DNA of 64,000 nucleotides, taken from contig JASJBE010000011.1 in the NCBI GenBank assembly GCA_030066655.1, forward strand, positions 1-64,000, read 5' to 3'. Made by a program: the position numbers and the translations under genes. Under the pieces are notes generated by a model that was given only the letters and a program-made list of their open reading frames with translations, was not told the DNA's origin and ran no database searches. Positions 1 through 64,000 of this stretch are shown in pieces. Within the stretch, counting starts at the first letter, position 1, and each line of letters starts with the position of its first letter. Source of the stretch: Woeseiaceae bacterium (GTDB lineage Bacteria > Pseudomonadota > Gammaproteobacteria > Steroidobacterales > Woeseiaceae).

Positions 1-1580
1 CATCAACCGTGATGATACTGACATCCGGGGTATCGCCGGCCGATGCGCCGGCGCTGGTAAAGCCGAGGTCGGTGACGAAGAAGGGATTACCTTCGGCCTG
101 TGATCCCGGCACATTCTCGATGACCAGTTGACTGAGCGCCGAGACGTCACCGAAGGCCGAGATCGGAATCACCACCTGCGACCAGCCATCACCGAGATCG
201 GTCGCCGTCACACCGGCTGGCGGTGACGCAAGATCGACCGTGACCGGTACCGAGGCACCGGGGAACGGTTCTTCGAGCTTCACGACCACCGTGTTGTCAC
301 TCAGGCCTTTGACCTTGAACAGAAGCGTGTCGTACGCAGCCGCGAAGCCCGGCGTGAAGCCGACGGTGCCGAACTGGCCCAGTGAGCCGCCGCCGTAGCC
401 AGCGCCCGGCGTCACCGCCACCGCGTTCGCGAAAGAGCTGTCGCCCGTGAACGCGTAGTCGTTCGAACCGCCTGTGCCGAATGCCTCGAAGCCCGTGAAG
501 TCCGTGCCCGCCACCAGGTCCGGCGTCGAGCCATCAACCGTGATGATACTGACATCCGGGGTATCGCCGGCCGATGCGCCGGCGCTGGTAAAGCCGAGGT
601 CGGTGACGAAGAAGGGATTACCTTCGGCCTGTGATCCCGGCACATTCTCGATGACGATCTGGCTAAACGTCGATACGTTGCCGAAGGCCGAGATCGGAAT
701 CTCGACCTGCGACCAGCCATCACCGAGATCGGTCACCGTCACGCCGGCAGGCGGCGACGCAAGATCGATCGTGACCGGTACCGAGGCACCGGGGAATGGC
801 TCCTCGAGCTTCACGACCACCGTGTTGTCACTCAGGCCTTTGACCTTGAACAGAAGCGTGTCGTACGCAGCCGCAAAGCCCGGCGTGAAGCCGACGATGC
901 CGAACTGGCCCAGCGAGCCGCCACCGTAGCCAGCGCCCGGCGTCACCGCCACCACGTTCGCGAAAGAGCTGTCTCCGGTGAACGCGTAGTCGTTCGAACC
1001 GCCCGTGCCGAATGCCTCGAAGCCGGTGAAGTCCGTGCCCGCCACCAGGTCCGGCGTTGAACCGTCAGCGGGAATGATGCTTGTGCCTGGCATTAGGCCC
1101 GGCGCCGCTTGCGCGACATTGAATCCAATATCAGTCAGGTACAGATCGTCACCTACCGCGTATGCGCCATCCAGGGTCTGGAACACAATCTGGCTGAATG
1201 TAGAAACATCGCCGTACGCGGCCATGTCGATCACGACCTGCGACCAGCCGTCACCGAGATCGGTGACGGTGACGTTGGCAGGCGGAGACGTTAAATCAAT
1301 CTCGACCGGAATTGACGTGCCGGGGAACGGCTCTTCCAGCTTCGCAAGAATCGTGTTGTCGGCGTCCAGCCCTTTAACTTTGAAAACAAACTCGCCGTAG
1401 GCGGAGGCAAACCCGGGTGTCAAACCGGTCAGCCCGAGTTGCGCCAGCGCGCCGCCGCCGTAGCCAGCGCCGACAGTGAATTCGACTACGTTGTCGTACG
1501 AGTAGTCTCCCGCGAAATCGGTGACGAAGGTTGTGCCAGAACCAAAGCCGTCAAACGTCACCGTCAGGTCCGGCGTCGAT
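1..1580 (-). repeat. Tandem repeats of 531/519 bp inside the GH16 gene
   Basis: The block encoding the residues S-T-P-D recurs at about 1571, 1052 and 521, giving one unit of 519 bp (173 codons) and units of 531 bp (177 codons). The last unit runs off the window. The first 120 or so bases of the window (from position 1) match the copy starting at 532 without a visible mismatch, and then the copies diverge. Each unit starts around a Thr-Pro-Asp-Leu motif and contains a Tyr-Gly-Gly-Gly/Ala-Leu-Ala-Gln-rich stretch. They look like secreted beta-sandwich, carbohydrate-binding-like modules, but I do not recognise a named family. The near-identity suggests recent duplication or gene conversion. Confidence 0.9.
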
Positions 1581-3106
1581 CCGTCAGCGGCAACAATTAC
1601 GACGTCTGGAATCTCGCCCGCGGACGCAGGGATCGGCGGATCACCGGCGAAGTACAGGTTGTCGACAAAGATCGTACCGTTACCTTCAAAGCGTATCCCG
1701 ACGATATCGGTGAGATCGACAGGGCCGAAATCGGTTATCGGGATATCGACGCTGACCCAGCTGTTGGGAGCGACGGCAATAGGATTGAGGTCACCGGCCT
1801 GTCCGGAGCTGGATACGGAGACATTGAGTTCCGTGGAATCGGCCGTCCAGACATCAACGTGCAGGAAGCCCTTGTCGGATACATCCTGCGGGTTCGCGGC
1901 GAAATCGATCACCTGGAAGTCGAGGTTTGCGTACTTCAGCAGTTGGTCGCCGCCAATCGCTGCCGGAGAGAAGACTGTTGTCTGGCCGAGACTCGGGTTG
2001 TAGTCCGCCGTGATATCCGTGTATTCATCGCTGAAGACGGAAGTAACGTCAGCGGGATCCTCGGTCGGAGCCATTGCCGATTCGGTCGGCTCCGACGGCA
2101 TGCCGCCGGTCGGTGCCTGTCCGGAATAGACACGAACCCAGTCGACTTCCATCGTTGCGAGCGTCGGGGTCGAACCGTCCGGATCGCCGGGGAAGTTGCC
2201 GCCTACAGCAAGGTTGAAGAGAATCTTGAATGGCTGGTCGAAAGGCGCCGGGAAGTCGCCGTTTGCAGAATCCCAGGAATTCTGCGTCGCGTAAAGCACG
2301 CCGTTTGCGTACCAGCGAATCTCGGCTTCGTCCCACTCGACGGCGAACGTGTTGAAGCCGTCCGTCAAGCTCTCGGGCACTTCGTATTGGACAGTGGTCG
2401 ACTGGTTGGCCGGGAATTCCCCGCCGAAGTGAATGGTTCCGAAAATCGTGTTACCACCGCCAAGACCGCCAGGACCGGGCAGGCCGCCAATATTGACGGC
2501 TTCCATGATGTCAATTTCGCCGCTGGCCGAGAATCCGCCGTAGAGACCCTTTGCCGGAGCCGAGCCTTGCTCATCGTCCTGCGGAAGCATCCAGAACGCC
2601 GGCCAAATGCCCTGACCGGCCGGCAGCTTCATGCTCGCCTCGAATCGTCCGTACCGGAATGCGTAGCGATCCTTCGTCGTGATGCGCGCGGAGGTGAAAC
2701 CGTAGCTACCGACCGTTTCGCGTTTAGCGTCGATAATGAGCCGCCCGCCTTCGAGCCGAGCATTATCCGGGAGGTAGTATTGACGCTCGTTGTTGCCCCA
2801 GCCCGGGATGCCGTACTGGCTGCCGTCGCCTTCTTCGAAGAACCACGTCTCGGGGTCGAGTTGCGCGCCGTCGAACTCGTCACTCCAGACCAGTGTCAGC
2901 ACGTCGCCGTCGGCCACTGGAAAGCTCGTCGGCTGCGTCAGCGTCGGGTTGGCAATGTTTACGTTGGTGGTCGTGGTCGTGTCGGCGACCGGAATCTCAA
3001 TGATGTCGACCGACGACAGCTGGGGTGAGGGAGTGTTGTCGGTACAGCCGGCAAGGCCGACAGAAACTACTAGCGCATAGAATGACGCACTTCGAAGTCG
3101 AAGCAT
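1..3106 (-). CDS. Secreted GH16 beta-glucanase (laminarinase-like) lipoprotein with C-terminal tandem repeats, partial
   Basis: The open frame begins at ATG 3106 and is still open at the window edge (1035 codons seen). Residues 1-21 form a lipoprotein signal with lipobox LAGC (Cys21). The GH16 catalytic domain spans about residues 55-330 and carries the E-I-D-I-M-E motif: Glu197 nucleophile, Asp199, Glu202 acid/base. A probable carbohydrate-binding module follows (about 340-495, ending in a DNLYF-type motif), then repeats of 173-177 residues. GH16 enzymes with this motif cleave beta-1,3 or beta-1,3/1,4 glucans; laminarin is the likely substrate by analogy and from the glucan locus at 28-44 kb. 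The protein is probably anchored in the outer membrane or cell surface. A LacI-type operator lies upstream. The domain calls are from motif recognition; the C-terminus is not visible, so the full repeat number is unknown. Confidence 0.9.
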   Translation of the reverse strand, partial: MLRLRSASFYALVVSVGLAGCTDNTPSPQLSSVDIIEIPVADTTTTTNVNIANPTLTQPTSFPVADGDVLTLVWSDEFDGAQLDPETWFFEEGDGSQYGIPGWGNNERQYYLPDNARLEGGRLIIDAKRETVGSYGFTSARITTKDRYAFRYGRFEASMKLPAGQGIWPAFWMLPQDDEQGSAPAKGLYGGFSASGEIDIMEAVNIGGLPGPGGLGGGNTIFGTIHFGGEFPANQSTTVQYEVPESLTDGFNTFAVEWDEAEIRWYANGVLYATQNSWDSANGDFPAPFDQPFKILFNLAVGGNFPGDPDGSTPTLATMEVDWVRVYSGQAPTGGMPSEPTESAMAPTEDPADVTSVFSDEYTDITADYNPSLGQTTVFSPAAIGGDQLLKYANLDFQVIDFAANPQDVSDKGFLHVDVWTADSTELNVSVSSSGQAGDLNPIAVAPNSWVSVDIPITDFGPVDLTDIVGIRFEGNGTIFVDNLYFAGDPPIPASAGEIPDVVIVAADGSTPDLTVTFDGFGSGTTFVTDFAGDYSYDNVVEFTVGAGYGGGALAQLGLTGLTPGFASAYGEFVFKVKGLDADNTILAKLEEPFPGTSIPVEIDLTSPPANVTVTDLGDGWSQVVIDMAAYGDVSTFSQIVFQTLDGAYAVGDDLYLTDIGFNVAQAAPGLMPGTSIIPADGSTPDLVAGTDFTGFEAFGTGGSNDYAFTGDSSFANVVAVTPGAGYGGGSLGQFGIVGFTPGFAAAYDTLLFKVKGLSDNTVVVKLEEPFPGASVPVTIDLASPPAGVTVTDLGDGWSQVEIPISAFGNVSTFSQIVIENVPGSQAEGNPFFVTDLGFTSAGASAGDTPDVSIITVDGSTPDLVAGTDFTGFEAFGTGGSNDYAFTGDSSFANAVAVTPGAGYGGGSLGQFGTVGFTPGFAAAYDTLLFKVKGLSDNTVVVKLEEPFPGASVPVTVDLASPPAGVTATDLGDGWSQVVIPISAFGDVSALSQLVIENVPGSQAEGNPFFVTDLGFTSAGASAGDTPDVSIITVD

Positions 3107-3521
3107 TCGATTATCCCCCCGCGGACGTTGAAGCAGACTTTTTTGTTAAGTTGGTCTGGTTTTTGTTTAGTTTGTTTGGACAGTAAAGCTGTTTCTTCTG
3201 ACGCTAGCAATAACAAAGACTGACAGCGCTGTCAAAACTTGAGTGGCCGCGGAGATCGGAGTGTGCGGTCGGAACACAGTATCGCGTGGGTCTGTGGGGC
3301 GCCGACCACAACATGTGGCGCTTTGCTGGCCCGCCCCATACTGCCCCTTGTACCTCAAAGCCCGCGTTGTGGTGAGGCACGCGCATTCGATCGCGCGTAG
3401 ATCGGCTCGGGCGACTTATGTTCAGCGCTACAGCGCTAGGTGAATATCGCTATAGCCGGGGCGCGCCCTTTGCTGGACTATTGCTGCGAATTTTTCTGAG
3501 ACTCCACAAGCGACCTACACC
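3107..3521. other. Intergenic region between divergent GH16 and ppdK genes
   Basis: This 415-bp stretch holds the upstream regions of both genes. The half nearest the GH16 gene is AT-rich and carries the palindromic operator with an overlapping promoter-like element. The half nearest ppdK shows no clear Shine-Dalgarno sequence or obvious promoter. I see no credible small gene here. Confidence 0.6.
3207..3235 (-). promoter_or_regulatory. LacI-type operator overlapping a promoter for the GH16 gene
   Basis: Bases 3221-3234 read TGACAGCGCTGTCA, a perfect 14-bp palindrome. On the minus strand TTGACA (3235-3230) lies within and just beside it and matches the -35 consensus. A 17-bp spacer leads to TATTGC (3212-3207), a partial -10. 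The layout (operator over the -35, about 100 bp upstream of the start codon) suggests repression. The palindrome fits TGACARCGYTGTCA, which I recall as the published site for LacI-family NagR of Shewanella. The regulator here is inferred to be the LacI protein at 43534-44571. Confidence 0.7.
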
Positions 3522-6275
3522 ATGACCGAAAAACACGTTTATTCGTTTAACGACGGCGACGGCAAAAACAAGCAGCTGCTGGGCGGCAAGGGCGCCAATC
3601 TCTGTGAGATGACCCAGATCGGGATCAACGTCCCGCCGGGCTTTGTCATCACGACCAAGGCCTGCCTCGACTACCTGGACCAGGACGCTCTGCCTGACGG
3701 GCTCATGGATGCAGTCAAAGGAGAAATCGAGGCGCTGGAAGCCGCAACGGGCAAGACGTTCGGCCGCGGCCGCGACCCGCTGCTGGTCTCAGTGCGTTCC
3801 GGCTCGGCGATGTCGATGCCGGGCATGATGGACACGATCCTGAACTTAGGCCTAAACGACGACACGCTGGCGGGCCTGATTGAGCAGACGGGTGACGAGC
3901 GATTTGCCTATGACGCCTACCGGCGCTTCATCCAGCTGTTTGGCAAGGTTGCGTTTGGCATCGCCGACGAGCACTTCGACGAGTATTTCGAGGACGTTAA
4001 GACCACGGCCGGCGTCAAGGCCGATATCGGTCTGACGGCGGAACACTTAAAAGAGATCAGCGAGCACTTCCTCGCGGTCGTCAAGCGCGAGACCGGGCGC
4101 GACTTCCCGCAGGACGTCATGGAGCAGCTGAAACTCGCCGTCGAGGCCGTGTTCCGGTCCTGGATGGGCAAACGCGCCGTCGACTACCGGCGCGAGTTCA
4201 ACATCACGCCGGACATGGCCAACGGCACGGCGGTCAACGTCTGCACAATGGTTTTCGGTAACAAGGGCGATGACTGCGCGACGGGCGTGGGCTTCACTCG
4301 CAACCCGGGCACCGGCGAGAACGAGATGTTCGGCGAATACCTGACCAACGCGCAGGGCGAGGACGTCGTTGCCGGTATCCGCACGCCGAAGCCGCTGCAC
4401 AAGCTGTCAGAGGAAATGCCGGAGCAGTATGAGCAGCTGGTCGCGCTGAGGAATACGCTGGAGTCGCACTACCAGGAAGTGCAGGACTACGAGTTCACGA
4501 TCGAGAAAGGCACGCTGTATTGCCTGCAGACGCGCAACGGCAAGATGAACGCCACGGCGATGGTCAAGACCTCGGTCGAGATGTTCGCCGAGGAGCTGAT
4601 CACCCGCGACCAGGCGCTGCTGCGCATCGACCCGGAGCTATTGGAGCAGCTGCTGCACCCGCGCCTCGACCCGGACAAGATCACCAAACCGCTCGCGACC
4701 GGCCTGCCCGCCTCGCCGGGCGCGGCCTCCGGCAAGTGCGTCTTCGATGCCGACCTGGCCGAGAAGCTGGGTAACCTCGGCGAGAAAGTTATTCTCGTGC
4801 GCGAGGAGACGCGACCGGAAGATATCCACGGCTTCTTCGCGGCGGAAGGCATCCTGACGAGCCGCGGCGGCAAGACCTCGCACGCCGCCGTCGTCGCGCG
4901 CGGCATGGGTAAACCCTGCGTCGCCGGCGCCGAGGGGATTGAAGTCGACACGGCACTGCGGCTGGCGCAGGTCGGCGACTACGTGATCCACGAGGGTGAC
5001 GTCATCACGCTGGACGGCGCCACCGGCGTCGTCTACCTCGGCGAGATCCCGACCATCGCCGCGGACTTCTCCGACGAACTCCGCACGCTTTTGGGCTGGG
5101 CGGACGAGACGGCGCACTTAAAGGTCATGGCCAACGCCGACACGCCGGCTGCTGCGAAACGGGCACTGGAATACGGCGCCATGGGCATCGGCCTGTGCCG
5201 CACGGAGCGCATGTTCAATGCGACCGACCGGCTGCCGATCGTCATCGACATGATCCTGGCCGACACCACCGAGGAGCGGCAGGAAGCGCTCGACCGGCTG
5301 TTGCCGATCCAGCGCGCCGACTTCATCGAGCTGTTCACGGTCATGGCGCCGAACCCCGTCACGGTACGCCTGCTCGACCCGCCAATGCACGAGTTCCTGC
5401 CCACCGAGCAGGACCTGCTCGAGCAGATCGCCAACCTGCGGCTGTATCGCGACGTCGTTCGCGGTCGCCAGGCCGCGCTGACGACCTTCGACACGCATCC
5501 GGAGCTGCCGAAGCCGTTCGACGAACTCAGCGAGGAACTGGTCAACGACGCGCTGATCAAGAAGGAACGGATGCTGAAGAAGGTTCGCGAGCTCCGCGAG
5601 GTCAACCCGATGCTGGGTCATCGCGGTGTCCGCCTCGGCATCGCATACCCCGAGATTTACGCGATGCAGATCGAGTCCATTCTCGAAGCCGCCGTCGAAT
5701 GTGCCAAGAACGGCGTCTCCGTGCAGCCGGAGATCATGATCCCGCAGGTCATCACGGCCCAGGAGCTTGCCGCCGTCAAACGCTCGATCGACGCGCTGAC
5801 CGAGAAGCTCGAGAAGGAGTTCGGCGAGAAACTGAACTTCAAGTTCGGCACGATGATCGAGACAGTTCGGGCCTGCACACGCGCCGGCCAGCTGGCCGAG
5901 AACGTCGAGTTCTTTTCTTTCGGCACGAACGACCTGACGCAGGCCGCGTTCTCGTTCTCACGCGAAGACGCCGAGAACAAGTTCCTGCCGATGTACAACG
6001 AATCGGGCATCCTGCAGGACAACCCGTTCGAGGTGCTCGATACGATGGGCGTCGGCCAGCTCATCCAGATGGCCGTGGATAACGGGCGTGCGGCCCGTGC
6101 GGACCTGAAGATCGGAATCTGCGGCGAACAGGGCGGACATCCGGAGTCGATCCGGTTCTGTCATCACGCCGGTCTGAACTACGTGTCCTGCTCCGGACCG
6201 CGAGTGCCGATTGCCCGACTGGCGGCCGCCCACGCAGAGCTGCTCGACGGCGCATTCAAGTCCGCGCACAACTAG
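3522..6275 (+). CDS. ppdK: Pyruvate, phosphate dikinase
   Basis: This 917-residue protein has the usual length for bacterial PPDK, which interconverts pyruvate, ATP and phosphate with phosphoenolpyruvate, AMP and pyrophosphate in the cytoplasm. It shows the N-terminal ATP-grasp nucleotide-binding region (LGGKGANLCEM near the start), the central phosphohistidine domain with GGKTSHA (His454 as the phosphorylated residue), and the C-terminal PEP-binding TIM barrel. The barrel has CRTERMF, a GTNDLTQ segment and a late GICGEQGG segment containing the catalytic cysteine. The start follows a poor ribosome-binding site, but family alignment at MTEKHVYSFNDG supports it. It is a single gene between a divergent GH16 gene and a convergent signalling operon. 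Confidence 0.97.
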   Translation: MTEKHVYSFNDGDGKNKQLLGGKGANLCEMTQIGINVPPGFVITTKACLDYLDQDALPDGLMDAVKGEIEALEAATGKTFGRGRDPLLVSVRSGSAMSMPGMMDTILNLGLNDDTLAGLIEQTGDERFAYDAYRRFIQLFGKVAFGIADEHFDEYFEDVKTTAGVKADIGLTAEHLKEISEHFLAVVKRETGRDFPQDVMEQLKLAVEAVFRSWMGKRAVDYRREFNITPDMANGTAVNVCTMVFGNKGDDCATGVGFTRNPGTGENEMFGEYLTNAQGEDVVAGIRTPKPLHKLSEEMPEQYEQLVALRNTLESHYQEVQDYEFTIEKGTLYCLQTRNGKMNATAMVKTSVEMFAEELITRDQALLRIDPELLEQLLHPRLDPDKITKPLATGLPASPGAASGKCVFDADLAEKLGNLGEKVILVREETRPEDIHGFFAAEGILTSRGGKTSHAAVVARGMGKPCVAGAEGIEVDTALRLAQVGDYVIHEGDVITLDGATGVVYLGEIPTIAADFSDELRTLLGWADETAHLKVMANADTPAAAKRALEYGAMGIGLCRTERMFNATDRLPIVIDMILADTTEERQEALDRLLPIQRADFIELFTVMAPNPVTVRLLDPPMHEFLPTEQDLLEQIANLRLYRDVVRGRQAALTTFDTHPELPKPFDELSEELVNDALIKKERMLKKVRELREVNPMLGHRGVRLGIAYPEIYAMQIESILEAAVECAKNGVSVQPEIMIPQVITAQELAAVKRSIDALTEKLEKEFGEKLNFKFGTMIETVRACTRAGQLAENVEFFSFGTNDLTQAAFSFSREDAENKFLPMYNESGILQDNPFEVLDTMGVGQLIQMAVDNGRAARADLKIGICGEQGGHPESIRFCHHAGLNYVSCSGPRVPIARLAAAHAELLDGAFKSAHN

Positions 6276-6287
6276 GGCCTGTTTAGA

Positions 6288-6312
6288 GCGTCGGGCATCC
6301 GATGCCCGGCGC
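6288..6312. terminator. GC-rich hairpin between convergent genes
   Basis: The arms GCGTCGGGCATC (6288-6299) and GATGCCCGGCGC (6301-6312) pair with one G-U wobble; a few central pairs must open to form the loop. The hairpin sits in the 57-bp gap between ppdK and the convergent GGDEF-EAL gene. There is no T tract, so classical intrinsic termination is not assured, but the position fits a bidirectional terminator. Confidence 0.45.
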
Positions 6313-6332
6313 TGCTGGCTCGACACTGACGG

Positions 6333-8525
6333 TCAGAATCCCTTGCTGTTGTAGCCGCGTTTGCGGCGAGACTGAATCGAGATCGGCGTCGCCGGAAACT
6401 GCGGTTCAGCCGCGGGGCGCCCGACGAAAAAGCCCTGCGCCATATCCACGCCGAGCTCGGACAACATGACGAGCGCCTCTGCGCTTTCGACGTACTCCGC
6501 GATGACGCGCATGCCGGCCTCCTGCCCGATTTCGGCGATCAGGCGTATCACCTTCTGTTCGACCGGATTGTCGACAATGTCAGCGACGAAGGCTCCGTCG
6601 ATCTTGATGTAGTCGCAGTCGAGTTTCTGCAGGTAACTCAATGCGCTGTAGCCGGTGCCGAAATCGTCAAGCGCCAGCCTGCACCCCAGTGAGCGCAGTT
6701 CGGAAATCTGGCGTTCGACATGGACGGCATGACGGATCGCAAGACTCTCCGTGATCTCGAGGACGATGTTCTGCGGCGGCACATCGAACTCGACGAGCGT
6801 CTTCCCGATGTAGGCGGGCAGATCCTCGCTCTCGAAAGCGTGCGCGGAGATGTTGATCGACAGCTTCAGGTTGGGATGCTTCTTCACATACCGCGTGTAG
6901 GCGATCGCCGCGTGACGGATAACCCACAGGTCGATCTCGGACATCATGCCGAAGCGAACGGCGGCCGGCAGGAAGGCATCCGGCGACACCAGCGAGCCGT
7001 CCTCATGCCTCGCGCGCAGCAACACCTCGTGATGCGTGGTCCTGCCGCTCTGGATGTCGTTGATGGGCTGGAAATGCAGCTCGAAGTTGTCGTTGTCGAG
7101 AGCGCCGCGCAGGCGATTGATCCAGCCGAGGTCGAACTCACCGCTTTCGGTCAGCGACTCGCTCTCGAACAGTCTCGCTCGGTTGCGCCCCGCTCTCTTG
7201 GCCTCGCGGCAGGCAATATCAGCCTGGGCGATCAGCTCGTCCAGGTGCGAATTCGATGCAGTCGCTATCGTCGTGCCGATACTGCAGTGGACGTGGAAGA
7301 CGTGCTCATTCTCGATATGCGTCAGGCGCCGCATGTCCTTCAGGATACGGTCTGCAGCCTCGCCTGCTTCGCGATTGCCGGCCCCCGGGAACAGCACGGC
7401 AAACTCGTCACCGCCGAAGCGAGCGACAAAGCCCTCGTCACCGACACTGTGCGAGAGGACATCGGCAACCTTGCGGATCAGGCGGTCACCGGCAGGGTGG
7501 CCGCAGAGGTCGTTGATGTACTTGAACTGATCCAGGTCGACGAACAGCAGCACCGCAGACCCGCCGCGTTCTTCGATGAGGTCGAGCACTGCCCGAAGCT
7601 CTTCGCTGAATCTGCGTCGATTGTACAAACCCGTCAGGCTGTCGTGATTCGCCCGGTCGAGCAGCTCAGCATCCCTGGTCGCAATGGCGCTGGCGGCATT
7701 TTTCAGCGCCTCGGTAATCGTCGCGGTCTCGCGGTAACCGGCCGACTCGAACTCCACGCCAAGATTGCCCTTCGCCAGCTCGTTGATCGGCTCTTCCAGC
7801 TGCGAGATGGAGCGCAGGGCCCGCTGCAGCACGCGCCGACCGTAGGTCGCCAGTGCAACGAGCAACACTGCCAGTAGCAAGACGGCATTCCGGATGTTCG
7901 CCAGCAGGCCTTCATGGAAGTGTGCGAAGTCGAGATGAATGGCGACGAAACCTCGGATTTCGGTGGTCGCCTGCGCCTCCAGCGACTTCGAGTCGAAGCC
8001 GAACAGATCGTCGTTGGCGATCTTCTCGGTCCAGACGGGCGCGAGGATATCGAAGCGTCTCGAATTGGCGAGATGCGGGCTAAACAGGTAGGGGTGTTCG
8101 CTGCCGACCACGTCACTGGCATCGGCCAGGCGATAGTCCGGCAGGTCGTCCGGCGGCGTCGACTGGTTGGTTTTATCGATGGAGAACAGGGCCTGTCCGT
8201 TGCGACCGTAATAGACGACGCTCGCAATTTCCGGGTAGCGATTGGTGAAACTCTCGAGGCGAATCAAGGCCTCGTTGTCGTCGGCCAGGTAGAGCGGCGA
8301 GCCAAGCTCGTTGAGCTCCTCGGTCCACTGCAGCGCCCATCTACCGTAGTTGTCCTTCAATACCCACTGCCCGCCCCAGTACAGCATCACGATAGCGACG
8401 CCGCCGACAATCGCGGCGCTCAAGATCTGGATCGACAGGATCTCGTTGACCAGCAGGCGCTGTCCGGGCTTTCGCCAAGAGCGCGCATCGATTCGATTCT
8501 GCAGCGTGCTTAAGAGACCCGTCAT
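6333..8525 (-). CDS. Membrane-bound GGDEF-EAL c-di-GMP protein
   Basis: This 730-residue signalling protein has an N-terminal transmembrane helix (about 30-55), a periplasmic sensor region of about 160 residues, a second helix (about 210-230) and a HAMP-like linker. A GGDEF domain follows with an intact GGDEF motif at residues 371-375, then an EAL domain with E-V-L-L-R (Glu500) and DDFGTGYSAL. Both c-di-GMP synthesis and hydrolysis are possible; which one dominates cannot be read from the sequence. Its ATG overlaps the stop of the upstream lipoprotein gene (ATGA), so the two are translationally coupled. The partner may be a ligand-binding input for the periplasmic sensor. Confidence 0.93.
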   Translation of the reverse strand: MTGLLSTLQNRIDARSWRKPGQRLLVNEILSIQILSAAIVGGVAIVMLYWGGQWVLKDNYGRWALQWTEELNELGSPLYLADDNEALIRLESFTNRYPEIASVVYYGRNGQALFSIDKTNQSTPPDDLPDYRLADASDVVGSEHPYLFSPHLANSRRFDILAPVWTEKIANDDLFGFDSKSLEAQATTEIRGFVAIHLDFAHFHEGLLANIRNAVLLLAVLLVALATYGRRVLQRALRSISQLEEPINELAKGNLGVEFESAGYRETATITEALKNAASAIATRDAELLDRANHDSLTGLYNRRRFSEELRAVLDLIEERGGSAVLLFVDLDQFKYINDLCGHPAGDRLIRKVADVLSHSVGDEGFVARFGGDEFAVLFPGAGNREAGEAADRILKDMRRLTHIENEHVFHVHCSIGTTIATASNSHLDELIAQADIACREAKRAGRNRARLFESESLTESGEFDLGWINRLRGALDNDNFELHFQPINDIQSGRTTHHEVLLRARHEDGSLVSPDAFLPAAVRFGMMSEIDLWVIRHAAIAYTRYVKKHPNLKLSINISAHAFESEDLPAYIGKTLVEFDVPPQNIVLEITESLAIRHAVHVERQISELRSLGCRLALDDFGTGYSALSYLQKLDCDYIKIDGAFVADIVDNPVEQKVIRLIAEIGQEAGMRVIAEYVESAEALVMLSELGVDMAQGFFVGRPAAEPQFPATPISIQSRRKRGYNSKGF

Positions 8526-9520
8526 TGGTTCTTCTCCGCTGGCCTCGAGCCGTGGCTGACTGCGCTCACCGCGTTGGCCGCAGGCCGGGTATCGATGCTT
8601 AGCGCCTCAAGCGGTGTCATCGGCGGCACGGCGTCGATATCGCCGCGATGAATCTGCTCCGCGATGTCGTGAATGCGCTCTGCAATGTCGGACGGGGCCG
8701 GTGTGATGCTGATGCTGGCGCCCATCGACAGCATGCTGGGGCTCGGGGCCAGGACTGAAACGTCCCGACGGTTGGCCAGCTCGATCATCTCCCGCAAGAC
8801 CCGAGCGCTCAGGACGCGGTTGTCCGGTAGCAGCCAGAAACCGTCGATGTCCGGCGCGATGCGCTTGAACAGGTACAGCGCCTCCTGATCAGAGCCCGCC
8901 TCGATAATGCGTACACTGACCCCGTGCAGCAGAGCCGCCCGCTTCGCTTCAGAAATCAGCGTTTCGTGCCCGGGGCCGATGAGGATGCCGACCGACTCAA
9001 GCGCCGGCTCAGCTTGCTTCCACGCATCGAGCTGTTTTGTAAGCGGCGCGAATGCCTCGACGCCGCGGCTGTTGTCCTGCAGCAGTGCATGTTCGTGGTG
9101 ATTGAAAACATAGCTGAAGATGACCGGCGCGGCCGACATCGCCACCGCCGACCGAGCCGCACGCAGGCCGACGGCAATGACCGCGCTCGCCTGACCATCG
9201 TTGATCAGGCGAAAAGCGCTGACCGGCGGCTGGCTCTTGTCGCTCAGATCGTAGATCGAGATGGACTCAAACAGCTCGGACAGTTCCCTGGCCAGCGCCT
9301 CGTAGGCTTCGTTTCGGTTGGTCAGGACAACGGCGACGGTTGGCGGAACGGTGGGAAGCTCGGTTACAGCTTGTGCCGGCTCCTGAACAGGCGTCACTTC
9401 GGTCGCGGCGGTGACCGGCTCCACGACCACAATCGGTTCGGGCAGGGGTGGCGGCGTCGCACATGCGGACAGTGCCAACACCGCTATTGCCAGCGCAATG
9501 AATTTTGATGGGTTGTGCAT
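8522..9520 (-). CDS. Lipoprotein with ABC substrate-binding-like domain
   Basis: This 332-residue protein starts at ATG 9520 after a strong AGGGGGGA ribosome-binding site. A lipoprotein signal ends in lipobox LSAC, followed by a proline/valine/threonine-rich linker (about residues 22-60) and a periplasmic-binding-protein-like fold of the ABC_sub_bind (PF04392) type. Such a family usually accompanies ABC permeases, but no permease is present. Instead the stop codon overlaps the start of the GGDEF-EAL gene. This suggests a periplasmic ligand sensor feeding c-di-GMP signalling. Family assignment is by overall pattern (segments such as VAVVLTNRN and VGILIGPGH); the ligand is unknown. Confidence 0.8.
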   Translation of the reverse strand: MHNPSKFIALAIAVLALSACATPPPLPEPIVVVEPVTAATEVTPVQEPAQAVTELPTVPPTVAVVLTNRNEAYEALARELSELFESISIYDLSDKSQPPVSAFRLINDGQASAVIAVGLRAARSAVAMSAAPVIFSYVFNHHEHALLQDNSRGVEAFAPLTKQLDAWKQAEPALESVGILIGPGHETLISEAKRAALLHGVSVRIIEAGSDQEALYLFKRIAPDIDGFWLLPDNRVLSARVLREMIELANRRDVSVLAPSPSMLSMGASISITPAPSDIAERIHDIAEQIHRGDIDAVPPMTPLEALSIDTRPAANAVSAVSHGSRPAEKNQ

Positions 9521-9859
9521 TGTCCCCCCTGGCTTCCGTGCCACGGCGCCGTGAGGCATTTAACCTGTTTGCCGAGCCGGTAATCCGACATCCATGCCGG
9601 GTCTTGCCGCCTTGCTGTCGTGCCTGGTTGCTAAGAATCACGTAAATCAACGGAGAAGGGTTCCTCTTTTCACTAAATACGGTCGGCAATAACTCGAATT
9701 ATGTAAGAAGCACAGCGCCCTCCTGCCCCGGGGGCGCAGCCGTTTTTTTCGAAACGCGTGCAGGAGGCCGCTTCAACCGACGGGGAATGTGCCGAATGCG
9801 TATTGTGGATGGCCGCGTTCGCGACTAGCGTTGATACGGGGAATGATCGGAGTTACGTC
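9521..9859. other. Divergent intergenic region, 339 bp
   Basis: The region separates the minus-strand lipoprotein operon from the plus-strand DUF6491 gene. Apart from the hairpin at 9715-9749 I see no gene. An AT-richer section around 9640-9710 is the likeliest promoter zone. A clear CGGAG ribosome-binding site precedes ATG 9860. Confidence 0.5.
9715..9749 (+). terminator. Terminator-like hairpin upstream of the DUF6491 gene
   Basis: GCGCCC (9715-9720) pairs with GGGCGC (9732-9737), and an inner CCCC/GGGG can extend the stem. Seven T residues follow at 9743-9749. It has the form of a rho-independent terminator on the plus strand but lies upstream of, not after, a gene. It could be a leader attenuator or the end of a short transcript. 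Confidence 0.4.
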
Positions 9860-10366
9860 ATGAACACTCGGCTCAGAACCGTTTTGTTGGCGCTGGTCCC
9901 GGCGCTCCTGATGGCGGGCTGCGCGGTTTCGCCGGAGGTCGAAGAGCGCAGGCAGGCTATCGATACGAGCATCGCCGAAATCCTCAGCCAGCCCATCGAT
10001 GTCGACACCTACGCCGAGCCGCAACGCTGCCTGTCGAACAACGAATTCCGCAGCTACCGCGCACTCAATAACCAGTACATGCTTTTCGTCGGCCGCCGCG
10101 GCAAACAGTGGGTCAACCGCCTGCGGTCGAACTGTTTCGACCTCGACCGGGGAGACGTTCTGATCACGCGTTCGTTGAGCGGGGCCCGGATCTGCGACCG
10201 CGATTCCTTCGAAGTCGCTGACTGGTTCAGCTGGCCGTGGTATCGACGCTATCCGTGGCAGTGGGGCATCGGTCTCGGCGCCGGCGGTTCCTGCATGTTC
10301 GGCATGTTCCACCCGGTGACGGATGAGCAGGTGAAAGAGATCGAGGCGGTCATCGAGAACCCCTGA
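9860..10366 (+). CDS. DUF6491 family lipoprotein
   Basis: A 168-residue protein starting at ATG 9860 after a CGGAG site. The N-terminal lipoprotein signal ends in LMAGC. The remainder has the cysteine pattern of the DUF6491 family: a Cys near CLSNNEFRSY, NCFDLDRGD in the middle, an RICDRD segment and GGSCMFGMFHPV near the end. Function is unknown; these are small envelope proteins common in Gammaproteobacteria. It stands alone between a minus-strand signalling operon and the convergent mtrB gene, so context gives little help. Confidence 0.8.
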   Translation: MNTRLRTVLLALVPALLMAGCAVSPEVEERRQAIDTSIAEILSQPIDVDTYAEPQRCLSNNEFRSYRALNNQYMLFVGRRGKQWVNRLRSNCFDLDRGDVLITRSLSGARICDRDSFEVADWFSWPWYRRYPWQWGIGLGAGGSCMFGMFHPVTDEQVKEIEAVIENP

Positions 10367-10401
10367 CAGCGGGCTCATGGATCCCGAGACGGTCGGGAGG
10401 T

Positions 10402-12504
10402 CTAGTCGACCAGCGCGATATCGCGGTCTCCGAAGCGGTAACGGAAGCCTACGCCAAACACCCAGAGATCGTAGTCATAAGGCTCGGCACCGAGTGACAA
10501 CAACGTCGGTATCGTCGCGGGCTCCACGTCCTGAAGCGCCCAGTCGTCGGCCGAGAACTGTTCGTATCTGAGCGTCGCGGTTACTTCAAGATGCTCGGAC
10601 GAGCGGTACTCGACCTCGATTCGCAACGAGTCCAGTTCTGATTCCAGGTCCGGTAGCGGCCTGAACCCGTTCGTGTCGGTCGTAACACCGATCGCACTGT
10701 CGCCGTTGCCGCGCGTGTAATCGAAACGCAGGTCAAGTTTCTCGCCGATGTTGCGCAACGCAAAGCCTATGCCGACATGGTCGAAGTTATCGTCGTGAGC
10801 GGCACTCCAATCCGCGTCGCTGAAACCTGCGCTGCCGAGCTGGGCTGCTTCAATCTGCTCGTCACCGTAGACGAGATAAGCAGAGGCCGTCTCGCTGATG
10901 GCCCAGGTGACGTCCGTCGTCAGCCGCCTCTCTCGCGCATCCGTCATGCCAAGCTGTGAGCGCGAGTAGTTGTCGTCACTGCGATAGAACGTCGCCCCCA
11001 CTGACAGAGGAGCGTTGGGTAACGACGCCGATGCCACGAACTCGACGAACTCCCGATACCGATACGCGAGATTGTATTTTCGGAGCAGCGGGTTCTGTCC
11101 GGCGCTCGCGGTCACACTCGTGTCGTAGCGATCGATGTCTCGCCTCGAAGTCCCGCCGCGCAGGCGAAGGTCGGCCCAACCATCGGGTCTCCAGCGGACC
11201 TGGCCCCAGCCCGTGTCCTCGGTCTGCTCCGCAACCTCCTGGAAATCCCGATCCAGTGTCTTGTAGTCATAGCCCGCGCTCACTCGCCAGTCCCTGAACA
11301 GACGGTATTCGGCGCTGAGGTTCAGCTTGCTGCGCTCGAAGCTGTACGGAATGTTCTGCTCGGCTTCGCCTGAGTTAACAAAGTCGACGATAACCCGCGT
11401 CCACTCGGACTGCGGCGTCGTGTTATCCCGATCGTCGTAGCGATACGCGGCCTTAACCCGCAGGCCGTCCATCGGCCTTGCCGTCCAGGTCAGTGCGAAA
11501 TTCGTTGTATCGACGCTGCCGTCAAGCGTTGCCCTGGGCAACGGCTCCGACGGCACGCTGGCGAAGGACGTGTAAGGCAGCAGAACCTCGTCCTGCTCGC
11601 CGGTGCCGGTCGACAGCGACGCGGTCAGCACCGACCGCCAGGACTCGAACCGGTAGTTGCCCGACAGCGTCAGTTGCTGGAACTCATTGTCAGGCGCCTC
11701 CGCCATGACGTTGCGTTCCGGATTCGTAAAGGTCGAGAACGGCGACTGCCAACTCAACGCATCGTTCTTGTTACTGAAGAATGAACCGTAGTACGCCAGC
11801 GTCGCGCTGCCCTTCGGCAGCCGGAAACGGATGCCGAGGTCGATCTGGTCCGTCTCGTAGTCATGCACCCGCGGCAACTGTGAGGCCTGCGAGAAACCGG
11901 ATCCGGCGATGATGTCGATGCCTTCTTTCCTCTGGCGTCGGAAGTCGGCGAATACGCTCCATCGCTTGCCGGAGAGCCAGTGACCTCCGGCATCGAGAAT
12001 GCGCCGGTCACTCTCGATGGCACGGGTTCGCAGAGAAGCGTCCAGAGCCGTCATGCCCGACGTGCTGCCGGCGCCCACCCATCCGGCGGGAAGGCCCAAG
12101 TTGCCGGTGAAGATGGTCTGCGTCGTATCGAACAGCCGGTACGGTATCTCGCGATACGCGAGGTAGAACCCGTAGCTCCCCTGCTGGCCGCCGCTGATCT
12201 CTGCGAAGCGCGTTGAAAGCCCGAGATCCTCGATCATCCAGTCGAGCTGATAGTCGTCCGTCGAATAGTGGCCGCTACCGTCGAAGTTTCCGTAGGTGCC
12301 CTTTTCGTCATAGCCGGTGCCGTTACCGAAGCGCCCGGCATCGTCGCTGGCATAGGATGCGCCCGCCTCGTACTCGGCGCGGTATCCCGTCTCGAACGGG
12401 CAGGACTCGCACAGCCAGTCACTGGTGTCGACGTCCGCCGCGACGATCGTCGGACTGCCGATCAGTATCGGAAGAGCAAGTGACTTGACGATAGTTCGCA
12501 TCAT
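10402..12504 (-). CDS. mtrB: MtrB/PioB-family outer-membrane beta-barrel of a porin-cytochrome conduit
   Basis: This 700-residue protein matches the size of Shewanella MtrB. It has a Sec signal (about 1-22), then a WLCESCPF segment carrying the CXXC motif typical of MtrB, then alternating amphipathic strands to the C-terminus, as in a 26-28 stranded barrel. MtrB-type barrels insulate a decaheme cytochrome through the outer membrane. The gene follows the decaheme mtrA gene by 9 bp and is third in an mtrC-mtrA-mtrB order. Two adjacent ATGs (12504, 12501) exist; the GGGAG site is better spaced for 12501. The C-terminal residue is Asp, not Phe. Confidence 0.92.
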   Translation of the reverse strand: MMRTIVKSLALPILIGSPTIVAADVDTSDWLCESCPFETGYRAEYEAGASYASDDAGRFGNGTGYDEKGTYGNFDGSGHYSTDDYQLDWMIEDLGLSTRFAEISGGQQGSYGFYLAYREIPYRLFDTTQTIFTGNLGLPAGWVGAGSTSGMTALDASLRTRAIESDRRILDAGGHWLSGKRWSVFADFRRQRKEGIDIIAGSGFSQASQLPRVHDYETDQIDLGIRFRLPKGSATLAYYGSFFSNKNDALSWQSPFSTFTNPERNVMAEAPDNEFQQLTLSGNYRFESWRSVLTASLSTGTGEQDEVLLPYTSFASVPSEPLPRATLDGSVDTTNFALTWTARPMDGLRVKAAYRYDDRDNTTPQSEWTRVIVDFVNSGEAEQNIPYSFERSKLNLSAEYRLFRDWRVSAGYDYKTLDRDFQEVAEQTEDTGWGQVRWRPDGWADLRLRGGTSRRDIDRYDTSVTASAGQNPLLRKYNLAYRYREFVEFVASASLPNAPLSVGATFYRSDDNYSRSQLGMTDARERRLTTDVTWAISETASAYLVYGDEQIEAAQLGSAGFSDADWSAAHDDNFDHVGIGFALRNIGEKLDLRFDYTRGNGDSAIGVTTDTNGFRPLPDLESELDSLRIEVEYRSSEHLEVTATLRYEQFSADDWALQDVEPATIPTLLSLGAEPYDYDLWVFGVGFRYRFGDRDIALVD

Positions 12505-12513
12505 GATCTCCCG

Positions 12514-13470
12514 CTAACGCATCAGCTTCGAGCCGGACGGGTGATTGGAACCGTGCACCTGGCCATGACAGTTCATACAGTTCTGGCCGAGCAGATACTG
12601 TGAGGCCATGCCGGACGGCAGGCCGTCGGCGTCCTGGGGCAGGCTCGGGTGACCCGCCTGTGAGTGGCAACTCTGGCACAGCATCGGGCCGCGCATCGTC
12701 AGCATGCCGGGATGATTGGAGCCGTGCGGATCGTGGCAGTTGCTGCAGTCCTCCGCGACAGGGGCATGCTCCCAGAGATGCGGGCCACGGGTCTCGGCGT
12801 GGCATTCATGGCATGTCTGGTTCAGCGTCTGGCGTACCAGCATTGCATCGAACGTCGTGTCGTGAACGTTGTGGCAGGACCCGCAGTCCATCTTGCCCTC
12901 GTCGACCACGTGAGCGAATGGCTTCAGGCTCTGGGTGCGCTGTTGCTGGTGACAGTCGTAACACACGTTGGCCTGGGTGCTGGTCTGAAGAATCGGGTCG
13001 GAAGCCGCATGGCTCGTGTGGCAGCCGGCGCAGGTGATCGTGTCGTCATCGTGTGCACTACCGTGCCAGCCGAGTCCCGTGTCGGTTCCATGACAATCGA
13101 TACAGTACGCGTTCTGTTCTGCGACGCTTCCCGTTGCGCCCTCGCCGAAAGCAATGACTCCGGGGCGCTCCTGACCGCGCCGGACGCGAGCGCCGTGCTC
13201 ACCGCCGGGACCGTGGCAGGCCTCGCACTGCAGCTGGTCGTGGCCGAACGGCGTCCTGGAGTCGGTCGGTACGGCGTGCGGCGTGCGAAACACGGCCAGT
13301 GTCGCCTGGTCGTCATGACAGGCGAAGCAGGAGTCAGCACCTTTTCGGCTGTAGTCCGGGCCGTCGTCGCCGTCTGCCTGCGCCAGCGACAGGCTCGGCG
13401 ATGCCAGCAACAGCAACCAGCCGATAACAAAGTGAAGCCGATGCCGGCGACTTGCGATCGCCGTCATCAT
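12514..13470 (-). CDS. mtrA: Periplasmic decaheme c-type cytochrome, MtrA/DmsE family
   Basis: A 318-residue exported protein with a Sec signal (about 1-30) and exactly ten CXXCH motifs (CFACH, CEACH, CIDCH, CAGCH, CYDCH, CGSCH, CHECH, CSNCH, CQSCH, CMNCH). This is the number and length expected of MtrA/DmsE decaheme cytochromes. MtrA sits inside the MtrB barrel and carries electrons from the periplasm to the surface cytochrome. No dmsAB-like reductase is present, and the neighbours are mtrC-like and mtrB-like, so the MtrA role is preferred. No clear ribosome-binding site precedes ATG 13470; a second ATG follows directly. Confidence 0.93.
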   Translation of the reverse strand: MMTAIASRRHRLHFVIGWLLLLASPSLSLAQADGDDGPDYSRKGADSCFACHDDQATLAVFRTPHAVPTDSRTPFGHDQLQCEACHGPGGEHGARVRRGQERPGVIAFGEGATGSVAEQNAYCIDCHGTDTGLGWHGSAHDDDTITCAGCHTSHAASDPILQTSTQANVCYDCHQQQRTQSLKPFAHVVDEGKMDCGSCHNVHDTTFDAMLVRQTLNQTCHECHAETRGPHLWEHAPVAEDCSNCHDPHGSNHPGMLTMRGPMLCQSCHSQAGHPSLPQDADGLPSGMASQYLLGQNCMNCHGQVHGSNHPSGSKLMR

Positions 13471-13511
13471 GACTGGTTTGTCCGACTGTCAGTCAGCAGC
13501 AAAAGCACAGC

Positions 13512-15755
13512 TCAATTGTTTAGGAAGCTACTGACGCCGTGCACCTCGCCGACATCGGAGGAGCCACCAGGACCGTGACAGAGCTGGCAGGTTTCCTGCG
13601 GCGCGTTGATCGATCCGTCGGCATTCTTGACGTTGGTCAGATCGAAGAAGCCGCCGTTCTGCTCCATATGCAGCTTGGCCAGGTTGGAGACGTGACAGGT
13701 CGAGCACACGGCAGAGTTCGGTGACGTGACCGTATCGTCGAGCGGCGAGGCGAGGTCAGTACCCGCGCTGGTCGTCGTCGCCAACACAGCATTCGGGTCG
13801 ACCGGGTAGTAGCCGCCGGGCTCATGACAGCCTTCGCAGTTGTTCAGCTTGCCCGGGTAGGCAAAGTCGAACGTGTGCGGGCGGTTGCCGAATCCGCAGA
13901 CGTCGTAGGGCACGCCTGTCGCACCGCCTGCATGCAGCGCGTGGATCATGACCTTCATGTCGACGGTGACGTCGTCCGTACCCAACTCGGTGGCGCACTG
14001 GCCCGCGCGACGATTAATGTCCGTAACGTTCGGCGCGTGACAGGTAACGCAGACCTCGATGTTGTCGGTTCGGTTGTTGCCGTGCATGGCCAGCTGGTTG
14101 TGGCAGTCGGCACACTTCTCAATCGCGACCGCGTTTCTTCGCGGTACGGCGACACCGTCCGTGATCGGCGCGTAGGCGATCGCATTCGGCACGGCGATGC
14201 GCTCACCCGTGCCGTCGATGACCACCGCGGGATGACCGTCAATCGTGACTGCGAGCGATCCCATCGCCGTTGCCGGGACCGGAATCGGTGACGTGACGCT
14301 GAAGACGCCGCCACCCTCATCGGTAGACGCACCGCCGCAGGCCGTCAGCGGGTTAATCGAGATCGGCAGGCCCGGGCTCTTGCCCGAGTCCACGTTGTTG
14401 TACTCGGTGGTATTCCAGGCGATGCCGATCGCGAGGCGGCTCAGGCCAAACGAACAGGTCGTGAACTCGGGGTCGGTCTGGATGTTGTACGGCGCGTCGC
14501 CATTCAACGGGTCTGTGACTGAGAAAAAGACCACCGGTGTGTCGCCGGTACCGGTATTCGTGATGTCGACCACGTTGAACGCGAAGTTTTTGCTCGCTTC
14601 GGCGGTAGCGATCGTGTGCACGACATCGGTTTTCAGGTCGCCACCGTTAACCGTCGAATTCGGGCCGTGACAGTCGGCGCACAGCGTGTCATCGGTAAAC
14701 GTGATGCCGGTGCCGCTAGAACCCGGGTGTCCGCCGTTTGCCCAGTCGATGTCGTCATGACAGCTTCCGCAGGAGTTGCGGGACGGGAACTCCAGCCAGT
14801 GGCCGGCGTCGGGCGTATTCGGGTTCGTGTCATCGTGGCAGGTTCCGCAGTTCCTGACGTCCTGCGAGAACTTGACGTTGGAATAATCGTAAACGGTGCC
14901 GCGGAAGCCGACGATCGTGTAGCCCTCGGTCAATTCAGCGCCGTAATGAATCTTGTGAATCATCGCCGTCATGTCGACCGTACCGCCCCAGGCCTCTGTC
15001 GCGGTGTCACCATCGATCGAGCTCGGGTTGTGGCAGGTCACGCAATAGGTGATGTCGGTCCGCGGGCCGCCGTGGAAACCGAAGACATCGTGGCAGGCAT
15101 TGCAGGTCTGGTTGTCGACGATAGCGCGCGTGAACAGATTGGTCGCCGCCGGATCGTTCGGCACGAAATCGTAAATGCCGTTCGTCGAGATGGGCGCCTG
15201 TCCGCGGATTTCCACACCGATTCGATGCGTCTTTGACCCATCAAACACGGGGCCACCCGAGTAGTCATCGAGCACGCTGGCGAAGGTATACACGTAGGTT
15301 CCGTCGTCATTATCGACAAAGGTACCGGCCGTTGCCGTTTCGGTCGTCGCCTGTGCGTCCGGAATGCCGGCGCTGCTTCGCGTGACGTAGGACTGCCATT
15401 CGCTCGACAGACCGCTGCCGGCTGGCGCCGGTGACAATTGCGAAATGACGAAGCGGAGCTGACCGGCCGCCAGGCCCTTCAGGCCCAGCGTGTCGTCATT
15501 GGTCAAATTGAGCGTTACCGTCGGTGGGCTGCCCGCGGGAATCGTGACATTCTGGATTTCGATATTGATCCGATCGACGTTTTCAATCGGGATTGCCGCC
15601 GACGGGCCGGGATCACCGGTTCCGCCCGTTGGGCCAGCCGGCCCGGCAGGACCCTGAGGCCCGGCGGGTCCATCGTCACCGGAACAAGCAAACAGAAAGC
15701 TGCTGGAAAACAGCAGGAATGCGATTCGCGCAGAGCGACCGTACATTGAAGCCAT
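13512..15755 (-). CDS. mtrC: Surface decaheme cytochrome lipoprotein, OmcA/MtrC family
   Basis: A 747-residue protein with a lipoprotein signal ending LFAC and ten CXXCH motifs in two groups of five, separated by beta-rich domains: the OmcA/MtrC pattern of two pentaheme and two beta-barrel-like domains. In Shewanella these cytochromes sit on the cell surface and pass electrons to metals or other extracellular acceptors. Directly after the lipid-anchor cysteine is a collagen-like run of about eight Gly-X-Y triplets rich in Gly-Pro-Ala, probably a stiff spacer. It is first in the mtrC-mtrA-mtrB operon, with an AAGGGG site before ATG 15755. Confidence 0.93.
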   Translation of the reverse strand: MASMYGRSARIAFLLFSSSFLFACSGDDGPAGPQGPAGPAGPTGGTGDPGPSAAIPIENVDRINIEIQNVTIPAGSPPTVTLNLTNDDTLGLKGLAAGQLRFVISQLSPAPAGSGLSSEWQSYVTRSSAGIPDAQATTETATAGTFVDNDDGTYVYTFASVLDDYSGGPVFDGSKTHRIGVEIRGQAPISTNGIYDFVPNDPAATNLFTRAIVDNQTCNACHDVFGFHGGPRTDITYCVTCHNPSSIDGDTATEAWGGTVDMTAMIHKIHYGAELTEGYTIVGFRGTVYDYSNVKFSQDVRNCGTCHDDTNPNTPDAGHWLEFPSRNSCGSCHDDIDWANGGHPGSSGTGITFTDDTLCADCHGPNSTVNGGDLKTDVVHTIATAEASKNFAFNVVDITNTGTGDTPVVFFSVTDPLNGDAPYNIQTDPEFTTCSFGLSRLAIGIAWNTTEYNNVDSGKSPGLPISINPLTACGGASTDEGGGVFSVTSPIPVPATAMGSLAVTIDGHPAVVIDGTGERIAVPNAIAYAPITDGVAVPRRNAVAIEKCADCHNQLAMHGNNRTDNIEVCVTCHAPNVTDINRRAGQCATELGTDDVTVDMKVMIHALHAGGATGVPYDVCGFGNRPHTFDFAYPGKLNNCEGCHEPGGYYPVDPNAVLATTTSAGTDLASPLDDTVTSPNSAVCSTCHVSNLAKLHMEQNGGFFDLTNVKNADGSINAPQETCQLCHGPGGSSDVGEVHGVSSFLNN

Positions 15756-16047
15756 CTTGTATCCCCTTCACGACGAGTGCCGCATTGCACGGCGAGTGCG
15801 TCGTTTACCCCAGTCTATATTGCCTAACTTTGTAACAAATAGCTGACAGCGAACTTATGCCGGGAAATACCTACGTGCAGAACCTCTCCGGGCGATGGCT
15901 TACGGTGTGTTCAAAAGCCCCTGATTGCTTGGTGTTTTTCTTGGTCGTGCCTCGTTCGCAGTCGTTTGTTTATACGTATTATTGCGATGAACTATTACAG
16001 ACGTGTGTCATATAATATTGACAGTTCAACAGGCAAGCAAGGTTTTG
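15756..16047. other. Divergent promoter region of the mtr operon and cytochrome c gene
   Basis: This 292-bp region is noticeably AT-richer than its surroundings, especially 15800-15850 and 15960-16025. It must hold the divergent promoters for mtrCAB and the diheme cytochrome. No palindrome or hairpin stands out, and I see no gene. Confidence 0.5.
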
Positions 16048-16656
16048 ATGATGAGACTTAGAAACACGCTGTCCGCAATAGCACTGTTGTCACTCTCACC
16101 ATTCGCGAACGCCAGCGTCGACGAGTTGATGGCCGACTGTAACGACTGCCACGGCGACAACGGCGTCAGCCAGTGGTCCGATATGCCGACCATCGCCGGC
16201 CTGTCGGTGCTTGTCCATGAAGACGCGCTGTACATATACGCGGACGAGGCCCGCCCTTGTTCGAAGTCAGAGTACCGCCAGGGTGACACCAGCCGCCCGG
16301 CGAAAACCATGTGTGAAATTGCCGCCGAACTCAGCGAAGACGACATTGCCGAACTGGCAGAAGCTTACGCCGAGCTCCCGTACGTCAGGGCCAAGCAGGA
16401 CTTCGATGCCGATCTCGCGGCTGCAGGCAAGATCGTTCACGACAAGCAATGCGACAAGTGCCACTCGGACGAAGGCACGAATCCCGAGGACGAAGCCGGC
16501 ATGCTCGGTGGACAGATGATGGGCTACCTCAAGCAGACGTTCGACGAATATGCCGCGGGTACGCGCGAACAGCCGAAGAAAATGAAAGACAAGATGGACC
16601 TGCTGTCTGAAGGCGACGTCGAGGCGCTTATCCACTACTACGGCAGCGTGCAGTGA
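16048..16656 (+). CDS. Periplasmic diheme cytochrome c (c4-like)
   Basis: A 202-residue protein with a Sec signal (cleavage near ANA-SVD) and two class I haem sites, CNDCH (about residue 31) and CDKCH near residue 140, in two roughly equal halves, as in cytochrome c4. Such proteins shuttle electrons in the periplasm. Its place, divergent from mtrCAB and just before the multiheme-cytochrome b fusion, suggests it links the inner-membrane quinol oxidase to MtrA. The start was chosen at ATG 16048 (AAGG site, adjacent ATG at 16051), because upstream codons do not encode a signal peptide. Confidence 0.88.
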   Translation: MMRLRNTLSAIALLSLSPFANASVDELMADCNDCHGDNGVSQWSDMPTIAGLSVLVHEDALYIYADEARPCSKSEYRQGDTSRPAKTMCEIAAELSEDDIAELAEAYAELPYVRAKQDFDADLAAAGKIVHDKQCDKCHSDEGTNPEDEAGMLGGQMMGYLKQTFDEYAAGTREQPKKMKDKMDLLSEGDVEALIHYYGSVQ

Positions 16657-16768
16657 TCCGTCCTGAGTCGGCCTAGATCGACTCACCCAGGCGCGCAGAC
16701 ACAGAACCGACTCTCGATCAGGCATACCCGGCCCTGTGCCTGAAGCGCTCCTGCGCAATCCTCTCGGA

Positions 16769-16826
16769 AATCCCTGATAGCAACCCGGACGCGCTTGGCT
16801 TACTAATCCCTGAGGATTCAGGGATT
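16769..16826. promoter_or_regulatory. Three copies of a 9-mer, two forming a perfect inverted repeat, next to the CbcL-like gene
   Basis: AATCCCTGA occurs at 16769-16777 and 16805-16813, and its reverse complement TCAGGGATT at 16818-16826. The last two form a 9-bp perfect hairpin or operator with a 4-base centre, ending 8 bp before ATG 16835. The only Shine-Dalgarno-like bases (AGGGA) fall inside the right arm. The element could be a repressor site or an RNA hairpin that limits translation. Confidence 0.55.
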
Positions 16827-16834
16827 TACTTACC

Positions 16835-18784
16835 ATGATCGATTCGAGGCTAGGCGTCCGGCCAGTACGGGCGCTCCTACTGACTGCATGTGTGCTGCTT
16901 GGCACGGCACTCGCGACGGCGGAAGAAGCCTGCCTGGAATGCCACGAAGACGTCGAAGTCACATCGACCGCTCACCCTGACGTCGCCTGTACCGAGTGTC
17001 ATACCAATGTGCCGCCAGAGCACGAAGACGATGACCTCGAGCCCCTGACAGACGACGAGAGCTGCAATGAATGCCACGGCAAGGTGCAACGTGCCGTCAA
17101 TCGCAGCGCCCACAAGGACGAGGCTGTATGCGGCGACTGCCACGGCGACCCGCATAACATCCACATGGTCGCGGATCTGGATTCCGCCGTCTCCAAGGTC
17201 AACCAGATCGAGAGTTGCGGCGAGTGCCATGACGATCCGCCGGAGCTGGTCAGCGGATTCAAAGCCAGCGAACACGGTCATGCCCTGCTGAAATCGGGAC
17301 TCGTTGGCGCTGCCCCAAGCTGCAGCAGCTGCCACGGGGATCATCAGATTCTTGCGTCCGACAAGAAGCGCTCACTCACCTCACATTCAAAATCGCCCGA
17401 GATGTGCGGCGACTGCCACGCCCTGCTGCTGAGCGAATGGAAGGACGGCAGCGCACACGGCATGGCCTGGCAGGACGGCAACGAGGACGGCCCGGTCTGT
17501 GTGGACTGCCACTCGTCACACGGCATCACCGACCCCGGTTCTGACGACAACCGAATCGCGTCGGCCGAGAACTGCGGCAACTGCCACGAGGATGCCCTTG
17601 CGACCTTCCGCGACAGTTTCCACGGTAAGGCCAACAAGCTCGGCTTTGTCGAAGGCGCGAACTGCGCCGACTGCCACACGCCGCATCGAAACCTGGGTGT
17701 AGACGATCCACGCTCCAGCGTGCATCCCGAGAACGTCGCGGCGATGTGCGGCAGCTGCCATGAGAACGTAACCGCCAACATCCTGAGCTTCAATCCGCAC
17801 AGCGATCCCACGGACCCGGAACAGGACTTCAAGGTGTTCGTCGTCTGGGTCTTCATGACGGCACTGTTGATTGGCGTATTCATATTCTTCGGCCTGCACG
17901 ACGCGCTTTGGCTGCAGCGGACGATCGTCGGCTCGTTACGCGGCGAGTTCAAGGAAGCTGAGGAGACCAGCGGCCAGTACGTCAGGCGCTTCAGCGCGTC
18001 GAATATCCATGTGCACCTGACGATCGTCGTGACGTTCCTCGCACTGGCCGTGACCGGGCTGCCGCTGAAGTTCTACGACATGGCCTGGGCGCAGACGCTC
18101 ATCAACCTGCTGGGCGGCGTCGAGACAGCGGGCATCATCCACCGCGTCGCGGCCGTCGGAACGTTCGGCTACGCCATCTACCATCTGAGCGAGCTGTTCG
18201 TGCGGATCTTCATCAAGCGCGAGCGAGGCATGTTCTGGGGGCCGAACTCGATGGTGCCGCAGCCGCAGGACGGCAAGGATATCTGGGCGAGCCTGAAATA
18301 CTTCCTGTATCTCGGCGATCGACCAGAGAACGACCGCTGGAATTACATCGAGAAGTTCGACTATCTCGCCGTGTTCTGGGGCGTGCTGATCATCGGCATG
18401 TCAGGCCTGTTCCTCTGGTTCCCGATGTTCTTTACGACCTTCCTGCCGGGCTGGGTACTGAACGCGGCCTACGTGATCCACAGCGACGAGGCGCTGCTCG
18501 CGACCGGCTTCATCTTCATCTTCCACTTCTTCCACACGCACCTGAGGCCCGAGAGCTTCCCGATGGATATCGTGATCTTCACGGGCAAGATGTCATTGGA
18601 ACGCTTCAGGCAGGAGCGGCCGCTCGAATACCAGCGACTCGTCGACAACAACGAGCTGGATGACTACTTCGTCGACCCGCCGACGGCCCGCCAGAGGCGA
18701 TTCGCCTATATCTTCGGGTCGGTGGCCCTCGTGACGGGCATCCTGCTCGCGATCGGGATCATCTGGGCGCTGCTGTCTCACTAG
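16835..18784 (+). CDS. CbcL-like fusion: 11-heme c-type domain plus cytochrome b membrane domain (predicted quinol oxidase)
   Basis: A 649-residue protein with a Sec signal (about 1-29), then eleven CXXCH motifs between about residues 33 and 310 (CLECH to CGSCH). About six transmembrane helices follow, with histidine pairs typical of FdnI/cytochrome b561-type domains (IHVH, IIHR, IYHLSE, VIHSDE, HFFHTH). The arrangement resembles Geobacter CbcL, an inner-membrane multiheme c/diheme b fusion that oxidises menaquinol for extracellular respiration, but CbcL has nine c haems. It follows the diheme cytochrome and lies opposite mtrCAB, so it is the likely electron entry point (a CymA counterpart). 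Haem count and helices are seen; the quinol role is inferred. Confidence 0.85.
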
Positions 18785-18863
18785 GCCGTTCCGGGTGCGG
18801 CGTGGCGCGGGCAGTCGAAGAGGGCCGTCGACTGCCGGCAGCTGGAGACGGATTGAGGTTTGC

Positions 18864-19268
18864 CTAGCCTTCGGCTAATGCTTCGAGCGCGCGCAGCACG
18901 TCGCGGCGACTGATCTGTCCGACCAGCCGGTTCTCGTCCATGACGGGGAAGCGCCGGAAGCGTGACTCCATGAACAGCTCGGCCAGGTCGATGATGCTCA
19001 TGTCGGCATCGACCGTCCTGACCTTGTGACTCATGAAGTCGGACACGGGCCCGCCCCAGATGCCGTGATAACCGGCATTCAGCGTTGCTTTCATGCAGTC
19101 CGCCTCGGACAGGATGCCGATCAGCGTGCCCGCCTGGTCGACGACCGGGGCGCCGGCGATGCGATGCTGGCACAGCATGGCGACGGCATCGAGCACGTCC
19201 ATGTCCGGCGTGAAGGTAACGAGCGTACGCGCCATGTAGTCTTTGACGAGTGCCGATTTGAGCGTCAT
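18864..19268 (-). CDS. CBS-domain pair protein
   Basis: A 134-residue soluble protein consisting of two CBS domains (about 8-62 and 76-130), with typical segments such as GAPVVDQAGTLIGILSE and RFRRFPVMDENRLVGQISR. CBS pairs bind adenosine nucleotides and act as energy sensors. Its ATG overlaps the stop of nqrM (ATGA), so it is the last gene of the NQR operon. That suggests nucleotide-dependent control of, or coexpression with, the sodium pump; a direct role is not shown. Confidence 0.9.
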   Translation of the reverse strand: MTLKSALVKDYMARTLVTFTPDMDVLDAVAMLCQHRIAGAPVVDQAGTLIGILSEADCMKATLNAGYHGIWGGPVSDFMSHKVRTVDADMSIIDLAELFMESRFRRFPVMDENRLVGQISRRDVLRALEALAEG

Positions 19269-19456
19269 GCCCTGTCACCCTTGCCGCGCTTCTTACAGTT
19301 GCCGCGACCGCTGCACAGTTCGCACTTGCCGCCGTTCAGTCCGCCGCAACTGCCACTGATCGCCTTGCGACCGTTCAGCACGCCAATACTCATGCCGGCG
19401 ATGACCAACAGCATGACGACGAAACTGATGCTCATCATCAGGAAAAACGTGTTCAC
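19265..19456 (-). CDS. nqrM: NQR maturation protein NqrM
   Basis: A 63-residue protein with one N-terminal transmembrane helix (about 5-26) and a cysteine-rich tail: CGG-LNG, CELC and a later Cys. This is the NqrM (formerly DUF539) pattern, known to be needed for assembly of the iron centre in Na+-NQR. It begins with GTG 19456, overlapping the apbE stop codon, and is in the standard apbE-nqrM position. Confidence 0.93.
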   Translation of the reverse strand: MNTFFLMMSISFVVMLLVIAGMSIGVLNGRKAISGSCGGLNGGKCELCSGRGNCKKRGKGDRA

Positions 19457-20475
19457 ATAGTCACCCGTCTGTCGAACGAGCTCGTGCTCGTTGCCTCTAT
19501 CTCATCCTCGCGCCTGACCAGGAAGTAGCCGGCGACGTCGAGCTTCTCCGCCAATGCTACGCCCTCACCGGGGCCGAGCACCAGTAACGCGGTTGCGAGC
19601 GCGTCGGCCTCGGCCGCGGAGTCAGCGATGACGGTAACCGCCGCCAGCTGATGCGCAACGGGCCAGCCCGTCTTCGAGTCGATCGTGTGCGAGAAAAGCT
19701 GGCCTTCGTACTCGAAGAAATTTCGGTAGTCGCCGGAGGTTGCCACACCAACGTCCGTGACGCGAATCACGCGCTCCGGCGCTCGGGCAAGCGGTAGCGG
19801 CTTCTCTATCGCGATCGCCCAGTTCCTCTGTTCTGCGTTCTTACCCCGAAGACGCAGTTCGCCGCCGACCTCTACGAGGTAGTTCTCGACGTCGTTCGCG
19901 TCGAGCAGCGCCGCCAGTTGATCGACGGCATAGCCCTTCGCCCATGCCGACAGGTCGATATAGACGTCGGCCGGGTCTTTGCGCATCGCCGACTCGGCAC
20001 ATCGGGTCTCCACCCGCTGGTAGCCTACTCGCTGCATAGCGGCGCTGATATCGGCCTCGGCGGGCGGCTCGGGCTCAACATCGGCGGGCCCGAATCCCCA
20101 CAGGTTCACCAGCGGGCCGACGGTGATGTCGAACGCGCCGTCGGTAAGCTCGCTGATCCTGAGCGCCTCGCTGACAACGTCGCAGAACTCGGGAGACACG
20201 TCTATCCAGTCGGTCGAAGGATTCGCATTGAAGCGCGAGATGTCCGAATCGTCGATGTACGTCGACGTCATTGCGTTGACCGCCTCGAGCGCCCGGTCGA
20301 TTTCATCGCTTAACCGCTGGCGCGACAGCGACTCGGGCGGCGCGACGAGTTTGACGCCGAAGGTCGTGCCCATCGTTTCCCCGGTTAGCTCGTACTGCGG
20401 CAGTCGCGTGTCGCCGTCACAGGCGGTCAGGTACAGCAGTGCGAATGCCGCGGTGGGCAGAGACGGCGCCCGCAT
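19453..20475 (-). CDS. apbE: FAD:protein FMN transferase ApbE lipoprotein
   Basis: A 340-residue exported protein that covalently attaches FMN to threonines of NqrB and NqrC. The signal ends in lipobox LTAC. Family motifs include GTTFGVK near the start, a DLSAWAKGYAVD segment, a GGELR segment, and SHTIDSKTGWPV near the C-terminus, where metal and FAD bind. I chose ATG 20475, which restores a proper signal peptide; a longer frame starts upstream inside nqrF. It follows nqrF by four bases. Confidence 0.93.
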   Translation of the reverse strand: MRAPSLPTAAFALLYLTACDGDTRLPQYELTGETMGTTFGVKLVAPPESLSRQRLSDEIDRALEAVNAMTSTYIDDSDISRFNANPSTDWIDVSPEFCDVVSEALRISELTDGAFDITVGPLVNLWGFGPADVEPEPPAEADISAAMQRVGYQRVETRCAESAMRKDPADVYIDLSAWAKGYAVDQLAALLDANDVENYLVEVGGELRLRGKNAEQRNWAIAIEKPLPLARAPERVIRVTDVGVATSGDYRNFFEYEGQLFSHTIDSKTGWPVAHQLAAVTVIADSAAEADALATALLVLGPGEGVALAEKLDVAGYFLVRREDEIEATSTSSFDRRVTM

Positions 20476-20479
20476 ACCG

Positions 20480-21724
20480 TCAGCCGCCGAAGTCGTCCAG
20501 GAGGATGTTCTCTGGCGGCACACCGAGGTCTTCGAGCATCTTGATGACGGCGACGTTCATCATCGGCGGCCCGCACAGATAGTATTCGCAGTCTTCGGGC
20601 GCCTCGTGCTTGCCGAGGTACTGGTCGAGCAGCACCTTGTGAATGAAGCCGGTGTAGCCCGTCCAGTGATCCTCAGGTTGCGGCTCTGACAGGGCGAGGT
20701 GCCACTGGAAGTTGTCGTTCTTCGCATCGAGCTCGTCGAACTCGTCAGCATAGAACACTTCTTTCAGGCTTCGCGCGCCGTACCAGAATGACATCTTGCG
20801 GTGACTGTGCTTTCGCTTGAGCTGGTCGAAGATATGCGAGCGCATTGGCGCCATGCCGGCACCGCCGCCGACGAAGACCATCTCGTTGTCGGTATCGCGC
20901 GCAAAGAACTCGCCGTAGGGACCGGAGACAAACACCTTATCGCCGGGCTTCAGGTTGAAGATAAATGACGACATCACACCAGGCGGCACTTTCTCACTGG
21001 CACCCGGCGGCGGCGTCGCGATGCGAACATTCAGCTTGATGAGGCCTTTCTCGAGCGGGAAATTCGCCATCGAGTACGCGCGCGAAACCGACTCGTCGAC
21101 GTGCGACTCGTACTTCCACAGGTGGTAGCGATCCCACTCATCCCTGAACTTCTCCTCGACGTCGAAATCCGAGTACTTCAGATCATGCGGGGGGCATTCG
21201 ATCTGTATGTAGCCGCCGGCGCGGAAATCCAGGTCCTCTCCCGCAGGCAGCTCCAGCACGAGCTCCTTGATGAAACTCGCGACGTTTTCGTTCGACTTGA
21301 CCGTGCACTCGATGCGACGCACGCCGAACACCTCGTCGGGCACCTGCACCGCCATGTCCTGCTTGACGGTGACCTGGCAGGACAGGCGCATGTGATCCGC
21401 CGCTTCGCGCTTGTTAATCAGCGATCGCTCGGTCGGCAGGATCGCACCGCCGCCCGACATCACGCGGACCTTGCACTGACCGCAGGTTCCGCCTCCGCCG
21501 CAGGCCGAAGCAACGAACAGGCCGCTGTCCGCGAGGCCCTGCATCAGCTTCATGCCGACGGGGATGTGCAGCTCACGATCCTCGTTGACGGTCACGGTAA
21601 CCGAACCGCTCGAGACGAGCTTGGAGCGCGCCCCGAGAATCACGAACACGAGCATCAGGACGATGGCCGTGAACAGGCCGACGCCCAGAAGCAGTTCCGT
21701 TACGAGAGTGTTCGTTCCCGCCAT
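20480..21724 (-). CDS. nqrF: Na+-NQR subunit F (NADH-oxidising flavoprotein)
   Basis: A 414-residue protein with one N-terminal membrane helix, a 2Fe-2S ferredoxin domain with C-X5-C-X2-C ([10 protein letters not shown]) plus a later SC cysteine, an FAD-binding domain with the RAYSMAN motif, and an NAD-binding domain with GGGAGMAP and a C-terminal CGPPMM segment. It takes electrons from NADH and passes them to the rest of NQR. ATG 21724 directly follows the nqrE stop; the open frame extends further upstream but only as an overlap with nqrE. Confidence 0.96.
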
Positions 21725-21726
21725 GC

Positions 21727-22329
21727 TCAGATCCCCGAAAAGCCCATGAAGCCCAGCGACATCAGGCCGACGATGATGAAGGTGATGCCGAGTCCCTGCA
21801 GACCCTCGGGCACGTCGCTGTATTTCAGCTTCTCGCGGATGCCGGCCAGCGCGATCAGCGCGATGGCCCAGCCCGCCCCACTGCCGATGCCGTACACGAC
21901 ACTCTCGCCGAAGTTGTACTGGCGTTCGACCATGAACAGCGTGCCGCCGAGAATGGCGCAGTTGACGGTGATCAGCGGCAGGAAGATGCCGAGCGCGTTG
22001 TACAGCGCCGGGAAATAACGATCCAGCGTCATCTCGAGAATCTGTACCAGCGCGGCGATGACGCCGATGTAGCTGACCAGGCCCAGGAAACTCAGGTCGA
22101 CGTCGGGAAAACCGGCCCATGCCAGCGCACCGTCCTTCAGCAGGTAGGCATAGATCAGATAGTTGACCGGCACGGTGATCGCCTGCACGGTGACGACGGC
22201 GAGACCGAGGCCGACCGCCGTCTCCACGCGTTTCGACACAGCGAGGAAGGTACACATGCCGAGGAAGAATGCGAGCGCCAGGTTCTCGACGAACGCGGCC
22301 CTGATAAACAAACTGAAATACGCTTCCAT
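21727..22329 (-). CDS. nqrE: Na+-NQR subunit E
   Basis: A 200-residue integral membrane protein of about six helices, beginning [20 protein letters not shown], typical of NqrE/RnfA. NqrD and NqrE form a paired membrane core that binds an iron cofactor. Its start overlaps the nqrD stop and it is followed by nqrF after a two-base gap. Confidence 0.96.
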
Positions 22330-22988
22330 CAGTAGATCTCGGTCCGATGCACTTCGTGAATCTGGTAATCCGGTTTCTCGACCTGCGCCTTCTTCCAGGT
22401 CCGGATCGCCCAGATCAGGCCGCCGATGATGAAGAATGCGCTAGGCGGCAACAGCATCATGCCGTTCGCCTCGTACCAGCCACCGTCGGAGGTCAGCGGC
22501 AGGATCTGGAAGCCGAGCAGCGTACCGGCGCCGAACAGCTCGCGCGTCGCCGCCACGGCGATCAGAATCGCGCTGTAGCCGAGGCCGTTGCCCAGGCCAT
22601 CGAGGAAGCTCATGCCCACACTGTTCTTCATCGCAAACGCCTCTGCCCGGCCGAGCACGATGCAGTTCGTGATGATCAGGCCGACAAATACCGACAGCTG
22701 CTTGCTGGTCTCATACGCGTAGGCCCTCAACAGCTGATCGGTCACGATGACCAGGGACGCGATGATCGTCATGTGGACGATGATTCGGATGTTGTTCGGG
22801 ATACGATTGCGGATACTGCTGATCGCGGCGCCGGACAGCGCGGCGACACTCGTCAGCGCGAGGCACATCAGCAACGAGGGCAGCAGCGACGTCGTCACCG
22901 CGAGCGCCGAACAGATACCCAGCACCTGCAGTGTGACCGGGTTGTTATCCACCAGTGGATCGATCAGGACTTTTCTCGTGTCACTCAT
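22329..22988 (-). CDS. nqrD: Na+-NQR subunit D
   Basis: A 219-residue integral membrane protein of about six helices, with the N-terminal [17 protein letters not shown] segment characteristic of NqrD/RnfE. It is the partner of NqrE in the membrane core. It starts two bases after nqrC ends and overlaps nqrE. Confidence 0.96.
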
Positions 22989-22990
22989 CG

Positions 22991-23806
22991 TCAGGTTCCT
23001 TTCGCTTGTCGGTACTGCTCGAGGTAGGGCCCATACCCGTGCGGGCCGGTCCAGTACCGAACGAGATTCATGACGCCACGACCGGTCAGCGTCGCGCCGG
23101 ACAGGCCGTCAACCTGGTGCTGGACGTATGGGTTGCCGTCCGCCACGGTGCCGCGCACGACCTCCATTCGCGGCTGGCCGTCGTCACCGTAGATCTTCTT
23201 GCCAACCCATTGCGCCTGCCATTCCGGGTCCTCGATCTGGTCTCCGAGGCCTGGCGTCTCGGCGTGATCATAGAACTGGAGCCCGCTGACGGTCTCGCCA
23301 TCGGGCTCGAGCGCCAGGTAGCCGTACAGCGTCGACCAAAGGCCGGTGCCTCGCACGGGCAGGATGATCTGCGACAGCTCTCCGCCGTCACTGACGAGAT
23401 ACACCGGCGCGTAGATCGCGCGGCGCTTGATCTTGCCGATATCGAGTTCCTCGGGGATCCTGACGCTCGTGTCCGGCTCGTTCGCGGCGGCGATCGGGTC
23501 GAAATTGTTTGCGTCGATAGACTCGACGTATTCACCCGTCTCCAGCTCGACAACGCGAGCTTCGATACGCTCGAGACCCTGCTCGATATCGGCCCCCGGC
23601 TCCAGCAGTCCGGCAACGTCCAGGATAATGCGCTGGCGGAACCGGACCTCGTTCATCTCCTGGATCGGCTTGAGCATGATCGCGGCGCCAGCCACGAGGA
23701 TCGAGCAAACGAGGCTCAGGCCGATCGCGATCGTCAGCGTGTTGCTGGTGCTATCGCGGTCGAAAGCTTCGCGTTCTTCGTTGGCGTTGTTATCTGCGTC
23801 AGACAC
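22991..23806 (-). CDS. nqrC: Na+-NQR subunit C (covalent FMN)
   Basis: A 271-residue protein with an N-terminal membrane anchor (about 25-48) and a periplasmic FMN domain. The flavinylation motif is L-S-G-A-T-L-T near the C-terminus, where ApbE links FMN to the Thr. An acidic pre-anchor stretch ([16 protein letters not shown]) is somewhat longer than in Vibrio NqrC. The start overlaps the end of nqrB by eight bases. Confidence 0.96.
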
Positions 23807-25007
23807 TGCGCTTGATCCTCCGCTTGATGTTGGCCTGTACGACGAAGTGGTCGATCACGGGCGCGAACACGTTCGCGAGCAGGATCGCCAGCATGATGCC
23901 CTCCGGAAATGCCGGGTTGATGACGCGAATCAGCCACGTCAAAAAGCCGATCAGCAGACCGAATATCCACTTGCCCGTGTCCGTCTGTGCCGCGCTGACC
24001 GGGTCTGTCGCCATGAAAACGGCGCCGAAGGCGAAGCCGCCCAGCGCGATGTGCCAGTACCAGGGCATGGACATCATCGGGTTTTCGCTGACGACGCCGC
24101 TGAAGATCAGCGACGGGATGATCAGCCCGAGAAAAACCGCGACGATGATGCGCCACGACGCGATGCCGGTGTAGATCAGCATGGCCCCGCCCAGCAGGCA
24201 CGCGATCGTCGATGTCTCGCCGATTGAGCCGGGAACCTGCCCGATGAATGCCTGCATCCACGTGATGCCACTGTCGGCGATGCCCGCCATGCCGTCGATT
24301 GCGCTGATGCCGAGCGCCGTCGCTCCGCTGTAGCCATCGACGGTGGTCCAGACGGCGTCGCCGGAGATCTGCGCCGGATAGGCGAAATACAGGAACGCAC
24401 GCCCGACGAGCGCCGGGTTCAGGAAGTTTTTGCCCGTGCCGCCGAAGACCTCCTTACCGACGACGACGCCAAAGCTGATGCCGACGGCCACCTGCCACAG
24501 TGGAATGTTGGCCGGCAGGATCAGCGCGTACAGCATCGACGTCACGAAGAAGCCTTCGTTGACCTCGTGGTTTCTGACGGCTGCGAAGAGGACCTCCCAG
24601 AAGCCGCCGGCCGCCATCGTGACAACGTAGATGGGAATGAAGAAGACGAATCCCTGCATGATGCAGTCGTAGAGACTGTTCGGGTCGTAGCCTGCCCCCA
24701 GCAGCGCCAGCGCCGTTGCACGCCAGCCACCGATGTCTTCCAGCCCCATCGATGCCAGCGCCATATTGCCCTGGTAGCCGGTGTTCCACATGCCGACCAT
24801 CAGTGCCGGCATGACGGCAAACACGACCGTGATCATGACGCGTTTCAGGTCGATCGCATCGCGGACGTGCGGCGCGTGACGCGTCACATCGGGCGGCGAA
24901 TAGAACAGCGTGTCGACCATCTCGTACAGCGCGTGAAAACGCTCGTAGCGCCCGCCCTGCATGAACAGGGGCTCCATGCGATCGAGTACGCCGCGTAATC
25001 CCTTCAT
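23799..25007 (-). CDS. nqrB: Na+-NQR subunit B (covalent FMN, riboflavin)
   Basis: A 402-residue membrane protein with about ten helices. The FMN attachment motif S-G-A-T lies in DGYSGATALG. The N-terminus MKGLRGVLDRMEPLF is characteristic. NqrB forms part of the sodium path and the quinone site. It overlaps nqrA by one base and nqrC by eight, so translation is coupled along the operon. Confidence 0.96.
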   Translation of the reverse strand: MKGLRGVLDRMEPLFMQGGRYERFHALYEMVDTLFYSPPDVTRHAPHVRDAIDLKRVMITVVFAVMPALMVGMWNTGYQGNMALASMGLEDIGGWRATALALLGAGYDPNSLYDCIMQGFVFFIPIYVVTMAAGGFWEVLFAAVRNHEVNEGFFVTSMLYALILPANIPLWQVAVGISFGVVVGKEVFGGTGKNFLNPALVGRAFLYFAYPAQISGDAVWTTVDGYSGATALGISAIDGMAGIADSGITWMQAFIGQVPGSIGETSTIACLLGGAMLIYTGIASWRIIVAVFLGLIIPSLIFSGVVSENPMMSMPWYWHIALGGFAFGAVFMATDPVSAAQTDTGKWIFGLLIGFLTWLIRVINPAFPEGIMLAILLANVFAPVIDHFVVQANIKRRIKRSV

Positions 25008-26353
25008 CAGCCGTTCACCTCTATTTCGTGGAGATTACGACGCAGGTGCTGGCCGTATTCGTATTTGCCGTTGCAGACGAAGGAGCACAGGCCGAGGTCT
25101 TCCTCGTCGAGTTCAAGGCAGCCCAGCGCCTGTGCCATATCCGTATCGCCGACGACCAAAGCCTTCAGCAGGGGCGTCGGCAGGATGTCGAGTGGCATGA
25201 CGCGCTCGAAACCACCGGTTGACACCATCGCTCTCGCGCTGCCGTTCTGTGAGCTCGTCAACGAAAACTTGCCCCGGTTCAGGACGTGGCCGGCATAGGC
25301 GCGCGTGAACGAGAATTTCTTTCTCCCGGGCCGCATCCACGCAAGAAACTCCCTCGGACTTTCCTCCTGCAGTGCGCAGACCTGGTTGTGGTAGCGGCCC
25401 AACCATGCGCCCCAACCGGAGCCGCGGCTGCCGGACAGCGGCGACCCTGAGACGATCCGGAGCTTTTCACCGTCGATCTCGTCTTTTAGCAGGTCGACGG
25501 TGCTGGCCCCCAGCCGCGTGCGTACGAGCCGCGGGTTTCGCATCTGCGGGCCGCCCAGTGCGACGATACGCTCGGTCGGGATGCGACCGGTTGTAAACAG
25601 TCGGCCGAATGCGATGACGTCCTGGTAGCCCAGGTGCCAGACAACCTTGTTCTTGCAGACCGGCTCGAGCATATGAATGTGCGTACCGACGAGACCCGCC
25701 GGGTGCGGCCCGTCGAACTCGGCGTGCCGGAATGTCTCGCTCTCAGGACACGGGATACCGGAGTTCGGCGCCGTGCAGACATAGACAGGCTTATCCGTCA
25801 GGGCGGCCAGCACCGCGAGGCCGTGAGCAAACGAGTCGCCGGCATCTTCTATGACGACGGCAGGGTCCGCGGCTAGCGGGTTCGTGTCGATCGCCGTGAC
25901 AAAGATCGCCTCGGGCTCGGCATCCGGCGCGGGAATCTTGCTGTACGGACGCGTGCGGAATGCTGTCCAGAAACCGGACGCGATCAGCATATCGCGGACC
26001 TGCTGGCTGCTCAGCGTCGCAAGCGTATCAGCGCTGACGGCGTCAAAGCGTTCTTCGGCGTCGCCCTCCAACATGATGACGACGGACTGCAGCACCCGAC
26101 GCTGGCCACGGTTAATCGCGATGACCTTGCCACTGCCGGGCGATGTGAATTCCACACCGGGATTTTGCTTATCGAAGAAGAGGGGCTGCCCGAGACTGAC
26201 CTGCTCGCCTTCACGAACCCGCATTCCCGGCTTCAGGTCAACATAGTCGGGCCCCAGCAGCGCCACTGTGATGATCTCGTTGCCGTCGGAAATAGTCTGC
26301 TGGGGCGGCCCGGATATCGGTATATCCAGCCCCTTGTTGATTCTTATCGGCAT
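25007..26353 (-). CDS. nqrA: Na+-NQR subunit A
   Basis: A 448-residue cytoplasmic-side subunit with the usual N-terminus (MPIRINKGLDIPISG) and length. It is the first gene of nqrABCDEF-apbE-nqrM. NqrA associates with NqrB near the ubiquinone site. The 156-bp stretch upstream to the ureohydrolase gene is the probable promoter region; no specific operator is evident there. Confidence 0.96.
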   Translation of the reverse strand: MPIRINKGLDIPISGPPQQTISDGNEIITVALLGPDYVDLKPGMRVREGEQVSLGQPLFFDKQNPGVEFTSPGSGKVIAINRGQRRVLQSVVIMLEGDAEERFDAVSADTLATLSSQQVRDMLIASGFWTAFRTRPYSKIPAPDAEPEAIFVTAIDTNPLAADPAVVIEDAGDSFAHGLAVLAALTDKPVYVCTAPNSGIPCPESETFRHAEFDGPHPAGLVGTHIHMLEPVCKNKVVWHLGYQDVIAFGRLFTTGRIPTERIVALGGPQMRNPRLVRTRLGASTVDLLKDEIDGEKLRIVSGSPLSGSRGSGWGAWLGRYHNQVCALQEESPREFLAWMRPGRKKFSFTRAYAGHVLNRGKFSLTSSQNGSARAMVSTGGFERVMPLDILPTPLLKALVVGDTDMAQALGCLELDEEDLGLCSFVCNGKYEYGQHLRRNLHEIEVNG

Positions 26354-26509
26354 GCGGTTTGTCGGATCTCAGTCTTCGTAAGCGAAGTTCCAAGCAATTT
26401 ATTGCTTCAACCGGCAGCGAACCATAAGTAAAAGACGCAGCGCGTTGCGCGTAGCGAACCCACCGTCCGGGCGGACGCCGGGACAGACAGCAATCGGAAG
26501 AGAGGCCGC

Positions 26510-27337
26510 TTAGCGAGATTCGCTCAGGAGCCTGCCCAGCAGCTCCCGAACCAGCTTTGCCGCGACGACGCTGGTGATTCCCGTCGGATCGACAAGCGGG
26601 TTCACTTCGACGACGTCCGCACCGACTACGCGGGGCGCCTTGGTATTGGCAATGACGTCGAGTACCTGGCGAACACTTAAACCCCCGGGCTCCGGATGTG
26701 AGACCCCGGGCGCGAATGCCGGGTCCAGCCCGTCGACATCGAATGAGATGTATAGCGGCGAATCAAAGCGGAGCGCCGGGCCGGGGCCGTGCGACCAGGG
26801 CGGATGCACGTCGACATTGTGCTGCTTGAGCATCGCGGCCTGTTCGGGTCCGTAGCTTCGAATCCCGACCTGCACCAGCCGATCGACGAGACCCTCCTCG
26901 ACGATACGCGCCATCGGGCTCGCGTGAGAGAAGGGATTCTGTTCGAACTCCGGGTAGATGTCCGGATGGGCATCGAAGTGCAGCAGGCTGATCGGCCCGT
27001 GGGCGGCAGCGACGGCCCTGATGATCGGGTAGGTGACGGCATGGTCGCCACCCAGCAGGACGAGCCGGTCGGTCTTCTGCAGTGCGTTCGCGACGCCCTT
27101 CTCGATCGCGTCGATCGGGGCTCGCGTCGCCGTCTCGTCAGGAATATCCAGGTCACCGTGATCGACGACCTGGTCACTGGGCCAGACCTTGAAGCCGGTT
27201 TCGCTGTAGGCATTGGCCGACTCTGACGACAGCGCCTTGCGAATCGTCGGCGGCGCTTCGGCGGGTCCTCGCTTGAAGCTCGAATTGGCGTCGAAGCCCA
27301 ACCCGAGCACCCCGACCTTACCCGACGTCGCACTCAT
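26510..27337 (-). CDS. Arginase/agmatinase-family ureohydrolase
   Basis: A protein of about 275 residues with the dimanganese site motifs of the ureohydrolase superfamily: LLGGDHAVT, LLHFDAHPDIY and ISFDVDGLDPAFAPG. Substrate may be agmatine, arginine or another guanidino compound; motif reading alone does not separate these. ATG 27337 was chosen; a GTG four codons upstream (27349) is an alternative, and neither has a strong ribosome-binding site. It is a single gene upstream of the NQR operon on the same strand, with a 156-bp gap. Confidence 0.9.
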   Translation of the reverse strand: MSATSGKVGVLGLGFDANSSFKRGPAEAPPTIRKALSSESANAYSETGFKVWPSDQVVDHGDLDIPDETATRAPIDAIEKGVANALQKTDRLVLLGGDHAVTYPIIRAVAAAHGPISLLHFDAHPDIYPEFEQNPFSHASPMARIVEEGLVDRLVQVGIRSYGPEQAAMLKQHNVDVHPPWSHGPGPALRFDSPLYISFDVDGLDPAFAPGVSHPEPGGLSVRQVLDVIANTKAPRVVGADVVEVNPLVDPTGITSVVAAKLVRELLGRLLSESR

Positions 27338-27527
27338 GATCTTCAGCACCCTGAATACAGTGTCGCCAGAGCATAGGGGAACGAGCGGACATTGCCCAGC
27401 CGCGGTTGATCGTCAGCGGGCCAGCGCGCGAAACGGAAACACTTGTCATTGACAGCGTACTATACCGAGACTAACCGACGCCGGTGATGGTCCGGCGAGG
27501 TCAGATCTTACGCCCGGAGGTTGACAC

Positions 27528-27908
27528 GTGTGGTACCGCATCGCCGCTGACCTGATTTTGGTCATCCACGTCACGTTCGTCCTGTTCGTCGTGCTCGGAC
27601 TCGTCGCGATTCTCTTAGGCGGCTGGCTGAACTGGAGTTGGGTGCGCAATCGATGGTTTCGGATCCTGCATCTCGTCGCTATCGGCGTCGTTGTACTGCA
27701 GGCGTGGCTGGGGCGACTATGTCCGCTGACGATCTGGGAAATGGCGCTGCGCGCGAAAGCCGGCGACGCAACCTATGAAGGCGCGTTTATCGCGCACTGG
27801 CTGCAGTCGCTGCTGTACTACGACGCGCCGATGTGGGTTTTCGCTGTCGCGTACACGGCGTTTGGCGCGCTGGTCGTGCTGAGCTGGTTCCTGGTGCGGC
27901 CGAGGTGA
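27528..27908 (+). CDS. DUF2784 membrane protein
   Basis: A 126-residue protein with about four transmembrane helices (roughly 8-32, 44-62, 90-105 and 105-122). The pattern matches DUF2784: an IHVTFVLFVVLG helix, then GRLCPLTIWE with a conserved CPLT. It starts at GTG 27528 with a CGGAGG site seven bases upstream. Function is unknown. It converges on the end of the glucan minus-arm operon. Confidence 0.85.
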   Translation: MWYRIAADLILVIHVTFVLFVVLGLVAILLGGWLNWSWVRNRWFRILHLVAIGVVVLQAWLGRLCPLTIWEMALRAKAGDATYEGAFIAHWLQSLLYYDAPMWVFAVAYTAFGALVVLSWFLVRPR

Positions 27909-27939
27909 GCGGATTGAGGACCGTTTGGCTGAGGGTCGG

Positions 27940-29223
27940 TCAGTCGCCGACCTTCTCGTAAACCCGGACGTAGTCGATGAGCATCTTCTGCGGGAAGATA
28001 CTGTCGTCGATCGGGCCGCCGGCGCGACCCCACGCGCCGCCGACGGCGACGTTCATGATCAGGTGGAAGGGCTTGTCGTAGGGCCACGACTCCCAGCCGT
28101 TGCCCTCATTCATGTAGGTGAAGTAATGCTTGTCGTCGACGAAGATGTCGATGCGTTCCGGTGACCACTCCATCGCGTACACGTGGTAGTTCTTGTCGAC
28201 GTCCTCAAGCAGGACTCGGCCCTTGCGCTGTTCCCACTTCAGCCAGTAGTAGGCCTCGTTGTGCACGGTGCCATGCACATGACCCATCTCGTAGCCGACG
28301 TGTTCCATGATGTCGATCTCGCCGGACTTCGGCCACGCGTCGCAGGTCTCGCTGCCCTGCCACTCATCGCCTTCCTTGCAGGTCGTCGCATAGAAGAACG
28401 GGTCGCTCGGCAGCATCCAGATCGCGGCCCAGCTGCCCTGTCCGCGCGGCAGCTTCGCGCGAATCTCGAATCGGCCGTAGAGAAAGTCGCCTTTCTTCAT
28501 CGAATGCACGCGACCGGACGTGTAGTGCGCACCCTCGTAGTCTTCCCGGTGCGCCTCGATGACGAGATGCCCGTCCTCGACACGCAGATTCTTCTCCCGC
28601 GCCGTGTAGGCCTGGTCCTCGTCGTTGACCTTGCGCGGCGCCCAGACATCGGGCTCCCACTTCTCGGGATCCGGCGGGCCCTCGTAGTCGAACTCGTCGT
28701 TCCAGACCATCTTCCATTCCGGTGACGGCCGGTTCTTGTGCCGGACTTCGAGTGCGCTTAAGACCGGCTGCATCGAACGTGCCTCGAAGGCAATCTCCAG
28801 CCTGCCGTTCGTGACCTCGACGTTTGGCACGGTGATCGTCAGCGCGGAGTGGATCTTCCCGTCGCGCGACTTCGTAATGTCGAGCCAGTGGATGCGGTGT
28901 TCGCCCTGGACGATCGCGTCGAAGAGTCGTACACCGCCGTGCAGGTCATGCGGCTCCGCGAAGTGGAACGTCACGTCATAGACGTCGTTGGCCAGCGGCC
29001 GCGATATGCGAATGTCACCCTCGCGATAGGTCCGGTACAGCTCGGGGTCCTGCGAGCCCTTGACCTCGTGCATCGTGCCAATCTCGCCGCCCTCGACGAA
29101 TTCCTCGGCCTCGAAGGCGGTGCCGTCCATGCCGACGTAGGCCGGCCCTCCGACGTTGATGGCCCAGACCAGGTCTGTTTCCGTTTCGGGTGCTACTTCG
29201 ATCTTCAACGTATTCTGTTTCAT
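27940..29223 (-). CDS. Malectin-like plus GH16 beta-glucanase without a signal peptide
   Basis: A 427-residue protein. Residues about 15-160 resemble a malectin-type carbohydrate-binding domain (INVGGPAYVGMDG start). Residues about 168-427 form a GH16 domain with E-I-D-I-M-E (Glu302, Asp304, Glu307) and a closing DYVRVYE. It probably cuts beta-1,3-glucan chains. No signal peptide is seen from ATG 29223 or from the in-frame codons up to 29361, so it may act in the cytoplasm or leave by an unknown route. It is last in the minus arm of the glucan locus, 73 bp after a halogenase-like gene. Confidence 0.88.
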   Translation of the reverse strand: MKQNTLKIEVAPETETDLVWAINVGGPAYVGMDGTAFEAEEFVEGGEIGTMHEVKGSQDPELYRTYREGDIRISRPLANDVYDVTFHFAEPHDLHGGVRLFDAIVQGEHRIHWLDITKSRDGKIHSALTITVPNVEVTNGRLEIAFEARSMQPVLSALEVRHKNRPSPEWKMVWNDEFDYEGPPDPEKWEPDVWAPRKVNDEDQAYTAREKNLRVEDGHLVIEAHREDYEGAHYTSGRVHSMKKGDFLYGRFEIRAKLPRGQGSWAAIWMLPSDPFFYATTCKEGDEWQGSETCDAWPKSGEIDIMEHVGYEMGHVHGTVHNEAYYWLKWEQRKGRVLLEDVDKNYHVYAMEWSPERIDIFVDDKHYFTYMNEGNGWESWPYDKPFHLIMNVAVGGAWGRAGGPIDDSIFPQKMLIDYVRVYEKVGD

Positions 29224-29296
29224 ATCAGACTCACAGGCGTATTGGGTGAGCGCCAACGGATACGTGTGGCGCCTTGACTGCCGGAAGCTGTGCCTC

Positions 29297-30781
29297 TCAG
29301 GCGGCGTTGGCCTTGCAGTGCGTGTTGATGAAATCCAGGTGTGAAGGTTGTTGCGCGACAAGACCGGAGATGCCGGTTCTCACTCTCGCGAACAGGTTCT
29401 TGAAGTCCTGCTCGCTCATGTTGTCGACGAACGGGTGATAAGCCTCCGGGAGCAGCCCCTGCCCGACCATGACCGCGATCCATGACGGCTCTGAGAAGAG
29501 CTCGTTATTCTCGCGGAATATTTTGCCCGTCTCCTTGAACAGCCGAATCTTGTGTTTTAAGGATTCGGGTACGTCCATGTCGCGGCAGGCCTTCCAGTAG
29601 GGCGTGTCGGTCCTCTCGGTGACGTGGTAGTGCAGGATGATGAAGTCGCGAATGTACTCGATCTCCTGCTTGACGTCACGGTTAAATTGCTCGATTTCGA
29701 CCGGGTTGATGCCGGCCGACGGGAACAGCTTGATGAAGCGAATGATGCTGTTCTGGATCAGGTGAATGCTCGTCGATTCCAGCGGCTCCAGGAAGCCGCT
29801 GGACAGGCCGAGCGCGAGGCAATTGCCGTTCCACTGTTTCAGCCGTCGACCCGTCTTGAAACGAATCGGTCGTGGCTCGGTCAGCGGCTTGCCGTCGAGA
29901 TTGTTCAGCAGCGTCTGCCGCGCCTCGTCGTCCGACAGGTAGTCACTCGAGTACACGAGGCCGTTACCGACGCGCGACTGCAGCGGGATACGCCACTGCC
30001 AGCCGCAGGTCCTCGCCGTCGCACGCGTATACGGCGTCGGCGGTGACGTCGTCTCGGTCTGCACGGCCAGCGCCCGGTTGCTCTTGAGCCACTGCCCCCA
30101 GTCCTCCCAGCCGGTCTCGAGTGTCTGCTCGATCAACAACCCGCGGAAACCCGAGCAATCGATGAAGAAATCACCCTCGACGATCGTGCCGGACTCGAGC
30201 GTCACGGACTCGATGAAGCCACTCTCGGGGTTACGCGCAACGTCGACGACCTTGCCTTCCGTCCGCGTAACGCCCTCACCTTCGCTGATGCCGCGCAGCA
30301 GCTTCGCGTACAGGCCGGCATCGAAGTGATAGGCGTAGGCTGCCTTGTGCTCGCCGGTCTGGCCGAACTTGCCGGCCCGCCCGAGAGACGCCTCGTAGCT
30401 GAACTCATCGAGCTGCGCCTGCTCGCCCTGCCGACGCGCCTTGACCCAGTAGTGGTGGAACTGCGCGGCCCACATGTCGGTGCCGAAACCGGCGAACGGG
30501 TGGAAATAGCGCTCGCCCAAGTGCCCCCAGTTCAGAAACTCGATGCCGAGCTTGTAGGTCCCGTTGACGGCCTTCATGAAGTCGGCTTCCTCGAGCTCGA
30601 GCAACAGGTGCAGATTTCGAATCGGCGGGATCGTCGCCTCGCCGACCCCGACCGTGCCGATTTCGTCGGACTCGATCAGCTCGATGTCGAGCACGCTACC
30701 CATGGCCTTCGACAATGCCGCGGCCGCCATCCAGCCGGCCGTGCCACCGCCAATGATTCTTACTCTGTTTATTTCACTCAT
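29297..30781 (-). CDS. Flavin-dependent tryptophan halogenase-family protein (1)
   Basis: A 494-residue protein with the FAD motif GGGTAGW near the N-terminus and a WQWRIP version of the W-x-W-x-I-P motif that marks flavin-dependent halogenases. A catalytic Lys analogous to PrnA Lys79 was not verified. In many Caulobacter- and Xanthomonas-type carbohydrate loci, such proteins sit beside TonB receptors, SapC and cupins; their substrates are largely unknown, so tryptophan halogenation should not be assumed. It starts six bases after the cupin gene ends. No flavin reductase gene is nearby. Confidence 0.88.
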   Translation of the reverse strand: MSEINRVRIIGGGTAGWMAAAALSKAMGSVLDIELIESDEIGTVGVGEATIPPIRNLHLLLELEEADFMKAVNGTYKLGIEFLNWGHLGERYFHPFAGFGTDMWAAQFHHYWVKARRQGEQAQLDEFSYEASLGRAGKFGQTGEHKAAYAYHFDAGLYAKLLRGISEGEGVTRTEGKVVDVARNPESGFIESVTLESGTIVEGDFFIDCSGFRGLLIEQTLETGWEDWGQWLKSNRALAVQTETTSPPTPYTRATARTCGWQWRIPLQSRVGNGLVYSSDYLSDDEARQTLLNNLDGKPLTEPRPIRFKTGRRLKQWNGNCLALGLSSGFLEPLESTSIHLIQNSIIRFIKLFPSAGINPVEIEQFNRDVKQEIEYIRDFIILHYHVTERTDTPYWKACRDMDVPESLKHKIRLFKETGKIFRENNELFSEPSWIAVMVGQGLLPEAYHPFVDNMSEQDFKNLFARVRTGISGLVAQQPSHLDFINTHCKANAA

Positions 30782-30787
30782 AAGGTC

Positions 30788-31801
30788 TTACCGGTTGAGC
30801 TTGTTACGCAACGATGCCCGGAGCTGCCGGGCCAGGTCATCACTGATGTCGCCGAGCACGCCTCTGCGCTTTTCCGGGATGTGGGCAGCCGCCTCGTCCT
30901 TGTCGCCGAACACGTAGTGATCGAAGAACACCCGCCAGGCCTGCCGCTGCGGCTCGGGCAGGTCGCGGATGTTCATCAATGCGTGCAGCAGCGCGTCTAG
31001 CGGCGGTCCCATGTGCTGCGGTACCGCCTGCCACCAGTGATTGATCAGGATATTGAATCGGTCGAGTCCCTGCACGTGGTGCCACCACATCGCGGGAATG
31101 TAGATCGCGTCGCCCGGCTCCATGACCACGGTCATCGCGTGCTTCTGGGCTTCTGAGAATTTCGGGAATCGCTCGAGGTCCGGATTGTCGAGGTCGACGA
31201 GGCTGATCGACTGACCGGCCGGCGTGAAGTCGATGGGGCCTACATAAAGGTTGTGGATTTGCTCCGGCGGGAACAGCGTAAAACGACGCTGCCCTGCACA
31301 AACACAGGCAATGTTTTCCATCGCGTCGTAGTGAGCGGCCACTGTCGTCTGGTTGCCGATCCAGATTCGCACCGTCGCCTGCAGATCGCCGTGAGGCAGG
31401 CTGTTTCGTTCGCTCAAACCCGGCAGGTAGTGATCGATCGACGTAGAGCCGACATACAGCGTCGGTGCTTCGTCCTGAGTTGCCAATTCCGCGAGCTCTT
31501 CGAGCACGGCGTCGAGTTGCCGCTTGGACTGGTTGAAATTGACGCGCTCGAGTTCGTCCGTGTAGAAGATCCTGCCGCCGATCGGCTCATCGGTCGAGAA
31601 TGTCGTGACCGGCTTGTCGTCATAGAAGCCGAGCAGGTAACTGCAGATGTCCTGAATCGACGAATGGCTGTTCTGCACCAGCGGCCACTCAGCCACGGCG
31701 CCGCGGAAGACACAGGGTCCGTCCAGCTCGGATACGTGGGCGAACAAATCGTCGGGGACGGGCCCCTCGTGTTCACGAATTGGCGCGCCGATGGCCATCA
31801 T
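30788..31801 (-). CDS. Cupin-like (JmjC/FIH-type) dioxygenase-family protein
   Basis: A 337-residue protein of the cupin_8 type with a likely iron triad: H-x-D in AAHYDAMENIAC and a distal His in the MWWHHVQG segment following GDAIYIP. Members are 2-oxoglutarate/Fe(II) hydroxylases of proteins or small molecules. It overlaps the SapC stop by one base (TGATG), in the conserved TonB receptor/halogenase/SapC/cupin grouping. A role in modifying a surface component or TonB-system protein is conceivable but unproven. Confidence 0.87.
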   Translation of the reverse strand: MMAIGAPIREHEGPVPDDLFAHVSELDGPCVFRGAVAEWPLVQNSHSSIQDICSYLLGFYDDKPVTTFSTDEPIGGRIFYTDELERVNFNQSKRQLDAVLEELAELATQDEAPTLYVGSTSIDHYLPGLSERNSLPHGDLQATVRIWIGNQTTVAAHYDAMENIACVCAGQRRFTLFPPEQIHNLYVGPIDFTPAGQSISLVDLDNPDLERFPKFSEAQKHAMTVVMEPGDAIYIPAMWWHHVQGLDRFNILINHWWQAVPQHMGPPLDALLHALMNIRDLPEPQRQAWRVFFDHYVFGDKDEAAAHIPEKRRGVLGDISDDLARQLRASLRNKLNR

Positions 31802-32532
31802 CAGTCCGCGGTCAGCAGGCGGTTCTTCTTTTCGATCAGGGATTCGACGACCGGCAGCGAGGCCAGCACCATGAAGATGCTCTGCAGGTGCCTGCCCTGG
31901 TGCAGCGTGTCCAGCGCCTCCGGTGTCAGCGCGCGGAATCGGTCCTCGTTGATGATGAAGAGGCCGGTCAGCGTCTGTTTCGAACCGTCTTTGAACTCGA
32001 CGTTGAGCTCGAGCGATTCGAGCAGTTCGAGGCCTTCGAGGACCTGCGACAGCGATCGGCTCGCCGTATGGCCCTCGTTGATCGCATGCAACACCGAGTT
32101 GATGCGCTCGAGAAACGGGCTCTCGCCACCCTGCGGCAGGAACACAGGGACGCCCTCGTCCTGGCTTATCGCCGGATGGTCCATATCGACGTGCACGACC
32201 GGGACCTCTGTCGGTATGCCGTCCTGTTCCTGCTCCTGGAAGCCGATCAGAAACGGTTGGCGCTCCATGCTTAGCGGCATGTACTTCGCGGCCCAGCCGC
32301 CGTCCTGCAGGTACAGGTTCTCGCCCTGCTCAAAGCCTAGAAGCGCGACCGTATCGAAGTCACCCGTCTCGGGGTTCTTCAGGAAGAACAGCGGATACTC
32401 GCGCTGCGCCACGCTGAGCTCCATCGGGAACACGCGCGCGACGTTGTGATCGTAACCGGCACCGGGCTCGAAGCGGCGGTTAACCTTCAGGTCCTTGTGC
32501 GTGATGTTGTCGAGTAGTTGGTGGTTTGGCAT
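31801..32532 (-). CDS. SapC family protein
   Basis: A 243-residue protein with the SapC family pattern: an N-terminal HxxL-like start, YPLFFLKNPETGDF and a middle PFLIGFQ segment. SapC-like proteins are recurrent partners of TonB receptors in sugar loci; the name comes from a Campylobacter S-layer-associated gene and says little about mechanism. ATG 32532 is preferred because GAGAG sits correctly upstream; a TTG at 32550 is in frame. It overlaps the cupin gene. Confidence 0.85.
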   Translation of the reverse strand: MPNHQLLDNITHKDLKVNRRFEPGAGYDHNVARVFPMELSVAQREYPLFFLKNPETGDFDTVALLGFEQGENLYLQDGGWAAKYMPLSMERQPFLIGFQEQEQDGIPTEVPVVHVDMDHPAISQDEGVPVFLPQGGESPFLERINSVLHAINEGHTASRSLSQVLEGLELLESLELNVEFKDGSKQTLTGLFIINEDRFRALTPEALDTLHQGRHLQSIFMVLASLPVVESLIEKKNRLLTAD

Positions 32533-32550
32533 GAATGCTCTCTCGTTCAA

Positions 32551-34092
32551 TCAGGCAACCGGCAGTGCTTGTGTATTAATCCAGGCCAGCAGGTCCCGGT
32601 TCGGCCGCAGGTTAGACGCCAACATGTCGGTTTTCTTCAGGTTGTCGGCAATCAGTTGGGCCGCCTTTCTCTCATTGCTTGCGAGCGCCCGGCTGCGGCG
32701 CACGTGGGTCTCGAAGCCCATGCCGTACAGCACGTACTGGTAGCTGGCGGCTGAGAACACTTCGCCGAACTGGACGAAGTCACCGTGCCACGGCACCTGG
32801 TGTCGCCACAACTCCAGGAACTCGGCCAGGCTGTCGGGGATGGTCTCTTCCGTGCGGTTGTCGACCCAGAAGTCTGAGTCGTCCCGCTTGCTGAGCACGT
32901 AGTGGAGCTTCAGGAAATCGATGATGCGGTCCCAGCGGTAGCTGAAGCGCTCGTTGAATCGTTTCGCAACGATGTCCATGGACTGGCGGTTCGCCGGGAG
33001 CTCTTCGCTGATCATTCGTGCCGATAACTCGATCAGCACCAGCGCGCTCGCCTCCAGCGGCTCGAGGAAGCCGGCGGACAGCCCGACGGCGACGCAGTTG
33101 CGGTGCCAGAAGGTCTCACGATGCCCGGAGCGGAACGAGATCTTGCGCGGCTCGATACTGTCGGGGTCCGGCGTGCCGGTCGCCTCGATGTAGCGGCGAA
33201 GCACGGCCTCCGCGTGGGCCTCGGTCGTGTGTGCGCTGGAAAACGCATAGCCAATGCCGCGACGCGACGTCAGGCCGATGTCCCAGATCCAGCCGGCCTC
33301 CCGGGCCGTCGAGACCGTCTGCGACGCGATGGGCGCGCTGTCGTTCGCATACGGCACCTGGGCCGCCAGCGCCGTATCGTTGAACAGAATGTCCTTGCAG
33401 TCGATGAACGGCACGTCGTAATGCTTGCCGATCAGCAGCGACGCGAAGCCCGTGCAATCGATAAACAGGTCCGCCTTGAGATCGCCATGCTGCGCCGTGC
33501 TGATCGATTCGACATCGGCATCGGGCTGGCCGTTGACGCTCGTGACGTGATCGAGAATGTGGCGCACGCTCAAGTTGTCCGTGCAGTGCCGCTGCAACAG
33601 CGCGGCGAACTTCCCGGCATCCAGGTGGTAGCCATAATTCACGACGCCGGCGTACTCGGGCGTCGTCTCCTGCTTCGGCGACAGTCCCTCGTCGCACAGC
33701 CGGCCCTGCGTGCTGACGACGTCAGTAAAACTGCGGTCGGACTGGTGCTGCTGCCAGAACGGCACCAGGTTGATGCTGTTGTAGCCCGCAGGCGCCGAGA
33801 ACGGATGATAGTAGTAGTCGGCGTCGTCGTTGATGCGCCAGGCGTTGAAGCGCGTGCCCTGCTTGAATGCCGCGTGGCACTCACGCAGGAACTCGGTCTC
33901 CGAAACGCCGATCTTCCGGAGCGTCGTACGCATCGTCGGCCACGTGCCTTCGCCAACGCCGATGGTCTTGACGTCGGGAGACTCGACCAGCGTCACGCTC
34001 ACGCCGGATCCCTGCCCGTATTCACTGGCTAACAGTCCGGCGGTCAGCCAGCCGGCGCTACCGCCGCCAACGATGACAATGTTCGTTTCCAT
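32551..34092 (-). CDS. Flavin-dependent tryptophan halogenase-family protein (2)
   Basis: A 513-residue paralogue of the other halogenase-like protein, with FAD motif GGGSAGW and TIGVGEGTWP. The W-x-W-x-I-P motif is changed to WIWDIG, with Gly in place of Pro, so chemistry may differ. ATG 34092 was chosen over an upstream in-frame TTG (34113), which lies in the terminator hairpin region. It is the second gene after the TonB receptor, separated from it by an intrinsic terminator. Confidence 0.87.
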   Translation of the reverse strand: METNIVIVGGGSAGWLTAGLLASEYGQGSGVSVTLVESPDVKTIGVGEGTWPTMRTTLRKIGVSETEFLRECHAAFKQGTRFNAWRINDDADYYYHPFSAPAGYNSINLVPFWQQHQSDRSFTDVVSTQGRLCDEGLSPKQETTPEYAGVVNYGYHLDAGKFAALLQRHCTDNLSVRHILDHVTSVNGQPDADVESISTAQHGDLKADLFIDCTGFASLLIGKHYDVPFIDCKDILFNDTALAAQVPYANDSAPIASQTVSTAREAGWIWDIGLTSRRGIGYAFSSAHTTEAHAEAVLRRYIEATGTPDPDSIEPRKISFRSGHRETFWHRNCVAVGLSAGFLEPLEASALVLIELSARMISEELPANRQSMDIVAKRFNERFSYRWDRIIDFLKLHYVLSKRDDSDFWVDNRTEETIPDSLAEFLELWRHQVPWHGDFVQFGEVFSAASYQYVLYGMGFETHVRRSRALASNERKAAQLIADNLKKTDMLASNLRPNRDLLAWINTQALPVA

Positions 34093-34111
34093 ACGCTTAA
34101 CTAACAGAGAC

Positions 34112-34146
34112 AAAAAAGCCGCTGCCGGGGGAAGCAGCGGCTTTAA
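34112..34146 (-). terminator. Intrinsic terminator between TonB receptor and halogenase gene
   Basis: AAAGCCGCTGC (34115-34125) and GCAGCGGCTTT (34134-34144) form an 11-bp perfect stem with an 8-base loop. On the minus strand the stem ends in a run of T residues. It lies 20 bp after the receptor stop. Partial readthrough would give high receptor and lower downstream expression. Confidence 0.85.
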
Positions 34147-34164
34147 TGTTACGACTTTATCGGC

Positions 34165-37100
34165 TTAATTAAAGTCGTACCGCGCACCGATGTTGTAGCG
34201 CGTACCGAACTCACTTCCGCTGAGGAACTGTTCCTCATAGCGGACGAAGGTACGGGTCGTCTCATCGGTCAGGTTGATGACCTCGAAGAACAACGTCAGC
34301 TGATCGGATGCGAAGTAGGTAAAGTTCGCATCGATCGGGGCGTATTCCTCGGTGAACACCGGTGAACCGTCGCCATCGAAGCCGGTCAGGAACTCATCGC
34401 GCCAGTTGTAGGCGATGCGAGCCGAGATCAAGTCGTTCTCGTAGAAGACCGACAGGTTTGCCGAGTCGCTCAGGCCCGGAAGCGCGAACGACTGGTTGAT
34501 GACATCACGATCGGCATCGACGTCGCCGCTGACGGCCGTGTAGTTCGCCTGCAGGCCCCAGCCGGAATCACCGAACATGTGCTGGACCGCGAGCTCCCAA
34601 CCAAACAGGTTGCCCACCTCTTCGTTCTCGACTCTCGTCTGGTCAAACACGACCAACGGATCATCCGCTGAAGCACGCACCGGGTCCGTTATCGGCGTAC
34701 CGCGGTTCTCGTTAATGCGGCGGAATACCGCTTGGTCATCAGCCGGGATGCCATCGGCCGCGAGATCCGCCCTTGCCTGTTCGGCCAGCGCGCCAACATA
34801 CGGATCGGTAATGCCGTCGAACGTCACTTCCGTGATACGCGAGACAAGGAAATTGTCGACGCGCTTCCTGAAGTGGCCAATGGACGCGTAGCTACCCTCG
34901 TCGTAGTACCACTCGAAGGAGAAGTCGAGGTTGTCAGAGACGTACGGCTCCAGGCTCGGGTTACCGGCGCTGACGCGGCGGCTGCGGATGTTCGGGTTGC
35001 CCGGGAAAGAACGCGTCGGGATCAGATCGCCGATCGGCGGCCTCGCAATCGAACGGCTGTACGAGAAGCGCGCGACCATGTCCGGATGCACCTCGAGGTC
35101 GAGGTCCAGGTTCGGCAGGAAGAACGTGTTGCTGCCCTCGCCCGATGCGGATGAACGCGGGCCCGTTTCGTAGGCGAACTCGTTGCCGCCGACCCAGACG
35201 ACGGCCGTCGCCGGGATCTCGAAGCCGGTGCCCGTCGTTTCCGCTTTCTCGTAGCGCAATCCGAGCACGGCGCCGAACGGCATGCCGTTGAACTCATCCT
35301 CAAAGTCAACCGAGATGTAAGCGGCCTCGACTTTCTCGTCGACGATCGAAATACCACCCGAGTCGAGAGGCCCGGACCAGAAGCGTCCTCGGGTGCCGGA
35401 CGGGTCCTGGAAGTCGTCACCCCAGCCGGGGTAGTACACATCGGCGATCGGGTCCGTGCCGCCGATCTCTTCCCATCGGTTCGCGAGGTAATCGAATGGC
35501 GCCGTGAAGTAATCGCTGTAGCTGAAGCTGCCGCCGTTCGAGAACGCACTCAGCAGACCGTTGAAGGACGCCTCCTGCCATACGTCGTCGGGCCAGTACT
35601 GGGCGGATGTCAGCCAGAAGCCTGCCGGCAGCAGTCCGGACTCTTTGCTCGTGTTGACGAAGTCCTGGTAGGTGTGAGAGAGACCGAAGTTGATACGGCG
35701 GACCGCACCATCGTCCATGTTCTCCCAGGAACCAGCGAGCTGGACCTGCAGGATATCGTTGTCGGACGTGCCGTCGAAGGCCTGGCCGAACAGTGAGCCG
35801 ATGTCGCTGCGAAGCAGACCGTCCTGTGGATTGCCGTCCCCGCCCGTGAAGCTGACGTCGAAGGTAGGGATGCCGCTCGCACCGTAGAACGCCGTCTGCA
35901 GGTCGATGCCCGCCGTCGCCGGACCCCACTCAGGGCCGTTGCCCGGGCACCACGGGCAGTTCGTGTTACCGATGATCATGTTGGCGGACGTGCCCGGCTC
36001 ACCCGGAATCGGGCCGCGGCCACGCGTGGCCGAGGACGAATCGTGCATGTCCAGCGTGAACGCCAGCGAGTCAGTCGCCTGCCAGTCCAGGTTCAGGCCA
36101 ATGGACTTGTTCTCCTTGAGGTTGCGGTCGCGGTTGACGTTGATCGCGAGGTCGCCGCAGGACTGGGTTACCTCGGTGACCGTGCCGCGCTCGTTGATCG
36201 TCGCTTCGATGTTCGGGCATTCGAACCAGATACCAAAGCTGGTGCCGTCACGATCGGTCTCGACCTCGGAGTAGGTGTAGTCCAGCGTCGCCGTGAACGT
36301 GTCCGTCGGCGCATATTGCAGCGCGATCTGACCGTTGATGCGGTCGCGAGAGACCTCACCGAGCGCGTAGCCGATATTTTGCGGGTGCCACCAGACGCCA
36401 TCTTCGCGCTGGTTGTTGTCGTTGATGATGCCGCCGTTCAGCTGCAGGTTCTGGCCCCAGCTGTCGACCGCCGCGTTTTCCTCGCGGTTGTCGCGCTCCT
36501 GGTAGGACGCGCTGATGCGGACACCGATCGTGTCGTCGGCAAACGTGTTGCTGAACAGGCCGTAGATTTCCGGCGTGTATTCATCGAGGCCAACGATGTC
36601 CGAGTTCGACGCGGACGTCTCATGGACCATCTTGGCGCCGACGACGGCCTGCAGTCCCGGATTCTCGAGCGGCTTCGCCGTGATGATGTTGACCGTCGCG
36701 CCGATACCACCCGTCGGGAGGCCGGCTTTAGCTGTCTTGTAGATCTCGACCGCGCTGACGCCTTCGGTGGCAAGGTCGGAGAATTCGAACGAACGGCTGC
36801 CGGCCGTGGGCATCTGGCGTCCGTTCAGCGTGACCAGGTTGAACTCCGGACCCATGCCGCGGACGGTGATCTGCGAACCCTCGTTATTCGAGCGGTTGAT
36901 CGATACACCCGTGATTCGCGAGAGCGATTCCGCGAGGTTCTGGTCCGGGAATTTGCCGATGTCTTCGGCCGTGATTGCGTCGGTGACGCCCTTGGCAGCG
37001 CGCTTTCTGTCCATCGACTGCATCAGGCTACTGCGGTAGCCGGTGGTGATGATCTCCTCGATCACCTCCTCGCTATCGTCAACTCCCTGTGCGAGCGTGA

Positions 37101-37176
37101 TGGGCGCAGCCGTCAGGCCAAGCGCCATGGCGACACTACTCGCCAAGACGTTCTTTTTAAACGTATTATCGTGCAT
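34165..37176 (-). CDS. TonB-dependent outer-membrane receptor, Xanthomonas/Caulobacter type
   Basis: A 1003-residue receptor with a signal peptide (cleavage near LAQ), a TonB-box-like VIEEIITTGYR, a plug domain with FPDQNLAESLSRITGV and VRGMGPEFNLVTLNGRQMP, and a long beta-barrel to the C-terminus. Such receptors import oligosaccharides through the outer membrane; given the neighbours, beta-glucan oligosaccharides are the likely cargo. A TGACARCGYTGTCA operator overlaps a TTGACA box about 150 bp upstream of the start. No SusD-like partner is present. Confidence 0.95.
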   Translation of the reverse strand: MHDNTFKKNVLASSVAMALGLTAAPITLAQGVDDSEEVIEEIITTGYRSSLMQSMDRKRAAKGVTDAITAEDIGKFPDQNLAESLSRITGVSINRSNNEGSQITVRGMGPEFNLVTLNGRQMPTAGSRSFEFSDLATEGVSAVEIYKTAKAGLPTGGIGATVNIITAKPLENPGLQAVVGAKMVHETSASNSDIVGLDEYTPEIYGLFSNTFADDTIGVRISASYQERDNREENAAVDSWGQNLQLNGGIINDNNQREDGVWWHPQNIGYALGEVSRDRINGQIALQYAPTDTFTATLDYTYSEVETDRDGTSFGIWFECPNIEATINERGTVTEVTQSCGDLAINVNRDRNLKENKSIGLNLDWQATDSLAFTLDMHDSSSATRGRGPIPGEPGTSANMIIGNTNCPWCPGNGPEWGPATAGIDLQTAFYGASGIPTFDVSFTGGDGNPQDGLLRSDIGSLFGQAFDGTSDNDILQVQLAGSWENMDDGAVRRINFGLSHTYQDFVNTSKESGLLPAGFWLTSAQYWPDDVWQEASFNGLLSAFSNGGSFSYSDYFTAPFDYLANRWEEIGGTDPIADVYYPGWGDDFQDPSGTRGRFWSGPLDSGGISIVDEKVEAAYISVDFEDEFNGMPFGAVLGLRYEKAETTGTGFEIPATAVVWVGGNEFAYETGPRSSASGEGSNTFFLPNLDLDLEVHPDMVARFSYSRSIARPPIGDLIPTRSFPGNPNIRSRRVSAGNPSLEPYVSDNLDFSFEWYYDEGSYASIGHFRKRVDNFLVSRITEVTFDGITDPYVGALAEQARADLAADGIPADDQAVFRRINENRGTPITDPVRASADDPLVVFDQTRVENEEVGNLFGWELAVQHMFGDSGWGLQANYTAVSGDVDADRDVINQSFALPGLSDSANLSVFYENDLISARIAYNWRDEFLTGFDGDGSPVFTEEYAPIDANFTYFASDQLTLFFEVINLTDETTRTFVRYEEQFLSGSEFGTRYNIGARYDFN

Positions 37177-37453
37177 TTCAAGCCCCCGCAGCTTGCGGTT
37201 TTCTGATTTTCTAAGGCCACTTGCTGGCCCTACCCCGTGGACTTCCCAGCAGGTGAGAAGTGCCCCCTAATAATTATTGTCACGCTACCCTTGAGGGTTT
37301 CGTAGCGGTGAGTTTCATGTAAAATGACAACGCTGTCAACAAAACATTAACTCATACTGGCAGCAGAACAAAAATGACGGGGTGTGCGGTAAAACGCGCT
37401 AGAACAATCTGGGAACGCGCCACGCAGCGCGTTAATCATGGGGGGAATCGACG
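37177..37453. other. Divergent control region of the glucan locus
   Basis: This 277-bp gap separates the two arms of the locus and contains the operator at 37325-37338. The stretch 37265-37375 is AT-rich and likely to hold both promoters. Apart from the operator I see no gene or terminator. Confidence 0.6.
37325..37339. promoter_or_regulatory. LacI-type operator between TonB receptor and plus-arm operon
   Basis: TGACAACGCTGTCA (37325-37338) fits TGACARCGYTGTCA, the same motif found before the GH16 gene at 3221. On the minus strand TTGACA (37339-37334) overlaps it as a -35 candidate for the receptor; the -10 is weak. One site could also serve the plus arm. Confidence 0.7.
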
Positions 37454-38536
37454 TTGGCTCTCAACGTGGATCCATCACGAATTCGTGCCGCCTGGATCGG
37501 GCGAATTAGCGGTTGCCTGCTGGGTAAACCGATCGAGGTGCTCTCGTTCAGGGAGGGGCCTGACGGTGTCGAAGACTATCTTCGCCGCACGGATGCACTC
37601 CCGTTGCGTGATTACATCCCTCTGGAGATTGGTTCACTGGTTGACGAGCGCGGTCGCGACTGCTGCCGCGGTGCCTTCAATCGTGCGGAACCTGACGACG
37701 ACATCAATTACACGTTGCTCGCGCTGGTGATGCTCGAGCAACACGGTCTCGCCCTGTCGGTGGCCGACGTTGCGAGGACCTGGCTGAACCGGCTACCGGC
37801 CGGCGCTACCTGGACCGCGGAACGATCCGCCTACCAGGTCCTGCTGAATGAAATGGATCCCGAGTTCGTCAACGGCGACGACGCTGGCTTCGACCTCGGA
37901 CAATGCTCGGACAACGAGTTCAACGAGTGGATTGGCGCGCAGATCCGCGTCGATCTTTACGGCTGGGTATGCCCGGGACAGCCTGAGCTCGCCGCGCGTC
38001 TCGCGAGGACCGATGCATCACTCTCTCACCGGGGCGAAGCTCTTCACTGTGCGGCCTTTGTCGCCGCGCTGGGCGCCGCGCTGGCTGTCTCAGACAACGT
38101 GGACAGCGCCGTCGATGTCGCCTGCGGCGAGATTCCGGCGGAATCACGAGCCATGGAGGCCGTATCCTTCGCTCGCTCGGTCGCGGGTCGGCCTGACGCC
38201 GTCAAACTCTTGCACGAGCGCTACAGAGATCTGTCGCCCGTGCATTCTCTGAATAACCTCGCGCTGGTAGTCTGGGCGATCACGTCGGCAGACGGCGATT
38301 TCAGCCGTGCGGTTGGAGACGTTGTCGCCGCTGGCTGGGATACGGACTGCAATGGCGCTACCGTTGGCGGCCTTTACGGTATCGCCGGCGTCGACATACC
38401 CGAGCACTGGTCGGCGCCCTGGCAGGGGCGGGTCGCCTTCAGCATGGCCGGCACCAGCGAGATCCCGCTGACCGAGCTGGTAGAACGCACCGTCACTGTC
38501 GCCAACAGCCTGGAGCACGAACACAATGTTCATTAG
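37454..38536 (+). CDS. ADP-ribosylglycohydrolase-family protein
   Basis: A 360-residue protein of the DraG/ADP-ribosylglycohydrolase fold, recognised by AAWIGRISGCLLGKP at the start, EPDDDINYTLL and the late DTDCNGATVGGLYGI. The acidic residues in the last two are the probable divalent-metal ligands. Families with this fold hydrolyse ADP-ribose links, but members in carbohydrate loci may act on other glycosides; I cannot tell which applies. It starts at TTG 37454 with GGGGGA upstream, and its end overlaps the next gene by 11 bp. It is first in the plus arm. Confidence 0.85.
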   Translation: MALNVDPSRIRAAWIGRISGCLLGKPIEVLSFREGPDGVEDYLRRTDALPLRDYIPLEIGSLVDERGRDCCRGAFNRAEPDDDINYTLLALVMLEQHGLALSVADVARTWLNRLPAGATWTAERSAYQVLLNEMDPEFVNGDDAGFDLGQCSDNEFNEWIGAQIRVDLYGWVCPGQPELAARLARTDASLSHRGEALHCAAFVAALGAALAVSDNVDSAVDVACGEIPAESRAMEAVSFARSVAGRPDAVKLLHERYRDLSPVHSLNNLALVVWAITSADGDFSRAVGDVVAAGWDTDCNGATVGGLYGIAGVDIPEHWSAPWQGRVAFSMAGTSEIPLTELVERTVTVANSLEHEHNVH

Positions 38537-39047
38537 AAAGCGTTTGATGGCCGCTCTGGCCGCGTTCGTCGTTTCGCCTGTTGCGACGGCGGGCGAAGCC
38601 ACCCATCACCCGGATCGGAGCCGGTATCTCGCACCGCATGCCGAGGCGGCTCCGGTCATCGACGGTAGAGGCGGCGAACATCACTACAATCACAATGCGT
38701 TCGCCTATCACATGTCACTCGACAACCGGGCGATCGACATCGGCGCGGACAGACAGGCCCGCGACTACTCTCATCACGTCGAGAGCCGTTGGCGCCAGCA
38801 CGAAGACAAGCTGATCTGGGAAGTCGCTATCGATATCTACACCGATGAGTATGTCGATAGCTCTGACGAGAACACACCCGTTAGGCTCACGGCCGGCAAG
38901 GTCATGGGACTGATGGTCGCGTATTGCGACAACGACCGTTCGGGGCTCCGCGAAAACTTCGTGGGCTCCGAGATCACTTACGAAGGCAAGACCGACCAGA
39001 GCTGTATCGATGCGGGCCTGTTCGGTAAGTTGGTACTCGATGACTAA
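38526..39047 (+). CDS. Exported CBM9-like sugar-binding protein, apparently internally shortened
   Basis: A 173-residue protein with a signal peptide (about 1-22), then APVIDG, which normally opens a CBM9-type domain, followed directly by GGEHHYNHNAFAYH and later MVAYCDNDRSGLRENF and AGLFGKLVL, which belong to the second half of such domains. About 80-90 residues usually found between these parts seem absent; this is from memory of the family. The frame is intact and overlaps both neighbours (11 and 8 bp), so it is probably expressed. It may bind glucan in the periplasm or may have lost binding. Confidence 0.65.
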   Translation: MFIRKRLMAALAAFVVSPVATAGEATHHPDRSRYLAPHAEAAPVIDGRGGEHHYNHNAFAYHMSLDNRAIDIGADRQARDYSHHVESRWRQHEDKLIWEVAIDIYTDEYVDSSDENTPVRLTAGKVMGLMVAYCDNDRSGLRENFVGSEITYEGKTDQSCIDAGLFGKLVLDD

Positions 39048-42000
39048 TACAGCACAGCAAGAGCAGGCGGCCATTGGCGTCGCAACAGACCGGGCCGTGT
39101 CCGGGGAATTCGTAGACTTCGATGGCGAGCGCTACTACGCGATCCACAACGTGGACCGCATGCCGCCGTTTTTCATCAGCCTGATCTCCAACGACGATCA
39201 CTGGCTGTTTGCGTCATCGACGGGCGGACTGACGGCGGGGCGCGTTTCGCCGGAGACGGCGCTGTTCCCGTACATCACCGTCGACAACATTCATCACAGC
39301 CTGCATCACACGGGACCGAAGACGATCGTCAAGCTGTCGACCGACACCGCGGTCAGGCTCTGGGAGCCGTTCAACACCGAGCAGAACGCGTTATTCGACA
39401 CGACGCGAAACATCTACAAGAACACGCTCGGCAACAAGCTGTGCTTCGAGGAGATCAACCACGATCTGGGCGTGGCGTTCCGTTACAGCTGGCTGACCAG
39501 CGACGACTACGGGATTGTGCGAAGCGCGGAGCTTCAGAACCTCGGCGGGTCCGGCGTGACGCTCGAGCTGCTCGACGGCATGCAGAACATCCTGCCGGCG
39601 GGCACGCCGAGATTCACGCAGACGAACTCGAGCAACCTGGTCGATGCCTACAAATGGACAGAGCTGGATGAGGGAACGGGCCTCGGGGTCTTCTCGCTGT
39701 ACTCGGGCATCACAGACAAGGCCGAGCCCTGCGAGTCACTGAAGGCGACAACCGTCTTTTGCCTCGGGCTTTCTGTCAGCACGCACTTGTTGTCGACCAT
39801 TCAGCTGCAGACCTTCCTCGAGGGAGGGCGCATACAGACAGAGACGCACAAGCGCGGCATTCGCGGGTCCTACTTCGTCAACGCGTCGGCAACACTGGGC
39901 GCCGGCGAGTCCCTTGCCTGGCACTTTGTCGCAAACCTTGAACAGTCGCAGGCAGACATTGTCGCGATCAGGAACCAGCTCCGGAATCCTGATGCAATAC
40001 TCGACGAGCTGAAGGCGTCCATCGATCGCGGCTCGGACAAGCTCGCGCGCATCATGGCGGGTAGCGATGCATTCCAGACAACGGCCGAAGAAAACGTGTC
40101 GGCGCACCACTACGCCAACGTGCTGTTTAACGTGCTGCGCGGCGGCATTTTCAATGACCAGTATTTCGTCCCGTCGAAAGACTTCAGGCGCACGGTCAGG
40201 CGCTTCAATGCACCGGTTTACACCGCCAACGAGAACTTCCTGAAGTCGCTGCCGGACCGGCTCCGATTCTCTGAGCTCTTGAAAGTCGTCAGGGACAACG
40301 GCGACAAGCAGCTCGAGCGGCTGGCGCAGGAGTACCTGCCCATTACGTTCGGCCGGCGCCACGGCGATCCGAGCCGCCCGTGGAACCAGTTTGCGATCAA
40401 CCTGAAGGATGAGGACGGCAACGAGCTACTGTCCTACGAAGGCAACTGGCGTGACATCTTCCAGAACTGGGAGGCGCTGACGCTCAGCTATCCGGAGTTC
40501 GTCGACAACATCATCGCGAAGTTCGTCAATGCGTCGACGATGGACGGCTACAACCCGTATCGCATCACGAAAGAAGGCATCGACTGGGAGGTCGAGGAGC
40601 CGGACAACCCGTGGAGCTACATCGGATACTGGGGCGACCACCAGATCATCTACCTGTTGAAACTGCTGGAGCTGTCCAGCGAGTTCGAGCCGGCCAAGCT
40701 GCAGAGCCTGCTGCGCGAACCGATCTTCTGCTACGCCAACGTGCCCTATCTGATCACGACCTTCGACAAGCTCCTCGAAGACCCGAAGAACACGGTCTCG
40801 TTTGACGACCCGCTCGCCGAACTGATCGAGCATCGTCTCACGACGATCGGCGCCGACGGCAAGCTGGTGCTGACCGAGGACGAGCAGGTTTACCAGGTCA
40901 ATCTGCTGGAGAAGCTGCTGGTTCCGCTGTTGAGCAAGCTCGGCAACCTCGTTGTCGACGGCGGTATCTGGATGAACACGCAGCGCCCCGAGTGGAACGA
41001 CGCCAACAACGCGCTGGTCGGAAACGGCCTGTCAATGGTGACGCTGTGCTACATGCGCCGCTATGTCCAGTTCATGACGGATCTGCTGGCTGATGAGACG
41101 GAGGACTTCGCGATCTCCAACGAAGTCGCCAACTGGCTGAAAGACACCGCCGCCGCGCTGAAGCTCCTGTCAGACGAAGTGTCGGGCGATGAGCCGACGA
41201 GTGAAGCGCTGCGGCACAAGGTGCTCGTCGAACTCGGCGAGGCCTCCAGTCGCTTCCGCGAAGCCGTTTACAAGGACCACCGTTTCTCCGGGCAGGAAAC
41301 GCAATCGATCGGCTCGGTCCGCGACCTGCTGGCCGACGCGTTGCCGATTATCGACAAGAGCATCCGCACAAATCGCCGGGACGACGGGCTGTACCACGCC
41401 TACAACCTGCTCGGCCATACGGAGTCCGGTATCAGCGTCGAGACGCTGTACCCGATGCTCGAGGGGCAGGTCGGGATCTTAAGCTCCGGCGCGCTGAACG
41501 CTGCGCAGGCCGTCGAGGTCGTCGAGGCCCTGTTCGAGAGCAGCGTTTTCCGCGCCGACCAGAAGAGCTTTATGCTGTACCCCGACAGGGAGCTGCCGAG
41601 CTTTCTCGAGAAGAACCGGATACCGGAAGAGAGTGTGCAGGCATCCGCGTTGCTGGCTGCGATGTCCAAAGCCGGAGACGGTCGGCTTGTCCTTCGAGAT
41701 GAAGACGGTCACTACCGCTTCAGCGCGGACCTCACCAACGTGTCGGACGTGAAGACCGCCCTCGAAGAGCTTCGCGAAGACTACGGCGCAGATGTCGACG
41801 GTGACTGGGACAGCATCTGCAACCTGTATGAAGAGATCTTCAATCACAAGGCCTTCACCGGACGCTCGGGAACGATGTTCGGCTTCGAGGGACTGGGCTC
41901 GATCTATTGGCACATGGTGTCGAAGCTGCTGCTGGCCGTGATGGAGAACTTCTTCGCGGCAATAGACGGCGGTGCCGATGATGGCGACGTGAAGAAGCTT

Positions 42001-42516
42001 GCCGAGCTGTACTACCGCGTGCGCGAGGGCATCGGCTTCAACAAGACGCCAGCGGAGTACGGCGCGTTCCCGACGGATCCCTACTCACACACGCCCAAAC
42101 ACTCCGGCGCACGGCAGCCCGGCATGACGGGACAGGTGAAGGAAGAGATGCTGTCGCGCTTCGGCGAGCTCGGTGTCCGGGTCAGCGACGGCGCCGCTCG
42201 CTTCGAACCCAGCCTGTTACGGTCCCGGGAGTTCGTCAGCGAAGCACGCAGATTCGGCTACCTCGACGTCGACAACGAATGGCGATCGATCCAGGTGCCT
42301 GCCGGCGGGCTCGCGTTCAGCTGGTGCCAGGTGCCCGTCGTCTACTTGCTGGACGACGCCGCACCAAAAGGACTGGTCGTTACACTGAAGGACGGCTCCG
42401 AGGAACACGCCGACACAACGACGCTGAGTCGTGAGCAGAGCAGGAAGCTTTTTTGTCGCAGCGGTGAGATCATAAAGATCACCGTCCGCATTTCCCAAGA
42501 CATGATTTTGAACTAA
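39040..42516 (+). CDS. Large GH149/GH161-like beta-1,3-glucan phosphorylase (putative)
   Basis: A 1158-residue protein without a signal peptide. Size, absence of export signal and context fit the GH149/GH161 phosphorylases (GH94 relatives), which cleave beta-1,3-glucan oligosaccharides with phosphate to give glucose 1-phosphate. An EWNDANNAL segment places a WND aspartate at residue 654, where GH94 enzymes have their catalytic acid, and there is a conserved-looking YIGYWGDHQIIYLL stretch. ATG 39040 is preferred: it overlaps the previous stop (ATGACTAA), whereas codons from 39010 merely lie in the upstream gene. The family choice is tentative. Confidence 0.65.
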   Translation: MTNTAQQEQAAIGVATDRAVSGEFVDFDGERYYAIHNVDRMPPFFISLISNDDHWLFASSTGGLTAGRVSPETALFPYITVDNIHHSLHHTGPKTIVKLSTDTAVRLWEPFNTEQNALFDTTRNIYKNTLGNKLCFEEINHDLGVAFRYSWLTSDDYGIVRSAELQNLGGSGVTLELLDGMQNILPAGTPRFTQTNSSNLVDAYKWTELDEGTGLGVFSLYSGITDKAEPCESLKATTVFCLGLSVSTHLLSTIQLQTFLEGGRIQTETHKRGIRGSYFVNASATLGAGESLAWHFVANLEQSQADIVAIRNQLRNPDAILDELKASIDRGSDKLARIMAGSDAFQTTAEENVSAHHYANVLFNVLRGGIFNDQYFVPSKDFRRTVRRFNAPVYTANENFLKSLPDRLRFSELLKVVRDNGDKQLERLAQEYLPITFGRRHGDPSRPWNQFAINLKDEDGNELLSYEGNWRDIFQNWEALTLSYPEFVDNIIAKFVNASTMDGYNPYRITKEGIDWEVEEPDNPWSYIGYWGDHQIIYLLKLLELSSEFEPAKLQSLLREPIFCYANVPYLITTFDKLLEDPKNTVSFDDPLAELIEHRLTTIGADGKLVLTEDEQVYQVNLLEKLLVPLLSKLGNLVVDGGIWMNTQRPEWNDANNALVGNGLSMVTLCYMRRYVQFMTDLLADETEDFAISNEVANWLKDTAAALKLLSDEVSGDEPTSEALRHKVLVELGEASSRFREAVYKDHRFSGQETQSIGSVRDLLADALPIIDKSIRTNRRDDGLYHAYNLLGHTESGISVETLYPMLEGQVGILSSGALNAAQAVEVVEALFESSVFRADQKSFMLYPDRELPSFLEKNRIPEESVQASALLAAMSKAGDGRLVLRDEDGHYRFSADLTNVSDVKTALEELREDYGADVDGDWDSICNLYEEIFNHKAFTGRSGTMFGFEGLGSIYWHMVSKLLLAVMENFFAAIDGGADDGDVKKLAELYYRVREGIGFNKTPAEYGAFPTDPYSHTPKHSGARQPGMTGQVKEEMLSRFGELGVRVSDGAARFEPSLLRSREFVSEARRFGYLDVDNEWRSIQVPAGGLAFSWCQVPVVYLLDDAAPKGLVVTLKDGSEEHADTTTLSREQSRKLFCRSGEIIKITVRISQDMILN

Positions 42517-42530
42517 GCAGGAAGACCCTG

Positions 42531-43418
42531 GTGTCCAACTATTACAAGAAGAAACTCTCCCTCTCGGGAATTGATATCTCGAACTACTCGACCGAAGACC
42601 TGAAGGAGCTGGTTCGCAAGATCCTCGAGGACGGCATTAGTGGCATTTGTTTCAGCCCCTATGTTGAGGGCCAGAAGCCCGGTAGCCAGGTCACCGAGGA
42701 GCAGATCCGCGAACGCCTGGATATTGTTGCGCCCCACGTACGCGGCATTCGGACGTTCTCGTGCCGGGAAGGACACGAACTGATTCCCGCCATCGCGAAA
42801 GAGAAAAACCTGAAGACGATGGTCGGCGTCTGGCTGGACGATGAACTCGACAAGAACGAGGAAGACCTGCAGAACGGCATCGCGCTCGCAAAGGAAGGGC
42901 TCGTCGACATCCTCGCGATCGGCAATGAGGTCCTTCTGCGCGGCGACCTGACGGAAGACCAGCTGATCGACTACCTCGAGCGAGCCAAGGCGGCGGTTCC
43001 GGATGTCGATGTCGGCTATGTGGATGCGTACTTCGAGTTCAACGATCACCCGCGCATCAGCGATACCTGCGACGTCATCCTGGCAAACTGTTATCCGTTC
43101 TGGGAAGGCTGCCCCGCCGAGCACGCGCTCCTGTACATGAAAGAGATGTACCGCAGGGCTCAGTGGGCGGCGAAGGGCAAGCCCGTCATCATCAGCGAGA
43201 CCGGCTGGCCGAACATCGGCACCGCGGAGGGCGCTTCTGTCCCCAGCTTTGAGAACGCCATCAAGTACTTCATTGACACCTGCCGCTGGGCAGAGGAAGA
43301 CGGGATCGAGGTCTACTACTTCTCAGCCTTCGACGAAGCGTGGAAAGTGGCCGCAGAGGGCGACGTGGGCGCCTACTGGGGCATCTGGGACAAGGACGGC
43401 GTTCCGAAATACTTCTGA
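42531..43418 (+). CDS. GH17-family beta-1,3-glucan hydrolase or transglycosylase
   Basis: A 295-residue TIM-barrel protein with the two GH17 catalytic motifs: AIGNEVL (Glu133, acid/base) and ISETGWP (Glu223, nucleophile). It carries no signal peptide, so cytoplasmic action on imported beta-1,3-oligosaccharides is suggested, in step with the preceding phosphorylase. GTG 42531 follows an AGGAAG site. It ends 115 bp before the LacI gene. Transglycosylase activity is known for some GH17 proteins and cannot be excluded. Confidence 0.88.
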   Translation: MSNYYKKKLSLSGIDISNYSTEDLKELVRKILEDGISGICFSPYVEGQKPGSQVTEEQIRERLDIVAPHVRGIRTFSCREGHELIPAIAKEKNLKTMVGVWLDDELDKNEEDLQNGIALAKEGLVDILAIGNEVLLRGDLTEDQLIDYLERAKAAVPDVDVGYVDAYFEFNDHPRISDTCDVILANCYPFWEGCPAEHALLYMKEMYRRAQWAAKGKPVIISETGWPNIGTAEGASVPSFENAIKYFIDTCRWAEEDGIEVYYFSAFDEAWKVAAEGDVGAYWGIWDKDGVPKYF

Positions 43419-43533
43419 CGCCATCGAGTGCTGCAGCCAGCAACGTTAGTCTAATGGACGACACGCTGCCGGAGCAGCTTTAATAAAGACAACGGCCGCA
43501 CCGCCACCGGGAACAATCGGGACGAGTGACGAT

Positions 43534-44571
43534 ATGAGACACAACCTGAAAGCCACGATTAATGATGTCGCCAATCTTGCCGGCGTGTCGATCAAGACAG
43601 TCTCTCGCGTCGTCAACAATGAACCGAATGTCCGCCGCGATACGCGTGACCGGGTTGAGCGCGCGATAGCGGACCTGAGCTACCGCCCGAACGTATCCGC
43701 CAGGAACCTCGCCAGCAACAGGGCGAGACTGATCGTGCTGGTCTACGATGACCCGGCTGCCTATGAGGCTCCCAGTTCCGGCTACGTGACCAAGATGCAG
43801 GAAGGCGCGTTGCGCGCCTGCAAGGAGGCCGGCTACGAACTGCTTATCCAGCCGTGCAACTACCGAGAGCGAGGCCTGTCGGACCAGCTCCGGAAACTGG
43901 TGGAGTATACGAGACCGTCTGGCGTAGTCATCGCCGCGCCGCTGTCGAACATGCCGAGAATCGTCAAGGCGATCGAGGAGTCCGGCGTTCCATTCGTCAC
44001 CGTATCGCGCGGGCAGAAAAGCCGTCGTCACTTCTCGGTCGCCACGAATGACCGGGAGATCAGCAAGGACATGACCTTGCATCTCGTTTCAGAGGGCCAC
44101 AAGCGAATCGCGTTTATCTGCGGTGACCCGGAACATGCTGCGGTCGCCAACCGCTTCGATGGTTACAAGGACGGACTCGAACAAGCCGGCATCAGGTTCG
44201 CATCGAAGTACGTCTGCAAGGGCGACAACTCCATTGGTTCCGGGGAAAAAGCGGCCGGCAAGCTGCTGGACCTGGCCAAACCGCCGACGGCGGTGTTTGC
44301 GGCTAACGATGACATGGCCGCCGGCGTCATGCGCGCGGCCGCCAAGCGGGGGCTGACCGTGCCTGATGACCTGTCGGTCGCGGGTTGTGACGATATTTCG
44401 CTGGCCCGCCAGGTCTACCCGGCCTTGACGACAATACGCCAACCGTTCGCCGAGATGGTCCAGGCAGCGACATCGGCGCTGATAGAGAAGAGACTGCCGC
44501 CGGGTCAGCTGGAACTCGTTCCCGGCAGCCTGTCGGTTCGGGGCAGTACAGGGCCGGCGCCGAAGTCCTGA
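43534..44571 (+). CDS. LacI-family transcriptional regulator
   Basis: A 345-residue regulator with an N-terminal helix-turn-helix (TINDVANLAGVSIKTVSRVV), a hinge and a periplasmic-binding-protein-like sugar-sensing domain ending about residue 335. It closes the plus arm of the glucan locus. Two palindromes TGACARCGYTGTCA, each overlapping a -35 box, lie before the TonB receptor and the left-edge GH16 gene, and are the most likely targets. The effector is presumably a glucan-derived sugar. No such palindrome lies just before this gene, so autoregulation is not evident. Confidence 0.92.
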   Translation: MRHNLKATINDVANLAGVSIKTVSRVVNNEPNVRRDTRDRVERAIADLSYRPNVSARNLASNRARLIVLVYDDPAAYEAPSSGYVTKMQEGALRACKEAGYELLIQPCNYRERGLSDQLRKLVEYTRPSGVVIAAPLSNMPRIVKAIEESGVPFVTVSRGQKSRRHFSVATNDREISKDMTLHLVSEGHKRIAFICGDPEHAAVANRFDGYKDGLEQAGIRFASKYVCKGDNSIGSGEKAAGKLLDLAKPPTAVFAANDDMAAGVMRAAAKRGLTVPDDLSVAGCDDISLARQVYPALTTIRQPFAEMVQAATSALIEKRLPPGQLELVPGSLSVRGSTGPAPKS

Positions 44572-44603
44572 GCACTGCCTGCGCCCGCGCGTGTGGTGAC
44601 TCC

Positions 44604-45596
44604 TTAAAGAACGACCATCAGCTTCCCGGTGTTGCCGCCGGTAAACAGCAGGTTGATTCCTTCGATAGCACTGGTCAGCCCTTCCAGTTTGTGCGCCCGG
44701 TATTTGAGCTTGCCCGCCTTGTAGTAGTCCGTCAGCGCCGCGGTCATCTTCGGGATGTTGTCATAGTGATCCGGAATGGCGAAACCCTGGATCGTTAAAC
44801 GCTTTCTGATGATGTTAATCCAGTTCGGACCCGGCGCCGGTCGGTCGGTGTTGTAATCTGCGATCATGCCGCAGACGATGATGCGCCCGTGCGCATTCAT
44901 GCGATTGAACACCGCATGCTGTACCGGCCCGCCGGTATTTTCGAAATACAGGTCAATGCCATCGGGCGTCGCCTCGACGAGTTGCTTCCTCATCGAATCC
45001 GACTTGTAGTTGATCGCCTTGTCGAATCCCAACTCATCCTCTAACCAGCGACACTTGTCATCGGTGCCCGCCGTGCCGACGACACGCAGGCCCTCCGCCT
45101 TGGCGATCTGACCGACCATCGAGCCGACGGAACCCGCTGCACCCGATACGACGAGCGTCTCGCCCGCCTTCGGTTTACCGATCTCGATGAGCCCCTGGTA
45201 GGCCGTCATGCCCGGTAAAGTCAGCACGCAGAGAACGGCCTCTTCGCTAATGCCGGGCGGTAAGGTTTGCAGGCCCTGGCCATCGCTGACCGCGTACTCG
45301 GACCAGCCCAGCATGCCCCAGACACGATCACCGACCTTCAACGTAGCGTGCTTCGATTCGACGACTTCGCCGCAGCCGCCGGAACGCATGATCTCGCCGA
45401 GCTCGACCGGCGGAATGTAGCTGTTCCTGTCCTCGGTCATCCATCCCTTCATCGCCGGGTCGAGCGACATGTGGGTCTGGCGGATCAGCACCTGACCGTC
45501 CTCGAGCTCGGGCGTTTCCAGTGTGACCGTTTCGAAGATGTCGGGCGTGATCGTCAGGCCGGGTCGTTTGACCAGCTTAATCGCTGTGTACTGCAT
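44604..45596 (-). CDS. NADP-dependent medium-chain oxidoreductase (CurA/leukotriene B4 dehydrogenase-like)
   Basis: A 330-residue zinc-independent MDR enzyme with the nucleotide-binding motif SGAAGSVGSMVGQIAK (about 150-165) and a PGMTAYQGL segment before it. The family reduces double bonds of enones such as curcumin or 15-oxoprostaglandins using NADPH. An AAAGGAA ribosome-binding site precedes ATG 45596. It converges on the LacI gene with a 32-bp gap and is not part of the glucan locus. Confidence 0.9.
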   Translation of the reverse strand: MQYTAIKLVKRPGLTITPDIFETVTLETPELEDGQVLIRQTHMSLDPAMKGWMTEDRNSYIPPVELGEIMRSGGCGEVVESKHATLKVGDRVWGMLGWSEYAVSDGQGLQTLPPGISEEAVLCVLTLPGMTAYQGLIEIGKPKAGETLVVSGAAGSVGSMVGQIAKAEGLRVVGTAGTDDKCRWLEDELGFDKAINYKSDSMRKQLVEATPDGIDLYFENTGGPVQHAVFNRMNAHGRIIVCGMIADYNTDRPAPGPNWINIIRKRLTIQGFAIPDHYDNIPKMTAALTDYYKAGKLKYRAHKLEGLTSAIEGINLLFTGGNTGKLMVVL

Positions 45597-45713
45597 GCTT
45601 GTTCCTTTCGCTGTTGGGCTGGCCTTGTGGCCGATGGTGAGAGTGTATCGCTCGGGAGCGGCGCTAACCGAACTTTGTCGCAGCGCATCGCTAGCCTATC
45701 CAGCAAAGCATCA

Positions 45714-46649
45714 CTAGCCGGGCGAGCGCGGCTCGACGTTATACTCGAGGACGAGAAAGTCCGCTTTCTTGAAGAAGAGGAACCGCCGGCGCTTGCACGG
45801 CCGCAAGCTCACTCTCGCTCGCTGCCCGACGCCGATATTGCTGAACCCGGCCGTATCCTGGCGAGTCGCCACACAGGCATACTCGGCGCCGTCGTCTGAG
45901 TGGAGCTTAAAAAAGACGTCATCGTCGGTTCCACCGAGCGAGCCCATGTCGCCGACAATTGTGTCTGCGCCTGGCGGCGCGACGGACTGGGCAGCCGGGG
46001 GCGCCGTCGAAGCGCTTTTCAGATAGTCGGGCAGCACCCCGATAGCCTCTGAATGCTCCTCGCGGGGCGTTAAGCAGTCATATTCGACGAAGAACCGATC
46101 GGCCTTGAGTCGCGAAACAAAATCGTCGAGGAACTCCGGCAGGCTGCTGGCCAGCACGCGGTGGCTGCAGGCCTCCGGATACACTTCTATGACCTGGCCA
46201 ACCGCGCCGCCCGGCGCCGGATCGAGGTCGATGTAACGATGCACATCGCCATTCGATGATGACAGCGGAATCCACTGCACTGAAAACGGATGAGGCTTTA
46301 CCGGGCCCACTACGGATATGACGCTGTCCTCGATCGCCTCGCGCCAGCGAACGAAGTCGTCCAGCGGTTTCTCGTCAGCGAAGCCCTTGATCGTGTTGAA
46401 GTGGTTGAGGGCCTCGTCCAGCGGGAAGAACCAGTGGCCTTCATCGAAGACGCTGGGTATGTCAACGTCACTGCCATCGGATATTTGGTACAGCGCACGA
46501 TGAGCGTCAGGCAAATCCAGGCCAATGGCCGCTGAGAACGCATCCAGATCAGCATCGCTCGCCGGCGGGCGCAATCCTTCGATGGCCTCGGGCTGGTGCT
46601 CCCCGAACCACGTCAGCAGGTCCTGCCACGTGTCCTGCAGTGTCGTCAT
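45714..46649 (-). CDS. SMI1/KNR4-family protein with C-terminal extension
   Basis: A 311-residue soluble protein. Residues about 1-190 form a SMI1/KNR4 (SUKH-type) domain: PPASDADLDAFSAAIG, LPDAHRALYQISDG and a WIPLSSSNGDVHRYIDLDP segment. SUKH proteins are often immunity proteins against contact toxins, but no toxin gene is adjacent. After a Pro/Ala-rich linker (about 215-235) a C-terminal part of about 75 residues ends in a Lys/Arg-rich beta-like segment I do not recognise. It diverges from the DJ-1-family gene. Confidence 0.8.
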   Translation of the reverse strand: MTTLQDTWQDLLTWFGEHQPEAIEGLRPPASDADLDAFSAAIGLDLPDAHRALYQISDGSDVDIPSVFDEGHWFFPLDEALNHFNTIKGFADEKPLDDFVRWREAIEDSVISVVGPVKPHPFSVQWIPLSSSNGDVHRYIDLDPAPGGAVGQVIEVYPEACSHRVLASSLPEFLDDFVSRLKADRFFVEYDCLTPREEHSEAIGVLPDYLKSASTAPPAAQSVAPPGADTIVGDMGSLGGTDDDVFFKLHSDDGAEYACVATRQDTAGFSNIGVGQRARVSLRPCKRRRFLFFKKADFLVLEYNVEPRSPG

Positions 46650-46775
46650 TCCGAACTCCCCTCCAGGCCAGCCGGAGCGTTGACCTTGATCTGCCGGTCG
46701 GGCGTCTGGCCACTTATAGATAAGCCATTGATTCTGTTAGAGTATCAGCTTGACCTCGACATGCAAGGAGTGTTC

Positions 46776-47486
46776 ATGCCCGCCAGCCGCGTGCTATTTG
46801 TCCTGACCGGTCACGACCGGCTTGGCGACGCCACCGATGCGTCTGCCGAGAAGACCGGTTTTCATCTCTACGAGGCCGCGAAACCGTGGGGCAAGCTGAC
46901 GGACGCCGGATTCGACGTCGTCCTCGTGACACCCGAAGGCGGCCCTGCACCGATCGATCCGAGCTCGGCTGACTTCGGCAACGCGGACTGCCTGCGCTTC
47001 CTCGATGATCCGGACGTTGCGCGTGCGATCGAGCGCTCTCCTTCCCTGAACGACGTCAATGTCGACGACTTTGACGCGATCTACTTCCCGGGCGGCCACG
47101 GCACGATGTGGGACCTGCCAACCAGTGCTTCGGTCAGTTCCGCGGTCGCGGCCATGCATGAACGCGGCAAGGTCATCGCCGCCGTGTGTCACGGCCCGGC
47201 AGCGCTGGTGAATGCCCGGCGGTCGGATGGCGGCTGGCTGGTCGACGGCAAGACCGTGTCGGCGTTCAGCGATGAAGAAGAGCGCGCAACGGGCAAGGAC
47301 ATGCTGATGCCGTTCGCGCTGGCATCGATGCTCGAGGAGCGCGGCGCAACGCTCAACATCGCGCCCGACTTCGAAGCCTGCGTCTCGGTGGACGGCCAGC
47401 TGGTCACGGGCCAGAACCCGGCGTCGGCCGACGGTGTCGCCGACGCGATCCGTCAACTCGTCGAAAAGCGATCGGCGGCCGCGTAG
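46776..47486 (+). CDS. DJ-1/PfpI-family protein (Hsp31-like)
   Basis: A 236-residue protein with the nucleophile elbow AAVCHGPAAL (catalytic Cys, then His) and an IYFPGGHGTMWDL segment bearing the family's gate region. The FHLYEAAKPW segment is typical of the glyoxalase III/Hsp31-like branch. It may detoxify methylglyoxal or act as a protein deglycase or holdase. ATG 46776 has AAGGAG five bases upstream; an ATG at 46761 would lie before that site and is less likely. Confidence 0.9.
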   Translation: MPASRVLFVLTGHDRLGDATDASAEKTGFHLYEAAKPWGKLTDAGFDVVLVTPEGGPAPIDPSSADFGNADCLRFLDDPDVARAIERSPSLNDVNVDDFDAIYFPGGHGTMWDLPTSASVSSAVAAMHERGKVIAAVCHGPAALVNARRSDGGWLVDGKTVSAFSDEEERATGKDMLMPFALASMLEERGATLNIAPDFEACVSVDGQLVTGQNPASADGVADAIRQLVEKRSAAA

Positions 47487-47487
47487 A

Positions 47488-48348
47488 TCAGGTACGTCTC
47501 CCACCCAGGGACAGGAGCCGCTGCATCCCGAACGATAGAGGGACAGCAACGAGGCAGGCGAACAAGGGCGTCGTCGCCCAGGCGGACGCGCCGGCCGTCA
47601 GCAGGAACTGGACGCCTGCGAGCAGGCCGATACCGAGGCCTGCGTTGACACGCACGGCGATCAACTTGTCTGGTCGTACGTCGCACACCGACACCGGGTG
47701 CCTTGTGTTTGCCATCACGAGAGAGCAGGCAATGGTGATTGCCGCAAATCCCGCCCACAGCTCGTAGGACTGGTCCGTCGACACGATGCTGTCGATACCG
47801 AGCCAGGAAAACGCGCCTGCGCAGACACCCGCAGCGACGTAGTGAAGTTTCGCGCCGTTCGGCAACAGCGCGTCTGCGATGAACGCCAGCCCAGCGACGA
47901 TTAGCAGCAGCGGCAGGTCCATCGAATACGCCGCGAATACGGAAAGGCCCAACACCGATACGGTATCGAATGGCCTCGCTGACAGGCCGGTCGATTGATT
48001 CACGATACGAACGAGGAACAGCACCGCGAACCCGAGCAGTACCGAGCTCGGGCCCAGAAACAGGCTGACCGGCCACGCAATGAACAGTGCAAGGAACGCG
48101 GCCGCATCGTCATCGGGCGCGAGTTCCCGGGTCAGCGCCCAGGACACGAAACCGACGAGCAGCGCATTGATCGCCGCGGCCGCGGGGCTCAATGCGATGA
48201 CGTCCGCCGTGGCGAGCGCGGCGCTGGCCACCACGAGCATCGGCAGGGCCAGCAGCAAAGCCCGGTTGGTCGGATACGCCGGGTCTACCGGACGTGCGAT
48301 GGACGTGAAACGGTAGACGCCCCTCAGACTTTCGCGATCAGCAGGCAT
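47488..48348 (-). CDS. Uncharacterised polytopic membrane protein
   Basis: A 286-residue protein with about eight to nine hydrophobic helices (for example ALLLALPMLVVASAALATA and LLLIVAGLAFIADALL) and a soluble N-terminal segment of about 30 residues. I do not recognise the family. The helices are Ala/Leu/Val-rich with few charged residues, apart from a loop containing VCDVRPDKLIAVR. It converges on the DJ-1-family gene with a one-base gap. Upstream, on the same strand, is the 38-residue membrane protein. Confidence 0.7.
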   Translation of the reverse strand: MPADRESLRGVYRFTSIARPVDPAYPTNRALLLALPMLVVASAALATADVIALSPAAAAINALLVGFVSWALTRELAPDDDAAAFLALFIAWPVSLFLGPSSVLLGFAVLFLVRIVNQSTGLSARPFDTVSVLGLSVFAAYSMDLPLLLIVAGLAFIADALLPNGAKLHYVAAGVCAGAFSWLGIDSIVSTDQSYELWAGFAAITIACSLVMANTRHPVSVCDVRPDKLIAVRVNAGLGIGLLAGVQFLLTAGASAWATTPLFACLVAVPLSFGMQRLLSLGGRRT

Positions 48349-48366
48349 CGCCCGGGCCCGGATCGC

Positions 48367-48483
48367 TTACGCGCCAATGATGACGAAAACGGCAATGCCA
48401 AGCAGGACCAGCGCAGCGGTGAAAGGAAAGAGAATGCGACGCACGCCGGGGCGCTTGAAAACTTTCTGGAATGGAATAGGCAT
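48367..48483 (-). CDS. Small single-pass membrane protein, 38 residues
   Basis: A short open frame starting at ATG 48483 with an AGGAAG site correctly spaced upstream. It encodes a basic N-terminus (VFKRPGVRR) and one hydrophobic helix (about residues 17-36) ending in IGA. Positive-inside charge predicts a cytoplasmic N-terminus. It lies 18 bp upstream of the polytopic membrane protein gene on the same strand, so they may be cotranscribed. No family is recognised; the ribosome-binding site and helix support a real gene. Confidence 0.6.
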   Translation of the reverse strand: MPIPFQKVFKRPGVRRILFPFTAALVLLGIAVFVIIGA

Positions 48484-48654
48484 TGTTCTTCCTGTTGTCG
48501 TTAATCCCAATGGCGGCTCGAATCGCGCGCTACTGCGTTCACTACGAGGCCAGACGTTTATTTGAGATTGTCTCACCAAAAAGCCGCGCGGACGCAGATC
48601 GATACCTTTGGAAACATGCACAGCTCGACAACACTTTTGAGCTACGCAGTCACA

Positions 48655-49461
48655 CTAATTTTTGCACGACCTTTCCTGTTGGCACTTCGGACACCAGTAC
48701 GTGCCGCGGTGATGTCGGCCCAGCCGCTGGGTTCGAATGCGCGTTAGGCAGCGGTGGCAGGGCTTGCCGTGACGGTTGTAAACCCACAGGCGCCCGGCCT
48801 TGTCGTTCTCGAATCGGGTGACACGCTTCCCACCGCCCAGGTTCTTCTTCAGGAGATCCGCAGCGAGCTCGAAGCATGCCTCCAACTCCTCGTCGGACAC
48901 CTGGCCCAGGGTCAGCGCCGGCGACAGCGAGCGGATGAACAGCACCTCTGACTTGTAAACATTACCGATGCCACTCGCGACACGCTGATCGAGCAGCACG
49001 TCGGCCAGCAGCGTGTCGCCGTCGCAGATCTCACGTGCCCGCTCGACAATCCTTACCGGTTCGATGTCATCGGCAATGAGGTCGGGACCTAAGCGAGTCT
49101 TTGTGATGGCGCGACGCACGCTCGGCGTCCTGATCAGCTCGACCTCCTTCGCGTTGAAACACACGTAGTCCTCGCCGTTGACCCTGAGTCTCAGCGAAGC
49201 GCGGTTGCGTGGCTTTTTCCATTCCTCACTCGGCGCATAGCGATGCCAGGAACCGTACATTCCGAGATGACTGCGTATCGCGAGGCCGTTGTCGAGTTCG
49301 AAGAACAGGTGTTTGCCGCGCGCGACGACGCCCTGGATCCGCGCAGCGACGCAGCGACCGGCCGCGCTGGTATCGGCCATGCGTACTTCCTCGATAACGT
49401 GATCAGACAAGCGCGGCGCTAGGTAGTTGGCGACCTTGTGAATCGTGTCTCCCTCAGGCAC
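48655..49461 (-). CDS. nei: Endonuclease VIII/Fpg-family DNA glycosylase (Nei)
   Basis: A 268-residue base-excision repair glycosylase/AP lyase. I set the start at GTG 49461 because it gives Met-Pro-Glu-Gly-Asp-Thr, so that Pro2 and Glu3, the catalytic residues after Met removal, are at the N-terminus; an in-frame start six codons upstream would bury them. A C-terminal zinc finger is present (CHRC ... CPKC). The start overlaps the end of the Lhr helicase gene by 8 bp. A similar lhr-nei pairing occurs in mycobacteria, as I recall. Confidence 0.92.
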   Translation of the reverse strand: MPEGDTIHKVANYLAPRLSDHVIEEVRMADTSAAGRCVAARIQGVVARGKHLFFELDNGLAIRSHLGMYGSWHRYAPSEEWKKPRNRASLRLRVNGEDYVCFNAKEVELIRTPSVRRAITKTRLGPDLIADDIEPVRIVERAREICDGDTLLADVLLDQRVASGIGNVYKSEVLFIRSLSPALTLGQVSDEELEACFELAADLLKKNLGGGKRVTRFENDKAGRLWVYNRHGKPCHRCLTRIRTQRLGRHHRGTYWCPKCQQERSCKN

Positions 49462-52400
49462 GACCGGCTCCGGCAGCACTGAACGGCTGAATGTCGATCA
49501 GTCCGCGATAATCGGCCACGAAACCCGCCGCCTTGAACACCTCGGCAAGCGGCGACGACAGCACGGGCTCGCCGTCCAGCTTCTCGATCACCAGGGCGCT
49601 TCGCTTACCCCTCATCGGCACGCGTCGAAGCGCTTCGACCGCCGCCTGGAGCGCCGCATCTTCATCGTTTAGCGTCGACGGGAACGTAATCAGCGCGCGT
49701 CCTCGACTGCCGACATACAGAATCGGCCGCCCGTGTGCGATCAGAACCCACGCGCCGGCGACGCGTCTCGGCTTCGCCCGCTCCTCGTTCGCTGCCATCG
49801 GCCAGGGCAAGGTCGCGCCGAAGGGGTTCGCCGGATCCATGGCCGGGATCACCGCAACATCATCCGCGGACAATCGCGACTCCCGGTCTTCAGACACATC
49901 CTTACAGTCGCGCAGCCGATCAATTGCGCCTGCGTAGGCGAACTGCGCGCCGTCGAGACCCTCGACAAAGTAGCCGCGCTTGACCCGCCCCTGTTCCTCC
50001 ATCTCGCGAAGCACCTTGTAGATAGCGCCAAAGCCCGAGCCCTCTGCGCTGCGACGGCTGACGATGCCGTAGCGATCGAGCAGCAATCGCGTCCTCGCGA
50101 CGGCTTTTTGCGTCGGACTGAGATCCCGCTTTGCCAGGCTCTCAACCAGCGACCAGCGACCGCCGGCGACCACCGTGCCGGCTCGTCCGCGTCGGGGCGT
50201 CGACGTCGACAGGCTGCGCAGCGGTGCGAAGGTATCGTTGGTGATCTGGCCGGCCCAGACCAGCCGCCACAATGCGTCGCGGATCTCCCTGGTCGATGCG
50301 TCAGCGACCTTGTCCCGGACATGGTCTTCTATTTCGATCGCGAAAGACGCGCCGCTGGTCGCGAGGCGATCGAGGATGGCCTGTTCGCAGTCGTCATCGG
50401 TTTCAAAGTCCTCGACGCTCAGAAGGTCACGAACCTGCTCGCGCAGATACAGGGAGATGCGCCCGTCCTTCGCGCCGGCGGCGCCGCGGCCGACCCAGAC
50501 GACCTCACCCGATGCAGCCATCATGTCGAGCGCGTCGAGACGAAAGTCGGCCACGCGCGACGGCAGGATCGACGTCGACAATAGCGACCAGGGCATCGGG
50601 TAGTCCTGCAGCTGCGCCACGACTTCTTTCAGCCGCTCGGGCCCTCGGCGCCCATCGCCAATGCCGTGCCATTGCGGCAGGAAAAGAGCGTAGGCCGATG
50701 CATCCACCGCGGCGACCTCGTCGCGCAGCTCAGCCAGGTTGCGCCGCTTCAGGCGTCGTAAGACCTCGGCATCGCACCAGTCGAGCTCGGCGCCACCCGG
50801 CCGAATCTCTCCGCGGACGAGTACGCCGCGCTGTTCCAGCAGTTCGAGCGTGGGCTCGACCTGCGCGACACGCAGGTCGTAGCGCGTCGCAAGATTGCGG
50901 GACAGGAACGGGCCTCGATGGCGTGCAAACCGGCGCGCGATTTCTGTAAGCCCGCCGTCGACCTTCTCGAGGAAGCTGTCGGGCAGCCCGGTCGGCGGCA
51001 CGGCGCCGAGCGCATCCCGATACAGCCCGGCATCCTCGGCAGCAATCCATCGCTCCTCGCCGGCGATCTGCACGCGAGCCGCACGGCGCTGTACCTCCAG
51101 CGCCTCCAGCCAGGCATCAAATTCACCGTCGGCACGAAGCGCGAGCTCATCGGCGTTCAGGTCACCCAGCCGCCGCAGTACGTCGTGCAGGTCGTCGACG
51201 TCCGTTGCGCGACGTTCATCGGCGATGAACTGCAGTTCGTCCTCGAGCGTCGCCAGCACATCGGCATCGATCAGGTCGCGCAGCTCCGCCTGGCCGAGCA
51301 GCTCACCGAGCAGCGCTCGATCAAGCGTCAGCGCCTGTGCCTTGCGTTCGGCCAGCGGCGCGTCCTGTTCGTACAGGTAGGCGGCGACGTAGGCGAAGAC
51401 CAGCGAACGGGAGAACGGCGACGCCGATCGCGTCTCTACGTTATCGACCGCAATATTGCGTTTCCGGATGTCGTCGAGCAGCTGCTTCAGCCCCGGCAGG
51501 TCGAAGACATCCGCGAGCGCCTGTCGATAGGTCTCGATGACGATCGGGAAGTTCGGGTAACGCTGGACGGTCGCGAGCAAGTTCTGCGCCTTCAGGCGCT
51601 GCGCCCACAGCGGCGAGCGCTGGCCGGGCCGCCGCCTTCTTAAGAGCAGTGAGCGAACCGCGTTCTCGCGGAACAGGCCCGCGAACATCGATGTGCTGGC
51701 AAGCTGCTCGGTCACGAGTTCTTCGAGCTCATCCGGGTCCGGAATCAGCAGGTCGATGTCCGGCAGCTCCTCCGTGTCGGCGAAACGCAGCACGATGCCG
51801 TCATCGGTGTACATCACCTGGATCTCATAGCCTGAGGCACTGGTCAGCAGTCGCTGTAGCGCCATTGCCCAGGGTGCATGAATGCGCGCGCCGAAGGGTG
51901 TCAGGATGCAGATACGCCAGTCGCCCAGCTCATCACGAAATCGCTCGATCGTGATCGCGCGATCGGTCGGCAGCGTGCCCGTCTCGCGTCGCTGCTCACC
52001 GATGTACGCAGCAAGATTCTGCGCAGCGAAGGCATCCAGCGTCGTGTGTTCGAGCAGCCAGTCAGTCGCCTTGCTCTCGCCAAAGCGGCCGACCTTTCTA
52101 AGGAATGCGCCGATCGCGCGACCGAGCTCGATCGGTCGCCCGGGACCGTCGCCCCTCCAGAACGGCAACCGGCCGGGTTCGCCGGGGGCCGGCGACACGA
52201 TGACGCGATCCCGCGAGATCGTCTCGACACGCCACGTACTCGCGCCGAGCGTGACGTTGTCGCCCGGTCGCGTCTCGTAGACCATCTCCTCGTCGAGTTC
52301 CCCGACGCGCGGGCCACCCTCGCCAAGGTGCACACCGAACGCACCTCGGTCAGGAATGGTCCCGGCGTTCATGCGCGTGACCAGTTCGGCGCCGCGACGG

Positions 52401-53881
52401 GGCGACAGCCTGTCCTCCGCACGATCCCAGGACAAGAGCGGTTTCAGGTCGGCGAAGTCCGTCGACGGGTAACGCCCGGACAGCATGTCGAGCACGGCCT
52501 CGAGCGCATCGCGCGACAGGTCCCGGTACGACCAGCAGCGTTTTACCAGCGCTTCGACCTCGTCGACGGTATGCGGCCGACTGCAGCACAGTGCGACGAT
52601 CTGCTGGGACAGCACGTCGAGGACGTTGTTCGGTATCGCGATCGCGTCGATGTCGGCCGAGCACATGCGCTCGGCAACCACGGCGGACTCGAGCAGGTCG
52701 CCGCGGAACTTCGGATAGATGCGACCCACACTGACTTCTTTGACGCCGTGACCTGCCCGGCCGACGCGCTGCAGACCGCGAGCAACGGAGCCGGGCGATT
52801 CGACGAGCAGGACGAGGTCGACCGTGCCCATGTCGATGCCGAGCTCCAGTGAACTCGTCGCGACGATGCCGCGAATGTCGCCGCGCTTCAGTCCCTCCTC
52901 GATCTCGGCGCGCTTCGAATGCGAGATGCTGCCGTGGTGCGCTCGCACGAGCTCTTCGTCCGCCAATTCATTCAGCTTGTGCGCCAGGCGCTCGCACAGC
53001 CCTCGGCTGTTGACGAAGATAATGGTCGACCGGTTGCCCTGGATGGCCTCGAGCAACTCCGGGTAAATCGACGGCCAGATGCCACGTTCGTTTTGCGGCC
53101 TTCCGATTTCGCGTGAATACAGTTCCCCGAGTATCGACCCACCCTCGCTTTCCTTTCGTTCAGGCTGAGGCGGATTCTGCATGTCCGGAACCGGCACCGT
53201 GACGGACAGGTCGATCAGCGGCTTCGCGGAGCAGTCGACGATGTCGACGTCCCGGTCGCCGCCGAGGAAACGGGCCACGGACTCGAGGGGTCGCACCGTC
53301 GCCGACAGCCCGATGCGCTGCGGATCCGATTCGCAGATTGCCGCCAGCCGCTCGAGCGACAACGCCAGGTGCGTGCCGCGCTTGCTGGGCGCGACCGCGT
53401 GAATCTCATCGACGATGATCGTCTCGACGGTCTTGAGCGTTTCCGCCGCCTTCGAGCCCAGCATCAGGAACAGCGACTCCGGCGTCGTGACCAGGATCTC
53501 GGACGGCTCCTTGATCATTCGTTGTCGTTCGCGCTGTGGCGTATCGCCAGTACGAATCGCGACGCTCGCCTCGCGGAAGTCGAGGCCTAAACGTTCCGCC
53601 GTGCGGGTGATGCCGACCAGCGGTGCTCGAAGGTTACGTTCGATGTCATAGACGAGGGCCTTCAGTGGCGAAATGTAGAGGACGCGTACCCCGCGGACTT
53701 TGTCGCTGCTGCCGATGCGATCGATGCCGGCGAGGAAGGCCGCGAGGGTTTTGCCGCTGCCGGTCGGCGCGACGAGCAGCGAATGGCGGCCGCGCGTGAT
53801 CTTCTTCCAGCCACGCGACTGTACCGTCGTCGGGGCGTCGAAGTTATCGTTGAACCAAGCTTGGGTGGCCTCGTGAAACAC
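49454..53881 (-). CDS. lhr: Large Lhr-type ATP-dependent helicase
   Basis: A 1475-residue superfamily 2 helicase. Motifs seen: VAPTGSGKT (Walker A), VDEIH (DEAH-like box), GLSAT and QRVGRAGH, all in the first 400 or so residues, followed by the winged-helix and Lhr-core domains to about 850. A long C-terminal part matches full-length Lhr. Lhr unwinds 3'-tailed duplexes; the C-terminal domain of E. coli Lhr is reported to have uracil-DNA glycosylase activity. Start is GTG 53881, just after the ligase stop, and the end overlaps nei. Confidence 0.95.
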   Translation of the reverse strand: MFHEATQAWFNDNFDAPTTVQSRGWKKITRGRHSLLVAPTGSGKTLAAFLAGIDRIGSSDKVRGVRVLYISPLKALVYDIERNLRAPLVGITRTAERLGLDFREASVAIRTGDTPQRERQRMIKEPSEILVTTPESLFLMLGSKAAETLKTVETIIVDEIHAVAPSKRGTHLALSLERLAAICESDPQRIGLSATVRPLESVARFLGGDRDVDIVDCSAKPLIDLSVTVPVPDMQNPPQPERKESEGGSILGELYSREIGRPQNERGIWPSIYPELLEAIQGNRSTIIFVNSRGLCERLAHKLNELADEELVRAHHGSISHSKRAEIEEGLKRGDIRGIVATSSLELGIDMGTVDLVLLVESPGSVARGLQRVGRAGHGVKEVSVGRIYPKFRGDLLESAVVAERMCSADIDAIAIPNNVLDVLSQQIVALCCSRPHTVDEVEALVKRCWSYRDLSRDALEAVLDMLSGRYPSTDFADLKPLLSWDRAEDRLSPRRGAELVTRMNAGTIPDRGAFGVHLGEGGPRVGELDEEMVYETRPGDNVTLGASTWRVETISRDRVIVSPAPGEPGRLPFWRGDGPGRPIELGRAIGAFLRKVGRFGESKATDWLLEHTTLDAFAAQNLAAYIGEQRRETGTLPTDRAITIERFRDELGDWRICILTPFGARIHAPWAMALQRLLTSASGYEIQVMYTDDGIVLRFADTEELPDIDLLIPDPDELEELVTEQLASTSMFAGLFRENAVRSLLLRRRRPGQRSPLWAQRLKAQNLLATVQRYPNFPIVIETYRQALADVFDLPGLKQLLDDIRKRNIAVDNVETRSASPFSRSLVFAYVAAYLYEQDAPLAERKAQALTLDRALLGELLGQAELRDLIDADVLATLEDELQFIADERRATDVDDLHDVLRRLGDLNADELALRADGEFDAWLEALEVQRRAARVQIAGEERWIAAEDAGLYRDALGAVPPTGLPDSFLEKVDGGLTEIARRFARHRGPFLSRNLATRYDLRVAQVEPTLELLEQRGVLVRGEIRPGGAELDWCDAEVLRRLKRRNLAELRDEVAAVDASAYALFLPQWHGIGDGRRGPERLKEVVAQLQDYPMPWSLLSTSILPSRVADFRLDALDMMAASGEVVWVGRGAAGAKDGRISLYLREQVRDLLSVEDFETDDDCEQAILDRLATSGASFAIEIEDHVRDKVADASTREIRDALWRLVWAGQITNDTFAPLRSLSTSTPRRGRAGTVVAGGRWSLVESLAKRDLSPTQKAVARTRLLLDRYGIVSRRSAEGSGFGAIYKVLREMEEQGRVKRGYFVEGLDGAQFAYAGAIDRLRDCKDVSEDRESRLSADDVAVIPAMDPANPFGATLPWPMAANEERAKPRRVAGAWVLIAHGRPILYVGSRGRALITFPSTLNDEDAALQAAVEALRRVPMRGKRSALVIEKLDGEPVLSSPLAEVFKAAGFVADYRGLIDIQPFSAAGAGRA

Positions 53882-53884
53882 GGA

Positions 53885-55423
53885 CTAGCGCCTCGCCTCA
53901 TCGAACAGCTGCCGCACCGTGTCGATCGTATCGGCCTCGGCGGCCGGCTTGTCGGATCGGTAACGCTTCACGCGGGCGAAGCGCAGCGCCATACCGACCG
54001 GGTATTGCTGGCTCTCCTGGATATCGTTGACGGCGATCTCGACGACCAGCTCGGGTCTGACGTGCACGACGTTGTCCTCGCGCCCAAGCTCTCGATCGAG
54101 CAGTGCCCTGGTCTGGTCAGCGAGCATCTTGTCGGTCAACCCCTTGAAGGTCTTGCCGAGCATAACGAAAGTGCCATCGTCCGGGTTTCTCGCGCCGAGG
54201 TGCAGGTTCGACAGCCAGCCCTTGCGGCGGCCGCTGCCCCATTCTGCCGCGAGCACGACGAGATCCAGCGTGTGCGCCTGCTTGATCTTGAGCCAGTCCG
54301 AGCCTCGATTGCCGGCGGCGTACAGGCTGTCGGGCGCCTTCGCCATGATGCCTTCATGCCCCTGTTCCAGCGCTGCGGCGAGGAACCGATTCGCCTCCGC
54401 CACGCTGTCGGTCTTTAGCTGCGGCACCAGCGACGCTGCGTCCGCAATGCCGGCTAGAGCAGCGGAACGCTCATCGAAGCTCCGGTCGATCAACTCCCCA
54501 CCGTCGAGATACAGGCAGTCGAAGTGCAGTCCGGACAGGGGCAACTTGCCGCGCATCTCGTCGACATTACTGCTGCGGCCGAAGCGGCGCATCGTGATCT
54601 GGAACGGCAGCGGCCGGTCGTCTTTGCCGAACGCGATCGCCTCGCCGTCGAGGATGAACTCGCGAGCCGGCATCGCCAGCGCCGCCTCGGTGATCTCCGG
54701 CAGCCGCGCCGTCACGTCATGCAGCTGGCGCGTAAAGATACGCACATCGGAGCCTGACCGATGGACCTGGATGCGAGCGCCGTCGAGCTTGTACTGCAGT
54801 GCGGCCTCGCCGAGCCCGTCCATCGCCTCTGCCAGGGTATCGCTGGGTTGCGCGAGCATCGGCCGGACCGGACTCAAGACGTGCAGGCGAAACGCCTGCA
54901 AGCCGGGCAGGCCGTCGACGAGCGCCGCCTCGGCGACCGGTGCCGGGTCGGCCGCGAGCATCACGGCGCGACGAATCGCATCGGCCGGCAGCCCGGACGC
55001 CTCTGCGATACCTTCGATCAGCACGCCTTCGAGTGCGCCCTGTCGGACCTCGCCGAGGACGAGGCCTGCGAGAAAGCGCTGCTCATCGACGGTGACCTGC
55101 GACAGCAACTGGCCAAACGCGTCGGTCTTGGCCTGCTTCGATCCTGCGCCCTTCATGCTTGCTATGTCATCGAGTCGGCGATCGACGTCGCTCAAGGGTA
55201 TGGCGCTGTTACCCGCCTCCGCGTTTTCCAGCGCGGCACTGACCATCGCCGGACCGAGCCCGATCCGCCCCTGCGGCATAACGCCGGCGAGGTAGTTAAC
55301 GATCAGTCGCACCTCGCTGGTATCGGCCGCGCGCAGGCAGTCGCCTAAGAGGGCGCGCTTTTTCAGCCGGCTACGGGTTGCCGAGACCGCTGACGATACG
55401 TTGACGAGGTCGTTCAGATTCAT
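53885..55423 (-). CDS. ATP-dependent DNA ligase
   Basis: A 512-residue ligase of the archaeal/bacterial LigB type. An N-terminal DNA-binding domain of about 200 residues precedes the adenylation domain with the active-site motif YKLDGAR (Lys nucleophile), FILDGEAIAF and EGIMAKAPDS, and an OB-fold with LVVLAAEWGSGRR and a C-terminal MALRFARVKRYR. ATG 55423 was chosen; upstream codons are not conserved-looking. It is first in a ligase-lhr-nei operon, so it may seal nicks in a dedicated repair pathway beside the chromosomal NAD+-dependent ligase. Confidence 0.94.
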   Translation of the reverse strand: MNLNDLVNVSSAVSATRSRLKKRALLGDCLRAADTSEVRLIVNYLAGVMPQGRIGLGPAMVSAALENAEAGNSAIPLSDVDRRLDDIASMKGAGSKQAKTDAFGQLLSQVTVDEQRFLAGLVLGEVRQGALEGVLIEGIAEASGLPADAIRRAVMLAADPAPVAEAALVDGLPGLQAFRLHVLSPVRPMLAQPSDTLAEAMDGLGEAALQYKLDGARIQVHRSGSDVRIFTRQLHDVTARLPEITEAALAMPAREFILDGEAIAFGKDDRPLPFQITMRRFGRSSNVDEMRGKLPLSGLHFDCLYLDGGELIDRSFDERSAALAGIADAASLVPQLKTDSVAEANRFLAAALEQGHEGIMAKAPDSLYAAGNRGSDWLKIKQAHTLDLVVLAAEWGSGRRKGWLSNLHLGARNPDDGTFVMLGKTFKGLTDKMLADQTRALLDRELGREDNVVHVRPELVVEIAVNDIQESQQYPVGMALRFARVKRYRSDKPAAEADTIDTVRQLFDEARR

Positions 55424-55546
55424 AGCGATGGTGGATCGGGCCGCCGGGTTAATCGGGCCGGGCAGGCATTGTAGCGCGACTGGACCGATGCCGTCGGTCT
55501 GTCCGCACGGGGCGCACACCGACGAGACTTGCCGTCGCTCGGCGAG

Positions 55547-56146
55547 TCAGCGCAGCACGGTTTCTACGAAGTAGTTGAGATCCCGGCGCGCTGCAAGTTG
55601 AGCATCCCAGGGCTCAAAGCGGCGTGAATCGGCACCCCCCGCCTCGATTGAGAGCTGAGTTGATGTCGCGATCATGCGCAACACGTCGGGGGTGACCTCG
55701 TAGTAGGCCTCAACGGCGCTGGCAACGGGGCGGTGGAACGGTGGCCGGGTGAGGCCGGCCGAGTTCGAGGCCCAGCCGGAAAGGCTCAGCGACAAGGGCT
55801 CTCCGTCAGCAAACAACACTACGGATTCCAGCTGGTCACGATGACTCGCCGCGCTGTGTGTGGGCGACGTGCCCCAGCTGCCCAGCCAGACAAAGTAGCG
55901 ATAGTGTCCGCTGCGATTGACCTCGAAGACGCCGAGTTGCATCAGTTGCCGGGCGTGCGCGCCATAGGCTGGCGTCGCATGTACGAACTGCATCGGTCTC
56001 GCAACGTTCGTCGTGGTGACGCCGGTATCCGGGTCGAGATGTTCAACAATGTTCGTGGGAGCGGTTGCGCAACCCGACTGCAATGCCACCACCGTCAGGA
56101 TTGCTGAAATCCGACGGACTCGCGTTGATAGCGGCTTCCCTGTCAT
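55547..56146 (-). CDS. Small lipoprotein at the end of the multiheme operon
   Basis: A 199-residue protein with a signal ending in LQSGC, a weak lipobox with Gln at -3, followed by ATAPTNIVEHLDPDTG. I do not recognise the mature domain, which contains YRYFVWLGSWGT and an aspartate/arginine-rich C-terminus. ATG 56146 lies three bases after the stop of the beta-barrel gene; an in-frame TTG at 56152 would overlap it. Its place as last gene of the operon suggests a role in assembling or anchoring the predicted conduit. Confidence 0.75.
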   Translation of the reverse strand: MTGKPLSTRVRRISAILTVVALQSGCATAPTNIVEHLDPDTGVTTTNVARPMQFVHATPAYGAHARQLMQLGVFEVNRSGHYRYFVWLGSWGTSPTHSAASHRDQLESVVLFADGEPLSLSLSGWASNSAGLTRPPFHRPVASAVEAYYEVTPDVLRMIATSTQLSIEAGGADSRRFEPWDAQLAARRDLNYFVETVLR

Positions 56147-56148
56147 GC

Positions 56149-58593
56149 TCAAAAGAACACCTGGTAGCCAACGCTAAGGAAGTATGACTCGCGGTCCATG
56201 ACCTGGGTTGCCATGTCACGCTGTGAATACTGCTTTCCCATTTCCAACTCGAGCCTGAACTTTCGACTGCCGCGGTATTGCATACGGAACCCGGGCGTCA
56301 GAACCCATTCGTCGCTGCCGTCTCTCTTCATCTCTCGGTAATCGACACGCAGTCGTGGGTTGATGCGCCAGGCGGAACCAAGCGGAATGCGGACGTCCAG
56401 ATTGGTGCCGGACACAGACGCGCTTTCGGATTGCGAGCGCCGGAAGCCGAGCATATACAGATCGCCCTCGCGGAACAGGCTCGTACCGACAACGTTGGTC
56501 GAGTAGTAAGCGTAGTCGCTCGCCGGCAGCTCATCGACACCACCCGACGCCGGCGCAGCCTCGACGCTGGACCAGTTGGCATCGGCGTTGACCTGCCACA
56601 TCGGCGACAACGCGTGCGATACACCGACCGTATACGCCGTGGTCAGCGGTGACCGATCGAGACTCAGCGACCGGATCTCCGACTCCGTCAGCAACACCTG
56701 GAGCTCCGAGAATGAGTCGACGGGTTGGCCAATCATCGCATTGCCGGCGCTCAGGAACGGGCTGTGCCGTAGATCAATCGACGCATGAACCGACGAACGC
56801 TCGAAGAACCGCCAGCTGCCCTGCAGGAATGCGCTCCCCAGTTCGTCGTATTCCGTGTCGTAGTCGATATGCCCCCACAGACTCGCCGTTGATCCGAAAT
56901 AACGAAATTCGGTACCCACGGCCTGGCGGTCCAACATGCCGCTGATGTCCTGTCGCAGGATAAACGCACCGAACTCAAGGTTTTCCAGGACCGGTCCGAA
57001 ATCGACACTGCCACCAACGAAACTGCGCTCCGAATCAACGCCGTCAGCGGACGTGGCAACCGGCAACCCCGCGACGGCGTTCACGACAAAGAGTTCCGAA
57101 GCCTGGTACGCCATGTGCAAGCCGTCGAAACGACCGAGGATGCCGCCATCGTGACGTGACTGACGACCGAGCCGCCCACGCAAACCAGTCTTTGCGTCGT
57201 CGATATCGATGTACGCGTAAGACACGCGGAGTTCGTCCGCCGACGCCTCCGCCCCTTCGAGAAAGTCGTTTCGGTAGCCCGCCGAAAGCCGGCTGCTGAA
57301 GTCAAAGCGTTTCCCACGTCGCCGCGCATCCACATTAATATCGGAATACAACGCCGACTGGCTTACGACCTCGTCTTCATCGTTGAGCTGGTTCGCATCT
57401 CTGCGGTAGTACTGTGACGCATAGATCTGCGTGCGCCAGGCGCTGGCACCCTTTGCCGCCTGCTGGTGTTTCGTCGCCGCTGCTGCCGCGCTGCTATCGC
57501 CGGCCCCGCGCCTGTCGACGGCCAGCAGTGTGGCCAGCCTCTGCCGAATACGCGGAGCGCTCTCGCTATCCGGATAAAGCGCAAGATAACGCTCGTACTC
57601 TGCCTTCGCATGCGCCTTCTGTCCGTTCTTCTCCCTGGCGAGCGCAAGATACTCCTGCGCCTCCTCATAGCGATCATGGCCCCTGACCCGCAGCACCTTG
57701 GTATAGATCTGCACGGCCTGGCTCAGTTCGTGCGCGATCATGCTCTTGCGCGCGGTCGCCATAAGTTCATCGACACGAGCGAGACCGATTGCAGGCAGTT
57801 CAGTATCCGTCGATGCTGCGAATTGCGGCGCAATGGTGGTCGCGGGCTCCGTACTGCGCCGCGAACGCTGTATCCAGGCATTCGGGTAACTCCCCTTCAA
57901 CCTGGCGAGAAGTGCTTCGGCATCCTTTATCGTTTCGAACTCGCCGACACGCAGTCGGTACCAGACTTCCTCAGCAATTCGCACCTCGGTCTCGAAAATT
58001 CTGGCACCTGATAGAAGGTCGAATACCGGCCATTCAGACGCGTCATGCCGGCGTCGGCTCGATGACAAGTTGACCACGTACTTCTCCGGCTTTGAATCAG
58101 TGGTCGTGACGCGGCTCGCCGGCGCGCGGGCCGCCTGGTTTTCGAAGGTCCGCTCGCGTGCATCGCGGACGCGTATAATCAACTCGTCAGAGACGCCGGC
58201 GTCGATTACGTCAAAAATCACCGGCTCCTCGAACACCAGCGTCATCTCCTGACTGCCGGCGTGCATGCCGTTGTAATCGATATCCATCAGCTTGGCTGCG
58301 CTTGCGTTGGACGGCCGAATCAGGGTCTTGGTTCGCATCGACGCGGGCGATATGCCGTCGCATAGAGACGTCGCCTGAATCTGGATACGCAGGCGGTCAC
58401 CGCTGACTCGTGGCACATACTCCAGCACTTCAAAGCGGCATGCCAGTCGGACACGGATTTCCGTCGCGCCATTCGCAGAGCTGATGCTCGCATCGATGAC
58501 AGGACTCGCGGCCGGCACGGATGAGGTCATCAGAAGCAAGCCGGCGATAGCCATCGCGATCGAGGCCCAGTGCGACTTGCGATCAAAAGCCAT
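56149..58593 (-). CDS. AMIN-like/SPOR/TPR protein with C-terminal outer-membrane beta-barrel
   Basis: An 814-residue mosaic. After a signal peptide (about 1-29) comes an AMIN-like beta domain (about 30-150), a SPOR-like domain (about 205-245, WYRLRVGEFETIKDAEALL), TPR-like helices (about 280-365, YTKVLRVRG and YERYLALYPDSESAP) and, from about 390, alternating amphipathic strands ending in GYQVFF, a Phe-terminal signature read by the BAM machinery. AMIN and SPOR domains usually bind peptidoglycan. Its start overlaps the end of the 27-heme cytochrome gene by 11 bp. I infer a barrel serving the two giant cytochromes, in place of MtrB. Domain calls are by pattern. Confidence 0.8.
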   Translation of the reverse strand: MAFDRKSHWASIAMAIAGLLLMTSSVPAASPVIDASISSANGATEIRVRLACRFEVLEYVPRVSGDRLRIQIQATSLCDGISPASMRTKTLIRPSNASAAKLMDIDYNGMHAGSQEMTLVFEEPVIFDVIDAGVSDELIIRVRDARERTFENQAARAPASRVTTTDSKPEKYVVNLSSSRRRHDASEWPVFDLLSGARIFETEVRIAEEVWYRLRVGEFETIKDAEALLARLKGSYPNAWIQRSRRSTEPATTIAPQFAASTDTELPAIGLARVDELMATARKSMIAHELSQAVQIYTKVLRVRGHDRYEEAQEYLALAREKNGQKAHAKAEYERYLALYPDSESAPRIRQRLATLLAVDRRGAGDSSAAAAATKHQQAAKGASAWRTQIYASQYYRRDANQLNDEDEVVSQSALYSDINVDARRRGKRFDFSSRLSAGYRNDFLEGAEASADELRVSYAYIDIDDAKTGLRGRLGRQSRHDGGILGRFDGLHMAYQASELFVVNAVAGLPVATSADGVDSERSFVGGSVDFGPVLENLEFGAFILRQDISGMLDRQAVGTEFRYFGSTASLWGHIDYDTEYDELGSAFLQGSWRFFERSSVHASIDLRHSPFLSAGNAMIGQPVDSFSELQVLLTESEIRSLSLDRSPLTTAYTVGVSHALSPMWQVNADANWSSVEAAPASGGVDELPASDYAYYSTNVVGTSLFREGDLYMLGFRRSQSESASVSGTNLDVRIPLGSAWRINPRLRVDYREMKRDGSDEWVLTPGFRMQYRGSRKFRLELEMGKQYSQRDMATQVMDRESYFLSVGYQVFF

Positions 58594-60730
58594 TGTTCGA
58601 AATCCGATGTTCGGGACCAGGTCGACGCTCTTTGATTGTGGTCAGGCTGCTATCCGTATAGACATGGCAGGCTCCGGTGCAGTCGCGGAGCTCGCTGGCC
58701 GTGTAAGTTCGATCCGGATTCTCGTGCTTCTTATGAGGACCTGACTTGTAGTCGTTCGAGTGACAGGCCGCGCAATCCGGCTGGAACGCCGGGAACGGGT
58801 AGACCACGGTCGGGTTGTTGTTCTGATGGCAGGCCGTGCACTGCAGGTTGCCGGCATGATTGAGCGGCTCGTAAGACAAGGTCGTGTGAGCAAAGTCGGA
58901 CGGCGACCAGCTGACCGTGTTGTGGCAGCTGTCGCACTCCGCCGGTGTCAGGAAATGTCCGGCATTCATGCCCGTCGCGGTGCTGCCGTTGTGGCAATTC
59001 GAACAGGATCCAAGCACCTGGGTGTGATCGACCGTCGTGACCGGCGACCAGGCGATGGTCGAATGGCAATCCTCGCAGACGTTCGTCGTCTGCACGTGGT
59101 TCGAGTGCTTGCCGGTCGCATCGGTGCCGTTGTGACAGCTGAAGCAATTATCCGCAACCGTCGTATGGTCGAAGAAGGCCGGCGTCCAGGCCACCGTCGT
59201 GTGGCAGTCGTCGCAGTTGTTGCCGCTGGTGATATGTGTCGGGTGCTTACCGGTGGCGGTCACCCCATCGTGGCAGGATCCGCACGTGCCAAGTACCTGC
59301 GTGTGGTCCACGGTCGTCGCGGGCGTCCACGCGTTCACGTTGTGGCAATCTTCGCAGACGTTGGTCGACTGGATATGGGCCGGGTGCTTGCCGGTCGCAT
59401 CAACGCCGTTGTGGCAATTGCTGCAGTTACCGGAAATGTTGACGTGATCGAAGTTCGCCGGCGTCCACGCGACGGTCGTGTGGCAGTCGTCGCAATTGTC
59501 GCCGCTGGTGATATGGGCCGGGTGTTTGCCAGTCGCTACCGTACCATTGTGGCAGCTACCGCAGGTGCCGATGACGTCGTTGTGGTCGACAGCTGCCGGG
59601 GTCCAGGTCAGCGTCGTATGACAACTGTCACAGGTCTCACTGCTCAGGATATGCGTTGCATCCTTACCGACGGCCGTCGTGCCATCGTGGCAGGAACCGC
59701 AGGTACCGAGAACCTGCGTGTGGTCGACCATTAGCGCAGGTGCCCAGACGTTCGTCGTGTGGCAGTCCTCGCAGGTGTCAGTGGTCTGTATGTGGCCGGC
59801 GTTCTTGCCGGTCGCATCGACGCCGTTGTGGCAGCTACCGCAGTTGCTCGCAATATTCTGATGGTCGAAGTTAGCGGGTAGCCATGCGGCGGTCGAGTGG
59901 CAGTCCTCGCAGTTATTGCCGCTCGAAATGTGGCCGGCGTTCTTGCCGGTAGCCGTGGACCCGTTGTGGCAGTTGCCGCAGCCATCAACGATGCCCGAGT
60001 GGTCGAAGAAGGCGGGCGCCCATGCAGTCGTCGTGTGGCAGTCGTCGCAGGTATCGCTGCTCTGAATGTGATTGACCGTTTTGCCCGTCGCGACCAGTCC
60101 ATCGTGACAACTGCCGCAAGTGCCGAGTACTTGTGAATGATCGACACGCGTAGCTGGCGACCAAAGCGTCGTCGAATGGCAGTCTTCACAGACATTGGTC
60201 GTCTGCACGTGCGTAACGTTCTTGCCGGTCGCGGTATTGCCGTTGTGGCAGCTGGCGCAGTTGCCGAATACGTTGGCATGATCGAAGACGGCCGGTACCC
60301 AGGCCGCGGAGTTGTGGCAGTCGTCACACTGGTCTCCTGACACAAGATGGTTCGGGCTTTTTCCGGTACTGCGAATTCCGTTGTGGCAGGTGACGCAGGA
60401 TCCGGACACGGCGCTATGATCCATGTACGGGACGATGCTCCACGATGACGTGATGTGACAGTCGGAGCATTCGCCGCTGGTCAGTACGTGACCGGGCGGC
60501 TTCGCCGATGCACGCACGGTTCCGCCGTCGGAGTGGCAGCTTTCGCAACTTGAGCGAGTTGCCGTGAAGTTCGCGTTTGCATGACAACCCTCGCAACTGA
60601 CGCTCGAGTGCGCACCGTCGAGCGCGAAGCCGGTGCTCAGGTGATCGAAGTCCGGGTTCTGTGCATAGGCCGCGCCGCCGATGACCGCCCACAGCATCAC
60701 GATACGCAACAGGCCACGACGCAACTTCAT
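58583..60730 (-). CDS. 27-heme repeat cytochrome c
   Basis: A 715-residue exported protein (Sec signal about 1-23) with 27 CXXCH motifs and one CX3CH (CTGACH) near the C-terminus. Most of it is a regular repeat of 46-47 residues containing two CXXCH and two extra His, one in ATGKxxxH and one in FDH or VDH. Equal numbers of motif and free histidines predict bis-His haems in a linear chain. The C-terminal 90 residues depart from the repeat. Its ATG overlaps the 21-heme gene stop. It resembles extracellular nanowire-type or periplasm-spanning cytochromes; the location is inferred. Confidence 0.92.
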   Translation of the reverse strand: MKLRRGLLRIVMLWAVIGGAAYAQNPDFDHLSTGFALDGAHSSVSCEGCHANANFTATRSSCESCHSDGGTVRASAKPPGHVLTSGECSDCHITSSWSIVPYMDHSAVSGSCVTCHNGIRSTGKSPNHLVSGDQCDDCHNSAAWVPAVFDHANVFGNCASCHNGNTATGKNVTHVQTTNVCEDCHSTTLWSPATRVDHSQVLGTCGSCHDGLVATGKTVNHIQSSDTCDDCHTTTAWAPAFFDHSGIVDGCGNCHNGSTATGKNAGHISSGNNCEDCHSTAAWLPANFDHQNIASNCGSCHNGVDATGKNAGHIQTTDTCEDCHTTNVWAPALMVDHTQVLGTCGSCHDGTTAVGKDATHILSSETCDSCHTTLTWTPAAVDHNDVIGTCGSCHNGTVATGKHPAHITSGDNCDDCHTTVAWTPANFDHVNISGNCSNCHNGVDATGKHPAHIQSTNVCEDCHNVNAWTPATTVDHTQVLGTCGSCHDGVTATGKHPTHITSGNNCDDCHTTVAWTPAFFDHTTVADNCFSCHNGTDATGKHSNHVQTTNVCEDCHSTIAWSPVTTVDHTQVLGSCSNCHNGSTATGMNAGHFLTPAECDSCHNTVSWSPSDFAHTTLSYEPLNHAGNLQCTACHQNNNPTVVYPFPAFQPDCAACHSNDYKSGPHKKHENPDRTYTASELRDCTGACHVYTDSSLTTIKERRPGPEHRISNNGF
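58920..60330 (-). repeat. 279-bp (93-codon) four-haem super-repeat within the 27-heme gene
   Basis: Counting from one CDDCH to the next equivalent CDDCH gives spacers of 23, 23, 24 and 23 residues, total 93. Copies of the DNA around the CDDCH codons recur at 279-bp intervals (for example about 59199, 59478 and 59757). About five super-repeats cover haems 5-25. Sequence identity between copies is high, so repeat-number variation is plausible. Confidence 0.85.
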
Positions 60731-62295
60731 TGCAGTGACCTCACGTCCTTGAAGCTCGACACGTCGTGGCAGCGACCGCAGTCGAAGCCAAACTCTCCGT
60801 CATGGATATCGTCGTTTCTGTGGCAGTCTCCGCACCGGTGTGCCTCGTGTTTCAGGCTCGAAAGTGGCTGGCGATGACAATCTGCACACGACACGTCCGT
60901 GTGTGCGCCGCGCAGTTCGTACTCGGTCTGCGTGTTGTGGTCGAACAACCACAGGTCCCACGCAACCGGGTTGTGGCAGTAGCCGCAGTTGTCGTCGAAC
61001 GAATCACCGTGCACGTCGTCTTCGAGATGGCAGCTGCCGCACGCGGAGTCTGTCTCAGCGAATGCGTGGGTCTCGTGGCAGGCCTCGCATTCCGCGTTCG
61101 CGTGTTCGCCTAGCAGCGGGAACTTCGTAAGGCTGTGATCGAAGAACGGCGCCGGATCCCACGCCCCCTGCTCGTGACAGTCCGCGCATTGCTCGCCGAG
61201 CGAGCCCTTGTGCGGGTCATCGTCGAGGTGGCAGGAATTGCACTGATCGCCAGGCGACTGCTCGAAGACCGGCTCGACATGGCAGTCGACGCAGCCGACC
61301 TCGACGTGTGCACCGAGCAGCAGGAAGTTGGTGTCGCGATCGTGATCGAAGCGAATGTGGTCCCAGCGCTCGCTTGAGTGACAGCCATTGCAGTCATCGC
61401 CATTGTGGCCCTTGTGCTCGTCGTCCTCGCGGTGGCAGCTCACGCAACCGGTCTGCAAGTTATCACCGAACGGCTCATCGCTGTGGCAGTCGCCACAGAC
61501 CAGTTCAGCGTGACGCCCGATCAGGTCGAAGGTCGTGTCACGTGCATGGTCGAAGCTGGTGTCGTCCCATCCCAGCGGGTTGTGACAGTTGTCGCACTGC
61601 TCGCCGCTGCGGCCCTCGTGAACGTCGTTATCCGCGTGACAGCCGAAACAGGTCGTCGGCGTGTTCTGGTGCGTCTCGTCGGCGTGGCAGTCGAGACATT
61701 CAGCGTCGAGGTGCTTGCCGATCAAAGAATAGCCGGTGACCTCGTGATCGAACTCGACATCCTCCCACCCGGCCGGTACGTGGCAACTCGCGCAGTCTTC
61801 GCCGAGAAACCCACGATGTACGTCGTCTTCCGCGTGGCAATCGAAGCACTCGGCGGGCGCATCGCGATGCTTTTCAGCAGCGGCGTGGCAGGCGCCGCAT
61901 TCGGCTTCTCCGTGCTTGCCCGACAACTCGAAGTCGGTGAAAGCGTGATCGAAGCTCACCGGATCGAGCCCCACGATGTCGGCCTTGCGGCCTTCATGGT
62001 CCGTGTGACAGACACTGCACTGCTCGTCGCCGACGGTTGGCGACTTGCCGTGAAAACCCGCGGCAGTCGAGAGGTCAGCTGCAACGTCTTCGTGGCAGTC
62101 CAGGCAGAGCTGGCGTTGAGCCGCTCGATCGAAGCGCTTGTGGCAGGCATTGCACTCGGTCTCGATCTCGACATGCGCTTTGGCGACATCGCCCGGCATA
62201 ACGAGGGACTCGATCGACTGCGCCAAAACGGCGCCTGGAGCAGCCATGACAATCACCGCAAACAACCTGGATATGTGGCGTCGGTACTCATTCAT
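60727..62295 (-). CDS. 21-heme repeat cytochrome c
   Basis: A 522-residue exported protein (signal about 1-26) with 21 CXXCH motifs. After the first few haems it settles into repeats of about 65-70 residues with three CXXCH and three further histidines (FDH, a GxH in LIGRH/LLGAH, and DDxH), which again predicts bis-His ligation. It is highly acidic. ATG 62295 was chosen since it directly precedes a signal peptide; upstream in-frame codons lie within the membrane protein gene. It ends in an ATGA overlap with the 27-heme gene. The likely role is a periplasmic electron wire between membrane and barrel. Confidence 0.92.
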   Translation of the reverse strand: MNEYRRHISRLFAVIVMAAPGAVLAQSIESLVMPGDVAKAHVEIETECNACHKRFDRAAQRQLCLDCHEDVAADLSTAAGFHGKSPTVGDEQCSVCHTDHEGRKADIVGLDPVSFDHAFTDFELSGKHGEAECGACHAAAEKHRDAPAECFDCHAEDDVHRGFLGEDCASCHVPAGWEDVEFDHEVTGYSLIGKHLDAECLDCHADETHQNTPTTCFGCHADNDVHEGRSGEQCDNCHNPLGWDDTSFDHARDTTFDLIGRHAELVCGDCHSDEPFGDNLQTGCVSCHREDDEHKGHNGDDCNGCHSSERWDHIRFDHDRDTNFLLLGAHVEVGCVDCHVEPVFEQSPGDQCNSCHLDDDPHKGSLGEQCADCHEQGAWDPAPFFDHSLTKFPLLGEHANAECEACHETHAFAETDSACGSCHLEDDVHGDSFDDNCGYCHNPVAWDLWLFDHNTQTEYELRGAHTDVSCADCHRQPLSSLKHEAHRCGDCHRNDDIHDGEFGFDCGRCHDVSSFKDVRSLQ

Positions 62296-62318
62296 CTCGT
62301 GGCGGCGTTGGTTCTTAT

Positions 62319-63215
62319 TCAATACATGTGCACGGCGAGCACATGGACGAGGGCTGAGATCACCATCATGTAGAAAAGCGGTAGATGCAGGATGTGCCAA
62401 AGCGCGAACAGCCGTTCGAACAGCGTGAACTGGGCGATGCGGCGAACGAGGCGGATATACCGGCCGATGTAGCGATAGCTCGTCCTGCGCAGCTTCGCCA
62501 GGTCGGCGGCGATTGTGTGGGACTCGGCCGCACGAGCTTTGAGCTCACGGCGCGCAGTCCGTCTGAGCTGCAACCAGGTTGCGTAGCTCCGCAGCGTCCA
62601 GACGAGGCTGCCGCGGACGGACAGGGAACCGCGCAGCGCACAACCCTGGATATCGGCAGAAACCGCCTCCAGGCGCTGCGTCAGCTCGGGCATCAACACT
62701 GCTAAGCCATGACTCTGCTCGACCGAGTCGGCAAGCTCTTTCTGCAGAGCGCGAAGACTAGTCTTCTCTCCATACAGACCGCGGTGGATGCCAGCGTAAA
62801 TGTAACGACCGATCACGCCACTTGCGGCAACGAGCAGCATGCAGAACAGCGCAAAACGACTATTGAACGAGCCGAGCTGGAAGTTGCTGTGGTAAAGCAC
62901 GAGTACAGGGGCAATGACACCCAGTACCATGTGTGTGCGAAACCAGCCCGGAATCGCTCCAAGGAACTTCAACGCGCGGTAGCGTTTACGTAGCGGGTAG
63001 AGCAACAGCAGGAGCATCATGCTGCCGCCGACGATTCCCAGCCAGTAGCCCAGACCGGCCTCCGCCGTAATCCAATCTCGATCGCGCAGCAGCCAACCGA
63101 CGCCGAGAGCAAGAATTGTGATCGAGTAGCCGTAAAAGGCGTTGCTCTTTCGTTCGCGCCGTGGCTTCGCGACGCTGCCGGGAACGGCACTGGAATCGAC
63201 TACAACCTCATTCAT
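62319..63215 (-). CDS. Predicted b-type cytochrome-like membrane protein
   Basis: A 298-residue protein with about four transmembrane helices in the first 145 residues, a long basic helical loop (about 150-255) and a final helix near the C-terminus. Histidines sit in helix 3 (RTHM ... LYHSNF) and in the last helix (LWHILH ... ALVHVLAVH), placed as haem b ligands would be in b561- or ferric-reductase-like proteins. I do not recognise a named family. It precedes the 21-heme gene, so it may bring quinol electrons to that cytochrome. Confidence 0.75.
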   Translation of the reverse strand: MNEVVVDSSAVPGSVAKPRRERKSNAFYGYSITILALGVGWLLRDRDWITAEAGLGYWLGIVGGSMMLLLLLYPLRKRYRALKFLGAIPGWFRTHMVLGVIAPVLVLYHSNFQLGSFNSRFALFCMLLVAASGVIGRYIYAGIHRGLYGEKTSLRALQKELADSVEQSHGLAVLMPELTQRLEAVSADIQGCALRGSLSVRGSLVWTLRSYATWLQLRRTARRELKARAAESHTIAADLAKLRRTSYRYIGRYIRLVRRIAQFTLFERLFALWHILHLPLFYMMVISALVHVLAVHMY

Positions 63216-64000
63216 TGGTCGATGTTCCTACTCGGTTGGTCTCGTCGAGAACGAGCTGCACAACGCCATCCATCATTGCTGAGACTGGTTCACTCTGTGT
63301 TTCGAAAGCCCCGACAGCATCGGTTGCAAGTCCGGATCGCGATAGACGTGCACTGACGATGAGCGTGTCGTAGTCAGCGATAGAGGTGCCGGCCAGCAGG
63401 GCGTCACGATCAGACAATGAAAAGCTGAACGGCAGATCGACGGCGGGCCGTCGGATTGCCGCAACCGGCATTCGCTGATCACTCGATGCTTTGGCGAAAA
63501 TGAAGATCGTGTCCTTGGCGCTGACACTGGCGGCAAGACCGTCACTGAGCGCAATGTGCCCCCGAATTGCAGGACCGTCGCCAGCAGGCACAGTCGCCGC
63601 CGATTTCCCGCCAACGTTCCCGACTGATTCCATCAACGCATCGGACTCAAAGCTGTTGTAAGTCATTCCGAGCGCCTTTGCTTTCGCGTATGCGTCTCTC
63701 GCTTTGTCAGGCTGCCCGAGGTGTCGATAGGACTTCGCAAGCAGGAGCCAGCTGCCGGCGTCGTCTGGCTCGCGTTCGAGTCGCGCCTCGAGCCCCGCCA
63801 GCAGGCTGTTGACAGAAGCGACCGATTTTTTGGACGACGTTTGTTCCTTCGCGAGATAGTTCGGGTAGAGCTTTTGGTGAGGCGGTTGCGCGGTCATCGC
63901 CTCAGGCGAACCGAGCAGCGCGTATCCGCCGACGGAGACAACCGGGATGATCACCATGGGCAACGTAGAGCCCGACAGCCGGCGAACCTTCAACAGATCT
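63208..64000 (-). CDS. CcmI/CycH-like cytochrome c biogenesis protein, 5' end outside window
   Basis: About 264 codons are seen and the frame is open at the right edge, so the start may lie beyond; an internal ATG at 63957 precedes a single membrane helix. A TPR segment follows (about 75-115 in the visible part, SWLLLAKSYRHLGQPDKARDAY), then a C-terminal domain typical of CycH/CcmI: GHIALSDGLA, DTIFIFAKA, LPFSFSLSDRDALL and VSARLSRSGLA. CcmI chaperones apocytochrome c to the haem ligation complex. Its stop overlaps the next gene by 8 bp, linking it to the multiheme operon. Confidence 0.85.
   Translation of the reverse strand, partial: DLLKVRRLSGSTLPMVIIPVVSVGGYALLGSPEAMTAQPPHQKLYPNYLAKEQTSSKKSVASVNSLLAGLEARLEREPDDAGSWLLLAKSYRHLGQPDKARDAYAKAKALGMTYNSFESDALMESVGNVGGKSAATVPAGDGPAIRGHIALSDGLAASVSAKDTIFIFAKASSDQRMPVAAIRRPAVDLPFSFSLSDRDALLAGTSIADYDTLIVSARLSRSGLATDAVGAFETQSEPVSAMMDGVVQLVLDETNRVGTSTNE

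Follow-up and report, generated by a model that had tools for sequence, protein, structure and literature searches.

A PCC3-type porin-cytochrome cluster of a Woeseiaceae bacterium co-occurs with a predicted Fe-S/FAD/NAD(P) oxidoreductase

We analysed a 64,000-nucleotide stretch of a Woeseiaceae contig (hereafter the window) and identified six open reading frames at 55547..64000, all on the minus strand and all present where a preliminary description had placed them. A seventh gene lies on this contig just past the window edge; its coordinates continue the same numbering. These genes, together with an mtrCAB set that is separate from PCC3 and is given for comparison only, are as follows:

55547..56152, minus strand: g1, small putative lipoprotein, last in the cluster, with its ATG probably at 56146
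56149..58593, minus strand: g2, PCC3 porin
58583..60730, minus strand: g3, repetitive multiheme cytochrome with 27 CXXCH and one CX3CH; Sec signal peptide by eye
60727..62295, minus strand: g4, 21-heme cytochrome with 21 CXXCH; Sec signal peptide by eye
62319..63215, minus strand: g5, PCC3 inner-membrane protein (IMP)
63208..64000, minus strand: g6, CcmI/CycH-like cytochrome c assembly protein, continuing past the window edge
64377-65690, plus strand: g7, Fe-S/FAD/NAD(P) oxidoreductase (predicted)
10402-12504, minus strand: mtrB
12514-13470, minus strand: mtrA
13512-15755, minus strand: mtrC

The CcmI-like gene g6, which as a whole gene starts at an ATG at contig position 64074 and encodes 288 aa, overlaps the IMP gene by 8 bp, and 23 bp separate the IMP stop from the likely ATG (62295) of the 21-heme gene. 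A signal-peptide-like N-terminus starts at this ATG, although an open frame reaches back to a TTG at 62400, which falls within the IMP gene. The 21-heme and 27-heme genes overlap by 4 bp, the 27-heme and barrel genes by 11 bp, and the spacing from barrel to lipoprotein is 2 bp, given the ATG at 56146. Relatives were studied as 80 named loci, the best of 183 ranked by IMP similarity and not a random sample; S. lithotrophicus ES-1 and L. cholodnii SP-6 fall outside the 80 kept. The order IMP-g4-g3-g2 was found in most loci whose contig reaches the barrel, indicating that the arrangement of the cluster is not due to chance. With all frames found and the order recurring in relatives, the earlier picture of six consecutive, packed genes was confirmed.

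The locus had been put forward as a new electron-transfer conduit. However, its motifs, heme counts and gene order all fit PCC3, a kind of porin-cytochrome cluster described in 2017, and we identified every testable feature of the published cluster; judged on these sequence features, the locus is a PCC3 cluster and not a new system. He et al. 2017 (PMC5566968) presented PCC3 as a predicted outer-membrane electron conduit for which four genes are named in the text. Its role since then has stayed that of a candidate awaiting functional verification, and the text of PMC12442390 likewise calls its function untested. The shared features are a porin, a high-heme cytochrome predicted to be extracellular and a 21-heme one predicted to be periplasmic, an IMP of ~300 aa with five helices, and a conserved gene order. 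The published median is 21 hemes for the periplasmic cytochrome and 34 for the second one, with published counts for the latter of 10 to 85; the 27 CXXCH of g3 are below this median and within this range. There are 24.9 and 26.5 residues per heme in the two cytochromes, which fits the published PCC3 range of 22-39 with repeats. Compared with the published four-gene cluster, g7, often g6 and sometimes g1 are added here and in most relatives. The main text of He et al. 2017 (PMC5566968) makes no mention of CcmI, SPOR, AMIN, TPR, ferredoxin or FAD, and our literature search retrieved no paper joining a multiheme cytochrome, a SPOR domain and a porin. A search of the bacterium's own genome with a heme-motif DNA pattern gave one uninformative match.

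We then compared the cluster with the mtrCAB set, whose position ~40 kb away was confirmed by MtrB_PioB, DmsE-family decaheme and OmcA/MtrC models scoring over their cut-offs. In principle MtrCAB, MtoAB and PioAB do the same job as PCC3, with a cytochrome, a barrel and a cytochrome over the outer membrane. However, the barrel had no MtrB_PioB match, in line with the published description of PCC3 porins as lacking MtrB or OmbB homology, and the cytochromes scored below the cut-offs of the MtrA and MtrC models, so that a paralogue of MtrCAB (MtrB_PioB, DmsE-family decaheme and OmcA/MtrC models) was rejected, and the statement that these proteins are unlike MtrA, MtrB and MtrC was borne out. Among 99 genomes compared, 53 matched the MtrB family and 46 were kept; the seven dropped (G007, G035, G055, G060, G061, G072 and G076) had short matches of ~19-30 bits only. 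By this count, 9 of the 29 PCC3 genomes among the 99 have no MtrB; P values calculated from this genome table take no account of how the genomes are related. The gene order thus recurs in genomes without MtrB as well, which supports the earlier suggestion of a candidate cell-envelope conduit whose components come from protein families different from those of MtrCAB.

The IMP has 298 aa and carries W91-H95-H109, SGVIG at 132 and W273-H277-H291. Two WX3HX13H motifs and SGXXG were found in 80/80 named loci (best 80 of 183), and H95, H109, H277 and H291 are invariant in a 64-row alignment. Five hydropathy peaks (25-43, 54-72, 96-114, 121-139 and 275-293) are also helices in the structure model (pLDDT 88.5), with the motifs on TM3 and TM5 as in published PCC3. 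The IMP is predicted to bind two b hemes. Positive-inside charges suggest that its 129-residue loop, as well as the catalytic part of g7 (judged by eye), would be cytoplasmic. In sequence searches, the window IMP gave one weak, unrelated Pfam match, 1 of 64 IMPs weakly matched Ni-hydrogenase cytochrome b561, and no ferric reductase domain was matched among the families listed (25 of 39) for the 64 IMPs at E <= 1. A Foldseek fold search yielded nothing useful. Weak structural matches to the IMP core included SpNOX (rmsd 2.8 Angstrom over 114 residues), the sole NADPH-oxidase row in the VIA structural list, and cytochrome b561 (3.8 Angstrom over 123 residues). The IMP resembles the NADPH oxidase/ferric reductase (FRD) family in having two HX13H pairs on TM helices and would also share a flavin/NADPH module in the cytoplasm, provided that g7 donates the electrons, but it differs in lacking a sequence match, in its five helices and large cytoplasmic loop, and in a flavoprotein that is a separate chain of thioredoxin-reductase type with Fe-S clusters.

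The two cytochromes differ in how freely they vary. Exactly 21 CXXCH were found in 70 of 74 complete g4 homologues; these 70 are 459 +/- 5 residues long at 38-60% identity, and in 59 of them all 20 heme spacings are within one residue of the window copy. The length of g3, in contrast, varies (804 +/- 359 residues, n=52), with 5 to 53 hemes across the 52 complete homologues, an odd number in 46 of them, and a periodicity of 23/24 residues; most g3 homologues have no lipobox. That g4 keeps its heme spacing and length while g3 is free to vary provides a quantitative reason to think that g4 spans the periplasm. In the PCC3 model, g4 is predicted to be the periplasmic and g3 the extracellular cytochrome.

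The barrel protein g2 had been read as an AMIN/SPOR/TPR mosaic. We found that SPOR scored 28.1 bits against a Pfam cut-off of 21 and recurred in 36 of 46 homologues, while TPR stayed below its cut-off and AMIN had no Pfam match. The AlphaFold2 model (pLDDT 87, pTM 0.56) shows a beta-rich N-terminal domain at 33-144, where AMIN had been read and which is predicted to be periplasmic, TPR-like helices at 271-380, and 22 strands of a predicted outer-membrane barrel at 386-813; the protein ends in Phe. The predicted backbone diameter is ~40 Angstrom, as against ~47 for 26 strands (shear numbers assumed), which would speak against the narrow, closed pore that had been raised as an objection; Occ porins, pilus ushers and AlgE are among the top PDB neighbours. 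The small protein g1 matched no Pfam or NCBIfam family. It was detected in 34/80 named loci (best 80 of 183), several contigs stopping short of it, and its lipobox is imperfect in the window copy (by eye); of 33 complete homologues, 20 begin with a lipobox-like sequence. At the other end of the cluster, g6 scored 81.9-82.3 bits with Ig_CycH (cut-off 27) and 31 bits with TPR_CcmH_CycH, under the cut-off of 42; a second Ig_CycH protein is encoded elsewhere in the same genome (G000:C93).

The g7 protein begins with a hydrophobic helix and has two Fe-S cluster motifs, in one of which His replaces Cys, as well as FAD/NAD(P) domains of the thioredoxin-reductase type; it is predicted to be an inner-membrane-anchored Fe-S/FAD/NAD(P) oxidoreductase. 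The FAD/NAD(P) domains resemble ferredoxin-NADP reductases of the YpdA/TrxR type, from which g7 differs by its fused Fe-S domain and hydrophobic helix. Residues 129-172 match GltD 406-450; this segment precedes the FAD domain in g7, whereas it is C-terminal in GltD and YpdA, an order that looks like a circular permutation. No CxxC was found in the NAD domain of 67 full-length sequences, and a thioredoxin reductase, which would carry its redox-active CxxC there, is unlikely. The one CxxC flagged among the 67 belongs to the ferredoxin motif of a sequence whose frame is extended at the N-terminus, and the first Fe-S motif is not exact in three of them (L103, L110 and L118). The g7 alignment comprises the window copy and 40 of 63 references, all picked for the Fe-S motif, so that the invariance of the first motif in it is partly due to selection.

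We identified g7 in 24 of the 29 PCC3 porin genomes and in none of the 70 others among the 99 genomes (E <= 1e-60). On a phylum-wide scale, it occurred in the same 4 of 299 genomes as the full PCC3 IMP, and in another family it was present in all 7 IMP genomes of 120, plus one further draft. At the named loci (best 80 of 183), g7 was found at 75 of 80, lying divergently upstream at 68, and an ankyrin-repeat gene was found at 28 by profile search. Wherever g7 lies upstream on the same strand (7/7 such loci), a single ankyrin-repeat gene separates it from the IMP gene; in most clusters of the second family (the one with 7 IMP genomes of 120) and in genome G140, it lies beyond the barrel. In G140, G437 and G456, g7 and the IMP gene are on different contigs, the IMP contig stopping inside the repetitive g3; an unlinked coincidence was rejected, since the g7 contig carries a barrel gene in all three. 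Three genomes keep PCC3 without g7. Taken together, the membership of g7 stays constant while the gene order changes, which counts for g7 as a partner of PCC3. A comparable pairing exists at a PCC4-like locus (L157), where an FAD/NAD(P) and Fe-S protein is encoded immediately upstream of a related IMP of similar pattern; PCC4 as published by He et al. 2017 differs in having three smaller cytochromes, none extracellular, against one 21-heme and one 27-heme cytochrome in the window cluster. Other genomes hold shorter IMP relatives (mostly 193-261 aa) with 7-10-heme cytochromes, a module of the same type. Near these, full g7 was absent in the stretches examined (one 22-bit match, at L164), indicating that g7 is not a constant companion of IMPs of this kind.

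Based on sequence and co-occurrence, g7 is likely the electron partner of the PCC3 conduit inside the cell. We propose, with a probability of roughly 0.42, that NAD(P)H supplies PCC3 with electrons by way of g7 and the two-heme-b IMP and that PCC3 carries them across the envelope, mostly outward. In this scheme, for which we infer heme ligation, localisation, the g7-IMP contact, cofactor choice and direction, NAD(P)H would donate electrons to the cytoplasm-facing cofactors of g7, FAD and Fe-S clusters, from where they would pass to the b hemes of the IMP, with H95/H277 near the cytoplasm and H109/H291 near the periplasm. They would go on to g4 spanning the periplasm, to the 22-strand barrel g2, tethered to the cell wall through SPOR, and to the 27-heme cytochrome g3 outside the cell, while g6 would help to attach the many hemes. 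The whole would be similar to a split NADPH oxidase with a multiheme wire on its far side. Outward flow is preferred because electrons entering from metals, at ~0 V or higher, would have to go strongly uphill, and against the membrane potential, to reach NAD(P)+ at ~-0.32 V. A more specific form of this proposal, which we regard as doubtful though credible, is that PCC3 is an NAD(P)H-powered exporter of the split NADPH oxidase kind and not an uptake system for iron oxidation, dumping cytoplasmic reductant on minerals and bypassing the quinones; g4 would then be a wire of fixed length, the barrel would be wall-anchored, and the length of the outer heme wire would be tuned by species.

The published model runs in the opposite direction, with Fe(II) or a different metal as electron donor outside the cell, the two cytochromes and the IMP as the way in, the quinone pool as acceptor and g7 as an accessory. 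It was proposed by He et al. 2017 (PMC5566968), and the published texts report that many Gallionellaceae that oxidise iron carry PCC3, as does Leptothrix, and that the IMP of one CL21 copy goes up with iron-oxidising ability. However, in strain ES-1 the expression of PCC3 genes is reported to fall on Fe(II) (PMC8788666), a poor fit to uptake from Fe(II), and on magnetite the PCC3 proteins are described as ranking in the low to middle percentiles, with no clear sign of induction. Moreover, the window's bacterium also carries mtrCAB, read as iron reduction in the text of a Woeseiaceae paper, and the inward model leaves unexplained why a flavoprotein of the NAD(P) type co-occurs so tightly. We consider this model rather unlikely.

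The preliminary description had let the route start from quinol and end outside the cell; spelled out as a model, the IMP would oxidise quinol and drive export to minerals, and g7 would have no place in the chain. Two-heme membrane cytochromes often exchange electrons with quinones. Quinone exchange by the two-heme IMP is also argued in the text of He et al. 2017 (PMC5566968), and the one weak resemblance to Ni-hydrogenase cytochrome b561 and the three genomes holding PCC3 without g7 agree with it. However, g7, beyond the window, tracks the cluster through differing gene orders and points to NAD(P)H, and the large loop of the IMP suggests a cytoplasmic partner. A quinol start is thus not supported as stated, and we regard it as unlikely.

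It is quite improbable that g6 and g7 form a maturation pair, in which g6 would be an apocytochrome chaperone and g7 the reductant keeping ~96 heme-binding cysteines reduced. The CcmI-like character of g6, its frequent closeness to g7 and the nearness of the g7 FAD/NAD domains to thioredoxin reductase and YpdA would suit such a pair, but the g7 NAD domain has no CxxC in the 67 full-length sequences, dithiol transfer needs no iron-sulfur clusters, and g6 was undetected at 26/80 named loci against only 5/80 for g7 (best 80 of 183). That the cytochromes are mainly a periplasmic electron store or partners of a soluble reductase, as their very high heme density (~25 residues per heme), the general lack of a lipobox in g3 and a capacitor role suggested in the text of PMC10734462 might indicate, is very improbable in view of the conserved barrel, the recurrent IMP-g4-g3-g2 order, and a frozen g4 length that, set beside the variable g3, suits a part spanning a fixed distance.

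What is new here is the co-occurrence of g7 with PCC3, which was proposed to take electrons from a donor outside the cell into the quinone pool; in the passages of running text covered from the literature on PCC3 and porin-cytochromes, g7 is not mentioned as a part of PCC3. Were g7 indeed the partner on the inside, PCC3 would differ from that proposal in its cofactor, its direction and its energy yield, and its direction would become testable.

We found that the six tightly packed genes noted in the preliminary description are all on the minus strand at 55547-64000. The window covers the initial 64 kb of a draft-genome contig 83 kb long, and the cluster's first gene starts beyond it. The genes in 5′ to 3′ order, preceded by their upstream neighbour, are as follows:

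g7, contig C6:64377-65690, next gene upstream of g6, divergent: predicted Fe-S/FAD/NAD(P) oxidoreductase
g6, start at contig position 64074, outside the window, minus strand: CcmI-like protein
g5, minus strand: inner-membrane protein (IMP), 298 aa
g4, minus strand: cytochrome with 21 CXXCH motifs
g3, minus strand: cytochrome with 27 CXXCH motifs and one CX3CH
g2, minus strand: barrel protein, 814 aa
g1, minus strand: small putative lipoprotein

The genome carries two CcmI/CycH-type proteins, one on another contig (G000:C93:2926-3207) and the copy in this cluster (63208-64000).

The IMP carries every published motif of the IMP of porin-cytochrome complex 3 (PCC3), as do 80/80 named relatives, the best 80 of 183 loci found by IMP similarity (hereafter the named loci). 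The two cytochromes have 24.9 and 26.5 residues per heme, inside the PCC3 range of 22-39 stated in the text of He et al. 2017 (PMC5566968). Because these features match, the window's conduit is assigned by sequence to PCC3, a kind already known. An electron conduit is the likely reading of the cluster; the claim that it is new is refuted. PCC3 is further discussed in passages of PMC10734462, PMC12442390, PMC12016527, PMC8788666 and PMC13386937, and its function has not been tested according to such a passage of PMC12442390.

Genuine mtrB, mtrA and mtrC genes lie at 10402-15755 of the window. Of the two genes downstream of mtrB, one (9773-10378) matches no known family and the other (8522-9559) gives a weak ABC substrate-binding match. 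We compared 99 genomes, made up of the window's own plus 60 from the same genus and 38 from the same order. The PCC3 porin was present in 29 and a substantial MtrB in 46, seven short matches being left out; 20 genomes had both, nine PCC3 only, 26 MtrB only and 44 neither. The PCC3 gene order was repeated in the relatives examined, among them several of the PCC3-only genomes (loci L030, L037 and L039, from genomes G048, G059 and G074), so the recurrence without mtrCAB that the preliminary description had set as a check is borne out.

The AlphaFold2 model of the barrel g2 (46-row alignment) had a pLDDT of 87 and a pTM of only 0.56. It showed 22 strands in residues 386-813, preceded by a beta domain, a SPOR region and TPR-like helices. 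The MtrB barrel has 26 strands; by geometry with assumed shear numbers, the backbone diameter is about 40 Angstrom for 22 strands versus 47 for 26. SPOR was detected in 36/46 g2 homologues (Pfam, E ≤ 0.01), and peptidoglycan attachment is therefore predicted to be a frequent feature of this barrel.

The two cytochromes differ in how their lengths vary. Among 74 complete g4 proteins in the named loci, 70 had 21 CXXCH motifs, two had 18, one had 22 and one had 24. In the 70 proteins with 21 motifs, the span from first to last motif was 459 ± 5 residues (454-486), and all 20 spacings were within one residue of the window's in 59/70, at 38-60% identity. The 18- and 24-heme forms differ by the loss or gain of three heme motifs; in L072 and L102 the change involves whole three-heme modules. 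The 24-heme form was also found in a 120-genome set from another family of the same class. In contrast, 52 complete g3 proteins spanned 804 ± 359 residues with 5-53 motifs. The motif number was odd in 46/52, as expected if g3 grows by two-heme repeats, and the counts suggest two-heme repeat units. The frozen span of g4 against the free span of g3 is consistent with g4 having to bridge a fixed distance, but is no proof of it. The contigs of three draft genomes stop inside g3 (58583-60730 in the window).

In protein g7, a hydrophobic helix at the N-terminus is followed by an Fe-S domain and then by thioredoxin-reductase/YpdA-type FAD/NAD(P) domains. Its family is common, since at least 7999 of 8000 scored candidates in a large protein database match at E ≤ 1e-60, counted irrespective of PCC3. 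At the same threshold, g7 occurred in 24/99 genomes, all within the 29 PCC3 genomes and in 0/70 others. Of the PCC3 genomes without it, G063 has its cluster (L038) cut by a contig end at the IMP, and in G090 the barrel alone was found, on a 16.7-kb contig. Phylum-wide, a full IMP (>290 bits) was found in four of 299 genomes and full-length g7 (>600 bits) in the same four; nine more had longer proteins that matched g7 in its later part only (140-236 bits), and 24 more had short or partial IMP matches. In the 120 genomes of the other family, the IMP (E ≤ 1e-40) occurred in seven and g7 (E ≤ 1e-90) in eight, all seven being shared; in the eighth, G415, a 10-kb contig bears g6 and g7 but no other gene of the cluster. 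These counts are not additive, as the genome sets overlap (at least G000 and G344 are common). In G443, a genome of this family, the PCC3 IMP and g7 are each present twice (L194, L195 and L196).

Among the named loci, 75/80 had g7. The contigs of L086 and L120 stop too early, while L090, L104 and L113, from Woeseiaceae, have sequence on both sides, and their genomes are the other three of the 29 PCC3 genomes that lacked g7 in the 99-genome comparison. The gene was upstream and divergent in 68 loci and upstream on the same strand in seven (six records from Alphaproteobacteria, the other labelled as Deltaproteobacteria), all seven with an ankyrin-repeat gene between g7 and the IMP. In G140 and in most of the other family's clusters it lay past the barrel; in G140, G437 and G456, g7 and the IMP are on different contigs, the IMP contig stopping inside g3 and the g7 contig carrying a barrel gene. 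As g7 stays with the cluster while its place shifts, the association exceeds inherited neighbourhood. A Sel1/ankyrin-repeat protein recurs beside PCC3 in 28/80 named loci (e.g. L076:7856-9760). In many other loci it follows g7 on the strand of g7, and in L090 and L104, which have no g7, an ankyrin-repeat gene fills the divergent position.

A hydrophobic stretch preceded the Fe-S motif in 68/68 testable g7 copies from the named loci, and by eye RHVQRER flanks the helix on its after side. Flanking charges (judged by eye for g7) would place the g7 domains and the big IMP loop in the cytoplasm. In an alignment of 41 sequences, C59, C62, C65, C69, C93, C99 and C103 were invariant, as was His96, where the standard second motif has Cys; the NAD domain had no CxxC in any of the 67 sequences checked. 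The C-terminal part of GltD (406-450) is matched by g7 residues 129-172, which suggests that the FAD domain is circularly permuted. In G252, the gene directly preceding a related IMP (69 bits) and a 10-heme cytochrome at a PCC4-like locus encodes a FAD/NAD(P)+cNMP+Fer4_11 protein. From this arrangement and the g7 features, we infer that IMPs of this kind give electrons to, or take them from, NAD(P)-type flavo-iron-sulfur proteins. On general bioenergetic grounds, electron flow is likely outward. Short IMP relatives (mostly 193-261 aa) also lie beside 7-10-heme cytochromes without a full g7 (L158-L172), as a smaller two-gene module.

A word search of the main texts of He et al. 2017, PMC10734462 and PMC12016527 found no mention of g7-like parts of PCC3. 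The chief novelty is g7, and the lesser ones are g6, the SPOR domain and g4 as a putative ruler.
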